NCBI RefSeq assembly: GCF_016863035.1
Contig: NZ_BOOC01000027.1
Location: 62,001-126,000 of the forward strand
Reading direction: 5' to 3'
Source: Microbispora corallina
GTDB taxonomy: Bacteria > Actinomycetota > Actinomycetes > Streptosporangiales > Streptosporangiaceae
Length of the DNA stretch: 64,000 nucleotides
Every line of letters begins with the position of its first letter. The stretch's first letter is position 1. Both the position numbers and the translations under genes were made by a program. Of this stretch, positions 1 to 64,000 are shown piece by piece. The notes beneath the pieces were generated by a model. That model ran no database searches, was not told the origin of the DNA, and worked only from the letters and a program-made list of their open reading frames with translations.

Positions 1-718
1 CCTCGAAGTCGGCCTTGAACTCGGTCTCGTAGACCTCGGCGAAGATGTCCTTGAACCGGCCGTCGTACGCCTTGAGGATCGTGTTCTTGGTCGACAGGTA
101 GACCGGGTAGCCGCGGCTGAGGCCGTACCGCATGGAGGCGCGGGCGAAGTCGCGGATCGACTCGTCGAGGTTGTACATCGCCAGCGCGACGCCGCTGCCC
201 GGGAAGTCGAACACGTTGAGCTCGATCGGCTCGCCGCCGTCCTTCGGGGTGAAGGTCATCGTCAGCGTGCCCTCGCCCGGCACCTTGAGGTCCGTGGCGC
301 GGTACTGGTCGCCGAACGCGTGACGGCCGACGACGATCGGCTTGGTCCAGCCGGGCACGAGCCGCGGCACGTTCGACATGATGATCGGCTCACGGAAGAT
401 CACACCGCCGAGGATGTTGCGGATCGTCCCGTTGGGGGACTTCCACATCTTCTTGAGGCCGAACTCCTCGACGCGCGCCTCGTCCGGGGTGATGGTGGCG
501 CACTTCACGCCGACGCCGTACTGCTTGATCGCGTTGGCCGCGTCGATGGTGACCTGGTCGTCCGTCGCGTCACGGTGCTCGATGCCGAGGTCGTAGTACT
601 TCAGGTCGACGTCGAGGTAGGGCAGGATCAGCTGGTCCTTGATGAACTGCCAGATGATCCGGGTCATCTCGTCGCCGTCGAGCTCGACGACCGGGCCCGC
701 TACCTTGATCTTGGGCAT
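1..718 (-). CDS. icd: NADP-dependent isocitrate dehydrogenase (N-terminal part; runs off the window)
   Basis: Oxidatively decarboxylates isocitrate to 2-oxoglutarate in the TCA cycle, in the cytoplasm. About 239 N-terminal residues are present, beginning [20 protein letters not shown]. The segments [32 protein letters not shown] and [17 protein letters not shown] are typical of the dimeric, eukaryote-like NADP-IDH family of about 405 residues, so the C-terminal 40 percent lies beyond position 1. The ATG at 718 follows an AAGGGG ribosome site at a somewhat long spacing. The upstream neighbour on the same strand is the DUF3017 gene, with 94 bp between them, so cotranscription is possible. Confidence 0.96.
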
Positions 719-812
719 GCGTGGGGTTCCCCTTCTGAACTAACTGGCCAGACAGTCCTTTTTGAGGCTCACTGGCCGTTGAGGCTATCGGACGGGCGTG
801 CCGCGCCCGTGA

Positions 813-1097
813 CTAGGTGTTGTGCAGGGGCAACAGCAGGAGGAGCGAGCCGAGCACCAGGAGGGCGCCCAGGCCGCCGAGGACGAGGGCGTCCATCCCC
901 CGGCTGCGGACCGCGAGCGCGCCGGCCCGCGCGTCCGCCGCCCTCAGCCTGACGAGGGCGCCGACGACGAGGGCGCAGCCCATGATCGTGGCCCCGGCCG
1001 GCGGCGGGGCCCCGAGCGCGATCGCGCACAGCCCGACGACCGCACCCGCCGCCACCAGCAGGTACGGTCCCCATGCCGTCTTCTCCGTCGTTTTCAC
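813..1097 (-). CDS. DUF3017 family small membrane protein
   Basis: A 94-residue protein with three hydrophobic segments, around residues 10-28, 35-50 and 70-92, and almost no soluble part. Size, topology and position in the folD/icd neighbourhood match the actinobacterial DUF3017 family, whose function is not known. The start is GTG at 1097 with only a weak upstream purine stretch. It sits 46 bp downstream of the citrate synthase stop and 94 bp upstream of icd, so all three could share a transcript. Family assignment is from topology and synteny, so moderately sure. Confidence 0.75.
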   Translation of the reverse strand: MKTTEKTAWGPYLLVAAGAVVGLCAIALGAPPPAGATIMGCALVVGALVRLRAADARAGALAVRSRGMDALVLGGLGALLVLGSLLLLLPLHNT

Positions 1098-1143
1098 ATT
1101 CTCGTCCCGCCGGCCGTTCCCGCCGGGCGCCGCCGCGCCGCGG

Positions 1144-2265
1144 TCACCGCTCGTCGACGGGCACCCACTTCTGGTCGCGCTCGCCGATGTACTCGCTGTC
1201 CGGGCGGATCAGGCGGTTGTCGGCGTGCTGCTCGATGACGTGCGCCGTCCACCCCGACATCCGGCTGACCGAGAACACCGGGGTGAACAGGTCGGTCGGG
1301 ATGCCGAGGTAGTGGTAGACGGTCGCGGCGTAGAAGTCCACGTTCGGGTACAGGCCCTTCTCCGCGAACACGACCTCCTCCATCTCCCGCGACATGCGGT
1401 AGAAGGTGTCGTCGCCGGAGGCCTCGCCGAGCTCCTGCGACATACGCCGCAGGTGCGTCGCGCGCGGGTCCTCCGTCTTGTAGACCCGGTGCCCGAAGCC
1501 CATGATCTTCTCGCCGGCCGCCAGTCTGTCCCGCACGGCCTGCGCCACGCCGTTCGGGTCCAGCGCTTCCAGCGTACGCATGACCTGCTCGTTCGCACCC
1601 CCATGGAGGGGGCCCTTGAGCGTGCCGATCGCGGCGACGATGGCCGAGTGCATGTCCGACAGCGTGGCGGCGCAGACGCGCGCGGCGAACGTCGAGGCGT
1701 TCATCGTGTGGTCGGCGTGGAGCACCAGGCAGGTGTCGAAGATCTCGATCTCGCGCCGGGACGGCGCGCGGCCGGTGATCTGCAGCAGGAAGTTCGCCGC
1801 GATGCTCAGCTCGGGATCGGGGTCCGGGACGGCGGAGCCGGTCCGTGCCGCGTGGTAGCGGGCGACCAGGATGGGCTGCTGCGCCGTGAGCCGCGCGGCC
1901 TTGCGCCGGTTGGCGTCCGGGGCGTTGGAGTCCTTGTCCGGGTCGTCGGCGCCGGCCAGGGAGACGAGCGTGCGCAGGGCCTCCATGGGCTCCTGCTTCT
2001 CGGCGATCTCGGGGATGTTGCTCTCGACGAGCGCGCCGAGGCTGCGGCCTCGCACCAGTTCGGCGCCGTACTCGGCCAGCTGCGCGCGATCGGGCAGCGT
2101 GCCGTGCTGGAGCAGGTGGGCGGTCTCTTCGAAGGTGGTGCGGCCGGCCAGGTCGTGGATGTCGTAGCCACGATAGAAGAGCCGACCGGCCTTGCCGTCG
2201 ATGTCGCTCAGCGCTGTGGACGCGGCGACGACATCGGCGAGGCCTTTGGTGGGCTTGTCCGCCAT
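1144..2265 (-). CDS. citA: citrate synthase (short, bacterial type II-like / CitA)
   Basis: Condenses acetyl-CoA (or, in some family members, propionyl-CoA) with oxaloacetate. The 373 residues match the short citrate synthase/2-methylcitrate synthase family. The catalytic signatures are visible: GPLHGGANE with the first His, GFGHRVYK with the second His, and the Asp of NVDFYAATVYH; the oxaloacetate Arg is in the C-terminal half. Start chosen at the ATG at 2265 (MADKPTKG) because GGAGG at 2274-2278 lies 8 bp upstream; the in-frame GTG at 2280 would overlap that ribosome site. Divergent from the FHA gene, sharing a 181-bp promoter region. No methylcitrate-cycle genes are nearby, so a TCA role is likelier. 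Confidence 0.93.
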   Translation of the reverse strand: MADKPTKGLADVVAASTALSDIDGKAGRLFYRGYDIHDLAGRTTFEETAHLLQHGTLPDRAQLAEYGAELVRGRSLGALVESNIPEIAEKQEPMEALRTLVSLAGADDPDKDSNAPDANRRKAARLTAQQPILVARYHAARTGSAVPDPDPELSIAANFLLQITGRAPSRREIEIFDTCLVLHADHTMNASTFAARVCAATLSDMHSAIVAAIGTLKGPLHGGANEQVMRTLEALDPNGVAQAVRDRLAAGEKIMGFGHRVYKTEDPRATHLRRMSQELGEASGDDTFYRMSREMEEVVFAEKGLYPNVDFYAATVYHYLGIPTDLFTPVFSVSRMSGWTAHVIEQHADNRLIRPDSEYIGERDQKWVPVDER

Positions 2266-2446
2266 AAGTGTTTCCTCCACTTATCTACGCCCGAAGTCTA
2301 CCCGTGAGCAGGTAAAGCGCTCCGCAAAGGTCCAGACCAATTTCAGGAAGGATTCTGCTTATGGCAAAGGCGATTCCCCATCGCCACGTGTGGGTAAGCC
2401 GGACGTGTAGCGAAAGTAACGGCGGGCTACCTGGGGAGGAACTGCC

Positions 2447-3112
2447 GTGGAGGGGCCGTTCATTCGGATCGAGGACAGCGGCGAGGTCGTGCCGCTGCGC
2501 CCCGATGTCACCACGATCGGTCGTGGCCGAGGCGTGGACATCCGGCTGACGGATCCGAGCGTGTCACGGCTGCACGCCGAATTCGTCCGTAGAGGGCCCT
2601 ACCTGTACGTCGTGGACCTGGGCCTGTCCCGCAACGGCACCCGCGTGAACGGCAGGCCGATCGCCAGGAGGGTGCTGGACGACGGCGACGTCGTCTCCTT
2701 CGGAGCCGCCCGGGCGAGGGTGGGCGGGATCCCCCGCGAGGACTTCACCCCCGAGGTCGAGCTGCGCCGGGCCGCCGCGCCCGAGCTCACCCGCCGCGAG
2801 GTCGACGTGCTGACCTCGCTGTGCCGGCCCGCCCTGTCCGACGAGGCCTTCGTGGCCCCGGCCACGGCCCGGGAGATCGCCGACGACCTCGTCGTCACCG
2901 AGGCGGCGGTCAAGCAGCACCTGCTGCGGCTGTACCAGAAGTTCCGGATCCCCGAGGGGACCAACCGCCGCACCCGGCTCGCCAACGAGGTCGTCGCCCT
3001 CGGCCTCGTGCGTCCGACCCCGGTGGTGCCTCCGCAGCGGGCGACGGGTCCGGCCGAGCCCGAGCAGCCGCAGGCCCAGCCCCGCACGCCCGCGGGGCGC
3101 CGCGCGTCCTGA
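2447..3112 (+). CDS. FHA domain protein with LuxR-like helix-turn-helix
   Basis: 221 residues. An N-terminal forkhead-associated phosphothreonine-binding domain spans about residues 8-95, with GRG at about 26-28, SRLHAEF and the loop SRNGTRVNGR. A winged or LuxR-like DNA-binding segment follows at about 112-192 (ELTRREVDVLTSL ... TEAAVKQHLLRLYQKF). The last 30 residues are Pro/Gln-rich. Such proteins are thought to be read out by Ser/Thr kinases and then act on transcription; this is inference. Starts at GTG 2447 with GGGGAGGA ending 6 bp before it. Transcribed away from citA, but no functional link to it is apparent. Confidence 0.85.
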   Translation: MEGPFIRIEDSGEVVPLRPDVTTIGRGRGVDIRLTDPSVSRLHAEFVRRGPYLYVVDLGLSRNGTRVNGRPIARRVLDDGDVVSFGAARARVGGIPREDFTPEVELRRAAAPELTRREVDVLTSLCRPALSDEAFVAPATAREIADDLVVTEAAVKQHLLRLYQKFRIPEGTNRRTRLANEVVALGLVRPTPVVPPQRATGPAEPEQPQAQPRTPAGRRAS

Positions 3113-3182
3113 CGCTCACGTCACGCGGCGGTGAGCGCGCGCTGACCCGGTGCTCGGGGCCGTCCGCGGCGCGGTCCGCGGC

Positions 3183-3358
3183 GCCCGGATCCGGCGCGGT
3201 CGAGCCCGCGGCTCACCTGTCCGGCGCGGTCCTCGTGGCCCGGATCTCCGTGCGCGGTCGAGCCCGCGGCTCACCTGTCCGGCGCGGTCTCCGGCGGCGC
3301 GGATCTCCGTGCGCGGTCGAGCCCGCGGCTCACCTGTCCGGCGCGGTCTCCGGCGGCG
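3183..3358. repeat. three tandem direct repeats, 58-59 bp period
   Basis: The 37-bp core beginning CGCGGTCGAGCCCGCGGC occurs at 3195-3231, 3253-3289 and 3312-3348. Copies two and three are identical over 59 bp (3241-3299 and 3300-3358). The block fills the gap between the FHA gene and the readthrough end of the mprF-like gene. There are no unique spacers, so it is a minisatellite, not a CRISPR. Confidence 0.9.
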
Positions 3359-5447
3359 CGCCGTGATCCGGATGCTCTCCGTCGGCCACCTCCGCGTCGC
3401 GGACCGGTACGCCCGGTGCGCCGGCCGGGTCGGCGGCTTCGCGGTCGCCGGCGTCACCCACACCGCCGCGAAGGCCGTCGAGCTCGCCCGGCGGCTGCGG
3501 GCCCACGCGCGCCTCCACCGCCGCCTTGGCGGCGGCTCGCCGCCGGGCCCGGCGGAGGTCGACCGCGCCGTGCGGACGCTTCACAAGGGGGACCGGCTCG
3601 ACGCCGCCGTCCGGAAGGGAGTGGACGACCGGGTCACCGTGGGGCCCGGGTACGGCACCGTCGGCCGGCCCGAGCACCTCCGCCGCCGCCCGGCGCCGCC
3701 GCAGCAGCGCGCCGCAGCGGCGCAGGAAGCCCGGGCGCGGCAGGCCCAGCGTGAGGAACGCCTCCGCCTGGAGCGCCGAGACGCCGATGCGCGGCAGGTC
3801 CCTGGCGGTCGGGTACACGAGGAACCGCGGCTCCCAGTACGGCCGGAACTTGGCGTTGAACTTGTACAGCGACTCGATCTGGAACCACCGCGACAGGAAC
3901 ACGAGGACGCCGCGCCAGGCGCGCAGCACCGGCCCCGCGCCCAGCCGCTCGCCCCTGGCGAGGGTGGAGCGGAACATGGCGAAGTTGAGCGAGACCCGCC
4001 GCACCCCGAACTCGGGCGCCGCCTGGAGCGCCTTGACGATCAGGAGCTCGTTGAGGCCCGGGTCGGCCTGCCGGTCCCGGCGCATGAGGTCGAGCGAGAT
4101 CCCGTCCGGCCCCCAGGGGACGAAGTGCAGGATCGCGCGGATGTCGCCGCCCGGCGCCGAGCCCTCCTCGCACTCCTTGTGCGCGGTAGCCACCAGGCAG
4201 TCGCCGTCCGCGGGGTCGCCGAACCGGCCCAGCGCCATCGAGAAGCCGCGCTCGGTCTCCGTCCCCCGCCAGAAGTCGGCGGCGCCGCGGATGCGCTCCG
4301 TCTCGGCCTCGGTGAGGTCGCCCACCCGCCGTACGCGGCAGGTGTAGCCGAGCCGCTCGACCCGGTTGACCATCTGCCGGACGTTGCGCATGGCCCGGCC
4401 TTCCAGCGTGAAGTCGGCCACCTCGACGATGGCCTCGTCGCCGAGTTCCAGGGCGTCGAGGCCGCCCTCGCGGGTCCAGACCTCGCCGCCGGTCTCGCTG
4501 CACCCGATGACCGCCGGCACCCAGGCGTGCCTCCCCGCCTCGTCCAGGAACCGGCGGATGGCCCCCGGCCACGCCTCGACGTCGCCGACCGGGTCGCCGC
4601 TGGCCAGCATCACCCCGGCGACCACGCGGTAGCCGATGGCGGCCTTCCCTGTCGGGGAGAAGATCACGCTCTTGTCGCGGCGCAGGGCGAAGTAGCCGAG
4701 GGAGTCCTGGCAGCCGTACCGGCCGATGAGGGCGCGCAGCCGCTCCTCGTCGCCGGGCGTGAGCGCGGCGGCCGGTCGCTCGGGGCGCAGCACGAGGTAG
4801 ATCGTCGTGACGGCGGTGAGCGCGCCGAGCCCCGCCAGCGAGAAGTACACGAGGTCGCCGGAGCGCTCGGAGGTGAAGGTGACCGGCCCTTCGAGGCCGA
4901 ACAGCCCGAGGACGACGTGCTGCAACTGGTCGCTCAGGCCGGGCCTGCCGATCTCCGTACGGGCCCGCGAGGCCACCAGCGTCCACCCGATCAGCAGGTC
5001 GAAGGCGCCGAGGGCGAGGAACATCCCCAGGGCGCGCCAGCGCGACCGGGGGTCGGACAGCGCGTAGAACTCTCGCCGGTTGGCCACGAGGACCGCGAAC
5101 AGCCCCAGGCTGACGGCCGCGGCGATGGGGTGCCGATGGAGCGCCTCGACCGCGGCGCCCACGGGCAGCAGCACGACCACGGCGCGCCACGCCCGCACCT
5201 TCCTCCGGCGGAGGGCGTGGGCCAGCATGATGAGCAGGATGCCGACGAGCAGCGTGGCGGACTCCGCCAGGGTGGTGACGCTGCCGGGCAGGACGCTCGC
5301 GATCTCGCTGATCCGGCTCTCCCGGAAATGCGGGACCACGGCTTTGACAATGTCGAGAATACCGATCAGCAGCGCCGCGGTTCCCGCCGCCGCGGGTACC
5401 CACGGCCGGGAGACGGCGCCCCGCGGAATGCGTGTCTGACGGCTCAC
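3330..5447 (-). CDS. MprF-like phosphatidylglycerol lysyl/aminoacyl transferase (DUF2156), abnormal C-terminus
   Basis: Membrane enzyme of the family that adds an aminoacyl group from aminoacyl-tRNA to phosphatidylglycerol, lowering the surface negative charge. Six hydrophobic segments occupy about residues 15-230. The cytoplasmic DUF2156 catalytic domain follows, with RRDKSVIFSPTGKAAIGYRV, DFTLEGRAMRNVRQMVNRVE and FNAKFRPYWEPRFLVYP. Homology appears to end near PRPGFLRRCGALLRRR (about 3690). The last 120 residues, down to the stop at 3330, are Gly/Pro/Arg-rich and look like antisense of other coding DNA, so the native stop was probably lost. Start uncertain: GTG at 5447 or 5459, neither with a ribosome site. 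Divergent from a membrane esterase. Confidence 0.85.
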   Translation of the reverse strand: MSRQTRIPRGAVSRPWVPAAAGTAALLIGILDIVKAVVPHFRESRISEIASVLPGSVTTLAESATLLVGILLIMLAHALRRRKVRAWRAVVVLLPVGAAVEALHRHPIAAAVSLGLFAVLVANRREFYALSDPRSRWRALGMFLALGAFDLLIGWTLVASRARTEIGRPGLSDQLQHVVLGLFGLEGPVTFTSERSGDLVYFSLAGLGALTAVTTIYLVLRPERPAAALTPGDEERLRALIGRYGCQDSLGYFALRRDKSVIFSPTGKAAIGYRVVAGVMLASGDPVGDVEAWPGAIRRFLDEAGRHAWVPAVIGCSETGGEVWTREGGLDALELGDEAIVEVADFTLEGRAMRNVRQMVNRVERLGYTCRVRRVGDLTEAETERIRGAADFWRGTETERGFSMALGRFGDPADGDCLVATAHKECEEGSAPGGDIRAILHFVPWGPDGISLDLMRRDRQADPGLNELLIVKALQAAPEFGVRRVSLNFAMFRSTLARGERLGAGPVLRAWRGVLVFLSRWFQIESLYKFNAKFRPYWEPRFLVYPTARDLPRIGVSALQAEAFLTLGLPRPGFLRRCGALLRRRRAAAEVLGPADGAVPGPHGDPVVHSLPDGGVEPVPLVKRPHGAVDLRRARRRAAAKAAVEARVGPQPPGELDGLRGGVGDAGDREAADPAGAPGVPVRDAEVADGEHPDHGAPPETAPDR
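3372..3668 (+). pseudogene. possible plus-strand gene remnant fused tail-to-tail into the mprF-like gene
   Basis: From the ATG at 3372 the plus-strand frame shows a strong coding pattern for about 99 codons: only three codons do not end in G or C, while first and second positions are clearly less GC-rich. The product begins MLSVGHLRVADRYARCAGRV and contains ELARRLRAHARLHRRL and AVRKGVDDRVTVGPGYGTVG. I do not recognise it. After about 3670 the coding signal switches to the minus strand, although the plus frame stays open by chance. It is best read as the 5' part of a gene truncated by a rearrangement that also removed the mprF stop. Confidence 0.4.
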
Positions 5448-5574
5448 GGAACGACACACTAAATGGTGAAAATGGCGCCGGGGAGGGCCCTTCGACAAGC
5501 TTAACCCTGCCCTTACCTGCGGAGAGTACCTTTGCATGGGCCGGCGGTCCGGGGGACGTCAGGGAGAGTCAGGA

Positions 5575-6927
5575 GTGGACCTCACAGCGACAAAAGTTCA
5601 GGCGCTTTTCGCCGTAATCGCCATAGCGGCCTTCGCCGCGACTGTGTGGTTGTGGCCGAGATTGAGCCGTCCGACCGTCGGCGCGATCGCCGCGCGAATC
5701 GGCGTGCTCCTGCTGGATCAGGTTCTTCTGCTGACCGCGATAGGCGTCGTGATCAATGCGTACTTCGGGTTCTACGGCTCGTGGGGCGATCTGTTCGGCA
5801 CGGACGACACCGCCGCCCCGCCGATCACCATGGGCGGCGCGATCGTGGCGGCCGGCCCGTCGTCCCCGATCCGCGTGCTCGGCAGCAAGCCGGTCTTCGT
5901 CGACAAGCCGAGGCCGGGCACGAAGGGCGGCCGGATCGAGCAGGTCGTGATCAAGGGCGCCCGGACGGGGATCAGCTCGCCCGCCTACGTCTACCTGCCG
6001 CCGCAGTACTTCGACAAGAAGTACGCCACCCGGCGGTTCCCGGTGATCCTCGCGCTGACCGGGTACCCGGGGGACGCGCTCAACCTGATCACCCGGCTCG
6101 ACCTGCCGTCCATCGCGGCCGAGTCGATCCTCGCCCACCAGATCCCACCGACGATCATGGTGCTGATGCGTCCCACCGTGGTGCCGCCGCGCGACACCGA
6201 GTGCCAGGACGTGCCGGGAGGGCCGCAGGCGGAGACGTTCTTCACCGCTGACCTGCGGCAGGCGATGGAGGCCGGGTTCCGGGTGGGCACGGAGGCCGCC
6301 AACTGGGGCGTGCTCGGCGGCTCGACCGGCGGATACTGCGCGCTGAAGATGAGCATGCGCCACCCCGAGGCGTTCTCGGCGGCCGTGTCGCTGTCCGGGT
6401 ACTTCCACGCCCTCGTCGACATGACGACCGGCGACCTGTTCGGCGGCAGCAGTGCCCTGCAGAACGAGAACGACCTCATGTGGCGGCTGGCCCACCTGCC
6501 CAGCCCGCCGATCTCCGTCCTGGTGACCACCAGCAGGCACGGCGAGGCCGACTACGCGAGCACCGAGAAGTTCCTGGCCGCCGTGAAGCCGCCGATGCAG
6601 GCGGCGTCGCTGATCCTGCCGAGCGGGGGCCACAACTTCGCCACCTGGGAGCGGGAGCTGCCGCAGGCCCTGCCGTGGCTCGCCCAGCAGTTGCACGCCC
6701 CGCCCCAGGTCACGGCGCCGAATGCGGCAGCCGCCGCCGCGCGTCCCAGCCCGACGGCCGGCGCGCACCCGCAGGCGACCATCGCCGCCGCGCCTCCGAA
6801 GCCCACGGCCACCCCGCACCCGCGCCCGACGGCCGGCACGCACACGCACCGGACCGTCGCCGCGGCGCGCGCCCGCCGTACCGCACATGCCGGCCGTCAC
6901 ACGGCCCGCAGGCGGCACAAGAAGTAA
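5575..6927 (+). CDS. membrane-anchored alpha/beta-hydrolase (esterase D / PF00756-like) with basic tail
   Basis: 450 residues from GTG 5575, preceded by AGGGAG at 8 bp. Two N-terminal hydrophobic segments (about residues 8-25 and 40-65) anchor an extracytoplasmic alpha/beta-hydrolase of the esterase family. Nucleophile Ser250 lies in GGSTGGY and the likely catalytic His353 in SGGHNFATWE; AYVYLPPQYF and FPVILALTGYPGD are typical of the fold. The last 60 residues are low-complexity Ala/Pro/Thr turning into His/Arg/Lys (ARARRTAHAGRHTARRRHKK). Divergent from the MprF-like gene across a 127-bp gap, suggesting action on aminoacyl-phospholipids or other envelope esters (inference). Its stop is 12 bp from the convergent folD stop. 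Confidence 0.85.
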   Translation: MDLTATKVQALFAVIAIAAFAATVWLWPRLSRPTVGAIAARIGVLLLDQVLLLTAIGVVINAYFGFYGSWGDLFGTDDTAAPPITMGGAIVAAGPSSPIRVLGSKPVFVDKPRPGTKGGRIEQVVIKGARTGISSPAYVYLPPQYFDKKYATRRFPVILALTGYPGDALNLITRLDLPSIAAESILAHQIPPTIMVLMRPTVVPPRDTECQDVPGGPQAETFFTADLRQAMEAGFRVGTEAANWGVLGGSTGGYCALKMSMRHPEAFSAAVSLSGYFHALVDMTTGDLFGGSSALQNENDLMWRLAHLPSPPISVLVTTSRHGEADYASTEKFLAAVKPPMQAASLILPSGGHNFATWERELPQALPWLAQQLHAPPQVTAPNAAAAAARPSPTAGAHPQATIAAAPPKPTATPHPRPTAGTHTHRTVAAARARRTAHAGRHTARRRHKK

Positions 6928-6939
6928 GAGCCGGACGGG

Positions 6940-7785
6940 TCAGCGGCGCTCGGCGGCCTCGACGACGTTGGCCAGCAGCATCGCCCGCGTCATCGGCCCG
7001 ACCCCGCCCGGGTTGGGGGCCACGAACCCCGCCACCTCGCGGACGTCGGGGGCGACGTCCCCGGCCAGCTTGCCGTCCACCCGGGAGACCCCAACGTCGA
7101 GCACGGCGGCGCCGGGCTTGACCATGTCGGCCGTCACCAGGTTGGGCACGCCCGCCGCGGCGACCACGATGTCGGCCCGGCGCACGTGGGACGCGAGATC
7201 CTGCGTCCCGGTGTGGCACAGCGTCACTGTGGCGTTCTCGGAGCGGCGGGTGAGCAGCAGGCCCAGCGGGCGGCCCACCGTGATGCCCCGCCCGATCACG
7301 ACGACCTCGGCGCCCTTGATCGGCACGCCGTACTCCTGCAGGAGGACCACGATGCCGTGCGGCGTGCAGGGCAGGGGGGCGTCGACCATGTGCACGAGCC
7401 TGCCGAGGTTGACCGGGTGCAGCCCGTCGGCGTCCTTGCCCGGGTCGACCCGCTCGATCAGCGCCTGGGTGTCGAGGTGGCCGGGCAGCGGAAGCTGGAT
7501 CAGGTAGCCGGTGCACGCCGGATCGGCGTTGAGCTCGTCGACCGCGGCCTCGACGTCGGCCTGCGTCGCGTCGCCGGGAAGATCCTTGCGGATCGAGGCG
7601 ATGCCCACCTCGGCGCAGTCCCGGTGCTTGCCGGCGACGTAGATCTGGCTGCCCGGGTCGTCGCCGACCAGGACCGTGCCCAGACCGGGGGTGATCCCCC
7701 TGGCGGACAGCGCCTTGACGCGCTCCGCCAGCTCTGCCTTGATCTTCGCCGCGGTCGCCTTGCCGTCGAGAATCTGCGCGCTCAT
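6940..7785 (-). CDS. folD: bifunctional methylenetetrahydrofolate dehydrogenase / cyclohydrolase
   Basis: Interconverts 5,10-methylene-, 5,10-methenyl- and 10-formyl-tetrahydrofolate, supplying the formyl donor used by PurN and PurH encoded 6 kb away. 281 residues, the normal length. Signatures: [20 protein letters not shown] with the catalytic Lys, [41 protein letters not shown] for NADP binding and [14 protein letters not shown] near the end. Start set at ATG 7785 ([13 protein letters not shown]), with AGGA at 9 bp; an in-frame ATG at 7803 has a ribosome site touching it and looks less suitable. The next gene on the strand, a 56-residue membrane protein, ends 43 bp upstream. Confidence 0.96.
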
Positions 7786-7828
7786 GGCTCCCAATCCTGC
7801 CATGCTCCCCGAAAGCCCCTGTCAGCCC

Positions 7829-7999
7829 CTAGTTTCCGCTCTCACGGCGCTCGATGATGCGCCGCGTGAACGGGATGAACTCGACGACGCGCCAGCCGAA
7901 GTAGGCGGACAGGACGGCGATCGGGAGCAGCAGGATGGGGCTGCTCCGCAGCTCGTCCAGCAGCGCGTAGGAGTTCACGAACATGTCGAGCAGGGGCAT
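7829..7999 (-). CDS. 56-residue single-pass membrane protein, unknown function
   Basis: Short gene with near-uniform G/C third positions and a GGAG ribosome site 7 bp before the ATG at 7999. The product begins MPLLDMFVNSYALLDELRSS, has one membrane helix (about residues 21-40, PILLLPIAVLSAYFGWRVVE) and ends in a basic tail (TRRIIERRESGN). It probably belongs to the folD transcript, being 43 bp upstream of it. An iron-box-like sequence lies 27 bp upstream of the start. I do not recognise a family; codon usage is the main reason for calling it real. Confidence 0.75.
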   Translation of the reverse strand: MPLLDMFVNSYALLDELRSSPILLLPIAVLSAYFGWRVVEFIPFTRRIIERRESGN

Positions 8000-8307
8000 G
8001 AAAGTGCTCCGAGCGGGTAGTGGGGTAGGTTCGCCTCAGGCTAACGGCCGGGTCCCGGTGCTCGGGCCGTTTCGCCCAGAATGCGCCTCCCATCCCATAC
8101 GGCTCCGCGTCGGGGACGCGACTGTGTGGACGTGGCCGCGCGGACGCGGCGACGCCTCCGTGACCAGGGAGAAGCCGCCACGCGCGGGCGGCGCCGAGGG
8201 GCGGCCGTTCCGCAAGTGGTGAGAGAGATGTGGCCCCTTGGACATGCCGCGCCCCCGCACGGCGGCGGGCCGTACGGGGGCGTCGAGCGGCGCGGGCCCA
8301 GGTTCAC
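8000..8307. other. 308-bp gap without a convincing gene
   Basis: Between the 56-residue gene and the DUF5134 fragment. It holds the promoter side of the 56-residue gene, an iron-box-like sequence (8026-8045) and a 20-bp sequence at 8142-8161 that recurs with three mismatches at 8516-8535. Open frames cross it but none shows consistent coding bias. It may be eroded coding sequence from the missing part of the DUF5134 gene. Confidence 0.5.
8026..8045. promoter_or_regulatory. weak iron-box-like (IdeR/DmdR) operator candidate
   Basis: TAGGTTCGCCTCAGGCTAAC partly matches the actinobacterial iron-box pattern TTAGGTTAGGCTCACCTAA, with AGGTT and GGCTAA half-sites but one extra base between them. It lies 27 bp upstream of the ATG at 7999. 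The symmetry is imperfect and nothing in the downstream genes is iron-related, so this is tentative. Confidence 0.25.
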
Positions 8308-8493
8308 TCATCCCATCGGCCAGATCATGGCGGCCATCACCGCGGCCATGAGAACGTGGGCCAAGTGAGAGATCCTGTCGGCGGCCGGTACCGTGCCACC
8401 GGAGCCGGGGCGCACGCCGCGGAATACGAACCACACTCCGGTGCCCGCGAGCACAAGGATGAGTGTCCACCTCAGTGGTGTGGACTCGATCAT
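8308..8493 (-). pseudogene. truncated DUF5134 membrane protein gene
   Basis: 61 residues from the ATG at 8493: MIESTPLRWTLILVLAGTGV, then ADRISHLAHVLMAAVMAAMI and a stop just after WPMG. This is the start of the DUF5134 family, small multi-pass actinobacterial membrane proteins of roughly 170-220 residues, with the conserved first helix and the ..SHLLHVLMAxAMAAMxWP helix. Everything after the second helix is missing and no downstream frame continues the family. It is read as a broken gene at the edge of the lower-GC island. An authentic two-helix protein cannot be excluded. Confidence 0.6.
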
Positions 8494-8559
8494 TCGATCA
8501 CTCCGTGTTCGAGACGGACGGGGTGACGCCTCGGTCCTGCCGTCACCCGACGTGCCGGC

Positions 8560-9318
8560 TCAGCAGTGGTGGGAATGGCCCGCTTCGCTGCCGTACATGT
8601 CGTGGTAGGGCCACTGGTTGACGTAGCGCGGGCGGCGCATCGGGGTAAGGTCGAGAAACTGGTAGGTGCTCATCATGAACTCGGTACCCCGCCCGTACGT
8701 CGTGTAGGTGTGGAAGACGGAGTCCTCGTCGCGAACGAAGACGCTTATGGCCTGTCCGTCACCGTTCACCACGAACGCAGTTTTCATGCTGCGCTCCAAG
8801 GTCGCCTTGTCCTTGTAGTTGAACTCGACGGGCGCGACCGACTCGTCGTTGGTGACGTGGAAGTCGTAGTTGAAGTCGCTTCCGGCCGAGGAGTACCACG
8901 GGATCGTCCAGCCCATCCGCGCCCGAAAACTCTCGATCTTGGCCAGTGGCGCGCGGGAAACGAGCACGAATGTGGTGTCGCTGGCGTGCAGGTGATCCAG
9001 GCGGCCCACACTGTCGATGGTGAACGAACAGCTCGGGCACCCCTCATCCACGCCTTGGTCTCCACGTGCCCTGGCTGCCGAATTGTTCCACATGAAGTGA
9101 TAGACGATGAGTTGGCGACGGCCCTCGAACAGGTCGATCAGGCGTGCCTTACCGGCAGGGCCTTCGAAGGTGTACTCCTTGTCCATCCTGACCATCGGCA
9201 GTTCTCGGCGCTGTGCGGTGACCGCGTCCTGTGCCCGCATGACCTCCTTCTCCCGCTCGAGCAGCTCAAGCCGGGCTGCCAGCCACTCGTCGCGTGACGC
9301 GACCTGGGGAAGAGCCAT
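8560..9318 (-). CDS. DUF899 family thioredoxin-fold protein
   Basis: 252 residues, the family's usual length. The N-terminus VASRDEWLAARLELLEREKE, the peroxiredoxin-like DLFEGRRQLIVYHFMW and the DEGCPSCSF motif are characteristic of DUF899, thioredoxin-fold proteins sometimes annotated as dithiol-disulfide isomerases; no activity is firmly established. The His/Cys-rich end (EAGHSHHC) is unusual. ATG at 9318 with GGAG at about 10 bp. A good inverted repeat, 81-100 bp upstream, may be a TetR-type operator. Third codon positions contain more A/T than in the flanking housekeeping genes, in line with the rest of this island. Confidence 0.88.
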   Translation of the reverse strand: MALPQVASRDEWLAARLELLEREKEVMRAQDAVTAQRRELPMVRMDKEYTFEGPAGKARLIDLFEGRRQLIVYHFMWNNSAARARGDQGVDEGCPSCSFTIDSVGRLDHLHASDTTFVLVSRAPLAKIESFRARMGWTIPWYSSAGSDFNYDFHVTNDESVAPVEFNYKDKATLERSMKTAFVVNGDGQAISVFVRDEDSVFHTYTTYGRGTEFMMSTYQFLDLTPMRRPRYVNQWPYHDMYGSEAGHSHHC

Positions 9319-9398
9319 GATCTTCTTTCTCCTTCTACTCAGAATTGATCAAAGAAAACGGTAGGAACCGACCAGCAGGGCATCCGTCTGTACCGGCG

Positions 9399-9418
9399 GA
9401 CCGACCATGCGGTCAGTC
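9399..9418. promoter_or_regulatory. inverted repeat, TetR-type operator candidate
   Basis: GACCGACCATGCGGTCAGTC: 8-bp arms with seven of eight pairs matching around ATGC. The GACYGACC half-sites resemble operators of TetR-family repressors in actinobacteria. It lies 81-100 bp upstream of the DUF899 start. No TetR gene is in the window, so the regulator would act from elsewhere. Confidence 0.4.
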
Positions 9419-9574
9419 GCCCCGCGCTGGAAATCCGCGAACGCGGCCAACCGGGGACAGCGGGTTGTGCTCCCCCTCGACGAGCACGACGTCCAGGAAA
9501 CTCACCGTCGGCCGAAGTCGACGATCCAGCGGCCGAGAAGCGATCACCGTCAGTTGTGATGGCGTCGTCGTAGG

Positions 9575-10336
9575 TCAGGCCAGGAGCTCCTGGACTGCGG
9601 TTTTCAGGCCGGCCAGGGCCGCGCGGTAGAAGCGGGGTCCGTAGGACACTCGTGCCACGCCCATTTCCCTGAGCGCGGCCAGGTCCAGATATTCACCGGT
9701 GTTGCCGTTTATTGGGCCGGGTAGTTCGGTCACGAGGGTGGCGAGGTCGCGCTTGTGACGCACGCCGATCGGGTAGATGCAGTCGGCGCCGGCGTCCCGG
9801 TAGAGCCGGCCCCGTCGTATCGCTTCCGCGACCCGATCCGGCTCAGGTATCCCGCTGGCGGGCAGGAAAGTATCGACGCGGGCGTTGATGACGATCGGGA
9901 CTTCGGCATCGTCGGCAGCGGAGCGGACGCCCGCGAGCCATTGGGCGTGCGCACCGGCCTCGACCAGGCCGCCCGCCCGGTGGTCGGTGTCCTCCAGGTT
10001 GCAACCGACCGCGCCGATGTCCAGCAACCGGTCCACCAGTTCACGTGGCCGCATGCCGTATCCCGCCTCGGCATCCACCGTGACCGGGACCGACACCACC
10101 CGGGCGACCCGCCCGGCCGCGGCGAACATCTCCTGCCACGGCGCACCCTCACCGTCGGGATAACCGAGCATCGCCGAGATGGCAGCGCTGGCCGTGGCGA
10201 CCGCGGGAAACCCCGCTTCGGCCACGATCGTCGCACTGGCCGCGTCCCACGCATTGGGCAGCACGAGCATCTCTTCGCTGTGCAGCTCGCGGAGCCTTTC
10301 GGCGCGAGCCTTCAAATCCGCCACGTCAGCGGTCAT
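9575..10336 (-). CDS. isocitrate lyase / PEP mutase family protein
   Basis: 253 residues of the ICL/PEPM superfamily, which cleaves or forms C-C or C-P bonds next to a carboxylate. LVLPNAWDAASATIVAEAGF, the VDAEAGYG metal-binding Asp region, the GCNLEDTDH strand and IVINARVDTF are typical of the short, 2-methylisocitrate-lyase-like branch. The substrate cannot be read off the sequence; the KKCGH-type catalytic Cys loop of true isocitrate lyases is not seen. Start at ATG 10336 (MTADVADLKARAERL) with GGAGG at 6 bp. A perfect 17-bp palindrome lies 23-39 bp upstream. The sigma-factor gene ends 49 bp upstream on the same strand. Confidence 0.87.
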   Translation of the reverse strand: MTADVADLKARAERLRELHSEEMLVLPNAWDAASATIVAEAGFPAVATASAAISAMLGYPDGEGAPWQEMFAAAGRVARVVSVPVTVDAEAGYGMRPRELVDRLLDIGAVGCNLEDTDHRAGGLVEAGAHAQWLAGVRSAADDAEVPIVINARVDTFLPASGIPEPDRVAEAIRRGRLYRDAGADCIYPIGVRHKRDLATLVTELPGPINGNTGEYLDLAALREMGVARVSYGPRFYRAALAGLKTAVQELLA

Positions 10337-10358
10337 CGGTATCCTCCACGCTAAAAGA

Positions 10359-10375
10359 ATGGACTTCCAGTCCAT
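10359..10375. promoter_or_regulatory. 17-bp inverted repeat upstream of the PEP-mutase-like gene
   Basis: ATGGACTTCCAGTCCAT has perfect 7-bp arms around TCC. It sits between the sigma-factor stop and the PEP-mutase-like start. The stem is too short and AT-rich to be a strong terminator, so an operator for an unidentified dimeric regulator is more likely. Confidence 0.45.
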
Positions 10376-10385
10376 ACGCAACCGC

Positions 10386-11456
10386 TTAGACGCGTAGCGA
10401 TCGTGGAAGTCCGAATATTGTCAGCAGCGAGTTGTCATGGAATCGCGTCAGCGCGGTGATCCGGTTGTCGGTCAGGGTCAGTACGAGCACTCCGTGCGCG
10501 TGCAGGACCGGCGTCCGCGGATCACGTAGGTAGACGCCGAAAGCCGGTTGGCCGTTTGCCCGCGTCGGGATCAGCATGTGTCGGTAGCCGTTGCCCAGCG
10601 CGACTGTAGCCAGGAAGTGCCGGATGGCGTCCCGACCCTGGTATTCCAGCGGCAGTGGCGGCATTGTCAGCCACGCGTCGTTTGTCAGCATGGCCACGAT
10701 CGCGTCGACGTCGCCGGCCTCGAATGCGCGGCTGAAACCAGCCACGATCCTGCGTTCTTGTGGCGAGTTCGGTAGCGGAGCGGTTTCCCAGTCGGGATCC
10801 GGTAGCTCATGCGTCAGCGCACCCCGTGCCCGTTTCAGCGCGCTGGTCACCGCGTTTTCGGTCGTGTCGAGAATGTTTGCCACCTCGGCGGCCCGGAATC
10901 CCAGCACGTCTCGCAGCACCAATACGACTCGTTGCCTCGGCGGCAATTGCTGCAGCGCTGCCAGGAACGCCAGCGACACCGACTCCCTGACCTCGTATCG
11001 CGCCTCCGGTCCAGGCATGTGGTCGGCGATCTCGTCGAGCAGCACATCGGGATACGGCTCCAGCCAGCTCGGTTCCGCTCGGCGGTGCGATGGCTCGGGC
11101 AACGGGACCTCCGGTTGGTAGGCCGCATATCCGGGCGGGCGACGGGCGCCGGCCCGCAGTGCGTTGAGACAGCGGTTCGTCGCGATTCGGTAGAGCCACG
11201 TCCGTACCGACGCGCGTTCCTCGTAGCCGCCGATCCCGCGCCATGCCGCCAGCAACGTCTCCTGCAGCAGGTCCTCGGCGTCCTGCACCGAGCCGAGGAT
11301 GCGGTAGCAGTGCACCTGGAGCTCACGTCGGTACGGCTCAACGAGCCCGCGGAACGCCTCACCATCTCCCCTCCGCGCCAGCGCCAGCAGATCCTCGGCC
11401 GAGCGCTGGGCACGGGCCGAGACATCGGTTTCCCTGGCCGGCGGGATCCCTCGCAT
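10386..11456 (-). CDS. ECF-type RNA polymerase sigma factor with C-terminal SnoaL-like domain
   Basis: 356 residues. Sigma region 2 lies at about 30-105 (YRILGSVQDAEDLLQETLLA, RTWLYRIATNRCLNAL). Region 4 lies at about 165-220 (LQQLPPRQRVVLVLRDVLGF, TTENAVTSALKRARGAL). A SnoaL/NTF2-like domain of about 120 residues follows (SRAFEAGDVDAIVAMLTNDA, YQGRDAIRHFLATVALG). Such ECF groups carry the regulatory domain fused in place of a separate anti-sigma factor, and none is encoded nearby. ATG at 11456 with AAGGAG at about 5 bp. The target regulon is unknown; the adjacent PEP-mutase-like and DUF899 genes are candidates. Lower third-position GC than its chromosomal neighbours. Confidence 0.9.
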   Translation of the reverse strand: MRGIPPARETDVSARAQRSAEDLLALARRGDGEAFRGLVEPYRRELQVHCYRILGSVQDAEDLLQETLLAAWRGIGGYEERASVRTWLYRIATNRCLNALRAGARRPPGYAAYQPEVPLPEPSHRRAEPSWLEPYPDVLLDEIADHMPGPEARYEVRESVSLAFLAALQQLPPRQRVVLVLRDVLGFRAAEVANILDTTENAVTSALKRARGALTHELPDPDWETAPLPNSPQERRIVAGFSRAFEAGDVDAIVAMLTNDAWLTMPPLPLEYQGRDAIRHFLATVALGNGYRHMLIPTRANGQPAFGVYLRDPRTPVLHAHGVLVLTLTDNRITALTRFHDNSLLTIFGLPRSLRV

Positions 11457-11578
11457 GTTGGCTCCTTCCCTCCGATGGTTCTCGGCTAGATGGACACCGC
11501 CCGCGCCGGAAAGTGGTCGGCCTGCGCCACGTTCCCGCCGTCCCTATGCCGGTGCCACGCGCCCGCCCCGGCCGCCTG

Positions 11579-12082
11579 TCACCACGGGTCGGGCAGGCCC
11601 GCTCCCGTGGTGATCAGGCTGCGCAGGCTGCCGTTGACGTAGTGCACCCAGGCCATGGAGCAGGCGTCGAAACACTCGACGTCCGGCACCAGGCCGACGT
11701 GGGTGAACCGCAGCTCGGTGCCGCCGGCCGTGGAGACGATGTCGAACACGATCTCGCTTCCGGTCCACTCACCTGGCTCGGAGATGAAGGACAGATGGCT
11801 GTCGGTCACCCGCCAGACCACGCGGCGGCCCGGTTCGAGCTCGACCACGCGCTGGAGACTGTAGTGCTGCGGAGGGTGCCGGTAGGAGAACTCGGCGCCC
11901 ACCTCGTCGGTGCGCCCCTCGATCTGACCCGTCCACCAGGCGCGGACGTCCAGGATGGCGGCGAAGACCTCCTCCGGTGGCTGTTCGACTGTGTACGACG
12001 TTGAGTAGCCGCGGTCGGTCCGCGCCGCGCTTGAGGAGCTTGCTGTGCTCAGTCCGGGGTTGCCCGTTGATCGTGTCGTCAT
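11579..12082 (-). CDS. SRPBCC / AHSA1-like protein
   Basis: 167 residues. The core from about residue 25 (YSTSYTVEQPPEEVFAAILD, RAWWTGQIEGRTDEVGAEFS, HYSLQRVVELEPGRRVVWRV) is a START/Bet v1-like AHSA1 fold with a hydrophobic cavity for small ligands; the ligand is unknown. The first 20 residues are Ser/Thr-rich and poorly conserved. Start placed at ATG 12082 (MTTRSTGNPG); an ATG at 12112 is also in frame and neither has a good ribosome site. Transcribed with the ArsR/SRPBCC pair but 247 bp downstream of it, so probably from its own promoter. Confidence 0.8.
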   Translation of the reverse strand: MTTRSTGNPGLSTASSSSAARTDRGYSTSYTVEQPPEEVFAAILDVRAWWTGQIEGRTDEVGAEFSYRHPPQHYSLQRVVELEPGRRVVWRVTDSHLSFISEPGEWTGSEIVFDIVSTAGGTELRFTHVGLVPDVECFDACSMAWVHYVNGSLRSLITTGAGLPDPW

Positions 12083-12329
12083 GATGATCGGGACCTTGCC
12101 TCTGCGTGTCATTGATTGAGTGGTAGCGAGATCCAGTGCCAGGTGCCGACCGGACATCGCTCGGCACGGGCCGTCTCGCCGGTCTTGACCAGCCGGCGCA
12201 CACCCGCTGCAGGACGTCCTGCACATCGGCTGCTCTTCTACTGGTTTCCGGGTGACGCGCCCGTTTCAGGGCGTGGTCGTCCGACGCCGCCACGTCCGTG
12301 ATGGCGCGTTGTGAACGTGCGGGTACAGG

Positions 12330-12665
12330 TCAGCCCGACTGGCTCTGGATCCGCTCGGCGATCCGCTTGATCCGCTGCAGCCGGGCATCCCAGGTCGCGC
12401 CGACCGCGGACAGCTGGGCGATCGCACGGGCGAGCTGCGCCTCGTCCACCTCATAGCGGCGCTCGCGCCCCGCCGGCCTCATGTGCACCAGGCCGACGCG
12501 GTCCAGCACACCGAGGTGCTTGGCGACCGCCTGTCGGGTGACGGGCAGCCGCTCGCTGAGCGTGGTCGCCGTAGCGCCTCCGTGGGCGAGGAGCAGGTCG
12601 AGCATCCGTCGGCGGGTCGGGTCGCCGACCGCGGACCAGAGGTCGTCATCGATCGCGGTGCTCAC
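12330..12665 (-). CDS. ArsR-family transcriptional repressor
   Basis: 111 residues. The winged helix-turn-helix spans about residues 8-85, with LWSAVGDPTRRRMLDLLLAH, the recognition region RLPVTRQAVAKHLGVLDRVG and the wing RPAGRERRYEVDEAQL. No metal-binding Cys cluster is present, so it belongs to the non-metal ArsR group usually paired with SRPBCC proteins. GTG at 12665 overlaps the stop of the upstream SRPBCC gene by 4 nt (GTGA), implying translational coupling. It probably autoregulates through the twin inverted repeats at 13146-13207. Confidence 0.92.
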   Translation of the reverse strand: MSTAIDDDLWSAVGDPTRRRMLDLLLAHGGATATTLSERLPVTRQAVAKHLGVLDRVGLVHMRPAGRERRYEVDEAQLARAIAQLSAVGATWDARLQRIKRIAERIQSQSG

Positions 12666-13126
12666 GGCTGCGCGACCACCTTGTCGGCGTAGGTGACGAG
12701 GCGCGGGAGGAAGATGTCCCAGCCGCGGACGTGGTCGAGATACGCCTCCTCCAACACGGCGCCCTCCCACCCGCGCTCGCGGAAGCCGGTCTCCTCAAAG
12801 CGCAGCAGCGTCCCGTCACCGGACGGAACGAGGTCGAAGGTGACGAGAAGGGAGTTGCCCGGCGCCGCCGGCTCGCCGTCGTCGTATATCCAGCGGAAGG
12901 CGAACCGGCGGGGGGGGTCAGCCTCCAAAACGATGAGCGGCTCGACCTTCGCGTCCGGCGAGGCTGGGTCGCCGAAGGTGACCGCGCCGGTGGCGCCGGG
13001 GACCGGGTCGAGCTCGGCGTCGTCGGGCCACCACTCGCGTAGGTGCTCGGGAGAGCTGATCACCTCGTAGACCACCTCGGGGGTGGCGTCAATCCGAAGC
13101 TCCCGCTGGATGCTTCCATACTCCAT
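12662..13126 (-). CDS. SRPBCC / AHSA1-like protein partnered with ArsR
   Basis: 154 residues of the AHSA1/START-like fold: RELRIDATPEVVYEVISSPE, EHLREWWPDDAELDPVPGAT, RRFAFRWIYDDGEPAAPGNS and the C-terminal helix VRGWDIFLPRLVTYADKVV. First gene of a two-gene operon with the ArsR repressor. In such pairs the SRPBCC protein is often thought to bind or process the inducer, but its ligand is unknown here. Start set at ATG 13126 (MEYGSIQRELRID) with AGGAAAG about 6 bp away; an in-frame ATG at 13150 would lie inside the first operator. Confidence 0.88.
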   Translation of the reverse strand: MEYGSIQRELRIDATPEVVYEVISSPEHLREWWPDDAELDPVPGATGAVTFGDPASPDAKVEPLIVLEADPPRRFAFRWIYDDGEPAAPGNSLLVTFDLVPSGDGTLLRFEETGFRERGWEGAVLEEAYLDHVRGWDIFLPRLVTYADKVVAQP

Positions 13127-13145
13127 GTGACTTTCCTGACATATG

Positions 13146-13162
13146 TGCAACTAACGGTTGCA
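13146..13162. promoter_or_regulatory. ArsR operator candidate, proximal
   Basis: TGCAACTAACGGTTGCA: perfect 6-bp arms around 5 bp. Twenty base pairs upstream of the SRPBCC start, and matched by a second copy 45 bp farther away. Spacing and symmetry fit a dimeric winged-helix repressor; the adjacent ArsR gene is the obvious candidate. Confidence 0.65.
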
Positions 13163-13190
13163 CGTCAGCTTATCCGGCACACCCCATCAA

Positions 13191-13207
13191 CGCAACCTTT
13201 CGTTGCG
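13191..13207. promoter_or_regulatory. ArsR operator candidate, distal
   Basis: CGCAACCTTTCGTTGCG: the same GCAAC-N5-GTTGC pattern as the proximal site with a different spacer, 45 bp upstream start to start. The unrelated spacers and conserved arms argue that the arms are what is selected. Confidence 0.6.
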
Positions 13208-13384
13208 CGTTGGGTTTCCGGGCAGCTCCCGGGCTTCGAACTGCCCCCGGGGCCCGAGCAGCCGGCCGTGTCCGCGCGGTGATTCCGGACAAAGCGGCGG
13301 CCGACCGCAAGGAACACAGGCCCTGCGGCGGCCGCCGATCAGCCGCGATCCACAGCTGCACAAAGAACGCAACAGCCATCGGGT

Positions 13385-13413
13385 GGATCCGAAGCCTCCT
13401 GGCTTGAAGATCC
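13385..13413 (-). terminator. hairpin downstream of purH
   Basis: GGATCCGAAGCC and GGCTTGAAGATCC form an imperfect stem with one bulge around a 4-nt loop, 17 bp past the purH stop. There is no U-run, as is usual in high-GC actinobacteria. The rest of the gap 13127-13429 holds the twin operators and nothing that looks coding. Confidence 0.35.
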
Positions 13414-13429
13414 GAACCCCGTACAGTCC

Positions 13430-14971
13430 CTAGTGGAAGAAGTGCCGGGTGCCGGTGAAGTAGAGCGTGATGCCCGCCTCCTTGGCGGCCTCGACGACCT
13501 GATCGTCCCGGATCGAGCCGCCCGGCTCGACGATCGCCTTCACCCCGGCCTCGGCGAGGACCTGCAGCCCGTCGGGGAACGGGAAGTAGGCGTCCGAGGC
13601 GCCGACGGAACCGGCGGCCCGCTCGCCCGCACGGGAGACCGCGAGGCGGGCCGAGTCGACCCGGTTGACCTGTCCCATGCCCACGCCCACGGTCGCGCCG
13701 CCGGAGGCCAGCAGGATGGCGTTCGACTTGACCGAACGGCAGGCCCGCCACGCGAACGCCAGGTCGGCCAGCACCTCCGGCGAGGCCGGCTCGCCCGTCT
13801 TCAGCTCCCAGGTGGACGGGTCGTCCCCCGGGGCGTCCGCCCGGTCGACCGTCTGGACGAGCAGCCCGCCGTCGATCCGGCGGAACTCGGCCGCGTTGGC
13901 CGGGCCCTGCGGGCAGGCGAGCAGCCGGATGTTCTTCTTCTCCCGCAACACGGCCAGGGCGTCCTGCGCGAACGACGGCGCCACGACGACCTCGGTGAAG
14001 ATCGGCGCGATCTGCTCGGCCAGCTCCCGGGTGACCTCGCGGTTGACCGCGATCACCCCGCCGTACGCGGACACCGGGTCGCACTCGTGCGCCTTGCGGT
14101 GGGCCTCGGTGACGTCGGCGCCGACCGCGATGCCGCAGGGGTTGGCGTGCTTGATGATCGCCACGCACGGCTGGTCGAAGTCCCAGGCCGCCCGCCACGC
14201 GGCGTCGGCGTCCACGTAGTTGTTGTAGGACATCTCCTTGCCGTGCAACTGCTCGGCCGTGGCGAGGCCGTCGCCCTGCCCGCCGTAGAGAGCCGCCCGC
14301 TGGTGGGGGTTCTCGCCGTACCGCAGGGGCGTCTTCAGCCCCCAGGTCGCGCCCATGAACGACGGCCAGTCCCCCTCGGGGGCGTACACGTTGGCGAACC
14401 AGGACGCCACGGCGACGTCGTAGGACGCGGTGTGGGCGTAGGCGACGGCCGCCAGCCGCCTCCGGTCGGTCAGCGTGAAGCCGCCCTCGCCGACGGCGGC
14501 GAGCACCTCCCCGTACGCCCCCGGGTCGACGACGACCGCCACGGTGCTGTGGTTCTTGGCCGCGGCGCGGATCATGGCCGGCCCGCCGATGTCGATCTGC
14601 TCGACGCACTCGGCGTCGGTGGCGCCGGAGGCGACCGTGGCGGCGAACGGGTAGAGGTTCACCACCGCGAGCTGGAACGGCTCGATCTCCAGTTCTTCCA
14701 GCTGCTTGACGTGGGAGGGGTTCTCCCCGTCGGCCAGCAGCCCGGCGTGGACCCGCGGGTGCAGGGTCTTCACCCGGCCGTCCAGGCACTCGGGGAAGCC
14801 GGTGAGTGACTCGACCTTGGTGACCGGCACGCCGAAAGAGGCGATCGCGGCGGCCGTGCCGCCGGTCGAGACGATCTCCACGCCCGCGGCCTCGAGCCCA
14901 CGGGCCAGGTCCTCCAGCCCGGTCTTGTCGTATACCGCGATCAGCGCGCGCCGGATGGCGATGCGGGTCAC
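13430..14971 (-). CDS. purH: bifunctional AICAR formyltransferase / IMP cyclohydrolase
   Basis: Performs the last two steps of IMP synthesis, formylating AICAR with 10-formyl-THF and closing the ring. 513 residues, the normal length. The N-terminal MGS-like cyclohydrolase domain ([48 protein letters not shown]) is followed by the AICAR transformylase domain ([69 protein letters not shown]). GTG start at 14971 overlaps the purN stop by 4 nt, so the two are translationally coupled. Confidence 0.97.
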
Positions 14972-15618
14972 GTCGTGGTCCTTCCTTCCGTCTCTGGCTT
15001 CACTGGGACCGGTCCCCGGGATCCGAGGCGAACGGTCCGTCCGGTCACGGTCCAGCCCTCTCGGGCCATCCGGCCGACGACATCGACGAGCAGCCCGCGC
15101 TCGACCTGCTTGATCCGCTCGTGCAGGGTCTCCTCGTCGTCCCCGTCCCGTACGGCGACGGCCTCCTGCGCGATCACCGGGCCCGTGTCCACCCCGGCGT
15201 CGACCAGGTGGACGGTGCAGCCGGTGACGCGGACCCCGTACGCGAGCGCGTCCCGCACGGCATGGGCGCCGGGGAACGCGGGCAGCAGAGCGGGATGCGT
15301 GTTGACGACGGGCGCCGAGGCCAGCACCCCAGGTCCGAGGATCTTCATGAACCCGGCCGAGACCACCAGGTCAGGCTTGTGCTCGGCGATCCTGGCGGCC
15401 AGGCTCTCGTCCCATTCGTCCCGGCCGGGATGGTCCCGGAGCCGCTCCACGAACGTGGGCACCCCGGCACGCTCGGCGCGGGCGAGACCCTCCACGCCGT
15501 CGCGGTCGGCGCCCACGGCGACGACCCTCGCGCCGTAGGCGTCGGAGGCGGAGGCGTCCAGCAGGGCTTGTAGGTTGGTCCCCGAACCCGAGACGAGGAC
15601 CACGAGCCGGAAGGACAG
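14968..15618 (-). CDS. purN: phosphoribosylglycinamide formyltransferase, probable CTG start
   Basis: Transfers a formyl group from 10-formyl-THF to GAR in purine synthesis. Signatures: [17 protein letters not shown] at the N-terminus, [20 protein letters not shown] with the catalytic His, and [18 protein letters not shown]. The family is about 190-215 residues and normally begins only a few residues before the VSGSGTN strand. Immediately upstream is AAGGAG, then 7 nt, then CTG at 15618 giving [13 protein letters not shown]; the nearest GTG is 19 nt from that ribosome site and upstream GTGs would add about 58 unrelated residues. CTG 15618 is therefore preferred, giving 216 residues. First gene of purN-purH. 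Confidence 0.9.
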
Positions 15619-15784
15619 GGCGGAACTCCTTCGTGAGCAGGCTTCGTTTTGCAGGTGATTACCGGGAGATGGTTCCGTAAGGTGGTCGGCGCAGAGGTTC
15701 CCCTCGACGCAGGTAAAGGGTATCCGGCGCCACCCCCCGTGCCCCACGACGGCCCGGGCTGAGGAAACGCGAGGCGAGGAGACC

Positions 15785-16189
15785 GTGACCACACCCCTTC
15801 AGATGACGGCCCCTGAGACCGGAGGCCGCAGGGCCCTCACCATCGCCATCATGGCGCTGGTCTTCACGCTGGTGCTCCCCGCGGCGGGGCTGGCGCTGTC
15901 CATCTTCGCGATCATCGTAGGCGTCCGGGACCTTCGGTCCCTGCAGCAGCGGCGCCAGCGGATCGGCATGGCGACCGGCGCCGTGGTGATCTCGTCGGTG
16001 GCGTTCATGCTCGGCGCGATCACCACCGTCTTCCAGCTGTACTTCTCCTCGGAGCTGTCGGCCTACACCGAGTGCAGGAAGGGCGCCGGCACCGTGGAGG
16101 CCCGGCAGGAGTGCTCGGACCAGCTGATGAAGTCGTTCGAGAAAAAGCTCGGAGTCGCCTGGCCGTCCGGCATCCCGGCGCCCTCCTGA
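15785..16189 (+). CDS. small membrane protein, DUF4190-like
   Basis: 134 residues with two membrane helices, about 17-45 (ALTIAIMALVFTLVLPAAGL) and 60-85 (GMATGAVVISSVAFMLGAIT), joined by a basic loop (RDLRSLQQRRQRIG). An external C-terminal domain has two Cys (ECRKG, QECSDQ) that could pair. The two-helix arrangement around a short Gln/Arg loop resembles DUF4190 proteins, but the match is by topology only. GTG at 15785 overlaps a GAGGAGA stretch. Divergent from purN and convergent with the DUF6350 gene. Confidence 0.75.
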   Translation: MTTPLQMTAPETGGRRALTIAIMALVFTLVLPAAGLALSIFAIIVGVRDLRSLQQRRQRIGMATGAVVISSVAFMLGAITTVFQLYFSSELSAYTECRKGAGTVEARQECSDQLMKSFEKKLGVAWPSGIPAPS

Positions 16190-16242
16190 CCCCGCGCCTC
16201 CCTGGCGGCCGTGACTCCGTGCAGCCCGGCGGCGGGGTGTGG

Positions 16243-17880
16243 TCAGTCGCGGTCCCAGGCGTACGGGTCCACGTAGATCACGTGGCCCCCGCGGTCGTCG
16301 GTCTCGTCGACGATGTCCCGTCGCGGCGCGCGCGGCGGCTCGGACCGGTCCTCCGGACGAGCCGGGGCGGGTGCGCGGCCGGCCGCCGCGGCGCCCGGCT
16401 CGAACGTCTCCGCCGCGGCCGCGGCGTGCTCGTCGGTCCAGTCGTCCCGGACGACCGGGATGGGCTGGGTGTCGGCCTCGGTGGCGTCGAGCCAGTGCCC
16501 GGGCAGGACCCGGCCCTTCGGCGGCCGGACCCGCCCGGCCGCCTTGGCTATCGCCGCGCCCGCCTTCTTGACCGGCTCGGGCGCGGCCGCGGGGCGGCGG
16601 GAGATCAGCCACCAGTTGGCGATCCCGGCCGAGATGCCGGCGGCCACGCCGACCTCCAGCGCCACCGAGAGGGCGACCTCCCACGGCGACGGGCCGACCG
16701 CCGACAGCCGGGCGCCGCCGAGCGGCCCGCCCGACAGCGCCGCCAGCACCCCCGCCGCGGCGCCCGAGCACAGCCCGCAGACGAACCCCCACAGCGGCGC
16801 CGCCTCGATCGTCGGCGTCGGCGCGATCCTCGCCACCAGCACGCCCGCCACCGCCCCCGCGGCGAACGGCACGGCGATCACCGCCATGACCCACGTGGGC
16901 GAGGGCCCGGGTGACGGGAGCGCGCCCAGCAGCGGCAGCGTGGGGACCGCGCTCAGCTTGACGCCCGTGGGCGCCACCAGCGTCCCGGTGCCGACGGCGA
17001 ACCCCGGCCCCGAGATGTACGCCATCCCCCAGATCACGGCGTTGCAGAGGTAGAGGCACTCCACGAGCAGGAGCAGCAGCCCGCCGACCAGCCCGGGGCT
17101 GAGCATTCCGGACAGCTCCTGGATCTCCCCGAAGTTCAGCACGACGGCGACGACGACGAGCACCGCGCCGGCCACGAGCAGCAGCGACAGGGCCGCCGCC
17201 GTCCCCACGACGACCGACCGGGGACGCTCCGGGAGCAGGCGCAGCATCGACCGCCAGGGCCCGATCGTCCGCACCGTGGCCACCGAGCCGGCGACGAACG
17301 CCAGAACCAGGTGGCTGGCCAGGGCCTCGCCGATGAACGGCTGGGTGACCTCGTTGCGCGCGACGAGCGCGATCACCCCCGCCAGCAGCGCGTACGGCGC
17401 GGCCAGCGAGATCCCGGCCTGGGCGACCAGCACGAGCTGGGCGCGGCGGCGGGCGTTCTCCACGTCCCGCGGGGTGCCCTTGGGGAGCCGGGCGGGCATG
17501 CGCACGCGCAGGTCGGCGTCGCGGGCCATCCACAAACCGGCCCGGTAGAGCAGCGTCCCGGGCAGCACCATCAGCCCGAGGGGCAGCAGGCCGACCCGGC
17601 CGCCGGGGATGGCGAAGCCCGCGTGGTGGGCGGCGAGCCACAGCTGGCACGCCGTACGGAAGACCCCGGCGAGCCCCTCCCCCAGCGGGGTGCGCGGCGC
17701 GGCGATCCAGCCGACGAGCGTGAGCGTGGTGAGGACGGCGAGGCCGACGCCGAGGGTGGCGACCGCGGCCAGCATGCCGGAGACGGGGAGCGGACGGCGG
17801 GTCTCCTCCTCGTCGCCGAGGGGGAGGCGGCTGAGGACGGCACGGGGGGCGGTCCGGAGCTGATCGAGAAGACCCGTCAC
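16243..17880 (-). CDS. polytopic membrane protein, DUF6350 family
   Basis: 545 residues with about ten hydrophobic segments between residues 35 and 425 (for example VSGMLAAVATLGVGLAVLTT, VVVGTAAALSLLLVAGAVLV, GLVGGLLLLLVECLYLCNAV), then a hydrophilic acidic tail of about 110 residues ending DPYAWDRD. Gene order next to purN-purH and sucCD and the membrane pattern fit the actinobacterial DUF6350 family, sometimes labelled PerM-like; no biochemical role is established. GTG start at 17880 with GGGAGG at about 10 bp. The disordered tail suggests a cytoplasmic interaction region. Confidence 0.8.
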   Translation of the reverse strand: MTGLLDQLRTAPRAVLSRLPLGDEEETRRPLPVSGMLAAVATLGVGLAVLTTLTLVGWIAAPRTPLGEGLAGVFRTACQLWLAAHHAGFAIPGGRVGLLPLGLMVLPGTLLYRAGLWMARDADLRVRMPARLPKGTPRDVENARRRAQLVLVAQAGISLAAPYALLAGVIALVARNEVTQPFIGEALASHLVLAFVAGSVATVRTIGPWRSMLRLLPERPRSVVVGTAAALSLLLVAGAVLVVVAVVLNFGEIQELSGMLSPGLVGGLLLLLVECLYLCNAVIWGMAYISGPGFAVGTGTLVAPTGVKLSAVPTLPLLGALPSPGPSPTWVMAVIAVPFAAGAVAGVLVARIAPTPTIEAAPLWGFVCGLCSGAAAGVLAALSGGPLGGARLSAVGPSPWEVALSVALEVGVAAGISAGIANWWLISRRPAAAPEPVKKAGAAIAKAAGRVRPPKGRVLPGHWLDATEADTQPIPVVRDDWTDEHAAAAAETFEPGAAAAGRAPAPARPEDRSEPPRAPRRDIVDETDDRGGHVIYVDPYAWDRD

Positions 17881-18024
17881 GCTACCCCATCCTCCCAGCC
17901 GCGGCCGCTCCTTCCGTGGCGCCACGCCGTCCGGTTCACCTCGGCGCGCCTCGCGGCTCGCGCGGTAAGTCGAGGCGGTACCCCACCCCGCCCGCCGTAC
18001 GGCCGCGGGGTCCCCGGAAACGGC

Positions 18025-18060
18025 CGCGACCCCGCACCCGGGCACGGGTGCGGGGTCGCG
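18025..18060 (-). terminator. strong hairpin terminator of the sucCD operon
   Basis: A perfect 15-bp stem, CGCGACCCCGCACCC (18025-18039) with GGGTGCGGGGTCGCG (18046-18060), around the 6-nt loop GGGCAC. It lies 34 bp past the sucD stop. There is no U-tract, as in the I-shaped terminators common in actinobacteria. Confidence 0.8.
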
Positions 18061-18093
18061 AACGACGCGGTGCCCTCGCGGACGCGCGATGCG

Positions 18094-18969
18094 TCAGCGC
18101 GACTGCATGATCTCCCGCATGAGGCGGGCGGTCTCGCTGGGGGTCCGGCCGACGCGGACGCCGACCTTCTCCAGGGCCTCCTTCTTGGCCTGCGCGGTGC
18201 CGGCGGAACCGGAGACGATCGCGCCGGCGTGACCCATGGTCTTGCCCTCGGGCGCGGTGAAACCGGCCACGTACGCGACGACGGGCTTGGTCACGTGCTC
18301 GTCGATGAAGGCCGCGGCCCGCTCCTCGGCGTCGCCGCCGATCTCGCCGATCATGACGATGGCGTCGGTGTCCGGGTCCTCCTGGAACGCCTGGAGGGCA
18401 TCGATGTGGGTGGTGCCGATGACCGGGTCGCCGCCGATGCCCACGGCCGTGGAGAAGCCGTGGTCACGCAGCTCGTACATGAGCTGGTAGGTCAGCGTGC
18501 CCGACTTGGACACCAGGCCGATGCGGCCGGGCGTGGTGATGTCCGCCGGGATGATGCCGGCGTTCGACGCGCCGGGCGAGGCGATGCCGGGGCAGTTGGG
18601 ACCGATGATGCGGGTCGTGTTGCCCTTGGAGACGGCGTACGCCCAGAACTCGGTGGTGTCGTGCACCGGGACGCCCTCGGTGATGACGACGCAGAGCGGG
18701 ATCTCGGCGTCGATGGCCTCCCGCACCGCGTCCTTGGTGAACGCCGGGGGCACGAACACGACCGACACGTCGGCGCCGGTCTTCTCGATCGCCTCGGCGA
18801 CCGTTCCGAAGACGGGCAGGCCCTCGTGCACGGTGCCGGCCTTGCGGGCGTTCACACCGCCGACGACCTTCGCGCCGGCCGCGAGCATGCGGCGGGTGTG
18901 CTTGGTGCCCTCCGCGCCGGTCATGCCCTGAACGATGATCTTGCTGTTCTCGGTGAGCCAGATGGCCAT
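18094..18969 (-). CDS. sucD: succinyl-CoA synthetase alpha subunit
   Basis: Forms succinate and a nucleoside triphosphate from succinyl-CoA with SucC. 291 residues, normal length. CoA-binding Rossmann region ([34 protein letters not shown]), the ligase segment [13 protein letters not shown] and the phosphohistidine loop near the end ([13 protein letters not shown], active-site His). ATG at 18969 shares its A with the sucC stop (TAATG), so the subunits are translationally coupled. Followed by a strong hairpin at 18025-18060. Confidence 0.97.
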
Positions 18970-20150
18970 TACGCACCTACCGCTGCGAGCTCGGCGGCGC
19001 GCTTGGCCGCTTCGTCCATGGTGTCCACAAGCTCGACGCGCGGGAGGCCCGCGTCGGCGAGGATCTGCCGCCCGAGGGCGGCGTTGTTGCCGTCCAGGCG
19101 GACGACCAGCGGGTGGGTCACGTCCTCGCCCCGGCTCTTCAGCAGGTTGAACGCGGAGACGATGCCGTTGGCGACCGCGTCGCAGGCGGTGATGCCGCCG
19201 AAGACGTTCACGAAGACCGACTTGACCGACGGGTCGGACAGGATGATCTCCAGGCCGTTCGCCATGACCTCGGCCGACGCGCCGCCGCCGATGTCGAGGA
19301 AGTTCGCCGGCCGCGGCTGGCCCGGGAAGGCCTCGCCCGCGTACGCCACGACGTCCAGGGTGGACATGACCAGGCCGGCGCCGTTGCCGATGATGCCGAC
19401 CGTGCCGTCCAGCTTGACGTAGTTGAGGTGCTTCTCCTTGGCCTTCGCCTCGAGCGGGTCCTCGGCGGCCTTGTCGACGTAGGCCTGGTGCTCGGCCTGG
19501 CGGAAGTTCGCGTTCTCGTCGAGGGTGACCTTGCCGTCGAGGGCCTTCACCTGGCCGTCGGCCGACAGGATCATCGGGTTGACCTCGACCAGCGAGGCGT
19601 CCTCGTCGACGAACACGGCCCAGAGCTTCTCGATGAGCTCCGCGGCGCCGTCGAGCGCCTGCTGCGGCAGGCCGCCGGCCTGCGCGATCTCGCGGGCCCT
19701 GGCGCGGTCGACACCCGTGATCGGGCTGACCGGGATCTTGGCGACCTTCTCCGGAGCGGTGTGCGCGACCTCTTCGATGTCCATGCCGCCGGACGCCGAG
19801 CAGATGGCGAGGAAGGTCCGGTTGGCGCGGTCGAGGAGGAAGGAGAAGTAGTACTCCTCCGCGATCTGGCTGGCCTCCTCGATCAGGACCTTGTGGACCG
19901 TGTGGCCCTTGATGTCCATGCCGAGGATCGTGCTCGCCTTCTCGTACGCGTCGGCGGCGTCGTCGGCCACCTTCACGCCGCCGGCCTTGCCCCGGCCGCC
20001 GGTCTTGACTTGGGCCTTGACGACAACCCGGCCCGTCAGCTGCTCGGCAGCCGCCCGCGCCTCCTCCGCGGTGTGCGCGACGATTCCGCGCGGCACCGGG
20101 ATGCCGTACTCCGCGAAGAGCTCCTTCGCCTGATGTTCGAACAGGTCCAC
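18969..20150 (-). CDS. sucC: succinyl-CoA synthetase beta subunit
   Basis: ATP-grasp subunit that binds the nucleotide and succinate. 393 residues. [20 protein letters not shown] at the start, [20 protein letters not shown] in the ATP-grasp domain, [20 protein letters not shown] for Mg binding and [19 protein letters not shown] in the ligase domain. GTG at 20150 is chosen because homologues start at this point and AAGGGA lies about 9 bp upstream; a longer frame extends to 20213 without support. The gene upstream encodes a B12-binding mutase subunit, fitting a propionate/isobutyrate-to-succinyl-CoA route. Confidence 0.97.
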
Positions 20151-20308
20151 GAGGGTCCGTCCCTTTAGATGTCGAGGCCGGGCGCCGTCGTCCCGCCCGG
20201 CGGTTCCGCGCATGAAGCCTAGCCCCCGCCGGGGCCTGACCCGGTCATCGGGTCCTGGTCATGCCTTGCCAACGGCACGGGAATTACGGCAAGGTTGGGC
20301 AAAATGCC

Positions 20309-20710
20309 CTAAACCGTGGCGGGCACCGCCGCACGCACCCACTCGACGATCTCCTGGGTGGTGGCGCCGGGCGTGAAGATCTTCGCCACGCCCATCTTCT
20401 CGAGCTCCGGGATGTCGGCGTCCGGGATGATGCCGCCGCCGAACACGACCACGTCCTCGGCGCCCTGCTCGCGCAGCACCTCCAGCAAGCGGGCGAACAG
20501 CGTCATGTGGGCCCCGGAGAGAATCGACAACCCGATGGCCGCCGCGTCCTCCTGGATCGCGGTCTGCACGATCTGCTCGGGCGTCTGGTGCAGTCCCGTG
20601 TAGATCACCTCCATGCCGGCGTCGCGCAGCGCCCTGGCCACGACCTTGACCCCGCGGTCGTGCCCGTCGAGCCCCGGCTTGGCGACGACGACCCGAATCC
20701 TGCCTTCCAT
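20309..20710 (-). CDS. stand-alone cobalamin-binding subunit of an acyl-CoA mutase (IcmB/McmB-like)
   Basis: 133 residues, the size of the small B12 subunit of isobutyryl-CoA mutase or of the detached C-terminal domain of methylmalonyl-CoA mutase. It carries the base-off motif DGHDRG (DxHxxG), the SILSGAH strand and the [13 protein letters not shown] loop. It needs a large acyl-CoA-binding subunit encoded elsewhere. Its place before sucCD, whose substrate succinyl-CoA is the methylmalonyl-CoA mutase product, supports a role in branched or odd-chain acyl-CoA metabolism. ATG at 20710 with GGGAGG at 6 bp. Confidence 0.9.
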
Positions 20711-20882
20711 GCAGACCTCCCAGATGGTGCCCGTCCCACATCCTTACCTGATGCGGTGACCGGCCACCAGCCGGGTGGCCGGTCACCGGCGCGGCGGCGC
20801 CGGCGCATCCGTCACGGCCGTCGATGGGAATCGTCCGGTGATCGACCCTTGCCGACACCGAATGTAGATTTTCGTGACTCCG

Positions 20883-20894
20883 GCGTGATCACGC
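20883..20894. promoter_or_regulatory. 12-bp perfect palindrome upstream of the broken secreted-protein gene
   Basis: GCGTGATCACGC, 60 bp upstream of the TTG at 20954 and in the divergent region shared with the B12 subunit gene. It could be a small operator; there is no further support. Confidence 0.25.
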
Positions 20895-20953
20895 GTCGGA
20901 AAATGCCCGGGTCGCTCTTGACCTGCAAGAGCCACTTACGGGAGGAACCCCCC

Positions 20954-21491
20954 TTGAAGCGACCCTTCCTGGCATTGGCCTGCCTCGCCACGGCCGCGCT
21001 CCTGGCGCCGGTCGCGGCGACGAGCGCCTCCGCCTCTACTGGCTGAAGTACCCCTCCGGTCCGCCGGCCGGCATGTCCAGCATGTTCGGCCAGATCGTGG
21101 GCGTAACGGAGCCGGCGACGCTGAAGACGCTGCTCTCCACGGCGAAGAAGGGCTCCGGCGTCTACTCCGGCCGCGTCACCTTCGCGCAGCTGTGGAAGGT
21201 GTCGAAGTGGTTCCGCAGCACCCAGATCGGCAGGAAGCCGACCGGCGCCAAGGCGAAGAGCCAGGTGACCTGGAAGCTGTATGTCACCGCGAAGGGCCTG
21301 GTCACCCGGATCGTCAGCAGCTACCCCGGCACGGCCGTCGGGCTGGACGCGGGAGCGGTCACGACCGACACCCGCTTCACCGGCTGGGGCGGCCGGGTCT
21401 CCATCAAGCCCCCGCCGCCGACGATGTCGCGAACCTGTCCGACATCGACTTCGGCGGCGACCTGACCTCCGGGAAGGCGCTCCTGCGCTGA
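20954..21491 (+). pseudogene. secreted protein gene broken by two frameshifts
   Basis: GGAGGAA precedes a TTG at 20954 that encodes a Sec signal peptide (LKRPFLALACLATAALLAPV, then AATSASAS). That frame stops at 21044-21046. The next frame continues without a ribosome site as RLYWLKYPSGPPAGMSSMFG, through ITEPATL-like and YSGRVTFAQLWKVSKWFRST segments to GWGGRVSIKPPPP. The end (DDVANLSDIDFGGDLTSGKA) is in the third frame, stopping at 21491. Both shifts fit single-base losses; the second lies at a run of five C. The mature part resembles secreted LppX/LolA-like actinobacterial proteins only vaguely. It could be a true pseudogene or a sequencing error. Confidence 0.75.
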
Positions 21492-21566
21492 TCCGGCCGG
21501 GCCCTTCAGGTCACCCGGTCTGAAGGGCCCCGCCTGAGGCTTCCGGCCGTGGCCGAGCCACCCGGA

Positions 21567-22133
21567 CTAACTGTGACCGGGTGTGGGCGATCCGGCCCCT
21601 CGTGACAGCGGCAGGACGGGGATGCGCAGGGTGATGGTGCCCGCGGTGGGGAAGCGGAACGTGACGTCGACGGGAGTGGCCCCGAGCGGGCGGTGGATGT
21701 CGACGAGTTCCAGGTGCGGCCGGTCGTGGCCCTGCTGGAGGGAGAGGACGCCGTGAGGGGGGATCGTCACGTCGACGGCCTGCTGGGGGGACGACGGCCC
21801 TTCCCGGTAGACGACCCGCTCGGCGTGGACTGTGCTGACGCCGTCGAGCGTCTGCGGCCTGTCGCTGTTGTTGACCAGGGTCAGGTACAGCCCCAGGTCG
21901 TCGCCGGCCTTCTGCTCGTTCATGGGCGGGGCCAGGATGTGGACGTGCAGCAGCCGCACCGCGCCGACCTGCCCGTCGACAAGGCCGTTCCTGCTCCAGG
22001 TGGCCTGGGGCCTGGCATGCTGCCGCGGGGAGCCGCACGCCTGTAGCGCCAACACCAGGCAGGCCGCGAGCAGCACGCACAGCGCCGCCGCCCGCCGGAG
22101 ATCCGTACGACGACGGTGAGATGACGTGTCCAT
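21567..22133 (-). CDS. lipoprotein with PCu(A)C-like fold lacking the copper ligands
   Basis: 188 residues. A basic N-terminus and hydrophobic stretch end in the lipobox LQAC (about residue 33), so it is probably a lipoprotein. The domain LGLYLTLVNNSDRPQTLDGV ... VDVTIPPHGVLSLQQGHDRP ... DVTFRFPTAGTITLRIPVLP has the strand order of periplasmic copper chaperones (PCuAC). The usual HxM and Met ligands are replaced: VVYRE stands where VELHE is expected and PHLELV where HLML is expected, leaving one His. Copper binding is therefore doubtful. ATG at 22133 with AGGGAG at 6 bp. Confidence 0.75.
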   Translation of the reverse strand: MDTSSHRRRTDLRRAAALCVLLAACLVLALQACGSPRQHARPQATWSRNGLVDGQVGAVRLLHVHILAPPMNEQKAGDDLGLYLTLVNNSDRPQTLDGVSTVHAERVVYREGPSSPQQAVDVTIPPHGVLSLQQGHDRPHLELVDIHRPLGATPVDVTFRFPTAGTITLRIPVLPLSRGAGSPTPGHS

Positions 22134-22293
22134 GCGACGCTCCCTGGTCGGGCGGTCTGAGGACGAAAGCCTCCTCACGCGCTCGGAGAATGCGTCACGA
22201 TCACACGGTGACGGCGGCGGTGTTCATACCCAGGCCATAAGTGCCGTGCGCGCCAGATCTCCCCCGCGCGAATGACATCGCTCCACGCCAGTA

Positions 22294-22318
22294 TGCGACC
22301 GGACCGGCGACGGTCGCA
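22294..22318. terminator. hairpin in the pcrA / lipoprotein intergenic region
   Basis: TGCGACCG and CGGTCGCA, perfect 8-bp arms around a 9-nt loop, about 130 bp beyond the pcrA stop in an unusually AT-rich gap. Together with the inverted repeat at 22369-22395 it may terminate pcrA transcription or mark the promoter region of the lipoprotein gene. Confidence 0.35.
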
Positions 22319-22368
22319 AGACAACGAAAATGCCACTGACCTGGGATTTTATTCGTTTTGCAACGCTC

Positions 22369-22395
22369 GGAAAACGACATGGCGCCGCGTTTTCC
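22369..22395 (-). terminator. hairpin about 50 bp past pcrA
   Basis: GGAAAACG and CGTTTTCC form a perfect 8-bp stem with an 11-nt loop. The U-rich 3' arm on the transcribed strand is the closest thing to a terminator after pcrA. Confidence 0.4.
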
Positions 22396-22444
22396 GCCAC
22401 CTCGTCCACCTCGCGAGCGGGGGCGCCCGCGTACGAAGGGGGGC

Positions 22445-24685
22445 TCAGAGCTTGTCGATGGGGGCGTAGGCGAGCAGCAGGGTCTTCTCCCCCTCGCTGC
22501 CGAAGTCGATCTTCGCCCGCGACTTCTCGGCCACGCCGTCCACGCTGACGACCGTGCCGAGACCGAACGTGTCGTGCGAGACCCGGTCGCCCGGCGACAG
22601 CGCGGGGATCTGCCGGCCGCCCGTCTTCGGAGCGGGAGCCGTCCGGGTCTGCCGGGTCGTCGCGGCCGACCAGGCGTTCTTGGCCGGGTCGCCGCGCCAG
22701 TCGAGCAGGTCGCCCGGCACCTCGGACAGGAACCGCGAGGCCGGATTGAACGAGGGCGCCCCCCACGACGACCGTACGGCGGACCGGGACAGGTAGAGCC
22801 GCTCCTTCGCGCGCGTGATGCCCACGTAGGCCAGCCGCCGCTCCTCCTCCAGCTCCTTGGGGTCGCTCAGCGACCGCATGTGGGGGAAGACGCCGTCCTC
22901 CATGCCGGTGAGGAACACCACCGGGAACTCCAGGCCCTTGGCCGTGTGCAGGGTCATCAGCGTCACGACCCCGCCCCGGTCGTCGCCCTCGGGGATCTGG
23001 TCGGCGTCGGCGACGAGCGAGACCTGCTCCAGGAAGTCGACGAGCGTGCCGTCCGGGTTGGCCTCCTCGAACTCGGCGGCCACCGAGATCAGCTCGTTGA
23101 GGTTCTCCAGGCGGCTCTCGTCCTGCGGGTCGCCCGAGGTCTCCAGCTCCGTGCGGTAGCCCGTGCCGTTCAGCACCTCCTCGGCGAGGTCGGACAGCGG
23201 GAGCTCCTTGGCGCGCAGGTCCTGCAGGAGGGCGACGAAGTCCCTGATGGCGTTGAGCGAGCGGGTGGCCAGGCCGGGCGCCTCCTCGGCCCGCTGGAGG
23301 CCCTCCCAGAAGCTGATCCGCTCCCGGCTCGCGAACGCCTCGACCATCGCCTCGGCCCGGTCGCCGATGCCGCGCTTGGGCACGTTGAGGATGCGCCGCA
23401 GCGAGACCGTGTCGGTCGGGTTGGCCAGGACCCGCAGGTAGGCGAGCAGGTCCTTGACCTCCTTGCGCTCGTAGAACCGCACCCCGCCCACGACCTTGTA
23501 CGGCAGGCCGGTGCGGATGAAGATCTCCTCGAACACCCGGGAGGCGGCGTTGGTGCGGTAGAAGACGGCGACGTCGCCGGGGGTGACCCCGTGGTCGTCG
23601 GTGAGCCGGTCGACCTCCTGGGCGACGAACATGGCCTCGTCGTGCTCGTTGTCCGCGACGTACCCGACGATCTTGGACCCGGCGCCCTGGTCGGACCAGA
23701 GGTTCTTCGGCTTGCGGCCCTCGTTGCGGGAGATCACGGCGTTGGCCGCGTTGAGGATGGTCTGCGTGGAGCGGTAGTTCTGCTCCAGGAGGATGGTCCG
23801 CGCGTCGGGGTAGTCGCGCTCGAACTCCAGGATGTTGCGGATCGTCGCCCCGCGGAAGGCGTAGATCGACTGGTCGGCGTCGCCGACCACCACCAGCTCG
23901 GCGGGCTCGACCCCCTCGCGCACGACGTCGCCGTCCGCGGTGCGCACCTCCGGCCGCCCGACGAGCTCGCGGATCAGCATGTACTGCGCGTGGTTGGTGT
24001 CCTGGTACTCGTCGACCATCACGTGCCGGAACCGCCGCCGGTAGTGCTCGGCCACCTCGGGGAACAGCTGGAACAACGTGACCGTCAGCATGATCAGGTC
24101 GTCGAAGTCCATCGCGCCGGCCTCGGTCAGCCGCCGCTGGTAGGTGCGGTACGCCTCGGCGAGCGTGCGCTCCAGGTGGCTCTGCGCGCGGTCGGCGGCC
24201 GTCTCGTAGTCGACGAGCTCGTTCTTCAGGTTGCTGACCTGCGCGGAGAACGACCGCGGCGGGTAGCGCTTCGGGTCGAGTTCGAGCTCGCGGCAGACCA
24301 TCGCCATGAGCCGCTGCGAGTCGGCCTGGTCGTAGATCGAGAAGCTGGAGGTGAAGCCGAGCCGCTTGGCCTCCCGGCGCAGGATGCGCACGCAGGCGCT
24401 GTGGAACGTCATCACCCACATGGCCTTGGAGCGCGGCCCGATCAGCTTGTCGACCCGCTCCTTCATCTCGCGCGCCGCCTTGTTGGTGAAGGTGATCGCG
24501 AGGATCTCCCCCGGCTGCACCCCGCGCTCGGCCAGCAGATAGGCGATGCGGTGGGTGAGCACGCGCGTCTTTCCGGAGCCGGCCCCCGCGACGATCAGCA
24601 GGGGGCTGCCCTGGTGGGTGACGGCGTCGCGCTGCTGCGGGTTGAGGCCGTCGAGCAAGGGGTGGGTCACGGCTCGGGTGGACAC
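22445..24685 (-). CDS. pcrA: ATP-dependent DNA helicase, UvrD/PcrA type
   Basis: 3'-5' superfamily 1 helicase for nucleotide-excision repair, replication restart and removal of RecA filaments. 746 residues, within the family range. Motif I is AGAGSGKTRVLTHR; next come LAITFTNKAAREMKER (Ia), MVDEYQDTNHAQ (II), VVGDADQSIYAFRGA (III), LEQNYRST (IV), MTLHTAKGLEFPVVF (V) and YVGITRAKERLYLS (VI). The C-terminal module GDRVSHDTFGLGTVVSVDG is the PcrA RNA-polymerase-interacting Tudor-like domain. GTG start at 24685. Divergent from the PIG-L gene. Confidence 0.97.
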   Translation of the reverse strand: MSTRAVTHPLLDGLNPQQRDAVTHQGSPLLIVAGAGSGKTRVLTHRIAYLLAERGVQPGEILAITFTNKAAREMKERVDKLIGPRSKAMWVMTFHSACVRILRREAKRLGFTSSFSIYDQADSQRLMAMVCRELELDPKRYPPRSFSAQVSNLKNELVDYETAADRAQSHLERTLAEAYRTYQRRLTEAGAMDFDDLIMLTVTLFQLFPEVAEHYRRRFRHVMVDEYQDTNHAQYMLIRELVGRPEVRTADGDVVREGVEPAELVVVGDADQSIYAFRGATIRNILEFERDYPDARTILLEQNYRSTQTILNAANAVISRNEGRKPKNLWSDQGAGSKIVGYVADNEHDEAMFVAQEVDRLTDDHGVTPGDVAVFYRTNAASRVFEEIFIRTGLPYKVVGGVRFYERKEVKDLLAYLRVLANPTDTVSLRRILNVPKRGIGDRAEAMVEAFASRERISFWEGLQRAEEAPGLATRSLNAIRDFVALLQDLRAKELPLSDLAEEVLNGTGYRTELETSGDPQDESRLENLNELISVAAEFEEANPDGTLVDFLEQVSLVADADQIPEGDDRGGVVTLMTLHTAKGLEFPVVFLTGMEDGVFPHMRSLSDPKELEEERRLAYVGITRAKERLYLSRSAVRSSWGAPSFNPASRFLSEVPGDLLDWRGDPAKNAWSAATTRQTRTAPAPKTGGRQIPALSPGDRVSHDTFGLGTVVSVDGVAEKSRAKIDFGSEGEKTLLLAYAPIDKL

Positions 24686-24782
24686 GTCCTAAGGGTATTG
24701 CCGCCCACCGACATCCGGTGCCCTCCCGCCCGGCAAGTCCCGTTTAAGGTGATGTGCCGAACAACTGAGGAGGGGGCTGCCC

Positions 24783-25502
24783 ATGCTGGACGAGGATGAG
24801 ATCACGAGGGTCCTGGTGGTGGCGGCGCACCCCGACGACATCGACTTCGGCGGCGCGGGGACCGTGGCGAAGCTGACCGACGCCGGCGCGGAGGTCGTCT
24901 ACTGCATCGTCACCGACGGCGACGCCGGCGGCTTCGACCGCGAGCTCGACAACGGCGGCATGGCCGAGCTGCGCCGGGCCGAGCAGACGGCCGCCGCCAA
25001 GTGCGTCGGCGTGCACGACCTGCGCTTCCTGGGATACGGCGACGGCACGGTGGAGCCGACCCTCGGCCTGCGGCGCGACATCGCCCGCGTCATCCGCCAG
25101 GTGCGGCCCGACCTCGTGGTGACCTCCACGCCCGAACGCAACTACGCCCGCATCGGGCCGAGCCACCCCGACCACCGGGCCGTGGGCGCCGCGACCCTCG
25201 ACGCGGTCTACCCCGACGCCCGCAACCCCTACGCGTTCCCCGAACTGCTCGCCGACGAGGGCCTGGAGGCCTGGACCGTCCGCGAGGTGTGGCTCCTCGG
25301 CACCCCGACCCCGGACCGGTACGTCGACGTCACCGCCACGGTCGACCGCAAGATCGCCGCCCTGCGCGCCCACCGCAGCCAGACGTCCCGCATCGAGGAC
25401 CTGGACGGCATGATCAAGGGCTGGCTCACCGGCCACGCGGCCGCCGCCGGCCTCCCCGAGGGCTCCTACGCCGAGGCCTTCCAGGCCGTCGTCACCGCCT
25501 GA
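24783..25502 (+). CDS. PIG-L / MshB-like N-acetylglucosamine deacetylase family protein
   Basis: 239 residues. Zn-dependent LmbE/PIG-L family: VVAAHPDDIDFGGAG holds the AHPDD motif, the second metal His is in SHPDHRAVG, and VTDGDAGGFDR is typical. Family members deacetylate GlcNAc-type amino sugars, as in mycothiol (MshB, Mca) or natural products. The length fits a generic PIG-L protein better than MshB (about 290). ATG at 24783 with GAGGAGGGGG upstream. It runs alone from a promoter in the 97-bp gap opposite pcrA. The substrate cannot be inferred. Confidence 0.9.
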   Translation: MLDEDEITRVLVVAAHPDDIDFGGAGTVAKLTDAGAEVVYCIVTDGDAGGFDRELDNGGMAELRRAEQTAAAKCVGVHDLRFLGYGDGTVEPTLGLRRDIARVIRQVRPDLVVTSTPERNYARIGPSHPDHRAVGAATLDAVYPDARNPYAFPELLADEGLEAWTVREVWLLGTPTPDRYVDVTATVDRKIAALRAHRSQTSRIEDLDGMIKGWLTGHAAAAGLPEGSYAEAFQAVVTA

Positions 25503-25635
25503 CACGCCACCGGCGGACGCCGGGGGTGCGGAATCGGGTGCGCGACGCCAGGCCGACCAGGACCGGTGACAGCACCACGCCGGGCCGAGCGGGGGCCGGT
25601 GGGAGCGCGAGGCCTGGCGGGGCAGGATCGGGGGC

Positions 25636-26376
25636 GTGAACACGCTGTTCCCGGTCACCCCGCTGCTCGGCGTCGTGGTGGTGCTGCTCGCGCTGGCCGG
25701 GGCCGCCGTCGCCGCGCTCGGCCGGACCGGCCACGGGCCCGCGATCGCGACCGCGGTGCTGCGGGCCGCCGTCCAGCTCGCGCTGGTCTCCCTGGTCATC
25801 GGCTGGGCGATCCGGCTCCTCCCCGCGGTCGCGCTGTTCCTGCTGGTCATGTACGGCGTGGCGAGCGCCACCGCCGGGCGCCGGATCACCCGGGGACGGG
25901 CCGCCCTGTGGGCCGCCCTGCCGATCGCGGCGGGAACGGCGCCGGTGCTGCTGCTGATGACGGCGACGGGCGCGCTCCCGCTGCGCGGGATCGCCCTGAT
26001 CCCGGTGACCGGCATCCTGCTGGGCGGCTGCCTCACGGCCACGTCCCTGGCCGGGCGGCGGGCGCTGGACGAGCTCCAGCACCGGCGGGGGGAGGTCGAG
26101 GCGGCCCTCGCCCTGGGGTTCCCGCCGCGGGACGCCGCGCTGGAGATCTGCCGCCCGGCGGCCGCGCGGGCGCTCGTGCCCGCGCTCGACCAGACCCGGA
26201 CGGTGGGCCTGGTCACGCTGCCCGGCGCGTTCGTCGGGATGATGCTGGCCGGCTCCGATCCCGTCCACGCCGGAGCCGTGCAGCTCGCCGTCCTCGTCGC
26301 CCTGCTGGCCGCGGAGTCGGCGGCGGTCGTGGTCACGATCGAGCTCGCCGCCCGGGGGCGCTTCGGCCGGCCCTGA
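25636..26376 (+). CDS. UPF0014 / FetB-type ABC transporter permease
   Basis: 246 residues with about seven hydrophobic segments. The conserved segments RAAVQLALVSLVIGWAIRLL, GVASATAGRRI, LALGFPPRDA and LVTLPGAFVGMMLAGSDPVH are diagnostic of the FetB/YbbM family, whose E. coli member works with the ATPase FetA in iron export. No ATPase gene is adjacent, so the partner must lie elsewhere. GTG at 25636 with AGGA at 8 bp. Its last codons (GRFGRP) are the first unit of a 31-bp tandem repeat that continues past the stop. Confidence 0.88.
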   Translation: MNTLFPVTPLLGVVVVLLALAGAAVAALGRTGHGPAIATAVLRAAVQLALVSLVIGWAIRLLPAVALFLLVMYGVASATAGRRITRGRAALWAALPIAAGTAPVLLLMTATGALPLRGIALIPVTGILLGGCLTATSLAGRRALDELQHRRGEVEAALALGFPPRDAALEICRPAAARALVPALDQTRTVGLVTLPGAFVGMMLAGSDPVHAGAVQLAVLVALLAAESAAVVVTIELAARGRFGRP

Positions 26377-26502
26377 AGCGCGCGCGGGGCGCTTCGGCCG
26401 GCCTCGGAAAAGCAGCGGGCGTTTCGGCCGTCCCCGGAAGAGACGGCGGGCGCTTCCGCTGACCCCGGAAGCGCCGGCAGTCGCTTCGGCCGACCGGCCC
26501 GG
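26355..26502. repeat. 31-bp minisatellite, about five copies
   Basis: Units start at about 26355, 26386, 26416/7, 26447 and 26478, an exact 31-bp period. The shared core is GGGCGCTTCGGCCG followed by CCCCGGAAG, degenerating in the fourth and fifth copies. It begins inside the last codons of the FetB-like gene and fills the gap before the next gene. The period is not a multiple of three and there are no unique spacers. Confidence 0.85.
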
Positions 26503-26592
26503 TGGGCGTCCCTTCTCCACCCTGGGGTGGAGACCGCCGGCTCCACCCCGGCTCCGATCCCCGCGACGACGGGCGCGCCTACCTTCGAGCGC

Positions 26593-27090
26593 ATGGACGC
26601 GAACATCCTCGTGCCGGCCGTCGCCGCCGCCGTCTTCGTGATCTACCGCCAGACGATGACGCGGCCCACGGAGAGGCGGGGCATCCTCTACGTCGCCGCC
26701 GCCCTGGTCGTGTCCGGCGTGGCCGGCGGCGGCCTCGTCGACAGCCGTCACCTGGCCCTCAGCCTGCTCCTGGTCGTGGCCGAGCTCGTCTCCGCCGTGG
26801 TGTTCGGGGTCGTGCGGGCCCTGACCGTACGCGTCTGGCGCGACCAGGCTGGCGTCGCCTGGTCGCGGGGCACGGCCTGGACGCTGGCCGCCTGGGCCGC
26901 CTCGTTCGCCGCCCGCGTCGCCCTGTTCGCGGCCGGGCGGGTCCTCGGCGTGGCCTCCATGACGAACTCGATCCTCGTCTTCGTCGGGGTGACGATCGCG
27001 GTGCAGGCGCTCGCCGTCGCCTGGCGCGGCCGATCGCTGCCCGCCCCGGCCGTACGACCCGGGGACGCGGCGGCGGCGGTAGCGTCGTGA
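26593..27090 (+). CDS. membrane protein, DUF1453-like
   Basis: 165 residues with five hydrophobic segments (AAAVFVIYRQTM, ILYVAAALVVSGVAGGGLVD, LALSLLLVVAELVSAVVFGV, WTLAAWAASFAARVALFAAG, NSILVFVGVTIAVQALAVAW). The arrangement resembles the CcdC-like DUF1453 family. The stop is 1 bp before the histidine kinase start, so it is probably cotranscribed with that two-component system and may be its partner. ATG at 26593 (MDANILVPAV) has no ribosome site; translation may be leaderless or start upstream. Confidence 0.78.
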   Translation: MDANILVPAVAAAVFVIYRQTMTRPTERRGILYVAAALVVSGVAGGGLVDSRHLALSLLLVVAELVSAVVFGVVRALTVRVWRDQAGVAWSRGTAWTLAAWAASFAARVALFAAGRVLGVASMTNSILVFVGVTIAVQALAVAWRGRSLPAPAVRPGDAAAAVAS

Positions 27091-27091
27091 C

Positions 27092-28234
27092 GTGACGACG
27101 GCCCCACTCGGCGGCGCGCCCCGCCCCGCGCGGCGGCATCCGGACGGCCCGAGCGTGCTGCGCCTGGGGCTCGCCGTGCTGTTCGTCCTGGCCCAGGCCG
27201 GGACCCGGCCCGGCTTCGGCCTCTCGGGCACAGGTCTCGCCGTCGCCTGCCTCGCGCTGACGGTGGCGGCGGCCACGGCGGCCGTCGCCCTGCCGAGCAT
27301 GCGCGGCGACGCGTCAGGCCCGGCCATCCTCGGCGTCCCCGTGAAGCTCCTGCTCTCCTACGCGTCGATCGCGGCGGTGATCGCGCTGCTGTGGGTGTCG
27401 GTGTCGGAGCCCGCGATCGCGGCGCTGCTCTACCTGGTGGGCACGGCCGCGGTGCGCAACCCTTTGCGGCATTCGCTGCCGCTAGTGGGCTTCGCCCTCG
27501 TGGCGCTGCTTCTGCAGACCACGGCGACCGGCCGCACGACCCGGGACCTCAGCCTGACCCTCAGCACGTGCCTGGTGTACCTGATCGGCTACTCCGTACG
27601 GCAGCGCAGGGAGACCAGGGCGGTGGCGGCGCGCGAGGAGGTGCTGGCCGAGCGCGCCCGGATCGCCCGAGAGATCCACGACATCCTCGCCCATTCGCTG
27701 TCGGCGCAGATCGTGCATCTGGAAGGCGCGCGGCTGCTGCTGCGGGCCGACCGGGCGCAGGAGGCGCTCGACCGCGTCGACCGGGCCCGGGACCTCGCCA
27801 AGAGCGGCCTCGAGGAGGCCCGCCGCGCCGTGGCCGCGCTGCGGGACGACGTGCCCCCGCTGTCGGAGGCGCTCAAGGCGCTGGCCGAGGAGTTCCGCGC
27901 CACCACCGGGCACGACTGCGCGGTCGCGGTGAGCGGCACCGAACGCCGCCTGCCCCCCGAGACCGCCCTGGCCGTGATCCGGACCGCGCAGGAGGCCGTC
28001 ACCAACGTCCGCCGCCACGCCCTCGGCGCTCCCGCCGCCGTACGGCTCGCGTTCGACGACGGCGGCTGCGAACTCGAGGTCGCCAACCCCGCCGGGACGG
28101 CGCCCGGCACACCTGGAGGAGGATACGGACTCGTGGGCATGCGCGAGCGGGCCGAGCTTCTCGGCGGGACGCTGGAGGCCGGGCCGGACGGGCGGGGGTT
28201 CCGGGTGCGGCTCCGGGTTCCGGCGCCCGCATGA
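27092..28234 (+). CDS. NarL/DesK-type sensor histidine kinase
   Basis: 380 residues. The N-terminal 160 residues hold five or six membrane helices with no obvious external sensor domain, suggesting it senses the membrane itself or works with a membrane partner. The HisKA_3 dimerisation box ERARIAREIHDILAHSLSAQ carries the phospho-acceptor His. The HATPase domain follows with AQEAVTNVRRHA (N box) and GGGYGLVGMRERAELLGG (G boxes). Its stop overlaps the response regulator start (ATGA). Upstream, a DUF1453-like gene ends 1 bp before it. Confidence 0.93.
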   Translation: MTTAPLGGAPRPARRHPDGPSVLRLGLAVLFVLAQAGTRPGFGLSGTGLAVACLALTVAAATAAVALPSMRGDASGPAILGVPVKLLLSYASIAAVIALLWVSVSEPAIAALLYLVGTAAVRNPLRHSLPLVGFALVALLLQTTATGRTTRDLSLTLSTCLVYLIGYSVRQRRETRAVAAREEVLAERARIAREIHDILAHSLSAQIVHLEGARLLLRADRAQEALDRVDRARDLAKSGLEEARRAVAALRDDVPPLSEALKALAEEFRATTGHDCAVAVSGTERRLPPETALAVIRTAQEAVTNVRRHALGAPAAVRLAFDDGGCELEVANPAGTAPGTPGGGYGLVGMRERAELLGGTLEAGPDGRGFRVRLRVPAPA

Positions 28235-28938
28235 CGGCGGCCCGGGTGCTGGTCGCCGACGACCAGGCGGTGGTAAGGGACGGCCTGGTGCTGCTGCTCG
28301 GGCTGCTGCCGGACATCGAGGTGGTCGGCTCGGCGGCGGACGGGGAGGCCGCGGTGCGGCTGGTCGCCGAGAGCCGTCCGGACGTGGTGCTGATGGACCT
28401 GCGCATGCCGCGGATGGACGGCGTCGAGGCCACCCGCCGGATCCGCGCCGAGCACCCCGCCACACAGGTGGTCGTCCTCACCACCTACTCCGACGACGAG
28501 TCGGTCTTCGCCGCCCTGCGGGCCGGGGCCCGCGGCTTCCTCACCAAGGACGCCGACGCCGAGGAGATCGCCAGGGCCGTGCGCGCGGTCATGAACGGCG
28601 ACGCCCGGCTCGACCCCGGCGTCCAGGGGCGCCTGCTCCGCACGGTCACGGCGCTCCCCGAGCCCACCGCGCCGCCGTCACCGCCCGCGGAGCCCCCGCG
28701 CGGGCAGCCGGTTGCGAACGGGCTGCCCGACGGGCTGACGCCGCGCGAGGCGGAGGTCCTGCGGCTGATCGCCCGGGGGCTGTCGAACGGCGAGATCGCG
28801 GCGGGGCTGTTCATCAGCGAGGCGACCGTGAAGACGCACATCAACAACCTGTTCGCGAAGGCGGGTCTGCGCGACCGCGCCCAGGCCGTCGTGTACGCGT
28901 ACCGTCACGGGCTGGCCGACCCCGGGCCCGGCTCCTGA
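28231..28938 (+). CDS. NarL-family response regulator
   Basis: 235 residues. Receiver domain RVLVADDQAVVRDGLVLLL with phospho-acceptor Asp in RPDVVLMDLRMPRMDG, the switch TTY and Lys in GFLTKDAD. A Pro-rich linker of about 30 residues (about 140-165) is longer than usual. The LuxR-type helix-turn-helix is LTPREAEVLRLIARGLSNGE, SEATVKTHINNLFAKAGLRD. It overlaps the kinase gene by 4 nt. Its last 34 bp overlap the convergent CPBP protease gene. Target genes unknown; the immediate neighbours are possible. Confidence 0.94.
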   Translation: MTAARVLVADDQAVVRDGLVLLLGLLPDIEVVGSAADGEAAVRLVAESRPDVVLMDLRMPRMDGVEATRRIRAEHPATQVVVLTTYSDDESVFAALRAGARGFLTKDADAEEIARAVRAVMNGDARLDPGVQGRLLRTVTALPEPTAPPSPPAEPPRGQPVANGLPDGLTPREAEVLRLIARGLSNGEIAAGLFISEATVKTHINNLFAKAGLRDRAQAVVYAYRHGLADPGPGS

Positions 28939-29687
28939 CCGGTCCTGCCCGGTCCGATCCGCGCGGCCAGGCGGGCCGCCGCGTACCCGAGGGAGTTGGT
29001 CGCCAGGTGCAGCAGCGACGGCGCGAGCAGCCCGCCGCGCCGCCGCAGCTCGTGGAAGCCCATGCCGACGGCCGAGGTGGACAGCACGGTCCCCGCCACC
29101 AGCCGGGCCGTACCGACGCCTCCCGCCTTCGCCGGGGCCGCGGACGCCGCGTGCTCCAGGTCGGGGCTCTCGCCGGCGGCCAGGCGTCCGAGGGCGGGGT
29201 TGGCCCGCGCCATGTCGAGGGCCGGGAGCACATGCCAGAGCCCGAACAGGCCGGCGGACGCGGCCGCCGCCGCACCCGCCGGCAGGACCCGCCCGAGCAG
29301 GGCGGGCAGGACGCCGCGGAAGCCGACCTCCTCCAGCAGCACGGTGCCGAACGGCACCTGCACCAGGGCCTCCTCCAGCACCCGCGCGCGCGACAGCCCG
29401 AGCGCGCGCTCGTCGTGGAACAGCGGCCTGGTCCGCGGCAGCGCCACCCCGGTCGCGTACACGGCGGCGACCCCGGCGGCCAGCGCGCCGCCCACGACGG
29501 CGCCCCGCCGCGCCCGGCCGAACCCCAGCTCCGCCCAGCCCAGTCCCTCCCGGCGCGCGACGGCGAGCAGCGCCGCGGTCGCGGCGGCCGACGTGAGCGG
29601 CGCCCACCGGCGGGCAACGCGGTTGTTGAGCACGTTCGCCGCCGCGAGCACACCGGCGGACACGACGAGCGGATCGGCGCGCCTCAC
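28905..29687 (-). CDS. CPBP-family intramembrane metalloprotease
   Basis: 260 residues, polytopic. The three conserved motifs of the CAAX-protease/bacteriocin-processing (CPBP) family are visible: EEVGFRG (catalytic Glu pair plus Arg), GLWHVLPALD (metal His) and LLAPSLLHLATNSLGY (second His). These enzymes cleave or protect membrane proteins; many bacterial substrates are unknown. The start at 29687 is taken from the frame (MRRADPLVVSAGVL). The 3' end overlaps the convergent response regulator gene by 34 bp, leaving no room for a conventional terminator. Confidence 0.87.
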   Translation of the reverse strand: MRRADPLVVSAGVLAAANVLNNRVARRWAPLTSAAATAALLAVARREGLGWAELGFGRARRGAVVGGALAAGVAAVYATGVALPRTRPLFHDERALGLSRARVLEEALVQVPFGTVLLEEVGFRGVLPALLGRVLPAGAAAAASAGLFGLWHVLPALDMARANPALGRLAAGESPDLEHAASAAPAKAGGVGTARLVAGTVLSTSAVGMGFHELRRRGGLLAPSLLHLATNSLGYAAARLAARIGPGRTGQEPGPGSASP

Positions 29688-29733
29688 CGCTCCCTCCCCC
29701 CACGGTTCACGGCGCCCATGCTGTCACGCCGCC

Positions 29734-30411
29734 TCAACAGGCCGAGGGCCCCTCGTTGAAACCCTGGGCGAAGGACGTCTGCCGCTCCTCGGGGGTGCCG
29801 TGCGCGTCGGGGGCCCACCAGGCGTCGGTGGGGTCCCCGGCGGCCTCCAGGTTCGTGAGGAGCTCGCTCTCGTCGCCCGACTCCTCCTTGATCATCCCCG
29901 CGCGGATCAGCCCGCTCAGCGTGGCGCCCGCGTAGCAGTCGGCCTGGAGCTCACGCTCCGCGTTGTACCGGAACCGGGTGCCCAGCTGCGCCTGGACCGC
30001 GTGGCCCAGTTCGTGGGGGATGACCACGTAGACCGAGCCGTCGCCCATGCGGTCGTACATCTCCTGGAGCCAGGTGGCGTCGAAGGCGACGAAGTGGCCG
30101 TATGGGCAGTAGAAGGCGTTGTCCGGGACCGACTTCTGGTCGCCGCAGTCGGGCCCGTCCTCGCCGTGGTACGCGACGAACCTGGTGATCGGCCGGTACG
30201 TCTCCCCCGCCTGCTGGAAGCGCTGTTCCCAGAACCACTCGGTGAGGCACCGGGCCAACTTGACGTCGCCGGCGAAGGTGTCCCCCCTCTCGTCGCAGGG
30301 AGAGGCAGGGGTACGGCGGGCGGGCGCGGAGGGGGACTCGACCACCCGTCCGCAGGAGGCCGCGAGCAGTGTCGTCACGAGGAGGAGAACGAGGAGCTTT
30401 CGGGGAGCCAC
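29734..30411 (-). CDS. predicted zinc metallopeptidase lipoprotein (YpfJ-like)
   Basis: 225 residues. N-terminal signal ending in the lipobox LAASC (about residue 20), so probably exported and lipid-anchored. Then a domain with IPHELGHAVQAQLGTRF, where the HExxH-type motif reads HELGH, and the downstream third ligand in ERELQADCYAG. FVAYHGEDGPDCGDQKSV and NAFYCPYGHFVAFDATWL are typical of the neutral-zinc metallopeptidase family. Two possible starts: GTG 30411 (used) or TTG 30429. The substrate is unknown; the CPBP protease gene lies 46 bp downstream. Confidence 0.87.
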   Translation of the reverse strand: MAPRKLLVLLLVTTLLAASCGRVVESPSAPARRTPASPCDERGDTFAGDVKLARCLTEWFWEQRFQQAGETYRPITRFVAYHGEDGPDCGDQKSVPDNAFYCPYGHFVAFDATWLQEMYDRMGDGSVYVVIPHELGHAVQAQLGTRFRYNAERELQADCYAGATLSGLIRAGMIKEESGDESELLTNLEAAGDPTDAWWAPDAHGTPEERQTSFAQGFNEGPSAC

Positions 30412-30517
30412 CCCCGCATAGCTACCCAAAACAGGGGTTTAAGATCCCGACCCGGTCGCGGCGATCTCGGCGCCTGTAAGCCCGTGGACGACGAGACGTG
30501 CGGGCGCCGGGCCTGAC

Positions 30518-31975
30518 TCAGTCCCAGAGGTGCACCGGCTCGTTGGTATGCATGTGCTCGACGTAGCGCAGCGTCATGCGGCGCAGGGCCTCGTGGCCGC
30601 CGCCGAGCGAGCGTGCCGTGTCCACCTGCCAGGCGGACCCGGTCCGTCCCGTGACGCAGCGCCGCTCGATGACGCCGAGCAGCCGGTCCCGCTCGGCCGG
30701 GTCGACTCCCCACAGGTCCAGGCCCTCGTACGCGAGGGGCAGCAGGCGCCGCAGGATCACCTCGCTCGCCGGCGCCTCCCCCAGGCCCGGCCAGTAGAGG
30801 TTCGCGTCGAGACCGAACCGTGCCGCGTTGCGCAGGTTGTCCTCCGCGGCGGCGAACGACATCCGGGTCCACACCGGCCGCTCGGCCGTCGGCAGCACGC
30901 GCATGAGCCCGTAGTAGAAGGCCGCGTTGGCGACGATGTCGGCCACGGTCGGCCCGGCGGGCAGCACGCGGTTCTCCACGCGCAGGTGCGGAACGCCGCC
31001 CGCCACGGCGTAGACGGGCCGGTTCCAGCGGTAGACCGTGCCGTTGTGCAGGGTGAGCTCGTGGAGCAGCGGCATCCCGCCGGCGTCGAGCACCGCGCGC
31101 GGGTCCTCCTCCTCACAGATGGGCAGCAGCGCCGGGAAGTAGCGGACGTTCTCCTCGAACAGGTCGAAGACCGACGTGATCCACCGCTCGCCGAACCAGA
31201 CGCGCGGGCGCACCCCCTGCGCCTTGAGCTCCTCCGGGCGGGTGTCGGTGGCCTGCTCGAACAGGCTGATGCGGGTCTCGCGCCACAACTGCCTGCCGAA
31301 CAGGTACGGCGAGTTGGCCGCCACCGCCACCTGCGGGCCCGCGATGGCCTGCGCCGCGTTCCAGTGGTCGGCGAACGCCGAGGGGGCGACCTGGAGGTGG
31401 AGCTGCACGCTCGTGCAGGCGGCCTCGGGCGTGATGCTGTCGGCGTACGTGTCGAGCCGGTCGACGCCCTCGATCACGATGTGCAGGTCCTCGCCGCGGG
31501 CGGCGAAGATCTGCTCGTTCAGCAGCTTGTACCGGGGGTTGGCCGACAGCGTCCCCTCGCTCAGGTCCGGCTCGCGCAGCGTCGGCAGGATCCCGACCAG
31601 CATCAGGTGCCCGCCCACCCGCTCGGCCCGCTCCCGCGCCCGGTTGAGGCGGCGCCGCACCGACTCCTCCAGCCGTGCGAAGGAGTCGCCGGACAGGCCC
31701 TGCGGCGGGATGTTGATCTCGACGTTGAACTGGCCGAGCTCGGTCGCCCAGTCGGGCTCGGCGATGGCCGCGAGCACCTCGGCGTTCTTCATCGCCGGCT
31801 CGCCCCGGGAGTCGACGAGGTTCAGCTCGATCTCCAGGCCCACCTGGGGCCGTTCGACCTCGAAGCGCGACTCGCGCAGCATCTGGGCCAGCACGTCGAG
31901 CGAGCGCCGGACCTTGTCGCGGTAGCGCCGTCGGTCCTCGCGCGTGAAGGCGATCGCGGGTACGTCACGGCCCAT
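30518..31975 (-). CDS. glutamate-cysteine ligase family protein (GCS2 type)
   Basis: 485 residues of the GCS2 carboxylate-amine ligase family. VGLEIELNLVDSRGEPAMKN near the start, ATELGQFNVEINIPPQGLSG, CTSVQLHLQVAPSAFADHWN and LHNGTVYRWNRPVY are characteristic. The family makes gamma-glutamyl-cysteine or, in actinobacteria, other gamma-glutamyl amides such as the ergothioneine precursor. No ergothioneine genes are adjacent, so the substrate is undecided. ATG at 31975. The preceding gene on the strand is the PspC-linked response regulator, which starts this directional run. Confidence 0.88.
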   Translation of the reverse strand: MGRDVPAIAFTREDRRRYRDKVRRSLDVLAQMLRESRFEVERPQVGLEIELNLVDSRGEPAMKNAEVLAAIAEPDWATELGQFNVEINIPPQGLSGDSFARLEESVRRRLNRARERAERVGGHLMLVGILPTLREPDLSEGTLSANPRYKLLNEQIFAARGEDLHIVIEGVDRLDTYADSITPEAACTSVQLHLQVAPSAFADHWNAAQAIAGPQVAVAANSPYLFGRQLWRETRISLFEQATDTRPEELKAQGVRPRVWFGERWITSVFDLFEENVRYFPALLPICEEEDPRAVLDAGGMPLLHELTLHNGTVYRWNRPVYAVAGGVPHLRVENRVLPAGPTVADIVANAAFYYGLMRVLPTAERPVWTRMSFAAAEDNLRNAARFGLDANLYWPGLGEAPASEVILRRLLPLAYEGLDLWGVDPAERDRLLGVIERRCVTGRTGSAWQVDTARSLGGGHEALRRMTLRYVEHMHTNEPVHLWD

Positions 31976-32002
31976 GCACGAAGGGTCGCATGTCCACGCG
32001 TA

Positions 32003-32641
32003 TCACACCAGGCGTCGCGCGGTGGCCCAGCGGGACAGCTCGTGCCGGTTGGACAGCTGGAGCTTGCGCAGAACGCTGGACACGTGCGTCTCGACCGTCT
32101 TGACCGAGATGAACAGCTCCTTGGCGATCTCCTTGTACGCGTACCCGCGGGCGATCAGCCGCAGGACCTCGCGCTCCCGCTGGGTGAGCGAGTCGAGCTC
32201 GGGGTCGATGGGCGGCGCCTCGGTCGAGGCGAACGCGTCGAGCACGAACCCGGCCAGCCGGGGCGAGAACACGGCGTCGCCCTCCGACACCCGGGTGATG
32301 GCGTCGGTCAGCTCGGTGCCGTTGATCGTCTTGGTGACGTACCCGCGGGCGCCCCCGCGGATGACGCCGATGACGTCCTCGGCGGCGTCGGAGACCGACA
32401 GGGCGAGGAAGCGGACCGGGGAGCCCGAGCCGAGGACGCGCCGCAGCACCTCCTGGCCGCCGCCTCCGGGCATGTGCACGTCCAGCAGCACCACGTCGGG
32501 CTGGAGCTCGGCGATCGCCGCGACCGCGGACTCCACGTCCTCGGCCTCGCCGATCACCTGGATGGACGGGCCCAGCTCGGCGCGGACGCCGGACCGGAAC
32601 AGCCGGTGGTCGTCGACGATGAGCACACGTACGGTCTTCAT
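32003..32641 (-). CDS. LuxR/NarL response regulator of the PspC-kinase system
   Basis: 212 residues. Receiver domain VRVLIVDDHRLFRSGVRAEL with the phospho-acceptor Asp in QPDVVLLDVHMPGGGG and GARGYVTKTINGTEL near the signalling face. The LuxR helix-turn-helix is LTQREREVLRLIARGYAYKE, SVKTVETHVSSVLRKLQLSN. It lies 28 bp downstream of its kinase gene, which carries a PspC domain. Such kinase/regulator/PspC sets respond to envelope stress in actinobacteria (established for related LiaRS- and Psp-like systems). The 16-bp palindrome at 33894-33909 is a plausible binding site. Confidence 0.94.
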   Translation of the reverse strand: MKTVRVLIVDDHRLFRSGVRAELGPSIQVIGEAEDVESAVAAIAELQPDVVLLDVHMPGGGGQEVLRRVLGSGSPVRFLALSVSDAAEDVIGVIRGGARGYVTKTINGTELTDAITRVSEGDAVFSPRLAGFVLDAFASTEAPPIDPELDSLTQREREVLRLIARGYAYKEIAKELFISVKTVETHVSSVLRKLQLSNRHELSRWATARRLV

Positions 32642-32669
32642 GACTCCCTCACCACCCGCGACCCGGGGA

Positions 32670-33872
32670 TCACGAGTTCCTCTTCATGGTCAGCATGACC
32701 TCGGTACCGTCACCGGGCTCGGTCCTGACCCGGGCGGAGCCTCCGTTGCGCTCCATCCTTCCGATGATCGACTGGCGGATGCCCATGCGGTCCTCCGGGA
32801 TGTCGTCGAGCACGAAGCCCTTGCCGCGGTCCCGGACGAACACCGTCACCTCATCGGACTCCACCTCCGCGTACACGGAGATGACCGGGGCCCCACTGTA
32901 TTTCGCCGCGTTCACCATCGCCTGCCGGGCCGCGTGGAGCAAGGCCGCCAGCCCCTCGTCCAGCGCGCAGTCGCCGACGCAGACGATCTCGATCGGGACC
33001 CCGTGGGCGTCCTCCTCCTCGGCCGCGACCCTCCGCACGGCGGCGGCCAGGGTGGCGTCGGCGTCCTGCTTGGGCTGGTAGAGCCAGTTGCGCAGCTCCC
33101 GCTCCTGGGAACGGGCGAGCCGCGTCACCTCGCGGGAGTCGTGGGCGTTGCGCTGGATCAGCGTCAGCGTGTGGAGCACCGAGTCGTGGACGTGGGCGGC
33201 GACCTCCGCCCGCTCCTCCTGGCGGATGCGCTCGGTGCGCTCCCGCTGGAGCTCCTTCACGAGGGACGCCAGCCACGGCGCGGCGATCATCAGCATGCCG
33301 CCGACGACGACGGCGGTGAAGACGAGCCCGGTCCTGGCCTTGGCGAGCTCGCCGCTCGCGGCGAGGAAGCCGATCGCGCCGACGGCCACCAGCAGGGCGC
33401 CGATGCCCGTGCGCACCCAGGTCGTGCTCACCTGCTTGACCGCGCCGCTCATCCACCGCTGCCGCCGGCCGGGGTCGGCCTGCTGCCACAGGATCAGCGC
33501 GCCGATGCCGCCGAGCGCGATCGGCCAGGCGCCGAACCCGCCGCTGCCCGCGCCCGTCATCCACCCGAACGCGGCCAGTGCCAGCCACAGGACGCCGTAC
33601 GCGGCGAGCTGGCCCCATTCGCGGCCCGGCTCGCGGCCCTTCGCCTCTTCCTTCGGGGTGAACATCCACAGCGCGGCGTAGGCCACGAAGCCCAGCCCGT
33701 CGACGGCCGTGAGCAGCACGAAGGCCAGCCGCAGCACGACGGGGTCGAGGCGGAGCTGGGCGGCGGCGCCCTGGGCGACCCCCGCGACGACGCGGCCCGA
33801 GACGGGTCTCACCAGCCGGGGGTACGCCTCGGGAGCGTTAGGCATCTCAGACATCTCGGAAAGCATCGTCAC
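32670..33872 (-). CDS. sensor histidine kinase with N-terminal PspC domain
   Basis: 400 residues. The PspC domain (about 18-75: RLVRPVSGRVVAGVAQGAAA, VLRLAFVLLTAVDGLGFVAY) is followed by four more membrane segments to about residue 205. The HisKA_3 box is RAEVAAHVHDSVLHTLTLIQ and the ATPase domain has QAMVNAAKYSG and DRGKGFVLDDIPEDRMGIRQ. PspC domains are linked to phage-shock and cell-envelope stress. Divergent from a second PspC protein with a 116-bp shared promoter. ATG at 33872 (MTMLSEMSEMPNAP); in-frame ATGs slightly downstream are possible. Confidence 0.93.
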   Translation of the reverse strand: MTMLSEMSEMPNAPEAYPRLVRPVSGRVVAGVAQGAAAQLRLDPVVLRLAFVLLTAVDGLGFVAYAALWMFTPKEEAKGREPGREWGQLAAYGVLWLALAAFGWMTGAGSGGFGAWPIALGGIGALILWQQADPGRRQRWMSGAVKQVSTTWVRTGIGALLVAVGAIGFLAASGELAKARTGLVFTAVVVGGMLMIAAPWLASLVKELQRERTERIRQEERAEVAAHVHDSVLHTLTLIQRNAHDSREVTRLARSQERELRNWLYQPKQDADATLAAAVRRVAAEEEDAHGVPIEIVCVGDCALDEGLAALLHAARQAMVNAAKYSGAPVISVYAEVESDEVTVFVRDRGKGFVLDDIPEDRMGIRQSIIGRMERNGGSARVRTEPGDGTEVMLTMKRNS

Positions 33873-33893
33873 ACGTCACGCCCCAAGAGCGCA

Positions 33894-33909
33894 TCAGGGC
33901 ATGCCCTGA
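33894..33909. promoter_or_regulatory. perfect 16-bp palindrome between divergent PspC genes
   Basis: TCAGGGCATGCCCTGA is its own reverse complement. It is 22 bp upstream of the kinase start and 80 bp upstream of the PspC-protein start. TCAGGGG recurs to the right, near 33938. A good candidate site for the LuxR-type regulator of the operon. Confidence 0.55.
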
Positions 33910-33988
33910 CGGCGTCCCTGAGGGGTCGGGGACGAGTCAGGGGTTCCCCGGATGGCAGGTGGGAGGCCGCGACGGCCAGGATGGGGGC

Positions 33989-35488
33989 ATGACCGAGGCA
34001 CCGCCCACTCCGGCCCCCGAGCCCGCCGCCCCGCAGCCCGAACGAATTCTCGCCCGCAGCGGGACCGGCCGGATGCTGACCGGGGTGTGCGCCGGGCTCG
34101 GCAGGTACACGGGGATGGACCCCGTCCTGTTCCGGGTGGGCTTCGCGGTGCTGGTCCTCGCCTCGGGCATCGGCTTCCTGCTGTACGTCGCCGCGTTCCT
34201 GCTGATGCGCCAGCCCGGCGGGGGCCCGGGATACCTGGAGCAGTGGACGGGCCGCATGTTCGACGCCGAGACCGTGCTGGCGCTGATGGCGGCGGTCTTC
34301 GCCTTCGGGCTGATCATCAACGTCCTGGGCGGCATCAACAAGGGCACGATCGTGGTCGGCACGCTGCTGGCCGTCGTGCTGCTCGCCGCCCACGCCCGCG
34401 GGGTCGACCTGCTCACCATGGCCCGGTCGATGCCGGGACGGGCCGCCCGGATGCGGGGCATGCGCGACGCCGATCCGACCGCCACCTTCGCCCAGCCGCC
34501 GTACTCCCCCGGAACCGCGCCGTACGGCGTGCCGACCGGCGCGGAGGCCGCGACGGCGACCGCGCCCGGCGGGCCCTCGGCGCCCGGAGAAGCACCCGGA
34601 GAAGCGCCGGGACGACCGGCCGGAGGGGCGCCGGGAGGACCGGCCGGAGGAGCGTCCGGCGAGCCCCCCGCGTCCGGCGGGTACCGGCGGCTGTCGGACC
34701 TCGCACGGGAGGCGCGGGCCGGCACCCAGCGGGCCGGCGCCCAGGGGTTCGCCGCGGGCGAGCCCTTCGCCCCCCACGGCCCCTACACCATGCGGGAGCC
34801 GCGGCCGAGCGTGACGTTCCCGGCTCCGCCGGCCTTCACGCCGGCTCCCCCGCCGAAGCCGCCCAAGGTCAAGCGTCCCCGGTCGTTCGTCGGCTCTCTC
34901 ACCTTCGTCCTCGCCCTGATCGTCGGAGGGATCATGGTCACCCTGCAGCGGACCGGCGCGACGAGCGTCGGCCTCCCGGTGATCGGCGGTGCCGTCCTCG
35001 TCACGATCGGGGTGGGGCTGCTCGTCGCGACGTGGTTCGGCCGGGGGGCGGCCCTCGTCGCCGCCGGTGCCATCGTGTCTCTCGTCCTCATCGGGGGTTC
35101 GACGGTGAACGGGATTCCCAAGAAGATCGGCAGCTTCGTCTGGCACCCGATCAGCACGGCCCAGGCGGGCAAGGACTTCAGCCTGGGCATGGGAGAGGGC
35201 CGGCTCGATTTGAGCGACATGGTCCTCACGCCCGGCACCCGGGTGACGTTCAACGCCTCGGTCTCGATCGGCCAGCTCACCGTGATCGTCCCGGCGTCCG
35301 CGCGGGTCGAGGTCCACGGCTACACACGGCTGGGCGAGGTGAAGATCGACCACAAGGTGGAGGACGGCACCGACGTGCGGTTCGACCGGGTCATGGAGCC
35401 CGAGACGACCGGAACGGCCGACGCGCCCACCATCGAGCTCAACGTCAAGGCGGGCATCGGAGACGTGGAGGTGCGCCGTGCGGCCTGA
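33989..35488 (+). CDS. PspC-domain membrane protein with linker and DUF2154-like C-terminal domain
   Basis: 499 residues. The N-terminal PspC domain (about 20-80: RILARSGTGRMLTGVCAGLG, FRVGFAVLVLASGIGFLLYV) is followed by two helices, a long Gly/Pro/Ala-rich linker (about 165-300, with repeated GEAPG/GGAPGG) and three more helices. A beta-rich C-terminal domain follows (GEGRLDLSDMVLTPGTRVTF, SIGQLTVIVPASARVEVHGY), like the adhesin-type repeat found in LiaF proteins. In LiaFSR systems this protein holds the kinase in check, which fits its divergent placement beside a PspC kinase (inference). ATG 33989 chosen. Confidence 0.88.
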   Translation: MTEAPPTPAPEPAAPQPERILARSGTGRMLTGVCAGLGRYTGMDPVLFRVGFAVLVLASGIGFLLYVAAFLLMRQPGGGPGYLEQWTGRMFDAETVLALMAAVFAFGLIINVLGGINKGTIVVGTLLAVVLLAAHARGVDLLTMARSMPGRAARMRGMRDADPTATFAQPPYSPGTAPYGVPTGAEAATATAPGGPSAPGEAPGEAPGRPAGGAPGGPAGGASGEPPASGGYRRLSDLAREARAGTQRAGAQGFAAGEPFAPHGPYTMREPRPSVTFPAPPAFTPAPPPKPPKVKRPRSFVGSLTFVLALIVGGIMVTLQRTGATSVGLPVIGGAVLVTIGVGLLVATWFGRGAALVAAGAIVSLVLIGGSTVNGIPKKIGSFVWHPISTAQAGKDFSLGMGEGRLDLSDMVLTPGTRVTFNASVSIGQLTVIVPASARVEVHGYTRLGEVKIDHKVEDGTDVRFDRVMEPETTGTADAPTIELNVKAGIGDVEVRRAA

Positions 35489-35684
35489 CCGGACCCCCGA
35501 GCGTCCCCGGCGCGTGCACCGCACCGACTGGATGGCCCTGCTGTGCGGGCTGCTGTTCATCGGCATCGGCGTCCGCTACCTGACCGGCCCGATCCCCGAC
35601 CCCGTGATCATGGCGCCGGTGCTCGTCGGCGGGCTCGGCTTCGCGGCGTTCGTCGCCATCCTGGCCAAGGCCATCAGGCGCTGA
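35478..35684 (+). CDS. 68-residue two-helix membrane protein
   Basis: GTG at 35478 overlaps the end of the PspC gene by 11 nt, implying coupling. A basic N-terminus (MRPDRTPERPRRVHRTDW) is followed by two helices (MALLCGLLFIGIGVRYLTG, VIMAPVLVGGLGFAAFVAIL) and the tail KAIRR. Codon third positions are GC-rich throughout. It is presumably part of the PspC envelope-stress module; no family is recognised. Confidence 0.75.
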   Translation: MRPDRTPERPRRVHRTDWMALLCGLLFIGIGVRYLTGPIPDPVIMAPVLVGGLGFAAFVAILAKAIRR

Positions 35685-35709
35685 ACCCCCCGCCTCTCAC
35701 GGGTGCTCG

Positions 35710-35726
35710 CATTAGAATGACGTCAT
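35710..35726 (+). promoter_or_regulatory. -10 element and operator-like motif of the CGNR gene; probably leaderless
   Basis: TAGAAT (35713-35718) ends 6 bp before the ATG at 35725, the spacing of a leaderless actinobacterial promoter. It is embedded in CATTAGAATG, a motif repeated upstream of the VOC gene, and runs into the palindrome ATGACGTCAT covering the start codon. No ribosome site is seen. Confidence 0.5.
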
Positions 35727-36312
35727 GTCCCCCATGCTGGCCCTGGAGTTCGTGAGCACGATCCGCGCGCGGCGGACCGGGGTGACCGACAGCCTGGAGG
35801 ACGCCGAGGGCCTGACCTCCTGGATCCTCGCCCACGCCGGCGACCTGGGCGTCGACCCGGACGTCTTCACAGCCACCCCGGGGATGCGCGAGGAGGTCGT
35901 CGCGCTGCGGCAGGCGATCCGCGCGCTGTTCGCGCGGGCCGTGTCCCCCGGGCCGGCGAGCGCCGCGGACGCGGCCCGGCTGCCGGCCTTCGAGCCCTCG
36001 CTCGCCCTGGTGAACGCGACGGCCGCGGCCGTCCCCGTCGCGCCGCGGCTGGAGTGGCCCCCGGACGGCGAGCCCGCCGCCCGGCCCGTTCCCGCCGGCC
36101 CCGCTGAGGAGTCGGCCAGGATCCGGGCCGCGCTGGCGGCGGCGGCGATCGACCTGCTGGCCGGCCCGCGGCGCGAGCAGATCCGCGCCTGCCCGGCGCC
36201 GCGCTGCGTGCTGTATTTCGTCAAGGAGCACCCGCGCCAGGAGTGGTGCTCGGTGGCCTGCGGGAACCGTGCCCGCGCCGCCCGCCACTACCGGCAGCAC
36301 AAGACCGGCTGA
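35725..36312 (+). CDS. CGNR zinc-finger / ABATE-domain transcriptional regulator
   Basis: 195 residues. An N-terminal stress-induced ABATE domain (LALEFVSTIRARRTGVTDSL, DAEGLTSWILAH, LRQAIRALFARAV) presumably binds a small ligand. The C-terminal CGNR zinc finger (about 150-195) contains IRACPAPRCVLYFVKEHPRQ and EWCSVACGNRARAARHYRQH, with the Cys quartet and the CGNR box for DNA binding. These regulators often sit next to VOC enzymes, as here. ATG at 35725, likely leaderless. Motif copies at 36319-36389 suggest it controls the VOC gene and itself. Confidence 0.92.
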   Translation: MSPMLALEFVSTIRARRTGVTDSLEDAEGLTSWILAHAGDLGVDPDVFTATPGMREEVVALRQAIRALFARAVSPGPASAADAARLPAFEPSLALVNATAAAVPVAPRLEWPPDGEPAARPVPAGPAEESARIRAALAAAAIDLLAGPRREQIRACPAPRCVLYFVKEHPRQEWCSVACGNRARAARHYRQHKTG

Positions 36313-36318
36313 CCACCC

Positions 36319-36389
36319 TTTCTAATGGACGCATCCTGTTTCTGGCGTTAGTCTGTCCCTATTGACTAACGGAAACACCCGTTAGAACG
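36319..36389. promoter_or_regulatory. cluster of CRTTAGAA-type sites in the VOC promoter
   Basis: Sites: TTTCTAATGG (36319-36328, inverted), GGCGTTAGTC (36344-36353), GACTAACGG (36364-36372) and CGTTAGAACG (36380-36389). CTAACGG (36366-36372) and CCGTTAG (36379-36385) form a perfect inverted repeat with a 6-bp gap; CGTTAGTC and GACTAACG form another with a 10-bp gap. TTGACT at 36362 and TAGAAC at 36383 resemble -35 and -10 boxes, so binding would block the promoter. Confidence 0.6.
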
Positions 36390-36406
36390 CTGGCGGAGGG
36401 GCGATC

Positions 36407-36850
36407 ATGAACGTCAGGACCGGGCACGTGGGTCTCAACGTCTCCGACCTCGACAGGTCGCGGGACTTCTACCGCAGGGTCTTCGGCTTCGATGTGGTGC
36501 GGGAGTCGGACGAGGAGGGCCGCCGATACGCCTTCCTGGGCCGGGACGGCGAACTGGTGCTCACCCTGTGGCAGCAGAGCGAGGGGACCTTCCCCACCCG
36601 GCTGCCCGGCCTGCACCACCTCTCGTTCCAGGTGCCGGGCATCGAGGACGTGCGCCGCGCCGAGGCCGTCATCCGGGAGATCGGCGCCACCCTCCACCAT
36701 GACGGGATCGTCCCGCACGGCGAGGGCAGGGCCTCGGGCGGCGTGTTCTTCGAGGACCCGGACGGCATCCGGCTGGAGATCTTCGCCCCGGACGGCGCGG
36801 GCGACCGGCCCGCCCCCACGCCCGCCGCCCCCACCTGCGGCTTCTTCTAG
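36407..36850 (+). CDS. VOC-superfamily (glyoxalase/dioxygenase-like) protein
   Basis: 147 residues with the paired beta-alpha-beta-beta-beta modules of the vicinal oxygen chelate fold. HVGLNVSDLDRSRDFYRRVF holds the first metal His, LPGLHHLSFQVPGIEDVRRA the second, and GGVFFEDPDGIRLEIFAPDG the Glu ligand. Glyoxalase-, fosfomycin- or dioxygenase-like chemistry is possible; nothing here distinguishes them. A CGFF end follows a Pro-rich tail. ATG at 36407 with GGAGGGG at 6 bp. The promoter carries repeated sites shared with the upstream CGNR gene. Confidence 0.9.
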   Translation: MNVRTGHVGLNVSDLDRSRDFYRRVFGFDVVRESDEEGRRYAFLGRDGELVLTLWQQSEGTFPTRLPGLHHLSFQVPGIEDVRRAEAVIREIGATLHHDGIVPHGEGRASGGVFFEDPDGIRLEIFAPDGAGDRPAPTPAAPTCGFF

Positions 36851-36876
36851 ATCGGATCCGTACGAGGGGAGACGCC

Positions 36877-37764
36877 ATGCGGCATCCGGGAGAGCTGGCC
36901 GTCCAGGCGCGGGCCGGGGTGAGGCTCGGCGACCACGGGTCGGCGGGCGTGCGCGCGGACATCCCCGGCGTCGCGGCCGACTTCGTCGCCGCCCAGCCGA
37001 TGCTGGTCGCCGGCGCCGCCGACCAGGACGGCCGGGTGTGGGCCGGCCTGCTGACCGGCGCGCCCGGCTTCGCCCGGGCGACGGGCCCGCGGGAGCTGGT
37101 CGTCGACGCGGTCCCCGCCGAGCCGCTGGACGGCCTGTTCGAGGACGAACGCGACATCGGCCTGCTGGCGATCGACCCCGCGACCCGGCGGCGGATGCGG
37201 GTCAACGGGCGGGCCTGGCGGCACGGCGGACGGCTGCTCGTGCGGACCGAGCAGGTCTATTCGAACTGCCCGAAGTACCTGCAGCAGCGGGAGATCGCGG
37301 GCCCGCCCGGGCCCGCGGAGCGGACGGCGCGGGCGGGCGACGCCCTCACGGACGCGCAGCGGGCCTGGGTGGAGGGCGCCGACACGTTCTTCGTGGCCAC
37401 CTTCGCCGAGGGCCTCGGCGCGGACGTCTCGCACCGGGGCGGCGCCCCCGGCTTCGTGGAGACGACCGGCGGGCGGCGGCTGGTCTGGCCCGACTACGTC
37501 GGCAACTCGATGTACATGACGCTCGGCAACCTGGAGCTGAACCCCGCCGCCGGCCTGCTGTTCCTCGACTGGGAGACGGGCGACGCGCTCCACGTGACCG
37601 GGCGGGCGCGGGTCGGCTGGGACCCCCGGGACGTGCCCGGGGCCCAGCGGCTGGTGGAGTTCGACGTGGACGAGGTCCTCCACGTCACCGGGACCGGCGC
37701 GCCGCGGTGGGCGTTCGTCGCCCCGTCCCGGTTCAACCCGCCGGTGCGGAGCGCCCCGCGCTGA
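36877..37764 (+). CDS. pyridoxamine-5'-phosphate-oxidase-fold flavin-nucleotide-binding protein
   Basis: 295 residues. Two split-barrel halves: ADFVAAQPMLVAGAADQDGR, RVWAGLLTGAPGFARA and IGLLAIDPATRRRMRVNGRA in the first; DTFFVATFAEGLGADVSHRG, NSMYMTLGNLELNPAAGLLF and ALHVTGRARVGWDP in the second. TEQVYSNCPKYLQQR is a hallmark of the COG3576 type. Function is unknown; some members are fused to ferredoxin reductase modules. It starts 26 bp after the VOC stop, so probably cotranscribed under the same CGNR-controlled promoter. Confidence 0.87.
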   Translation: MRHPGELAVQARAGVRLGDHGSAGVRADIPGVAADFVAAQPMLVAGAADQDGRVWAGLLTGAPGFARATGPRELVVDAVPAEPLDGLFEDERDIGLLAIDPATRRRMRVNGRAWRHGGRLLVRTEQVYSNCPKYLQQREIAGPPGPAERTARAGDALTDAQRAWVEGADTFFVATFAEGLGADVSHRGGAPGFVETTGGRRLVWPDYVGNSMYMTLGNLELNPAAGLLFLDWETGDALHVTGRARVGWDPRDVPGAQRLVEFDVDEVLHVTGTGAPRWAFVAPSRFNPPVRSAPR

Positions 37765-37786
37765 CGGCGGGCGGGCGCGGGCACGG

Positions 37787-38827
37787 TCAGCGGGGGAGCA
37801 GCTCGCGGGTGCGCTGCTGCGGGAGGCCGGCGATGACGCGCTGGCCCTCGGTCAGCAGGGCGGCGATCGGACCGGGCTCGCGCAGGCGGGTGAGCCGGTC
37901 CCGGTTGTACTTGCGCAGGCGGGCCGACCGGCGCTTGGCGGCCTCCACCTTGTAGCCGGCCACCTGCTGGCGGTCCGCCTTCGGCGCGCCGGTCAGCTCG
38001 TAGCCGTACGCGGCCAGCCGCTCCCCGAGGACCTCCTCCGCGACGGCGATCTCCCACGGCTCCAGCCGGGTGGCCCACTTGCCCGAGTGGGCCGTGGTCA
38101 CCTCGCTGTGCGTGTTGGTGTGCCAGACCTTGTGCTTGGGCACGGCGAGCTCGGCGATGTGGCGGGGCTCGCACATCCCGGAGTCGTACTCCTCCCCGAT
38201 GAAGGCGCAGAGCTTGCGCAGCTCACTCTCCGGGTCGGCGGTGAGGTCCTCGTAGCGCAGCTCGTAGAAGCTGTCGGCCGGGAGCTTGCGGGCGTGGCGG
38301 CGGCCGAAGTCGATCGCCTCGGCCCAGTTGGCCATCGCGTGCAGCGCGTCCGGCTTGTACCAGGGCATCTCCTTGAGCGAGGCGACGCAGTCGCGCCCGT
38401 CCCTGACCAGGTGGACGAACTGGGCGTCCGGGAACAGCCGCATGAGCATCTCGACGTGCCGGTAGTAGCTCGGCCGCTTGTCGCCCCAGCGCGGCTTGCC
38501 GAAGCGCTCGGCGTAGCACTTGAAGACCATGCCGATGACCGAGCCGAAGCTGCCCGGGCCGAGCATGGCGGACCGGACGTACTCCTCCGCGTCGATGCCC
38601 AGCTCGCGGAACTTGGTGTTGCGCCCCTCCGCGATCCAGGTGGCGAGCTTACGGCGGTTGTCCGCCAGCCGCATGTCGCCGTACCCGCGGCGCGAGAAGT
38701 ACGCCGGGACCAGGAAGCGGGTCTCCGGCGGCACGGCGATCCGCGGGTGCGAGTGCAGCATGAGCTGCAGCATGGTCGTGCCCGAACGCGGGCAGCCGAC
38801 GACGAAGATGGGCCTGTCCGACTGCAT
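37787..38827 (-). CDS. PAPS-dependent sulfotransferase
   Basis: 346 residues of the Sulfotransfer_1/3 family. The 5'-phosphosulfate loop is IFVVGCPRSGTTMLQLMLHS at the N-terminus, the 3'-phosphate strand VHLVRDGRDCVASLKEMPWY in the middle, and WAEAIDFGRRHA with ELRYEDLTADPESELRKLCA follow the family pattern. It transfers sulfate from PAPS to a hydroxyl, probably on a carbohydrate or lipid. ATG 38827 (MQSDRPIF) is preferred because AGGGGG lies 7 bp upstream. It flanks the glycopolymer genes on the same strand as the CDP-alcohol transferase, so it may decorate that polymer. Confidence 0.88.
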   Translation of the reverse strand: MQSDRPIFVVGCPRSGTTMLQLMLHSHPRIAVPPETRFLVPAYFSRRGYGDMRLADNRRKLATWIAEGRNTKFRELGIDAEEYVRSAMLGPGSFGSVIGMVFKCYAERFGKPRWGDKRPSYYRHVEMLMRLFPDAQFVHLVRDGRDCVASLKEMPWYKPDALHAMANWAEAIDFGRRHARKLPADSFYELRYEDLTADPESELRKLCAFIGEEYDSGMCEPRHIAELAVPKHKVWHTNTHSEVTTAHSGKWATRLEPWEIAVAEEVLGERLAAYGYELTGAPKADRQQVAGYKVEAAKRRSARLRKYNRDRLTRLREPGPIAALLTEGQRVIAGLPQQRTRELLPR

Positions 38828-39042
38828 GATCAATCCCCCTGTGACGAATTCATGACGTTGCGGACGGCCGCCCTCCCCCGGGCGGCCGGGCGCTCATGGC
38901 TCGGCGTCAGCACGCCGCGCGGCTCCGGACCCCCTCCGCTCGATGCGACGCGCCGGCCCGGTCCCCACGGGCGCGGGCCGTCGCCCGGAGCGGCGGTGCG
39001 GCGCCGCCCCGGGGCGGGCCCGCGCGGGGCGGAGGCGGCGGG

Positions 39043-39912
39043 TCAGGCAAGGATCCGCTCCCGTTCCGGCGCGCTTCGCGGGATCTGGCGGGCCGCCAGC
39101 CAGACGCGGTAGACGAGGCTGATCTCGAACGCCAGGAGCAGGGCCCCCGCGCCCGCCGACACCGGCACCAGCGCGCCCACCCCGAGCAGCGGAGCCACCA
39201 CGAACACCGCGGCGTGGAACTCGATCCCGCTCATCACGTGCGTGCGGACGCGACGCCGGACGAGGAAGACCCGGAACCGGTCGTACCAGGGGAACCGCGC
39301 GTGGAACGCCTTCTGCAGGTCCAGCACGGTCCGGCCGTCTTCGACATCGACACCGGCGGCCTCCGTCCGGGGCCGGGCCCGCAGGACGTCCTCCATGAAC
39401 ACGCAGTCGCCCGCCATCCGGGCCTGCGCGAGCTCACGCGTGGCCTCCTTGACCCGCTTGAGCTGCGGGCCGTTGATGTACCTGAACAGGTCGAGCACGA
39501 CGACGCCCACGGCGGCCAGCGCGTACTCGGTGTCCCCCGAGCGGGCGTACTCACCGAACCCGATCCCGAACGCGCACGCCACGACCCGGATCCGGTCGCC
39601 CACGTAGTCGAGCCAGAGGCCGAACGGCGTCCCGGTCCCCTTGAGCCGGGCGATCTTGCCGTCCATGCAGTCCACCGTGAAGCTCAGGTAGAACAGCACG
39701 GCCCCCAGCGCGAGCGCCCCGTAGGCGAACGCCGTCGCCGCGCCGAGGCCGATGGCCATGGACAGCCGGGTGAGGCCGTTCGGCGTCATCGAGGTGTGGT
39801 TCGCCACCAGCAGCGCGAGCCGGCAGGCGAGCGGGTCGACCATGAAGACGGTCCACCACGAGTCCCTCGACTTGCGCGTCGCGAGAATGTCGTCCAGCGT
39901 GAAGCCCCCCAT
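39043..39912 (-). CDS. CDP-alcohol phosphatidyltransferase family membrane enzyme
   Basis: 289 residues. The full CDP-alcohol motif D(x)2DG(x)2AR(x)8G(x)3D(x)3D is present as DCMDGKIARLKG followed by GLWLDYVGD. It is surrounded by helices (LSMAIGLGAATAFAYGALAL, YALAAVGVVVLDLFRYI). The C-terminal third adds a cytoplasmic segment and two more helices. It transfers a phosphoalcohol from a CDP-activated donor to a lipid or sugar alcohol. Placed divergently from the Stealth gene, it could prime or modify a phosphate-containing surface polymer. ATG at 39912 (MGGFTLDDILATRK) lacks a ribosome site, so leaderless initiation is possible. Confidence 0.88.
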   Translation of the reverse strand: MGGFTLDDILATRKSRDSWWTVFMVDPLACRLALLVANHTSMTPNGLTRLSMAIGLGAATAFAYGALALGAVLFYLSFTVDCMDGKIARLKGTGTPFGLWLDYVGDRIRVVACAFGIGFGEYARSGDTEYALAAVGVVVLDLFRYINGPQLKRVKEATRELAQARMAGDCVFMEDVLRARPRTEAAGVDVEDGRTVLDLQKAFHARFPWYDRFRVFLVRRRVRTHVMSGIEFHAAVFVVAPLLGVGALVPVSAGAGALLLAFEISLVYRVWLAARQIPRSAPERERILA

Positions 39913-40066
39913 GAAGGTAAGAATGACTACGGTCGGTAGCCGACGACGCGCTCTTCGGTAACAGGCAGGGCATCTCGTTGCCACTTCTTGACCTTTTCCC
40001 CACCTAGGTAAATCGTCCGTCAACCGAGTAGCGGATCCGTTACAGTGCGTGTTCCAAGGGGGGAAC

Positions 40067-41638
40067 ATGCCGGTTGTCACGCTGTACCGGCGGCTGCAGG
40101 GGCGGCTGCCGTCGTGGGAGACCACACCGCGCTCCGCGCTCATCCGCGAGGACGCGAGCCCGCTCCAGGCCCAGCGCGAGACGCTCGACCTCGTCTGCGC
40201 GCTGCTGTCGGGCGCCTCGGTGCCGTACTTCTGCGTCCGTCCGCTGCCGGGCCGCCCGCCCGCCGTCGCCGTCCCGGAGGACGAGCGCACCCGGGCGATC
40301 GCGGCGCTTGCCCGCGGCGGCCACCCGCTGGTCGCGGCCCGCCAGCCGTACGGCAGGCAGGGGGCACGGCGGGCCGAGGCCGGCAGGATGCGCCCGCTGC
40401 GGCGCGCCGCGGCGATACTGGAGGACGCCCGCGTGGTCCGGCTCGCGATGTTCTTCGCCAGCCCGTCCCGGACCCTCACGCTCGGCCCCGAGCACGGCTG
40501 CGACCTGGAGTTCTGGTCGCGTGAGGGCGACCTGCTCATCGCGCCCCGGCCCAACCACGCCTGCGACGCCGTCCCGGTCGACGGCGAGGTGGTCGACGGC
40601 GGCGAGGAGCTGTTCAACCCGCTGGTGACGCCCGCGCAGCGGATGCGGGCCTACCCGACGCGGCCCGAGTTCACCCGGCGGCTCGTCGACGACATCGCCT
40701 TCCCGATCGACGCGGTCTACACGTGGGTCGACGGCGACGACCCGGCGTGGCGGGCCCGCCGCGACCGCGCCCTCCGTTCGAGCCGGCCCGACCTGCGGCT
40801 GAGCGAGCTGGCCACCACCGAGGCCCGCTTCACCAGCCGCGACGAGCTGCGGTTCTCGCTGCGCTCGCTGACGATGTACGCGCCGTGGATCAACCGGGTG
40901 TGGATCGTCACCGACGGCCAGACGCCCCGGTGGCTCGACACCACCCACCCGATGGTGACCGTGGTGCACCACAAGGAGATCTTCCGCGACCCCTCGGTGC
41001 TGCCGGTGTTCAACTCGCACGCCATCGAGACGCAGTTGCACCACATCGAGGGGCTGTCGGAGCACTTCCTCTACCTGAACGACGACTTCTTCCTGGGCCG
41101 TCCGCTGCTGCCGCGGACGTTCTTCGAGGGCAACGGCATCACCCGGTTCTTCCCCAGCACGGTCCACGTGCCGTTCGGCGCCCCCGAGCTGGAGGACTCG
41201 CCCGTCCACGCGGCCGGCATGAACAACCGCCGCATGCTGGAGGACCTGAGCGGCCGCACGCTCACCCAGAAGCTCAAGCACGTGCCGTACGCGCTGCGCC
41301 GCTCGCTGATGTACGAGCTGGAGCAGCGGTTCGCGGCCGAGTTCGACGCGACCTCCCGCAGCGCGTTCCGCACCTCGTCCGACATCTCCGCGGTGTCGTC
41401 GCTCGCGCACTACTACGGCTACCTGAGCGGGCGGGCCGTCCCCGGCTCGGTCGAGTACACCTACGTCGACCTGTCGCTGCGCAAGACGCCCGGCAAGCTG
41501 CGCCGGATGCTGGCCGCGCGCCGCCACGACGTGTTCTGCCTGAACGACACCGCCCCTACCACCCCCGAGCAGGACGCCCTGCTGGCGCGGTTCCTGGAGG
41601 CCTACTTCCCGACCCCGTCGCCGTTCGAGCTGACCTGA
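40067..41638 (+). CDS. Stealth-family sugar-phosphate transferase
   Basis: 523 residues with the four conserved Stealth regions: FPIDAVYTWVDGDDPAWR (CR1), RFTSRDELRFSLRSLTMYAP and IVTDGQTPRWL (CR2), HIEGLSEHFLYLNDDFFLGR (CR3), and a C-terminal part with DISAVSSLAHYYGYLSG (CR4). The family transfers hexose-1-phosphate or similar from UDP-sugars to build capsule or wall polymers with phosphodiester links. The first 210 residues, also found in actinobacterial members, are less conserved. ATG 40067 (MPVVTLYRRL) follows AAGGGGGG. The 3' end overlaps the convergent GT-C gene by 37 bp. Confidence 0.93.
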   Translation: MPVVTLYRRLQGRLPSWETTPRSALIREDASPLQAQRETLDLVCALLSGASVPYFCVRPLPGRPPAVAVPEDERTRAIAALARGGHPLVAARQPYGRQGARRAEAGRMRPLRRAAAILEDARVVRLAMFFASPSRTLTLGPEHGCDLEFWSREGDLLIAPRPNHACDAVPVDGEVVDGGEELFNPLVTPAQRMRAYPTRPEFTRRLVDDIAFPIDAVYTWVDGDDPAWRARRDRALRSSRPDLRLSELATTEARFTSRDELRFSLRSLTMYAPWINRVWIVTDGQTPRWLDTTHPMVTVVHHKEIFRDPSVLPVFNSHAIETQLHHIEGLSEHFLYLNDDFFLGRPLLPRTFFEGNGITRFFPSTVHVPFGAPELEDSPVHAAGMNNRRMLEDLSGRTLTQKLKHVPYALRRSLMYELEQRFAAEFDATSRSAFRTSSDISAVSSLAHYYGYLSGRAVPGSVEYTYVDLSLRKTPGKLRRMLAARRHDVFCLNDTAPTTPEQDALLARFLEAYFPTPSPFELT

Positions 41639-43101
41639 GACCCGGCGGCGTCGTAGCGCGCCACGAACAGGCCCCTCGACGTCCACCTGCCGCCGGGGAC
41701 GAACGTCCGGCGGACCAGGTCGAGCCGCCAGCTCGCCGCCTTACCCGTGTGGCCGACCACCCACAGCGTGCGGACGCCCGCCAGGCGCGCCGCCAGCACG
41801 CGGGAGCCGGCGTCCCGGCCGCCGAACGTCCCGTCGCGGCGCGGCGACCGGACCAGGGCGACGTCGTCGAGCCGCCCGAAGACGCCCGGGTAGACGACCT
41901 CGTACTTGCGCACCTTCGCCGGCACGAACAGCACGGCGTCACCCGGCCGCGCCTGGGCGCCCAGCAGCGCGATCACCGGACGCGGGTCGTCCTGGCGGCC
42001 GTCCGGGCCCCGGGTGGCCAGCTGCCCGGGGACCGACAGGCCCGCGGCGGCCGCCATCGCCGCGACCGCGACCCGGGCCGGCGCCGCGGCGAGCCCCGCG
42101 CCGGCGAGCAGCGCGGCGGCGGGCACGCAGCACAGCACGTACCGGAACACGTAGACCGGGTGCGCCGCCCACGACACGGCCAGCAGCGCGGCCGGCGGCA
42201 GCAGCAGCCACGGCAGCGCCACCCGGACGAGCAGACCCGTGGCCGGGGACCCGGCGACCGCGCGTGCCGCTCGCAGCGGCGACCGGACGGCTCCCACGAC
42301 GGCCAGCGCCGCCACGAGCGGGGCGACCCCCAGCCAGGCGGGCGTGGCCGCGCCCAGGTCCCCGAAGAGCTGCACGGCCAGCATGCCGACGTCGCCGGCG
42401 TCCGGCCGGGTGATCCAGCCCACCTGCGCGCTCTGCCGGGACGCCAGCCATCCGAGCGGCGCCGCGAGCGCCAGGCCCGGCACGACGGCGAGGCACCACC
42501 GCGCGAACGGCCCCCGGCACAGCAGGACCGCGATGCCGTGGGCCGCCGGAACGAGAATCGCGAACAGGTTGAGGTACGCCAGGGCGGCCACCGACAGGCC
42601 GTACACCGCGAATGCTCCGGGCGTGGGCCCGCGCAGCGCGCGGACGAGGAGCAGCGTCGCGCCGACGGCGGCCGCCATGGTCAGCGCGTACGGCCGGGCC
42701 TCCTGGGAGTAGCGGGAGAAGACCGGCATCAGCGCGAGCAGCGACCCGCCGTACAGGCCGGCCCGAGGGCCGCCGAGAGCCCGGCCGAGGGCGCCGGTCC
42801 CGGCCGCGGCGAGCACCCCGGCGACGACCGACGGCAGCCGCAGGGCCACGATGCCGGTCCCGCCGAGGGCGACCACGACGTGCGCGAGCGCGTAGTAGAG
42901 CCCGTGCACCGCGTCCACGTGACGCAGCAGGTGGACGGTCTCGGGCAGGCTCCGGGCCGCCGCGCTCACGGTCGCCGCCTCGTCGCGCCACACCGGGGGC
43001 CCGGCGAGGCTCCACAGGCCCGCCGCGAGGGCCAGCGCGGCGGGGACCAGCACCGCGACGGGCACTCCGGGCGCGGTGGCGCGCAGCGGCGTCGGGCTCA
43101 T
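41602..43101 (-). CDS. GT-C fold polytopic glycosyltransferase (mannosyltransferase/PMT-like)
   Basis: 499 residues with about ten membrane helices up to residue 370 and a soluble C-terminal domain of about 120 residues. The first external loop WRDEAATVSAAARSLPETVH carries the D-E motif of GT-C enzymes such as ArnT and protein mannosyltransferases; YSQEARPYALTMAAAVGATL is another family hallmark. They use lipid-linked sugars (polyprenyl-phosphate mannose or similar) outside the membrane. ATG 43101 overlaps the stop of the upstream TagF-like gene by 4 nt. The open frame extends far upstream but only as antisense noise. Confidence 0.88.
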   Translation of the reverse strand: MSPTPLRATAPGVPVAVLVPAALALAAGLWSLAGPPVWRDEAATVSAAARSLPETVHLLRHVDAVHGLYYALAHVVVALGGTGIVALRLPSVVAGVLAAAGTGALGRALGGPRAGLYGGSLLALMPVFSRYSQEARPYALTMAAAVGATLLLVRALRGPTPGAFAVYGLSVAALAYLNLFAILVPAAHGIAVLLCRGPFARWCLAVVPGLALAAPLGWLASRQSAQVGWITRPDAGDVGMLAVQLFGDLGAATPAWLGVAPLVAALAVVGAVRSPLRAARAVAGSPATGLLVRVALPWLLLPPAALLAVSWAAHPVYVFRYVLCCVPAAALLAGAGLAAAPARVAVAAMAAAAGLSVPGQLATRGPDGRQDDPRPVIALLGAQARPGDAVLFVPAKVRKYEVVYPGVFGRLDDVALVRSPRRDGTFGGRDAGSRVLAARLAGVRTLWVVGHTGKAASWRLDLVRRTFVPGGRWTSRGLFVARYDAAGSQVSSNGDGVGK

Positions 43102-45992
43102 GCGAGCATCCGCGCGACCACGCGCGCCGAGGCGTGCCCGTCGTCCCAGGGACAGTAGCGCCCGGCGAAGTCCTGGTAGCGCTCCTTGTAGGGGCAGAAG
43201 TCGGCGGCGGCCAGGACGCCGACCAGGTCGTCCGGGGTCCTGACGAGGGGGCCGGGGGCCTCCGCCTCGACGTCCAGGTAGAACCCGCGGACCTCGTCGC
43301 GGTAGCGCTCCAGGTCGGGCGTGAAGAAGATCATCGGCCGCCCGGTGCACGCGAAGTCGAACATGGCGGACGAGTAGTCGGTGACGAGCACGTCCGCCGC
43401 CGCCAACAGCTCCGCCATGTCCGGAAATTTCGTGACATCGATGGCGGGGGCGGGGATCACGGTCCGGCCGGCCATCAGGTAGTGGGCGCGCACGAGCAGC
43501 ACGTCCCCGCCCCCCAGCGCCGCGGCCACCCGGCCCGCGTCGAGCGGGAGGCCGGGCCGGTCGAGCTCGTCGTCCCGCCAGGTGGGGGCGTACAGCACGG
43601 CCCTGCGGCCCTCGGGGACGCCGAGGCGGCGCCGGGCCCGCTCCCGCGCCTCGGGCCGGAAGAGCACGTCGTTGCGCGGGTAGCCCGACTCCAGGACCTC
43701 GCCGTCGTACCCGAAGGCCCGCCGCAGGATCGGCGTCGAGAACGGGTTGGGCGACACCAGCACGTCCCAGGTCGCCACCTGGCCGGCCAGGTCCTCCTCC
43801 GGGATCTTCTGGGCGTACGGCATGTCCCGCGCGTCGCGCGCCAGCCGCTTGAGGGGGGTGCCGTGCCAGGTCTGGACGTACAGCTGACCGGCCGGCTTGC
43901 CGTACCAGCCGGGCTGGGTGCGCCTGTTGGCCACCACGTATCGGGAGGTGTGCAGGGCCTCCTCGTGCTCGCGGGAGCCGTACAGGACCGTGCGGACCCC
44001 CGGCGGCACGGCGAACTGGCCGTCGCGGGTGACCCAGATCCGCTCCACGTCCGGGTCGCGGCGCGCCAGCTCCTCCGAGACGGCGCGGGGGTTGCACGAG
44101 TACTGCCCGCCGCCGTAGCTGTCGAAGACGGCGGCCTCCCTGAGGGCCGTCCGCACGCGCGGGGCCTCGCGCCGCCTGCGGGTGGCGTACGGCCCGCGCT
44201 CGTCGGGCGCGAGAGCCGGGCGGACGACGACGCTGAGCCCCGACTCCTTGTCGGTGCGGAGCGACACCTCGTGCACGCCGGACCTGTGCGGGGCCGGCGG
44301 GTCGGCCACCAGGGCCTCGGCCAGGCGGACCCGCTCGCCGCCGGCCAGCACCCGCCACGTGCCCCGTGCCAGCGGCAGCCCGTCCGCGGTGCGGCCGATC
44401 ACGGCCGTCCACCCGCCGTCGTGCGGACGCAGCGGCCATGAGTGCGCCTCGGTCCCCCGTTCGAGGGTGATCCGGTCCGTGTGGCCGCCGCCCGCGCCGG
44501 TCAGCGTCAGCTCGCCCGCCTCCGTCCAGCCCACCCCGGTCACCAGCGGGCCCAGGTCGCCGGACGCCTCCACGGGGGCGGCCTCGCGCAGGACGAGGCC
44601 GCGCTCCCGGGTGAGGGCGACCTGCAGGGCACCGGCGCGGAAGACCCGCTCGCCGGCGTCCGGCCCGCCCGTCACGCGGCCCGACCTGACGACCCCCCGC
44701 GCGCGGACCCGGGCGTGCAGGGCCCATCGCCCCGCGGGCAGGGCCCCGGCGTCGACCTCCGTCGCGAAGCCGGACTCGTCGTGGCAGGCCGCCGATTGGC
44801 GGGAGTCCGCGGTCACGTCGGGCCTCGAGATCCGCCGTACGGGCAGGGGAAGCCGGCGGTTCCCCGCCTGCAGCCACAGCTCGACACGGCTGCGCCGGCT
44901 GTCGAGGTGCGCGATGTAGGCGTGGCCGGCGACGCGCAGCACGCCGTCGGCGTGCCGGACGTCGTCGACCCGGGCGCGAAGCTCCAGGTCGCGTTCCGCG
45001 TCGAAGAGGTGGGCGGGCAGGCGGCGGTCGTGGCGCAGGGGGTAGTCCATCGCGAGGCGCCGCCGCGTCAGCCCGGCGCGGACCACGCCGTGGTCCCGGA
45101 GGCGGGTCTCGGCGAACTCCCGCAGCCCGGCCAGCTCCTCCGCCATGCCGTGCACGGCCAGGAAGAGCTGGAGCCGCCGCAGCGCCGGGAGGCGTCCCAC
45201 CGCCTCCGGGTCGAGGCGGGCCAGGCGCGGCGCCAGTTCGGCCAGCGTCTCGAGCGGAGCGTGGTCGAGCACAGCGGCGAGGGCGTCCGACTCCGCAAGC
45301 CGCCGGTCGTACTCCCCCTTCAGGTCCTCCGCGTGCCGGGCGACCGTCTCCGCGACCTCCAGCATCGCGGCCAGGCGGTCGGCGGGCCGCGCGGGGCGGG
45401 GACACGCGTGGGGACGGGTGAGGCAGACCACCTCGGCGAGCACGTCGGTCGAGCGCGACAGCGCCTGGGCGGGGACGGTGACGGGGAAGTCCTCCTCGAT
45501 CCCCTCGCGGAACGCCAGCCCGTGGGCGTCCCAGAACGTCCTGCGGAACGCCTTGGTCGCCGCCGCCGTGTCGTCGAGGAGCCCGGGGTCGCGCCGTGCG
45601 CGGGTGCGCAGGACGTCTCCGGACGTCCGGAGGGGACGCCCCCCGAGGCGGGCGGCCCGCCCGCAGGCGAGGTCGGAGCCGGTGGCGTCAAGCGCCTCGA
45701 CCAGCCTCCGGTACGCGTCGGCGGGGACGACCGCGGCGGGGTCGGCGAACGCGAGGTAGGCGCCGGTGGCCCGGGCCGCCCCCGCGTTCCGAGCGGCCGA
45801 CGTGTCACTCCCTCCAGGCGGCGGGATCAGCGTCACGTTCGGGTCGCGGACGGCGTCCGCGCCCGGACGGCCGACGAGGAGGACCTCCATGTCCTGGAGG
45901 GTCTGGTCGCGCAGCGAGCTGAGGCATTCCTCGATGTGCTCCTCGTCGCCCAGCAGGGGAACGACCACCGAGAGCCTGGGGGACACGGTCAC
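43098..45992 (-). CDS. GT2-like / CDP-glycerol glycerophosphotransferase fusion; GT-A motifs lost, TagF-like motifs intact
   Basis: 964 residues. The N-terminal GT-A-like domain (about 5-220) aligns with the next gene's GT2 domain but its motifs are changed: VGRPGAD replaces VDDGSPD at about 40-46 and FADPAA replaces FLDSDD at about 82-87. A middle of about 400 residues has beta-rich repeats. The C-terminal domain (about 590-964) keeps the TagB/TagF signatures: QTWHGTPLKRLARDARD, VLYAPTWRDDELD, LLVRAHYLM and VLVTDYSSAMFDFACTGRP. It is therefore predicted to polymerise or attach glycerol-phosphate (or ribitol-phosphate) units but not to use a nucleotide sugar. GTG 45992 chosen; 45986 possible. 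Overlaps the next gene by 4 nt. Confidence 0.9.
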   Translation of the reverse strand: MTVSPRLSVVVPLLGDEEHIEECLSSLRDQTLQDMEVLLVGRPGADAVRDPNVTLIPPPGGSDTSAARNAGAARATGAYLAFADPAAVVPADAYRRLVEALDATGSDLACGRAARLGGRPLRTSGDVLRTRARRDPGLLDDTAAATKAFRRTFWDAHGLAFREGIEEDFPVTVPAQALSRSTDVLAEVVCLTRPHACPRPARPADRLAAMLEVAETVARHAEDLKGEYDRRLAESDALAAVLDHAPLETLAELAPRLARLDPEAVGRLPALRRLQLFLAVHGMAEELAGLREFAETRLRDHGVVRAGLTRRRLAMDYPLRHDRRLPAHLFDAERDLELRARVDDVRHADGVLRVAGHAYIAHLDSRRSRVELWLQAGNRRLPLPVRRISRPDVTADSRQSAACHDESGFATEVDAGALPAGRWALHARVRARGVVRSGRVTGGPDAGERVFRAGALQVALTRERGLVLREAAPVEASGDLGPLVTGVGWTEAGELTLTGAGGGHTDRITLERGTEAHSWPLRPHDGGWTAVIGRTADGLPLARGTWRVLAGGERVRLAEALVADPPAPHRSGVHEVSLRTDKESGLSVVVRPALAPDERGPYATRRRREAPRVRTALREAAVFDSYGGGQYSCNPRAVSEELARRDPDVERIWVTRDGQFAVPPGVRTVLYGSREHEEALHTSRYVVANRRTQPGWYGKPAGQLYVQTWHGTPLKRLARDARDMPYAQKIPEEDLAGQVATWDVLVSPNPFSTPILRRAFGYDGEVLESGYPRNDVLFRPEARERARRRLGVPEGRRAVLYAPTWRDDELDRPGLPLDAGRVAAALGGGDVLLVRAHYLMAGRTVIPAPAIDVTKFPDMAELLAAADVLVTDYSSAMFDFACTGRPMIFFTPDLERYRDEVRGFYLDVEAEAPGPLVRTPDDLVGVLAAADFCPYKERYQDFAGRYCPWDDGHASARVVARMLA

Positions 45993-46045
45993 GCCGCAAG
46001 GATGCCTACGGGGCCGCGGCCGCCATCGGGCGTACCTCCATTGCC

Positions 46046-49000
46046 TTACGCGTCCTTGGCCCATCCTTGACCGAAGACCCGCTCGGCCAGGCGCGCGGCG
46101 GCCCGCCCGTCGGCGAGCGGGCGGTAACGGGCCAGGAACGCCTCCATCGGGCCGGCGTGCTTGCCGGCCACCTCCTCCAGGTCGCGGATCGCGCCGGCCA
46201 CCTCGCCGGCCCCGCCCAGCGCGGGCCCCGGGACGTCCGGGTGCGGCAGCAGGTCGGCCGCGTGCAGGATCACCGGGCGTCCGGTGACGGCGAAGTCGAA
46301 CGCCGCCGCCTCGTCGCCCGTCACGAGCACGTCCGCGGCCGTGTACAGGCCGTACGGGTCGGGGTAGGCCGACACGTCCCGCGCCGCGCCCCCGGGCCGT
46401 GCCGGCAGGGGCGGCACGCCCGGCGGGCGCCACACGAGCACCTCGTGGTCCTCGCCCAGGACTGCGGCGACCCCGGCGGCGTCGAGCGGCGGCCCGTCGC
46501 CGGGGACGTACAGCACCACCCGGGTTCCCGGCCGCAGGCCGAGCCGCCGCCCCACCCCGGCCGCGCCCGTGTCACCGCGGAGACCGAGGTCACCCCCGAG
46601 CGCGGGATCGCCGTACGGCGCCGTCCTGAGCAGGTCGTCGCAGGGCAGGCCGGTCTCCAGGATCTCCCCGGTGAAGCGGAACGCCTCCCGCAGCAGCGGG
46701 GTCCACCAGGGCCCGGCCGACACCAGGTGCGTCCACTCCCCGGCGCTCTCCGCGAGCCGGTCCAGCCGGCGCTCCGCGGCCTCGCTCTCCGGGCCCGCGC
46801 AGGGCGAGGCGAGCGCCGCCGGGGACCCGTGCCAGGTCTGGACGACCACCTGGCCGGAGCGCCGGGCGAACCACGGCGGCAGCGGGTCGTCCACGACCAC
46901 GTAGCGGCAGCGGGCCAGCGCCTCGTAGTGCTCGCGGCCCAGCGACCGCACAGGGTCGACGCCCTCGGGCAGGGCGACCTGGCCGTCCCGCACGTGCCAC
47001 AGGAACTCCAGGTCGGTCCCCCGCCGCCGCAGCTCCTCGTAGACGGCCCGCGGGCTGCCGGCGAACCGGGTCCCACCGGCCGAGCTGAAGAAGACGGCCT
47101 CGCGCAGCGGCCTGCCCCGCATGGCCGGGTACGCCGCGGTGCGCAGCTCCCACTGCGCCTTCTTCCCGCGCTCGTTGCCGGCCAGGTCGCCGCTGACGGA
47201 CAGCACGGCCCGCCCCCGCGGGTCCGCGTCCAGCTCGAACGTCCGGCTGGCCGTCTCGTGGACCATCGGCGACTCCGCGTCGAGCTCCACCGGCAGGTCC
47301 CCGCCCCCCTTCACCCGTACGGCGAGGCCGTACCGGCCCTTGGGCAGCGGCAGCAGCCCGGCGAGCGAGCCGACGCGCTCAGGGGTCAGCCGGGCGCGGA
47401 ACCGGGTGCCCGACCCCTCGACCGGCGCGAGCCGCTCGTCGGGCCGGTCGAGCGCGGTGACGACGAGCCCCTCCACCTCCTGCGGCAGCGAGAACCGGCC
47501 CTCGATCAGCAGCTCGCCCCCGGGCAGCCACTCGGCGAGGTCGGCGAACGCGGCGACCGGCTGGTCCCGCAGGACGAGCCGGCCCGACCGCTCGCGCATG
47601 ACGGCGATCTCGCGGCCCGCGAGCGGATGGCGGCCGGGAGGCAGGTCGTCCATCGCCGTCACGGGGAACGTCCCACCGGCGCCGCGCACCTCGACCGTCC
47701 ACTCGGGCGGCAGGTCGGGCAGCGCGGGCTCCCGGCCGTCCGGGCGCCGCGGCGGCAGGAGGTCGTTCAGGTCGACGGTCGCCTCGAACGTGCGCCGGTC
47801 GGTCCTGACCGGGTACGTGAGCGGCGTCCCGCCCGGCCGCCGGGTGACCAGGAGGACGGGGTCCGGGCCGAAGTCGGCCAGCACGGTGCCGACCAGGCGG
47901 AGCAGGTCGCCCCTGACGCTCTGCGTCGCCACCCGGGCCGCCTCCCTCTCGGCGTCGACGACCAGGTCGCCGGTCTCGCTCAGCAGCGGCGCGACGTACC
48001 GGTCCTGGCCCACGGCACGGCAGCCGACGCGGGCGACCCAGGTCGCGCGGGGGTCGGCGAGCCTGCCCTGCCTCACGGTGCCGCGGTTGACCACGCGCAC
48101 CTCGACGTGCCACCGCCCGAGCCGGCCGGCGCGGGCGACGAGCGCGGGGTCGACGACGATGCGGAAGCCGCCCCAGTCCTGCTCCCGGCCCTGCCGCGCC
48201 GACACCCGGGTGCGCGTGACCGCGGCGGGGACGCGGATCCGCCTCCCGGTGCGCTCGTGCACGAGGGCGGCGAACACCCGTTGGTGGAAGCGCCCGGCCG
48301 GCCGGAGGAAGGGGGACGCGGCCCTGCCCTCGAGCACGAGCCTGTCGTCGGCCCACCGCACCGAGTCGAGGCGGAAGCGGGGGGCGATCTCGTCCCGCAC
48401 CCGGGTGACCGCGGCGGGGACCCCCCGGCCGCCCCCGCGCGGCAGCGGGACGTCGAGGTGGTGGCCCCACAGTCCGCGGACGACCCGCCGGTCGGGCTCG
48501 ACCGTGCGGTCCCACTCGACGACGTCGGCGAGGTCCCGCGGCCGCCGCGCCCGGACCAGGTGCCACTCCACCCGCCGCAGGGCGGGCAGCGCGTCGAGGA
48601 CCGGCGCCGCCACGTCGTCCAGGTACGCGTCGGCCAGGTCGAGGAACCGGGCCTGGAACTCCTCCGACCCCTGGTCGAACACGTCGAGGAAGTTGGTGAG
48701 GTCGCTCTCCAGGACGGCCTGGTCCCAGGCGTGGATGTGGGCCGTCAGGTTGTGCTCGGCCAGGAAGCGGCGCACCGCGGCGACCGCGGCGAACCGGTCC
48801 GCCAGGTGCCCGGTCCTCGCCTTGTCCTGGGTGATAGAACGGCCGCCCGCGTCACGCTCCCGCCACACGTACACGGGCGCCGGGAGCACGTCGACCGAAC
48901 GGGCCAGGAAGTGGGCGCGCAGCGCTACCGCGATGTCCTCGTACAGCACGCCCTCGGGGAAGGCGAGGGCGTGCGCGTCCCAGAACGAGCGGCGCCACAG

Positions 49001-49480
49001 CTTGTTGGTGACGAGCCGGTCGCGCAGCAGCGCGCGGTTCCTGGTGATGTGGGTGGCGCGCCCCGGCCGGGCGAACACGGGCCGGTGCATGGCGGACGGC
49101 CGGGTCCGGCGGCCGTCGTAGCGCGTCACGTTCCCGGTCGCGATGTCGGAGCCGGTCTCCAGCAGCGAGGCCGCCAGGTAGTCGAGCGCGTGGACCGGCA
49201 GCAGGTCGTCGCTGTCCAGGAACATCAGGAAATCGCCCGTCGCGTACCGGATCCCCGTGTTGCGCGCCGCGCCCAGCCCCCCGTTGTCCCGGCGGACCAG
49301 CCGGAACCGGTCGTCGCGCGCCGCGAAGCCGGCCGCGATCTCCGCGCTCGCGTCCGGCGACCCGTCGTCCACCATGACGACCTCGAGGTCCTGCCAGGTC
49401 TGGACGGCGACCGACCGCAGGCAGGCCGCGAGGTAGGGTTCCACGTCGTAGATCGGGACGATGACGCTGATGCGAGGCAC
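46046..49480 (-). CDS. GT2 / CDP-glycerol glycerophosphotransferase-like fusion; GT-A intact, TagF-like motifs lost
   Basis: 1144 residues. The N-terminal GT2 domain is intact: RISVIVPIYDVEPYLAACLR, VVMVDDGSPDAS (Asp38-Asp39), GLGAARNTGIRYATGDF and MFLDSDDLLP (Asp89, 91, 92). The middle of about 500 residues is beta-rich. The C-terminal TagF-like domain keeps the first His (VVQTWHGSPAALASP). The second catalytic segment reads VLVWRPPGV where its neighbour has LLVRAHY, and VLVTGDEAAAFDF replaces VTDYSSAMFDF. Predicted to be an active sugar transferase with an inactive or repurposed CDP-glycerol domain. ATG 49480. It lies 53 bp upstream of the gene with the opposite defect. Confidence 0.9.
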   Translation of the reverse strand: MPRISVIVPIYDVEPYLAACLRSVAVQTWQDLEVVMVDDGSPDASAEIAAGFAARDDRFRLVRRDNGGLGAARNTGIRYATGDFLMFLDSDDLLPVHALDYLAASLLETGSDIATGNVTRYDGRRTRPSAMHRPVFARPGRATHITRNRALLRDRLVTNKLWRRSFWDAHALAFPEGVLYEDIAVALRAHFLARSVDVLPAPVYVWRERDAGGRSITQDKARTGHLADRFAAVAAVRRFLAEHNLTAHIHAWDQAVLESDLTNFLDVFDQGSEEFQARFLDLADAYLDDVAAPVLDALPALRRVEWHLVRARRPRDLADVVEWDRTVEPDRRVVRGLWGHHLDVPLPRGGGRGVPAAVTRVRDEIAPRFRLDSVRWADDRLVLEGRAASPFLRPAGRFHQRVFAALVHERTGRRIRVPAAVTRTRVSARQGREQDWGGFRIVVDPALVARAGRLGRWHVEVRVVNRGTVRQGRLADPRATWVARVGCRAVGQDRYVAPLLSETGDLVVDAEREAARVATQSVRGDLLRLVGTVLADFGPDPVLLVTRRPGGTPLTYPVRTDRRTFEATVDLNDLLPPRRPDGREPALPDLPPEWTVEVRGAGGTFPVTAMDDLPPGRHPLAGREIAVMRERSGRLVLRDQPVAAFADLAEWLPGGELLIEGRFSLPQEVEGLVVTALDRPDERLAPVEGSGTRFRARLTPERVGSLAGLLPLPKGRYGLAVRVKGGGDLPVELDAESPMVHETASRTFELDADPRGRAVLSVSGDLAGNERGKKAQWELRTAAYPAMRGRPLREAVFFSSAGGTRFAGSPRAVYEELRRRGTDLEFLWHVRDGQVALPEGVDPVRSLGREHYEALARCRYVVVDDPLPPWFARRSGQVVVQTWHGSPAALASPCAGPESEAAERRLDRLAESAGEWTHLVSAGPWWTPLLREAFRFTGEILETGLPCDDLLRTAPYGDPALGGDLGLRGDTGAAGVGRRLGLRPGTRVVLYVPGDGPPLDAAGVAAVLGEDHEVLVWRPPGVPPLPARPGGAARDVSAYPDPYGLYTAADVLVTGDEAAAFDFAVTGRPVILHAADLLPHPDVPGPALGGAGEVAGAIRDLEEVAGKHAGPMEAFLARYRPLADGRAAARLAERVFGQGWAKDA

Positions 49481-49700
49481 GGCGGGTCCTTATCGGGTCG
49501 GCGGAACTGGCGGGTCCGTGAGGGTCGGTCGCTGGGCCTTGCTGGTCCTGCGGCGGCGGTGCGGCGTCCTGCTGTCCTGCGTGCTCAGCCGCCCGGCGCC
49601 CCCGGACGGCTCCTGCCGCCCGCGCCACCGCATGCGGCCGTACGGGCGGCGCGCGTACGGCCCGCGCCGCTCATACGGTCCGCGCCACGGCGCCGGGGGC

Positions 49701-51269
49701 TCATGTCGGCCGCACCATGGCGCGCAGGCGCCGGCGGATCATCCGGGCCGTACGGCGGAGCGGGCGGCGGACCGGCGACCCGCCGCCGGATGCGCGGGCG
49801 GAGGACGGCCGATCGGCGTCGAGCGCCCACGGCCGGCCGGGCGAGGGCGGGGGCGGCGCGTCGGCCCGGGTCAGCCCCCATTTTTCGCCCGCGTCCCAGA
49901 GCGTGCCGAACATCGCGTGGACCAGGTCGTCGAGGGCGTCCCCCGGACCGGCGCACCAGCGGGCCCGGGCGACGGCGGCCATCCGCTCCAGCCGGGCGTG
50001 CACGATCCCGCCCCGCTCGCGCTCGTCCAGCGCGAGCGAGAGCACCCCGAGGCCCTGCCGGTCGGCGAACTTCACCAGCGACCCGATCGTGCTCCGCCCC
50101 GGCGTCCACCCGGGCGGGCAGTGCAGGCGGAACGGCACCGGGAAGCAGTGCTCGGGCAGGCTCTCGGCGAAGGACACGCGCGGCTCGCCCTCGTAGCACG
50201 CCCGCACGAGCCGCAGGTCGAGGGCGGGGTCGCCGAGCGGGTCGCGCCGTCCGCCGCCCAACCGGCTCCACGGGCCGACGAGCTTGACGACCACGTCGGG
50301 CAGCTTGCCCGACAGGACGGCGTCGACCGTGGCCCGCACCTCCTCGAACGAGGCGTCCGTCGCCGGCACGACCACCTCGACGTACGACACGAGGTAGCGG
50401 CGGTTGGGGTGGGCGCGCAGCCAGCGGAAGACCGGGATGCGCTCGGCGAGGTAGGGCCAGTTGTGCCGCTTCACGTCCTGTTCGCGGCGCATGACGGTCG
50501 AATCGCCGATGTGCCGGCCCCGCGCCTCCCTCTCCCCGACGAAGACGGCGCCGGCCTGCGCGAGGCGGTAGCCCAGCTCGGTGTCCTCGCCCATCACGAG
50601 CGCCCGGTCCATCCCGCCGGCCGCGCGCAGTAGGGCGGCGGGCAGCGACGCGGTCGCCCCGACCGTCACGGAGAACGCCCGGAAACCCGCGGTCCGCAGG
50701 TCGTCCGTCTCGTCCCAGCGCTGCTCGGTCCACTGCGGCGTGCCGTCCTCGTCGGGGAAGAGCTTGCCGAGCGTCCCCGCCTCGATGGCGGCCAGCACCT
50801 CGCCGGCCGGCACGACGTCGAGACCCGGCACGAACCGCAGCCGTCCCAGCACCACGAGGCAGCCCGCGAGGTGGTGCCACCGCATGTGGGCCTCGACGTG
50901 CTCGGGGAACGGCACCAGGTCGGCGTCGAGGTAGTGGACGACGTCGCCGGTCGCGGCGTCGGCGCCCGCGGCGCACGCGCTCGCCTTGCCCCAGAGTCCC
51001 GGACGCGGCCGGATCACCCGGGTCCGGCGCGGCGCGGTGGGCGGCAGCGCCGGCATGGGCTCCTCGCCGTCGTCGACGACGATCACCTCCATGAGGTGGG
51101 CCGGGTACGTCTGCCGGTCCAGCGCGGCCAGCACGAGCGGGAGCGTGGCCCCCGCCCGGTATGCCGGGATGACGACGCTCACCGACAGCCGCGGGGTCCA
51201 CGTCCCGAGGGCGGGCGGGTCGCCGAGCACGCCGTAGTCGTTCATGGGGATCAGCGGGGACCCGCCCAT
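49701..51269 (-). CDS. family 2 glycosyltransferase with long C-terminal extension
   Basis: 522 residues. The GT-A domain is at about 25-280: SVSVVIPAYRAGATLPLVLA, MEVIVVDDGEEPMPALPPTA, LWGKASACAAGADAATGDVV, YLDADLVPFPEHVEAHMRWH (DxD) and MGEDTELGYRLAQAGAVFVG (acceptor-side acid). The remaining part is a helical domain of unknown role with a basic end (RRPLRRTARMIRRRLRAMVR). ATG 51269 follows GGAGG at 7 bp and overlaps the upstream gene by 19 bp. In the same directional run as the two large fusions, 220 bp upstream of the first, a gap containing only short GC-rich imperfect repeats. Confidence 0.9.
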   Translation of the reverse strand: MGGSPLIPMNDYGVLGDPPALGTWTPRLSVSVVIPAYRAGATLPLVLAALDRQTYPAHLMEVIVVDDGEEPMPALPPTAPRRTRVIRPRPGLWGKASACAAGADAATGDVVHYLDADLVPFPEHVEAHMRWHHLAGCLVVLGRLRFVPGLDVVPAGEVLAAIEAGTLGKLFPDEDGTPQWTEQRWDETDDLRTAGFRAFSVTVGATASLPAALLRAAGGMDRALVMGEDTELGYRLAQAGAVFVGEREARGRHIGDSTVMRREQDVKRHNWPYLAERIPVFRWLRAHPNRRYLVSYVEVVVPATDASFEEVRATVDAVLSGKLPDVVVKLVGPWSRLGGGRRDPLGDPALDLRLVRACYEGEPRVSFAESLPEHCFPVPFRLHCPPGWTPGRSTIGSLVKFADRQGLGVLSLALDERERGGIVHARLERMAAVARARWCAGPGDALDDLVHAMFGTLWDAGEKWGLTRADAPPPPSPGRPWALDADRPSSARASGGGSPVRRPLRRTARMIRRRLRAMVRPT

Positions 51270-53179
51270 GTCCTCACCTCCGCGCGGCCGTGCGGCACGG
51301 CCGCCTCCATCAGCTCGTTGAACACCAGCCCGCGCCACTGCTCGTGGGACGACGCGAGGAACGACTGCACCGGCTGCCGCCACGTGTGGCCATGCGCGCT
51401 GCGGCGGCGCAGGACGTAGCCGAAGCCGTGGGTGCGGTAGATCCGGCCGCCCGCGGCCTCCACCGCCTGCAGGAGCTGCCCGTCGACCGTGCGCGGGAGC
51501 GGCCGGAACCCGCCCACCGCCTCGAACGCCGACCGGCGGACGAGCATCGTCCCCCCGGCCACCAGGGGCGCGAAGCGCTCGGTGCCGATGCGCCGCCGGA
51601 TGGTCACGTCGAGCGGCTCCAGGTAGACGAACTCCGCGGCCGAGCCGACCAGGTCGGCGCCCGAGTAGAGCTGGGCGAGGAGCAGGTCGGCCAGGTGGTC
51701 GGGGCCGTACCAGTCGTCGTCGTCCACCTTCGCGAGGAACGACCCGCCGGCGAGGTCCGCCATGCGGTTCAGCACCGCGCCGAACGGCAGCTCCGCGGGC
51801 GCCTCCACCACGGTCACCGGGAGCAGCGCGCTGCCGACGGCCGTCCGCCGCGCGGACAGGCCGTGCAGACCGATCACCAGCTCCGCCCGGACCCCGCGCT
51901 GGCGCTCCATCTGCCGGATCGCGAACGGGATCATCTCGGGGCGGCGGGTGCACAGCAGGATCGAGACCGAGGGCTCGGCCGGAAGCGGAAGCCCGGCCGC
52001 GCCGGCCGTCTCCCGCCACCGCGGCACCGAGCCGTGGAGGCGCAGGGCCGACCGGCGCAGCCGAATGCTCAGCTCCTCGCGGCGCAGGTCGTCCTGGACC
52101 TCCTCACCGAGGACGGCCGCCAGCGCTCGGGCGAGGTCGGGGCCGAGCGCGGCGTCGCGCGCCGGGTCGGGCTCGGCGAGCATCGGGACCCCGGCGGCCG
52201 CCAGGGCGGCGACCAGGCGGGCCGCGACGAGCGGCCGTCCGGGGAGGGCGGGTACGGCGAGGGCGCGCGTCTCACGCAGGCGCGCCACGTCCACGTCGGT
52301 CACCTCACCGCCCGGCGGCAGCCGCACCAGCGTCTCGCCCCCGGAGACCACGGCGAAGCCGGGCCCGTCGGCGACCAGGCTCGCGACCGGCGACGACGGG
52401 TGCTGCCGGAACCCGATGGGGTTGACCACGGCCTCGTCGACGGGCGGGAACCCCCCAGGCCCCGCCACGTCCGCCTCCCCGTACGGCGGACCCGCGAGGA
52501 GCAGGTCGCAGCCGGGGGCGTCGCGGCGCTCGGGGACCGGGCCGCCCGCGGGGACGAGGGTGGCGTTGGCGTCGCCGGGCCTCCAGGCGGCGTCGCCGGG
52601 CGGGAGGCCGGCCACGGGCTGCGCGAGGTGCCGCCGGGCGCCGAAGAGCCCGTGGACCACCTGGGCCAGGACGTCGCCGCCCGCCGCCGGCTCGTCGAAG
52701 AGGGCGTCCAGATGCCAGCCCTGACCGGTTCGCCCGATCGTCAGGCCGGCGAGGTGGCGCCAGCAGTCGCCCTGCCCGGTTACGGGGAACGGCGGGGACG
52801 CCCACGGCGGCGTCTCGGCGACGGCGACGCGGATCCTGCGGCCCATCGGGACGAGGCCGCGCAGCGTGACGGCCAGGCGCAGGTCCGCCGGCGTGCGCGC
52901 GGCGAGCACCACGCATCCGAACACCGGCACTTCGGCGGCCTCGGAGCCAGGACCGTGCCCGCCCCGCGCCTCGGCTGCGTCGACGCCGGGACCTTGCCGG
53001 CCCTCTGCTCGGGAGCCGTCGCCGGGAGGTTCGGACGCCGGACCGGCGACCGGGACCGGGACGGACGCGAGCGGCGTCCAGGGACCGGGAAACCCCTCGA
53101 CCAGGCGGTCGAGCAGGCCGGGGCAGGACTCGAACCCGACCCACGCCCCCCACGCCGATCGGGCGGCGGCACGCGACAC
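51251..53179 (-). CDS. family 2 glycosyltransferase with unrecognised N-terminal domain
   Basis: 642 residues. The GT-A domain is C-terminal (about 405-640): SVSILLCTRRPEMIPFAIRQ, LPFGAVLNRMADLAGGSFLA, KVDDDDWYGPDHLADLLLAQ (DxD) and GGTMLVRRSAFEAVGGFRPL. The first 400 residues (beta-rich, for example CVVLAARTPADLRLAVTLRG and YGEADVAGPGGFPPVDEAVV) match nothing I know; they contain a low-complexity Pro/Glu segment around 45-85. GTG 53179 with GAGGAGGG upstream. First gene of the minus-strand glycopolymer run 53179-41602. Confidence 0.86.
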   Translation of the reverse strand: MSRAAARSAWGAWVGFESCPGLLDRLVEGFPGPWTPLASVPVPVAGPASEPPGDGSRAEGRQGPGVDAAEARGGHGPGSEAAEVPVFGCVVLAARTPADLRLAVTLRGLVPMGRRIRVAVAETPPWASPPFPVTGQGDCWRHLAGLTIGRTGQGWHLDALFDEPAAGGDVLAQVVHGLFGARRHLAQPVAGLPPGDAAWRPGDANATLVPAGGPVPERRDAPGCDLLLAGPPYGEADVAGPGGFPPVDEAVVNPIGFRQHPSSPVASLVADGPGFAVVSGGETLVRLPPGGEVTDVDVARLRETRALAVPALPGRPLVAARLVAALAAAGVPMLAEPDPARDAALGPDLARALAAVLGEEVQDDLRREELSIRLRRSALRLHGSVPRWRETAGAAGLPLPAEPSVSILLCTRRPEMIPFAIRQMERQRGVRAELVIGLHGLSARRTAVGSALLPVTVVEAPAELPFGAVLNRMADLAGGSFLAKVDDDDWYGPDHLADLLLAQLYSGADLVGSAAEFVYLEPLDVTIRRRIGTERFAPLVAGGTMLVRRSAFEAVGGFRPLPRTVDGQLLQAVEAAGGRIYRTHGFGYVLRRRSAHGHTWRQPVQSFLASSHEQWRGLVFNELMEAAVPHGRAEVRTWAGPR

Positions 53180-53361
53180 CCGCCCTCCTCCTTCGGCCGA
53201 TCCTCATCACGATGACCGGGCCAGCATCGCGAACGGCGCCCGCGCGGAGGGCGCCGTAACCCCGTTCTTGGCCGAAGGTTTAACCGCTCCCGCCCTGCGC
53301 CCGGCCGCCGGCGGAGACCGGACGTGATCGGCCCGATACCGGCGAGGGCGGCCGGGCACAG

Positions 53362-53367
53362 TACGAT
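53362..53367 (+). promoter_or_regulatory. -10 box candidate of the deacetylase gene
   Basis: TACGAT, 32 bp upstream of the ATG at 53400, with GGAGG 7 bp before that ATG. No clear -35 is seen at the expected distance. Confidence 0.35.
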
Positions 53368-53399
53368 GCCGCGTGAAAGATCCCCCGAGGAGGTCCGCC

Positions 53400-54215
53400 A
53401 TGGCCGTTCGCCGTTCCGTCCCCCTCGCCGCCGCGTGCGCGCTCGCCCTGGCCGCCCTGCCCCTGCACACAGCGCAGGCCCAGTCGCAGGCTCAGGCGCA
53501 GAGCGCCCGGACGCAGGCCGTATCGGCGAGGACGGGCGCCACGACGACCGCGAAGAAGCCCGCCAAGGACGACGAGCCGTTCTGCGCCACGCACCAGTGC
53601 ATCGCGCTCACCTTCGACGACGGCCCCGCCGACTACACGGGCACGCTGCTCAAGACGCTCAAGAAGTACAAGGCCAAGGCCACATTCTTCATGATCGGCG
53701 AGCGCGTGAAGAAGCACCCGAAGCTCACGGCCGAGGTGGCCAAGGACGGCCACGAGATCGGCAACCACACCTGGGATCACAAGTACCTGACCGACCTGAC
53801 GTACGCCGAGATCAACAAGGAGATCGGCGACACGCAGCGGATCATCAAGAAGACCACGGGCAAGGACCCGGTGGTGTTCCGCGCTCCCGGTGGGCTCCGC
53901 AACGGCGGCGTGGAGGAGCTGACGGCCAAGTTCGGCCTGATCCAGATCCCCGGCACCACCGAGACCAAGGACTACATCAAGGACTACCGGCACGTCGACT
54001 TCCTCACCCAGAAGGCGCTCGACGTCGCGGGCGAGGGCGAGGTCGTCCTGATGCACGAGACGGTCAAGGAGACGATCCAGTCGATGCCGGCGGTGCTGGA
54101 GGAGCTCACCCGGCAGGGCTACAGCTTCGTGACGGTCTCGACCCTGCTGGAGGGTCAGGAGCTCATCCCGGGACAGGTATATCCCGAGGCTGTGCCGACG
54201 GCCGACGCCGAGTGA
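53400..54215 (+). CDS. secreted polysaccharide deacetylase (NodB family, CE4)
   Basis: 271 residues. Sec signal peptide to about residue 27 (PLAAACALALAALPLHTAQA), then a Gln/Ala-rich linker. The NodB domain follows with ALTFDDGPADYT (Asp73 base, Asp74 metal), GHEIGNHTWDHKYLTDLTYA (metal His123 and His127), VVFRAPGGLRNGG and VVLMHETVKE (motif 5 His). A Cys pair (FCATHQC) precedes the domain. It removes N-acetyl groups from peptidoglycan or a surface polysaccharide; the adjacent glycopolymer cluster suggests the latter. GGAGG at 7 bp. The 3' end overlaps the convergent acyltransferase gene by 53 bp. Confidence 0.93.
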   Translation: MAVRRSVPLAAACALALAALPLHTAQAQSQAQAQSARTQAVSARTGATTTAKKPAKDDEPFCATHQCIALTFDDGPADYTGTLLKTLKKYKAKATFFMIGERVKKHPKLTAEVAKDGHEIGNHTWDHKYLTDLTYAEINKEIGDTQRIIKKTTGKDPVVFRAPGGLRNGGVEELTAKFGLIQIPGTTETKDYIKDYRHVDFLTQKALDVAGEGEVVLMHETVKETIQSMPAVLEELTRQGYSFVTVSTLLEGQELIPGQVYPEAVPTADAE

Positions 54216-55374
54216 TCCGGCGGCCGAGCCGCTGGCCGGGCGCCTCCACGTACCGGTGGGTCAGCCAGCTCAGCGTCAGCAGCACGGCCAGGTAGCCCAG
54301 TGTGACCGACGCCTGCGCGGCCGCCGGCAGCGTGCCCAGGTCGCCGGCGAGCACGTTGAGGTAACGCAGCAGCGGGTGGTGCAGCAGGTAGACCGAGTAG
54401 CTGATCAGGCCGAGCCAGGTCAGCACGCCCGGGACGCGCCGCCCGCGCAGGGCCATGCCGGCCGCGAAGGTGGCGCCGGCGAGGGCGATCGTGGTGATCC
54501 ACACGTCGGGCTGCACCCACCACCAGCCGGCCTGGATCGACCAGACGGGGGCGACCGCCACCAGCAGCGCCGCGGCCACGACCGGCGTCAGGCCGCCGGT
54601 GCCGCGCTCCCACCGCTGGATGGCCGTCCCGGTGAACATCACCGCGAGGATCGCCGCGCCGAACCACGGCACGAAGCTGCCGAAGACCAGCAGCACCAGC
54701 GCCATGGCCCCCAGCGTGTACGCCGCCAGGGTGCGGAGGCGGCCGGTGATGAGGCAGCCGATCCCGGCGACGAAGACGGCGCACGCCGCGATGGCCGGCC
54801 AGTGGCCCGGCAGGAGCGGCGCCGACAGCACCAGCCCGGCGCAGACCGCGACGATCCCGAAGGCGATCGCGAGCATCCCGCTGCGCCGGTGCACGCCGCC
54901 GACGAACAGCGCGGTCACCAGCAGGTAGAAGACCATCTCGTACGAGAGCGTCCACATGGGGTCGGCCACGCCGCCGACGTGGACGACGTCGAGCAGCATG
55001 GACAGGTGGGCGGCCACGGCCGACGCGTGGCGGGGCACAGCCGGGCGCACCGGCACCCAGACGGCCAGCACCAGCACGACGGCGATGACGAGCAGGTAGA
55101 GCGGGTACAGCCGGAAGAGCCGGCTGATCCAGAAGGCCCGAACGTCGCCCCTGCCCTCCAGCGACATGGGGATGATGTAGCCGCTGACGAGGAAGAACAC
55201 GAGCACGCCGTACATGCCGAGGTTGAACCAGTACGGCCGGAGCGACGGCATGAGCCAGGGGAGCATGTGCTCGGCGACCACCGCCATCGCCCCGATGCCG
55301 CGCAGCGCGTCCAGCCACGCGAGTCTTGTGGCGGGGGCGGTCGGCGGCGCTGTGACGGGCTGAGTGGCAATCAC
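54163..55374 (-). CDS. acyltransferase family 3 membrane protein (OafA-like)
   Basis: 403 residues with ten or more hydrophobic segments. The conserved first part WLDALRGIGAMAVVAEHMLP holds the R-x10-H signature; MYGVLVFFLVSGYIIPMSLE, FWISRLFRLYPLYLLVIAVV and YSVYLLHHPLLRYLN complete the acyl_transf_3 pattern. Such enzymes O-acetylate or acylate surface sugars from the cytoplasmic acyl-CoA pool. Next to the deacetylase and glycosyltransferases, it probably decorates the same polymer. GTG start at 55374. Confidence 0.92.
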   Translation of the reverse strand: MIATQPVTAPPTAPATRLAWLDALRGIGAMAVVAEHMLPWLMPSLRPYWFNLGMYGVLVFFLVSGYIIPMSLEGRGDVRAFWISRLFRLYPLYLLVIAVVLVLAVWVPVRPAVPRHASAVAAHLSMLLDVVHVGGVADPMWTLSYEMVFYLLVTALFVGGVHRRSGMLAIAFGIVAVCAGLVLSAPLLPGHWPAIAACAVFVAGIGCLITGRLRTLAAYTLGAMALVLLVFGSFVPWFGAAILAVMFTGTAIQRWERGTGGLTPVVAAALLVAVAPVWSIQAGWWWVQPDVWITTIALAGATFAAGMALRGRRVPGVLTWLGLISYSVYLLHHPLLRYLNVLAGDLGTLPAAAQASVTLGYLAVLLTLSWLTHRYVEAPGQRLGRRITRRRPSAQPRDIPVPG

Positions 55375-55422
55375 CGCGCTACCCTATCCAGAGGCGCGAA
55401 GATCACACCGTTTGATCCCCGA

Positions 55423-56970
<1,548 letters not shown>

Positions 56971-57046
56971 CGGAAGATACCCCCAAAGGCAGCGAGCGGT
57001 ACGGCCAGTCTATCGGCGCGGTCACACCCGCCCGCCCACCTGCGCC

Positions 57047-58732
57047 TCAGGCCGAGGGCGGCGGTTTGATCTCCACGATCGGCAGGCGGAGCGCCCCGGG
57101 GGCCGCCGCGGGCACGACCGGCCGGGCCGGCGGGACCGGCGCGAGCCGCGCGTACGGCGAGCCGAGCGGCGGACGGGGGTCGGGGTCGCCCTTGTTGGGC
57201 CAGAACGCCATGGCCCGCTCGGCCTGGGCCGTGATCGTGAGGGAGGGGTTCACGCCGAGGTTGGCCGAGACCGCCGACCCGTCCACGATGTGCAGCCCCT
57301 CGTGGCCGTACACCCGGTGATAGGGGTCGATGACGCCGGTGTCCGGGGAGTCGCCGATGGCGCAGCCGCCGAGGAAGTGGGCGGTCGCCGGGACGTCGAA
57401 AAGGTCGAGCCACGACCCTCCCGGCATGCCGCCGATCTCCTCGGCGGCCAGCCGGACGGCCTGGTGGCCGGCGGGGATCCAGGTGGGATTGGGCTCGCCG
57501 TGGCCCGGCCCCGCCCGCAGCCCGCGGCCCCGGAGCGACACGGTGACCGAGTTGTCCTTCGCCTGCATGACGAGGGCGATGATCGAGCGCTCGGACCACC
57601 GCCGGTGGTTGAACAGTCGCGGCACGAGGTGGGGCCGGCGCAGGGCCGCCCCGAGGAACCTCAGCCAGCGCGGGGCCCGGCCGCCGCCGTCGACCAGCAG
57701 CGTGCGGAGCATGCCCATCGCATTAGATCCGTCGCCGTACCTCACCGGCTCGATGTGCGTCTCCGCGTCCGGGTGGATGGACGAGGTGATCGCCACACCG
57801 CGGTTGAGTTTGGTCCCCTTCGCGGCCAGGCGCTCGAACCCGAGCAGGGCCTCGGAGTTGGTCCGCGTGAGGACGCCCAGGCGGGGCGACAGCCGCGGGA
57901 GCGTGGTCGCCCTCATCCGGTGGAGCAGGGCCTGCGTGCCGTACGTGCCGGCCGCGACGACCACCTCCCGGGCGCGGAACGTGCGGGCCCGTCCGAACGG
58001 GCCGGTCCGCTTCGCGGCGACCTCGTAGCCGCCCTCGATCGGCCGCACCCCGGTGACCGTCGTCTCCGGGTGCACGGTCGCCCCCGCCTTCTCGGCGAGG
58101 TAGAGGTAGTTCTTGATCAGCATGTTCTTGGCGCCGTGGCGGCACCCCGTCATGCACTCGCCGCACTCGACGCAGCCGCGGCGGCGCGGTCCGGCCCCGC
58201 CGAAGTACGGATCGTCGACCTCGACGCCGGGCTCGCCGAAGAACACCCCGACCGGGGCGAGGTGGAAGGTGTCGCCCACGCCCATCCGCTCGGCCACCTT
58301 CCGTATCACCTCGTCGGCGGCCGTCACCGTGGGGTTGAGCGTCACGCCGAGCATGCGCTTCGCCTGGTCGTAGTACGGCGCGAGCTCGGCCTTCCAGTCG
58401 GTGATGTGACCCCACTGGGGGTCGGCGAAGAACGGGTCGAGGGGCTCGTAGAGCGTGTTGGCGTAGACCAGCGAGCCGCCGCCCACACCGGCCCCGGCGA
58501 GCACCATGACGCCGTTCCGGCCGCGCAGCACGTGGATGCGCTGGATGCCCTTGAGACCGAGGGCGGGCGCCCACAGGAAGTCGCGGGCCCGCCAGGAGGT
58601 CTTCGGCAGCGTGCGCTCGTCGAAGCGGCGGCCCGCCTCCAGGACGCCCACCGCGTAGCCCTTCTCCGTGAGCCGCAGCGCCGCCACGCTGCCGCCGAAG
58701 CCCGACCCGATCACCAGCACGTCGTAGTCCAT
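57047..58732 (-). CDS. GMC oxidoreductase, cholesterol-oxidase type
   Basis: 561 residues. FAD-binding Rossmann motif MDYDVLVIGSGFGGSVAALR at the start, AGAGVGGGSLVYANTLYEPL, and C-terminal TAHFLGGCAIGDSPDTGVID with ANLGVNPSLTITAQAERAM. An unusual Cys cluster, GCVECGECMTGCRHGAKNML at about 180, is seen in the cholesterol-oxidase-like branch and looks like a ferredoxin-type site. It oxidises a sterol or other alcohol; the substrate is uncertain. ATG 58732 is used, but GTG 58747 overlaps the upstream dehydrogenase stop (GTGA) and would make a coupled start. The Pro-rich tail ends PPPSA. Confidence 0.9.
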   Translation of the reverse strand: MDYDVLVIGSGFGGSVAALRLTEKGYAVGVLEAGRRFDERTLPKTSWRARDFLWAPALGLKGIQRIHVLRGRNGVMVLAGAGVGGGSLVYANTLYEPLDPFFADPQWGHITDWKAELAPYYDQAKRMLGVTLNPTVTAADEVIRKVAERMGVGDTFHLAPVGVFFGEPGVEVDDPYFGGAGPRRRGCVECGECMTGCRHGAKNMLIKNYLYLAEKAGATVHPETTVTGVRPIEGGYEVAAKRTGPFGRARTFRAREVVVAAGTYGTQALLHRMRATTLPRLSPRLGVLTRTNSEALLGFERLAAKGTKLNRGVAITSSIHPDAETHIEPVRYGDGSNAMGMLRTLLVDGGGRAPRWLRFLGAALRRPHLVPRLFNHRRWSERSIIALVMQAKDNSVTVSLRGRGLRAGPGHGEPNPTWIPAGHQAVRLAAEEIGGMPGGSWLDLFDVPATAHFLGGCAIGDSPDTGVIDPYHRVYGHEGLHIVDGSAVSANLGVNPSLTITAQAERAMAFWPNKGDPDPRPPLGSPYARLAPVPPARPVVPAAAPGALRLPIVEIKPPPSA

Positions 58733-58743
58733 GGGCGCGCCGC

Positions 58744-60300
58744 TCACTTGAGGTGCAGCCGCTTCATCGTCTTGAGAAGGCCGGCGAGGGTGTCGGCGTA
58801 CCGGTCGTAGCTCATCCCGAGGATCGGCTCGAAGCCCATCCAGGGCGCCTGGCTGGCCACGGTCTGGACCTCCGTGTACTTGAGCAGGCCCTCCACCCCG
58901 TGGCGGCGGCCGAGCCCGGACGACTTCATGCCGCCCATCGGGGCGTCGTACGAGCCGTAGGCCGAGCCGTACCCCTCGTTGACGTTGACCGTGCCCGCCT
59001 TGATCCGGGCGGCCACCCGGCTGCCGCGCGCCGCGTCGCGCGTCCAGATCGAGGCGTTCAGGCCGTAGATCGTGTCGTTGGCCTGCTCGACCGCCTCGTC
59101 CTCGGTGCCGAAGCGATAGATCGAGACCAGCGGGCCGAACGTCTCGTCCCGGCACACGTCCATGTCGCCGGTCACGCCCTCAAGGACGGTCGGCTCGTAG
59201 AACAGCGGCCCGAGGTCGGGCCTCGCCCGGCCTCCGGTCAGGACGGTGGCGCCCTTGGCCACGGCGTCGGCCACGTGCGCGGCCACCCCGTCCACCTGCC
59301 GCTGGAAGGTCAGCGAGCCCATCTGGACGTCCCAGCCGAGGCCGGGGCCGACCGTCATGTTCTCGACGGCGCGGACGAACTTGTCACGGAACGCGTCGGC
59401 CACCGACTCCTGCACGTAGAGCCGCTCGATCGAGATGCACAGCTGGCCGGCGTTGGTGAAGCAGGCCCTGATCGCCCCCTGCGCGGCCAGGTCGAGGTCG
59501 GCGTCGTCGAGCACGATCATCGGGTTCTTGCCGCCGAGCTCCAGGGAGCAGCCGATGAGCCGCTTGGCCGCCTCCTCGGCGATCTTCCTGCCGCCCCGGG
59601 TCGAGCCGGTGAACGCCACGTAGTCGGCCCCGTCGATCAGCGCGTCACCGATGTCGGCCGGGTCGCCGATCACGACCTGCCAGATGTCCCGCGGCATGCC
59701 CAGCTCGGCGAGGAGGTCGATCGTCCACAGCGTGGACAGCGGGGTCTGGGTGTCGGGCTTGTGGACGACCGCGTTGCCCGCGATCAGCGCGGGGACGACG
59801 TCGGTCACGCCCAGCGCGAGCGGGTAGTTCCACGGGGTGATCACCGCCACCGCGCCCTTGGGGTGGCGCAGCTCGGTCACCCGCGTCGCGACCGGGAAGA
59901 TGCCCTGCCGCCGCTTCGGCTCCAGCAGCCGGGCGGCCCGCCGGGCGAAGTAGAGCGTGCAGCCCACCACGTCGAGGAGCTCCTCGTTCGCGTGGCGCCG
60001 GGCCTTGCCGGTCTCCCACTGGACGATGTCGAGCAGCTCGCTGCGACGGTCGATCATCGCGTCGTGCAGGCGGAGGAACGGCGCGACCCGCTCGCGGACC
60101 GGCAGCGCGGCCCAGGCCTCCTGCGCCGCGCGGGCCGCGGCGTAGGCCCGGCGGACGTCCTCGGCGGTGGAGACCGGGACCTCCGCCAGGACCTCGCCCG
60201 TGAAGGGCGCGCGGATCTCCTGGGTCTTGCCCTCCGAGGAGACGTGCGTGACGAGCCGGTCCACAACGCCCGCGTCGAGCGTCCGATACATGGCACTCAT
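58744..60300 (-). CDS. succinate-semialdehyde dehydrogenase (NADP+), GabD2-like
   Basis: 518 residues of the aldehyde dehydrogenase superfamily. VAVITPWNYPLALGVTDVVP, VAFTGSTRGGRKIAEEAAKR for the cofactor, SLELGGKNPMIVLDDADLDL with the general-base Glu, and CFTNAGQLCISIERLYVQES with the nucleophilic Cys. Similar to mycobacterial GabD2. Start set at ATG 60300 (MSAMYRTLDAG); TATTCT ends about 6 bp upstream, suggesting a leaderless message. Probably an operon with the GMC oxidoreductase gene, 11 bp downstream, so the two may act in turn on an alcohol and then its aldehyde (inference). Confidence 0.92.
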   Translation of the reverse strand: MSAMYRTLDAGVVDRLVTHVSSEGKTQEIRAPFTGEVLAEVPVSTAEDVRRAYAAARAAQEAWAALPVRERVAPFLRLHDAMIDRRSELLDIVQWETGKARRHANEELLDVVGCTLYFARRAARLLEPKRRQGIFPVATRVTELRHPKGAVAVITPWNYPLALGVTDVVPALIAGNAVVHKPDTQTPLSTLWTIDLLAELGMPRDIWQVVIGDPADIGDALIDGADYVAFTGSTRGGRKIAEEAAKRLIGCSLELGGKNPMIVLDDADLDLAAQGAIRACFTNAGQLCISIERLYVQESVADAFRDKFVRAVENMTVGPGLGWDVQMGSLTFQRQVDGVAAHVADAVAKGATVLTGGRARPDLGPLFYEPTVLEGVTGDMDVCRDETFGPLVSIYRFGTEDEAVEQANDTIYGLNASIWTRDAARGSRVAARIKAGTVNVNEGYGSAYGSYDAPMGGMKSSGLGRRHGVEGLLKYTEVQTVASQAPWMGFEPILGMSYDRYADTLAGLLKTMKRLHLK

Positions 60301-60437
60301 GGCGGAAGAATATTCCGGAGCGTGGCCGATGGCTACCGGCTGGTAATGCAACCATCAGGACACGACGCTTCCGGGCTCCCGGAGGACACGCCAGAATCCA
60401 GATATGCCAGAAATGGATCGCCGGTTCGCGCGCCCTC

Positions 60438-62984
60438 ATGCCGCCTGCTGAGGTCGCCCCCCTGCGCGCGGGAGAGCCGGGCCGGCTGGGCGCCTACCGC
60501 CTCGCGGGGCGGCTGGGCGAGGGCGGCCAGGGCGTCGTCTACCTGGGCGAGGGGCCGTCGGGCGAGCAGGTCGCGATCAAGTGGCTGCGGCCTGACCTGG
60601 CGGCCGACCCGGACATGGTGGAGCGGTTCCTGCGCGAGGTCGCGGCGGCCAAGCGGGTCGCCCCCTTCTGCACGGCCCAGGTCGTCGAGACCGGCGTGGA
60701 GGCCGAGCGGCCGTACATCGTGAGCGAGTACATCGAGGGCCCCTCGCTGCAGAAGCGCGTGCTCACCGGCGGTCCGCTCGCCGGTCCGGCGCTGCACCGC
60801 CTCGCCGTCGGGACGGCCACCGCGCTCGCGGCCATCCACCGCGCCGGCATCGTGCACCGCGACCTCAAACCGGCCAACGTCATCATGGGACCGGACGGCC
60901 CGCGCGTCATCGACTTCGGCATCGCCCGCGCCCTCGACGCGTCCTCGACGCTGACCTCGCGGCCCGTCGGCACCCCGTCGTACATGTCGCCCGAGCAGAT
61001 CATGGGCCACGCGGCCGGGCCTGCCGCCGACCTGTTCGCGTGGGGCTGCACGATCGTCCACGCCGCGACCGGGGAGAGCCCGTTCGGCATCGACTCGCTG
61101 CCCGCCGTCATCAACCGGATCCTGAACGGCGAGCCGAAGCTGGGGAATCTCCAGCCGCCGCTGCGGGACACGGTCGTCGCCTGCCTGTCCAAGGACCCGA
61201 ACGCCCGTCCCACGGCGGAGCAGGTGCTGCTCGGGCTGCTCCAGCACACCGCGCCCACCCCGGCGATCCTGGAGGAGGCCGCGGCCGCCGCCGCGGCTCC
61301 CCCGGTGCCCGGCCCGGGTTCGGGTGCGGGCTTCGGAGCCGGCCCGGGCGCGGGATCGGGCTTCGGGGCCGGCGCGGGTGCGGGATCGGGCTTCGGGGCC
61401 AGCGCGGGTGCGGGCATGGGTCACGGGGCCGGCGCGAGCGCGGGCTCCGCGGCCGGCGACGGGGTGGGCTCGGCGCCGGGTCCGGGACCCGCGGCGGGCG
61501 AGGGCCGTCCGGCCGGGCAGCCGCAGGCGTTCTCCCCTGGGCGGTCCGCCGACGCGGGCCCCCGGCCGTTCTCCTCCGGGCCGTCCGCCCCGCCCCCCTC
61601 CTCCCGCGTGGCCGGGCCGCCGCCTTCCTCCTCCCCCGCGGCCGGACCGCCGGGCCCGGCGTCCTCCGCCGCCGGGCCGCCGCGTCCGGCGTTCTCGCAG
61701 GGACAACCGCCCCCGCCCCCGCCGCCCGGCGGCGTGGGGCCCCGGCCGTTCTCCCCCGGGCCGTCGCCCGGCGCGCAGCCGTCCGCTCCCGACTCCGGCC
61801 GCGCCTACCCGGTGCCACCGCCCCACTCGGTGCCGCCCCTCTCTGTGCCGCCGTACCCGGCGGCGGCCTCCCGGGCCGCGGCCGACACCCGTCCGGGAGG
61901 CGGGGACGGCCGGCCGCCGCGGCGGTACGGCCCCGCCCTGGTGAGCGGGATCGTCGCGGTGGCGATCGTGGCGGTCGTCGGCGTCGTGCTCGTGTCCCGG
62001 CACGGCGGCACGGTCCGGGCCGACGCGTCCGCCTCGCCCTCGCCGAGCGCCACGACTCCCTCGCCGCTGCCGAGCCCCCTCACCCGGACGCGACTGCCCG
62101 GCGTGGACGCCACGATCTACGAGAACCCGGCCGACCCCGTGAAGCTCACCTACTACGAGGTGCAGGACACGGCCAAGGACGAGTGGATCGACTACCCGCG
62201 GTCGACCGCCACGGGGACGTTCACGAAGGACGTCACCTACTGGCAGCAGTCGCTGTCCCCCGACCTCACGATCTCGGCCGGCCGCACGCGCAAGTACACG
62301 AGCGACAACTACCACGGCGTGGACCTCGTCGACCGGGCCACCGGCGCCGTGCGGACCGTCAAGACCGTGAAGTACCCCCTGACGTACGAGTACGCCGACT
62401 GGACGGCCGACAGCCGGCACCTGCTGCTGAGCGTCCGCAACCCGGGCGGCTCGACCTGGACCACCAAGGGCTTCGTCCTCGTGGACGCGGCGGCCGGGAC
62501 CGCGACCGTGCGGCGGGTCAACGACCCGGCGATCAAGTACGGCCGGTTCTACTTCACCGGCGACGGCTCGGCGGTCGCCACCTGGTTCGACGACGGCGCG
62601 TCGAGCGGCATCCGCTACTACGACCTCAAGGGGAACCTCCTGAAGACGCTCGCCGGCGTCGGCACGCCGTACAACACGCTGGCCGGGCTGTTCTCGCCGT
62701 CCGGGGCGTCGATGGTGACGATGTGCGCCCACGACGAGGGCACGGCCTGCCTGTGGGACGCCTCCACAGGCGCCCCTACCGGCCGGATCTCCTCCGGCTG
62801 CAGCAAGGTCCTCGGCTGGTGGGACGAGCGGCACCTGTTCTGCTGGACCCCGGTGGTGTCCAACGCGTCGAAGGTGGTCGTGATCGACCTGCGGGGGCAC
62901 GTGCTGCGGACGCTGCTGGAGACGAGCGAGTCCGACCGGCTGGGCCCGTTCTACTCCCATGTCCGGCCCGCGGGCGCCAACTGA
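60438..62984 (+). CDS. transmembrane Ser/Thr protein kinase with extracellular beta-propeller-like domain
   Basis: 848 residues. The kinase domain is at about 18-275: LGEGGQGVVYLGEG, ATP Lys48, HRD 140-142 in IVHRDLKPANVI, DFG 159-161 and GTPSYMSPEQIMGHAAGPAA. A Gly/Ala-rich block of ten-residue repeats (about 293-342) and a Pro-rich linker (to about 495) follow. The membrane helix ALVSGIVAVAIVAVVGVVLV is at about 499-518, then an external domain of about 320 residues with WD40/propeller-like strands (YADWTADSRHLLLSVRNPGG, GLFSPSGASMVTMCAHDEGT). ATG 60438 has no ribosome site. Confidence 0.93.
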   Translation: MPPAEVAPLRAGEPGRLGAYRLAGRLGEGGQGVVYLGEGPSGEQVAIKWLRPDLAADPDMVERFLREVAAAKRVAPFCTAQVVETGVEAERPYIVSEYIEGPSLQKRVLTGGPLAGPALHRLAVGTATALAAIHRAGIVHRDLKPANVIMGPDGPRVIDFGIARALDASSTLTSRPVGTPSYMSPEQIMGHAAGPAADLFAWGCTIVHAATGESPFGIDSLPAVINRILNGEPKLGNLQPPLRDTVVACLSKDPNARPTAEQVLLGLLQHTAPTPAILEEAAAAAAAPPVPGPGSGAGFGAGPGAGSGFGAGAGAGSGFGASAGAGMGHGAGASAGSAAGDGVGSAPGPGPAAGEGRPAGQPQAFSPGRSADAGPRPFSSGPSAPPPSSRVAGPPPSSSPAAGPPGPASSAAGPPRPAFSQGQPPPPPPPGGVGPRPFSPGPSPGAQPSAPDSGRAYPVPPPHSVPPLSVPPYPAAASRAAADTRPGGGDGRPPRRYGPALVSGIVAVAIVAVVGVVLVSRHGGTVRADASASPSPSATTPSPLPSPLTRTRLPGVDATIYENPADPVKLTYYEVQDTAKDEWIDYPRSTATGTFTKDVTYWQQSLSPDLTISAGRTRKYTSDNYHGVDLVDRATGAVRTVKTVKYPLTYEYADWTADSRHLLLSVRNPGGSTWTTKGFVLVDAAAGTATVRRVNDPAIKYGRFYFTGDGSAVATWFDDGASSGIRYYDLKGNLLKTLAGVGTPYNTLAGLFSPSGASMVTMCAHDEGTACLWDASTGAPTGRISSGCSKVLGWWDERHLFCWTPVVSNASKVVVIDLRGHVLRTLLETSESDRLGPFYSHVRPAGAN
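61315..61465. repeat. in-frame 30-bp repeats in the kinase linker
   Basis: About five units encoding GxGAGSGFGA-type decapeptides (GPGAGSGFGA, GAGAGSGFGA, SAGAGMGHGA). The nucleotide core GCGGGATCGGGCTTCGGGGCC recurs every 30 bp, so the length of the Gly-rich linker may vary between strains. Confidence 0.75.
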
Positions 62985-63050
62985 GCGTGACGCCCGGCAC
63001 ACTTCGGACGGCGGACCGAACCAGCCCCCGCCGCGATCCGTGGTAGGGGC

Positions 63051-64000
63051 ATGAGGACAACCATTCGTACGGCGGTAGCCGTCGCGCTGGCCGGGCTGCT
63101 GGCCACGGCGTGCGCCGGGAGCCGTACGGCACCCGGCCCGGCGGCGGTCGACCTGACCGGGAAGGTCCGGCTCGTCTCCTACACGAGCTGCGACGATATG
63201 GCCGCCGGGCTGCGCGAGACAGCGGCGGGCAACGTGACGCCCTGGGGCTTCGGCGACAACCTGATGATGCTCGCGCGCAGCGACGTCGCCCCCACCGCCA
63301 AGCAGGCCGTCCCCGCCGGCACGTACTCGACGACGAACGTCCAGGAGGCCGGCGTCGACGAGCCCGACCTGGTCAAGACCGACGGCCACCGCATCGTCAC
63401 CGTGACCAAGGGCGTGTTGCGGGTGGTCGACGCGGACAGCCACGCGGTGACCGGGACGCTGCGGCTCCTCCCCGAGGACCAGTCGTGGGCCCCGGCCGAC
63501 CTGCTGGTCTCGGGCGACCGGGCGCTGGTGCTGTTCCAGGGCGGCGGCATCCTGCCCTTCGGCGCCATGGCCAAGGTGCGGCCCGGGCTGACCGGCCCCC
63601 GCTACGTGCTGGTGGACCTGTCCGGCGGCCGGCCGGCGGTGCTCGGCTCGATGACCGTGAACGGCGCCCACGTGGACGCCCGGCAGGTCGGCTCGACCGT
63701 GCGGATCGTCGTCCGCTCCCAGCCGCAGATCACGTTCCCGACGCCGAAGGAGAACGCGTCCGAGAGCGAGATGACCGAGGCCAACCGGCAGGCCGTGCTG
63801 CGGGCCCCCGCCGACGCGTGGCTGCCCACGTACGACGTGGAGACGGGCGGCGCCACCCGCACCGAGCGGGTCGGCTGCGACCAGGTCAGCCACCCCGACG
63901 CCTTCACGGGCACGTCGATGCTGACCATCCACACGATCGACCTGTCGGCCGGGGCGGCGCCGTTCGCGTCGGACACCCCCGTCGCCGTGGCCGCCGACGG
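63051..64000 (+). CDS. beta-propeller domain lipoprotein (COG4880-like), N-terminal part
   Basis: About 316 residues, then the window ends in open frame. The signal MRTTIRTAVAVALAGLLATA leads to a lipobox at ATAC (about residue 22), so an exported lipoprotein. TTNVQEAGVDEPDLVKTDGH is the diagnostic sequence of the secreted beta-propeller family PF09826/COG4880, followed by RIVTVTKGVLRVVDADSHAV and VLVDLSGGRPAVLGSMTVNG blade-like strands. Function is not established. ATG 63051 with TAGGGG just upstream. It starts 66 bp after the kinase stop, whose own external domain is also propeller-like. Confidence 0.88.
   Translation, partial: MRTTIRTAVAVALAGLLATACAGSRTAPGPAAVDLTGKVRLVSYTSCDDMAAGLRETAAGNVTPWGFGDNLMMLARSDVAPTAKQAVPAGTYSTTNVQEAGVDEPDLVKTDGHRIVTVTKGVLRVVDADSHAVTGTLRLLPEDQSWAPADLLVSGDRALVLFQGGGILPFGAMAKVRPGLTGPRYVLVDLSGGRPAVLGSMTVNGAHVDARQVGSTVRIVVRSQPQITFPTPKENASESEMTEANRQAVLRAPADAWLPTYDVETGGATRTERVGCDQVSHPDAFTGTSMLTIHTIDLSAGAAPFASDTPVAVAAD

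Follow-up and report, generated by a model that had tools for sequence, protein, structure and literature searches.

Two adjacent GT-A/TagF-like proteins of Microbispora corallina with mirror-image loss of catalytic motifs

Motifs and folds of the two neighbouring proteins

The window, i.e. the whole stretch of 64,000 nucleotides that was analysed, belongs to Microbispora corallina, a soil bacterium, and carries two large genes arranged head to tail, the gene of protein A first, with 53 bases between them (Table 1). Proteins A and B are homologous at both ends, in segments with 35% and 34% identity. Near the pair are, besides the adjoining Stealth-type gene, genes for another GT2 protein, a mannosyltransferase-like protein and an acyltransferase. 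Elsewhere, the same genome encodes C22 (L066, 2962-5868 of the minus strand), a further GT2/TagF fusion of 969 aa in which neither motif set is damaged, and C14, which is TagF-like and has no GT-A domain.

Table 1. Coordinates (window numbering) of proteins A and B, their domains and motifs, and the adjoining gene.
Feature	Coordinates	Strand	Residues	State and basis
Stealth-family protein	40049-41638	+		Next to the pair, oppositely oriented; conserved regions CR1-CR4
Protein B	43098-45992	-	964 aa	GTG start at 45992; by its motifs, apparently inactive GT-A, middle region, putatively active TagF-like domain
B, GT-A-like domain	45093-45992	-	1-300	Degenerate; fold predicted to be retained
B, GRPGAD	45855-45872	-	41-46	Replaces DDGS (alignment)
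B, FADPAA	45732-45749	-	82-87	Replaces DxD segment (alignment)
B, middle region	44157-45092	-	301-612	AlphaFold model
B, TagF-like domain	43107-44156	-	613-962	Motifs intact; 34% identity to S. epidermidis TagF
B, His710	43863-43865	-	710	Aligned with TagF His444; Asn there in the 3l7j sequence
B, His837	43482-43484	-	837	Aligned with TagF His584; Ala there in the 3l7m sequence
B, DYSS	43368-43379	-	872-875	Motif reading and alignment
Protein A	46046-49480	-	1144 aa	GTG start; by its motifs, putatively active GT-A, beta-rich middle, apparently inactive TagF-like domain
A, GT-A domain	48506-49480	-	1-325	Fold as in TarS/TarP/RmlT
A, DDGS	49358-49369	-	38-41	Intact (motif reading)
A, DSDD, including DxD	49205-49216	-	89-92	Intact (motif reading)
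A, middle region	47126-48505	-	326-785	Mainly beta (secondary structure of AlphaFold model)
A, TagF-like domain	46061-47125	-	786-1140	Without catalytic motifs; fold predicted to be retained
A, VWRPPG	46418-46435	-	1016-1021	At the place of the second catalytic His of B and TagF (alignment)
A, TGDEA	46307-46321	-	1054-1058	Replaces TDYSS (alignment)

In the GT-A domain of protein A the VDDGSPD, FLDSDD and YED motifs are all intact, including the DxD present in GT-A/TagF-like bifunctional polymerases. Its TagF-like domain keeps one of the two catalytic histidines: the first is still present in this genome, within QTWHG, and the position of the second is occupied, by alignment, by Arg or Pro of VWRPPG; the TDYSS motif is lost. 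Protein B has the reverse pattern: the acids of DDGS and the second Asp of DxD are gone from its GT-A-like domain, with D84 and the ED acids retained, and its TagF-like domain keeps both catalytic histidines (His710 and His837), which fall on His444 and His584 of S. epidermidis TagF, described as the catalytic residues of that enzyme (PMC5974469). The first-pass annotation had read the motifs of both proteins in this way, and the open reading frames, Pfam and the alignments agree with it exactly; two refinements are the first histidine that persists in A and the ED acids that remain in B.

The Pfam scores are likewise mirrored between the two proteins: Glycos_transf_2 reached 127.5 bits at the N-terminus of A and 50.8 bits in B, and Glyphos_transf (PF04464, cut-off 22.1) 131.3 bits at the C-terminus of A and 329.3 bits in B. 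The NCBIfam equivalogs scored below their curated cut-offs, TarF (550) with 77.4 in A and 220.9 in B, and TarL (1000) with 74.6 in B. Such domain hits label A and B as bifunctional though each apparently has one dead half, which is a warning for annotation.

In the AlphaFold models, A and B each as a single chain, both motif-less domains retain their folds. The modelled GT-A domain of A resembles TarS, TarP and RmlT, and B resembles TagF; these predicted folds point to a common pathway.

Distribution of the motif losses among relatives

The A/B pair was found in 14 of 15 Microbispora genomes, with the reciprocal losses in all 14; the remaining one (G012; 810 contigs, 92% complete) gave no match to A or B. 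In every one of the 14, the GT-A motifs of A are intact (DxD is DSD in 12 and DGD in two), its TDYSS is lost and at least one of its catalytic histidines is missing. The first histidine is gone from A in 12 of them and kept, by itself, in this genome and in M. oryzae; at the second position M. rosea has His, and four others have a His possibly shifted by one residue. Microbispora B lacks DDGS and DxD (the second Asp is missing) and retains the ED acids and intact TagF motifs, again in 14 of 14. A and B lie on one contig, adjoining or close, in all of these genomes (in G014 the two halves of A are on different contigs, and this holds only for the TagF half, which was read separately), and stay near each other in G013 despite other genes inserted between them. 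Among 22 other A/B pairs measured, 18 have a spacing of 61-295 bases, stop codon included, and in four the genes are more than 1 kb apart. Both genes are retained where about 3 kb, including an 845-aa open frame on the opposite strand, separates them (L089, 6843-9935), and also where other open frames spanning about 6 kb do so (L069, 11106-17063).

The same reciprocal pattern is present in all four named Planotetraspora species, in whose A the segment of the second histidine is absent and TDYSS has become TDCSR or TDYSR. The losses are thus not specific to this genome, and their presence in 14 of 15 Microbispora genomes and in other genera rules out a genome-specific decay or a sequencing error. 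In both Sphaerimonospora genomes the TagF-like domain of A is degenerate and the GT-A core of B is missing: the open frame of B has just 785 or 801 aa, and tblastn detected none of its GT-A sequence upstream of residue 238 (L093) or 251 (L089). Conversely, in G053, a single contig of 4.2 Mb, A stops before the TagF-like domain, which is absent as a whole; its B has lost DDGS, and still has the ED acids and a DGD that resembles DxD, so that the GT-A loss of this B is defined by DDGS only. Microtetraspora differs from these. At its five loci, the GT-A domain of A is intact and its TagF-like domain partly altered (QTRHG in three, QTRNC in two; RRH and TDYSS kept), and B has intact TagF motifs and intact GT-A motifs, except for YQD in place of YED in one; judging from these motifs, Microtetraspora B looks still bifunctional.

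Counting deletions, the reciprocal pattern occurs in 21 of the 26 genomes with both orthologues, the other five being Microtetraspora, and among the sampled genomes a fully reciprocal neighbouring pair was seen only in Microbispora, Planotetraspora, Sphaerimonospora and G053. In the family survey A was searched with a profile, which matched at least 270 of 297 genomes at 1e-60, and B with a single-protein query in 13 chosen genomes. A-type proteins without the first TagF histidine are also present in G206 and G223, for which the search with B gave no orthologue, so the decay of A does not need B. In the class, the single-protein search with B matched 74 of 296 genomes at 1e-60; several of the 14 class-sample stretches examined hold half-degenerate fusions, and none of the 14 holds a further reciprocal pair.

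Apparently half-dead GT2/TagF fusions are common among the sampled relatives. In a sample of 136 non-redundant fusions, picked by similarity to A and B and made of related, non-random rows, 79 have both motif sets, 37 have lost the GT motifs (two of these, the minus-strand rows L088 and L090, run off the end of their locus), 16 the TagF motifs and four both; the sample comprises rows with both domains, and so excludes B of Sphaerimonospora and A of G053. The two kinds of loss are not significantly exclusive in this sample (Fisher p 0.43), and no avoidance of double loss was seen. At 20 loci with many genus codes of the family (L155, L163-L177 and L179-L182) we noticed a distinct fusion with a degenerate GT-A domain and intact TagF motifs, in open frames of 1230-1432 aa, and no second TagF-like ORF of at least 250 aa in those stretches. 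In G333, which belongs to another family, five TagF-like ORFs share a 19-kb stretch (L208, 755-17423): one fusion is intact, one ORF is GT-degenerate, two are TagF-degenerate, and the fifth has no GT-A domain. L145 (G283, 8939-19309, minus strand) has a tandem of three GT2/TagF fusions, two apparently intact and the third with a damaged DxD.

Ancestry and rates of change

A-type and B-type proteins form old, separate clades in the TagF tree (117 rows) and the GT-A tree (112 rows), both computed with FastTree and accompanied by long-branch warnings, as well as in the full-length tree (46 rows), and each clade includes relatives with both motif sets intact. The fusion therefore came first, and the duplication long preceded the losses. 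The first-pass annotation had suggested a duplicated bifunctional enzyme that divided into two obligate partners; its fused ancestor agrees with the 79 of 136 fusions that have both motif sets, and a recent duplication does not survive, since a tree holding the A and B rows together, a group chosen after the trees had been seen, was rejected (AU p 5.2e-5).

As to the order of events, the distribution of the motifs suggests that the TagF-like domain of A decayed first, and did so repeatedly in the A clade (G206 and G223 are further cases), and that the GT-A domain of B was lost a single time, before Microbispora, Planotetraspora, Sphaerimonospora and G053 diverged from one another but after the branching-off of Microtetraspora. 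It is possible, though we would place it a little short of an even chance, that successive complementary loss in this way split the activities of a two-reaction polymerase between two ancient paralogous fusions, leaving a natural and fully reciprocal pair whose members complement each other: the TagF-like domain of A would have gone first, with B still bifunctional as in Microtetraspora, then the GT-A domain of B, and then the dead halves by deletion, genus by genus, with the intermediates still alive in one family. If true, complementary decay would have left an enzyme reliant on a partner, and the A/B pairs would be living stages in the possible change of a bifunctional enzyme into two interdependent ones, a matter for which models usually supply the arguments.

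The motif-less domains of Microbispora A and B are under weakened purifying selection, drifting faster yet still constrained. In nine Microbispora comparisons, which share species and in which high G+C biases synonymous change, dN/dS was higher for the TagF-like than for the GT-A domain of A in eight and higher for the GT-A-like than for the TagF-like domain of B in all nine, with all values below 1. Identity between Microbispora and Planotetraspora is mirrored as well (A, 72% in the GT-A versus 55% in the TagF-like domain; B, 50% versus 69%). Counting against a simple relaxation story, the TagF-like domain of A had the higher dN/dS in only one of three Planotetraspora comparisons and in neither of the two of Microtetraspora.

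A putative polymerase distributed over two proteins

Since the mirror-image loss is common to related species, the pair is probably, as judged from its sequences, one enzyme distributed over two proteins. A and B would derive from bifunctional GT-A/TagF-like enzymes that synthesize cell-wall polymers of the sugar-phosphate type; with A lacking TagF-type phosphotransfer and B lacking GT-A glycosyl transfer, the two reactions would be run in trans, A adding the sugar and B the polyol (or sugar) phosphate of one cell-wall polymer, either by alternating on the growing chain or as polymerase and decorator. The motif states and their conservation, the phylogeny, the predicted folds and the weakened selection are results of the analysis; from these we infer the inactivity of the motif-less domains, the sharing of a single polymer by A and B, and the identity of that polymer. 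We hold the trans reading with moderate confidence because of the reciprocal losses in all 14 Microbispora and all four named Planotetraspora, the complementary deletions in Sphaerimonospora and G053, the mirrored identities, the spacing of the genes, the folds, and the trans complementation described for Cps1B, in which mixed DxD and His mutants restored polymer synthesis to the wild-type level (PMC5974469). Several observations weigh against it: C22 and C14 are possible partners of A or B; A has decayed in G206 and G223, where the search gave no B; GT and TagF losses are not significantly exclusive in the wider sample; four of the 22 other pairs measured are more than 1 kb apart; and B of G053 has kept its DxD-like DGD. 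In the work on Cps1B, single-domain mutants mixed artificially complement each other in trans in vitro (Litschko et al., 2018; PMC5974469), and the A/B pair resembles such a mixture that nature has made permanent; owing to this match, the proposal is directly testable.

A rather unlikely alternative is that A and B form an obligate hetero-complex in which the dead domains serve as docking, membrane-binding or substrate-holding modules. The first-pass annotation had regarded the dead domains as scaffolds or binding modules, and their retained folds and purifying selection fit that part of the claim; nevertheless, the constraint may merely keep the remaining chain soluble, and as the GT-A core of B is absent from both Sphaerimonospora and the TagF-like domain of A from G053, neither domain is required everywhere and a scaffold role cannot be general. 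The partnership, too, may not be obligate, given the decayed A-type proteins of G206 and G223. Still less likely, in our opinion, is that the domains are simply remnants that will in time be deleted, and that A and B no longer cooperate, each serving other GT or TagF-like partners in separate polymers. Half-degenerate fusions are indeed common in the sample of 136, and the intact fusion and the single-domain TagF-like protein encoded in this genome offer A or B possible alternative partners; against this, A and B remain near each other on one contig in 14 of 14 Microbispora, inserted genes notwithstanding, and A is altered in both domains in G090, a Planotetraspora-coded genome without a B match. 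That the seemingly dead domains act by other chemistry, as a metal-free GT-A or as a phosphotransferase with other residues, is very improbable: some GT-A enzymes are known to lack DxD, B retains D84 and the ED acids, M. rosea A has His at the second position and A of this genome has H1012 about seven residues before it, but the replacements of TDYSS differ by species (TGDEA, TGHGE, AGDVA), both histidines occur in none of the 14 Microbispora A, in A of this genome the stretch between residues 1013 and 1072 contains no His, and relatives have deleted these very domains.

The reading preferred here, with the two reactions in trans, can be set against known systems. CslB, Cps1B, Cps12B and Ccs2 (PMC5974469) resemble A and B in having an N-terminal GT-A and a C-terminal TagF-like domain in one chain; in these proteins both domains are active, whereas A and B have each had one motif set destroyed, and the middle region is long and beta-rich in the pair and consists of TPR repeats in most of the known capsule polymerases covered by that source. 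The human heparan sulfate polymerase EXT1-EXT2 likewise joins two homologous bi-domain transferases, with four domains of which one is a pseudo-domain without its Asp residues; however, its families are unrelated to those of A and B, and EXT1 keeps both activities in the study concerned (PMC9675754), so the loss is one-sided and closer to the Microtetraspora than to the Microbispora state. The first-pass annotation knew of no description of such an arrangement. Among the matches listed in the open-licence literature (titles and abstract openings) we found none of a natural reciprocal case in bacteria, and to that extent the claim stands; it is narrowed by the artificial version that works in trans (PMC5974469) and by the one-sided parallel of EXT1-EXT2 (PMC9675754).

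Among solved structures, S. aureus TarS and TarP and L. monocytogenes RmlT share the fold of the GT-A domain of A. To our knowledge, these proteins have no fused TagF-like domain, and the lengths of the solved chains are consistent with this. S. epidermidis TagF, whose product is poly(glycerol phosphate), is the counterpart of the C-terminal domain of B (PDB 3l7i-3l7m; 34% identity, 2.8 A, both catalytic histidines shared), its motifs being absent from the TagF-like domain of A. The title of entry 3l7m reads H548A; its sequence differs from that of TagF at the His of RMHYL, which is H584 in PMC5974469, and the number in the title is probably a slip.
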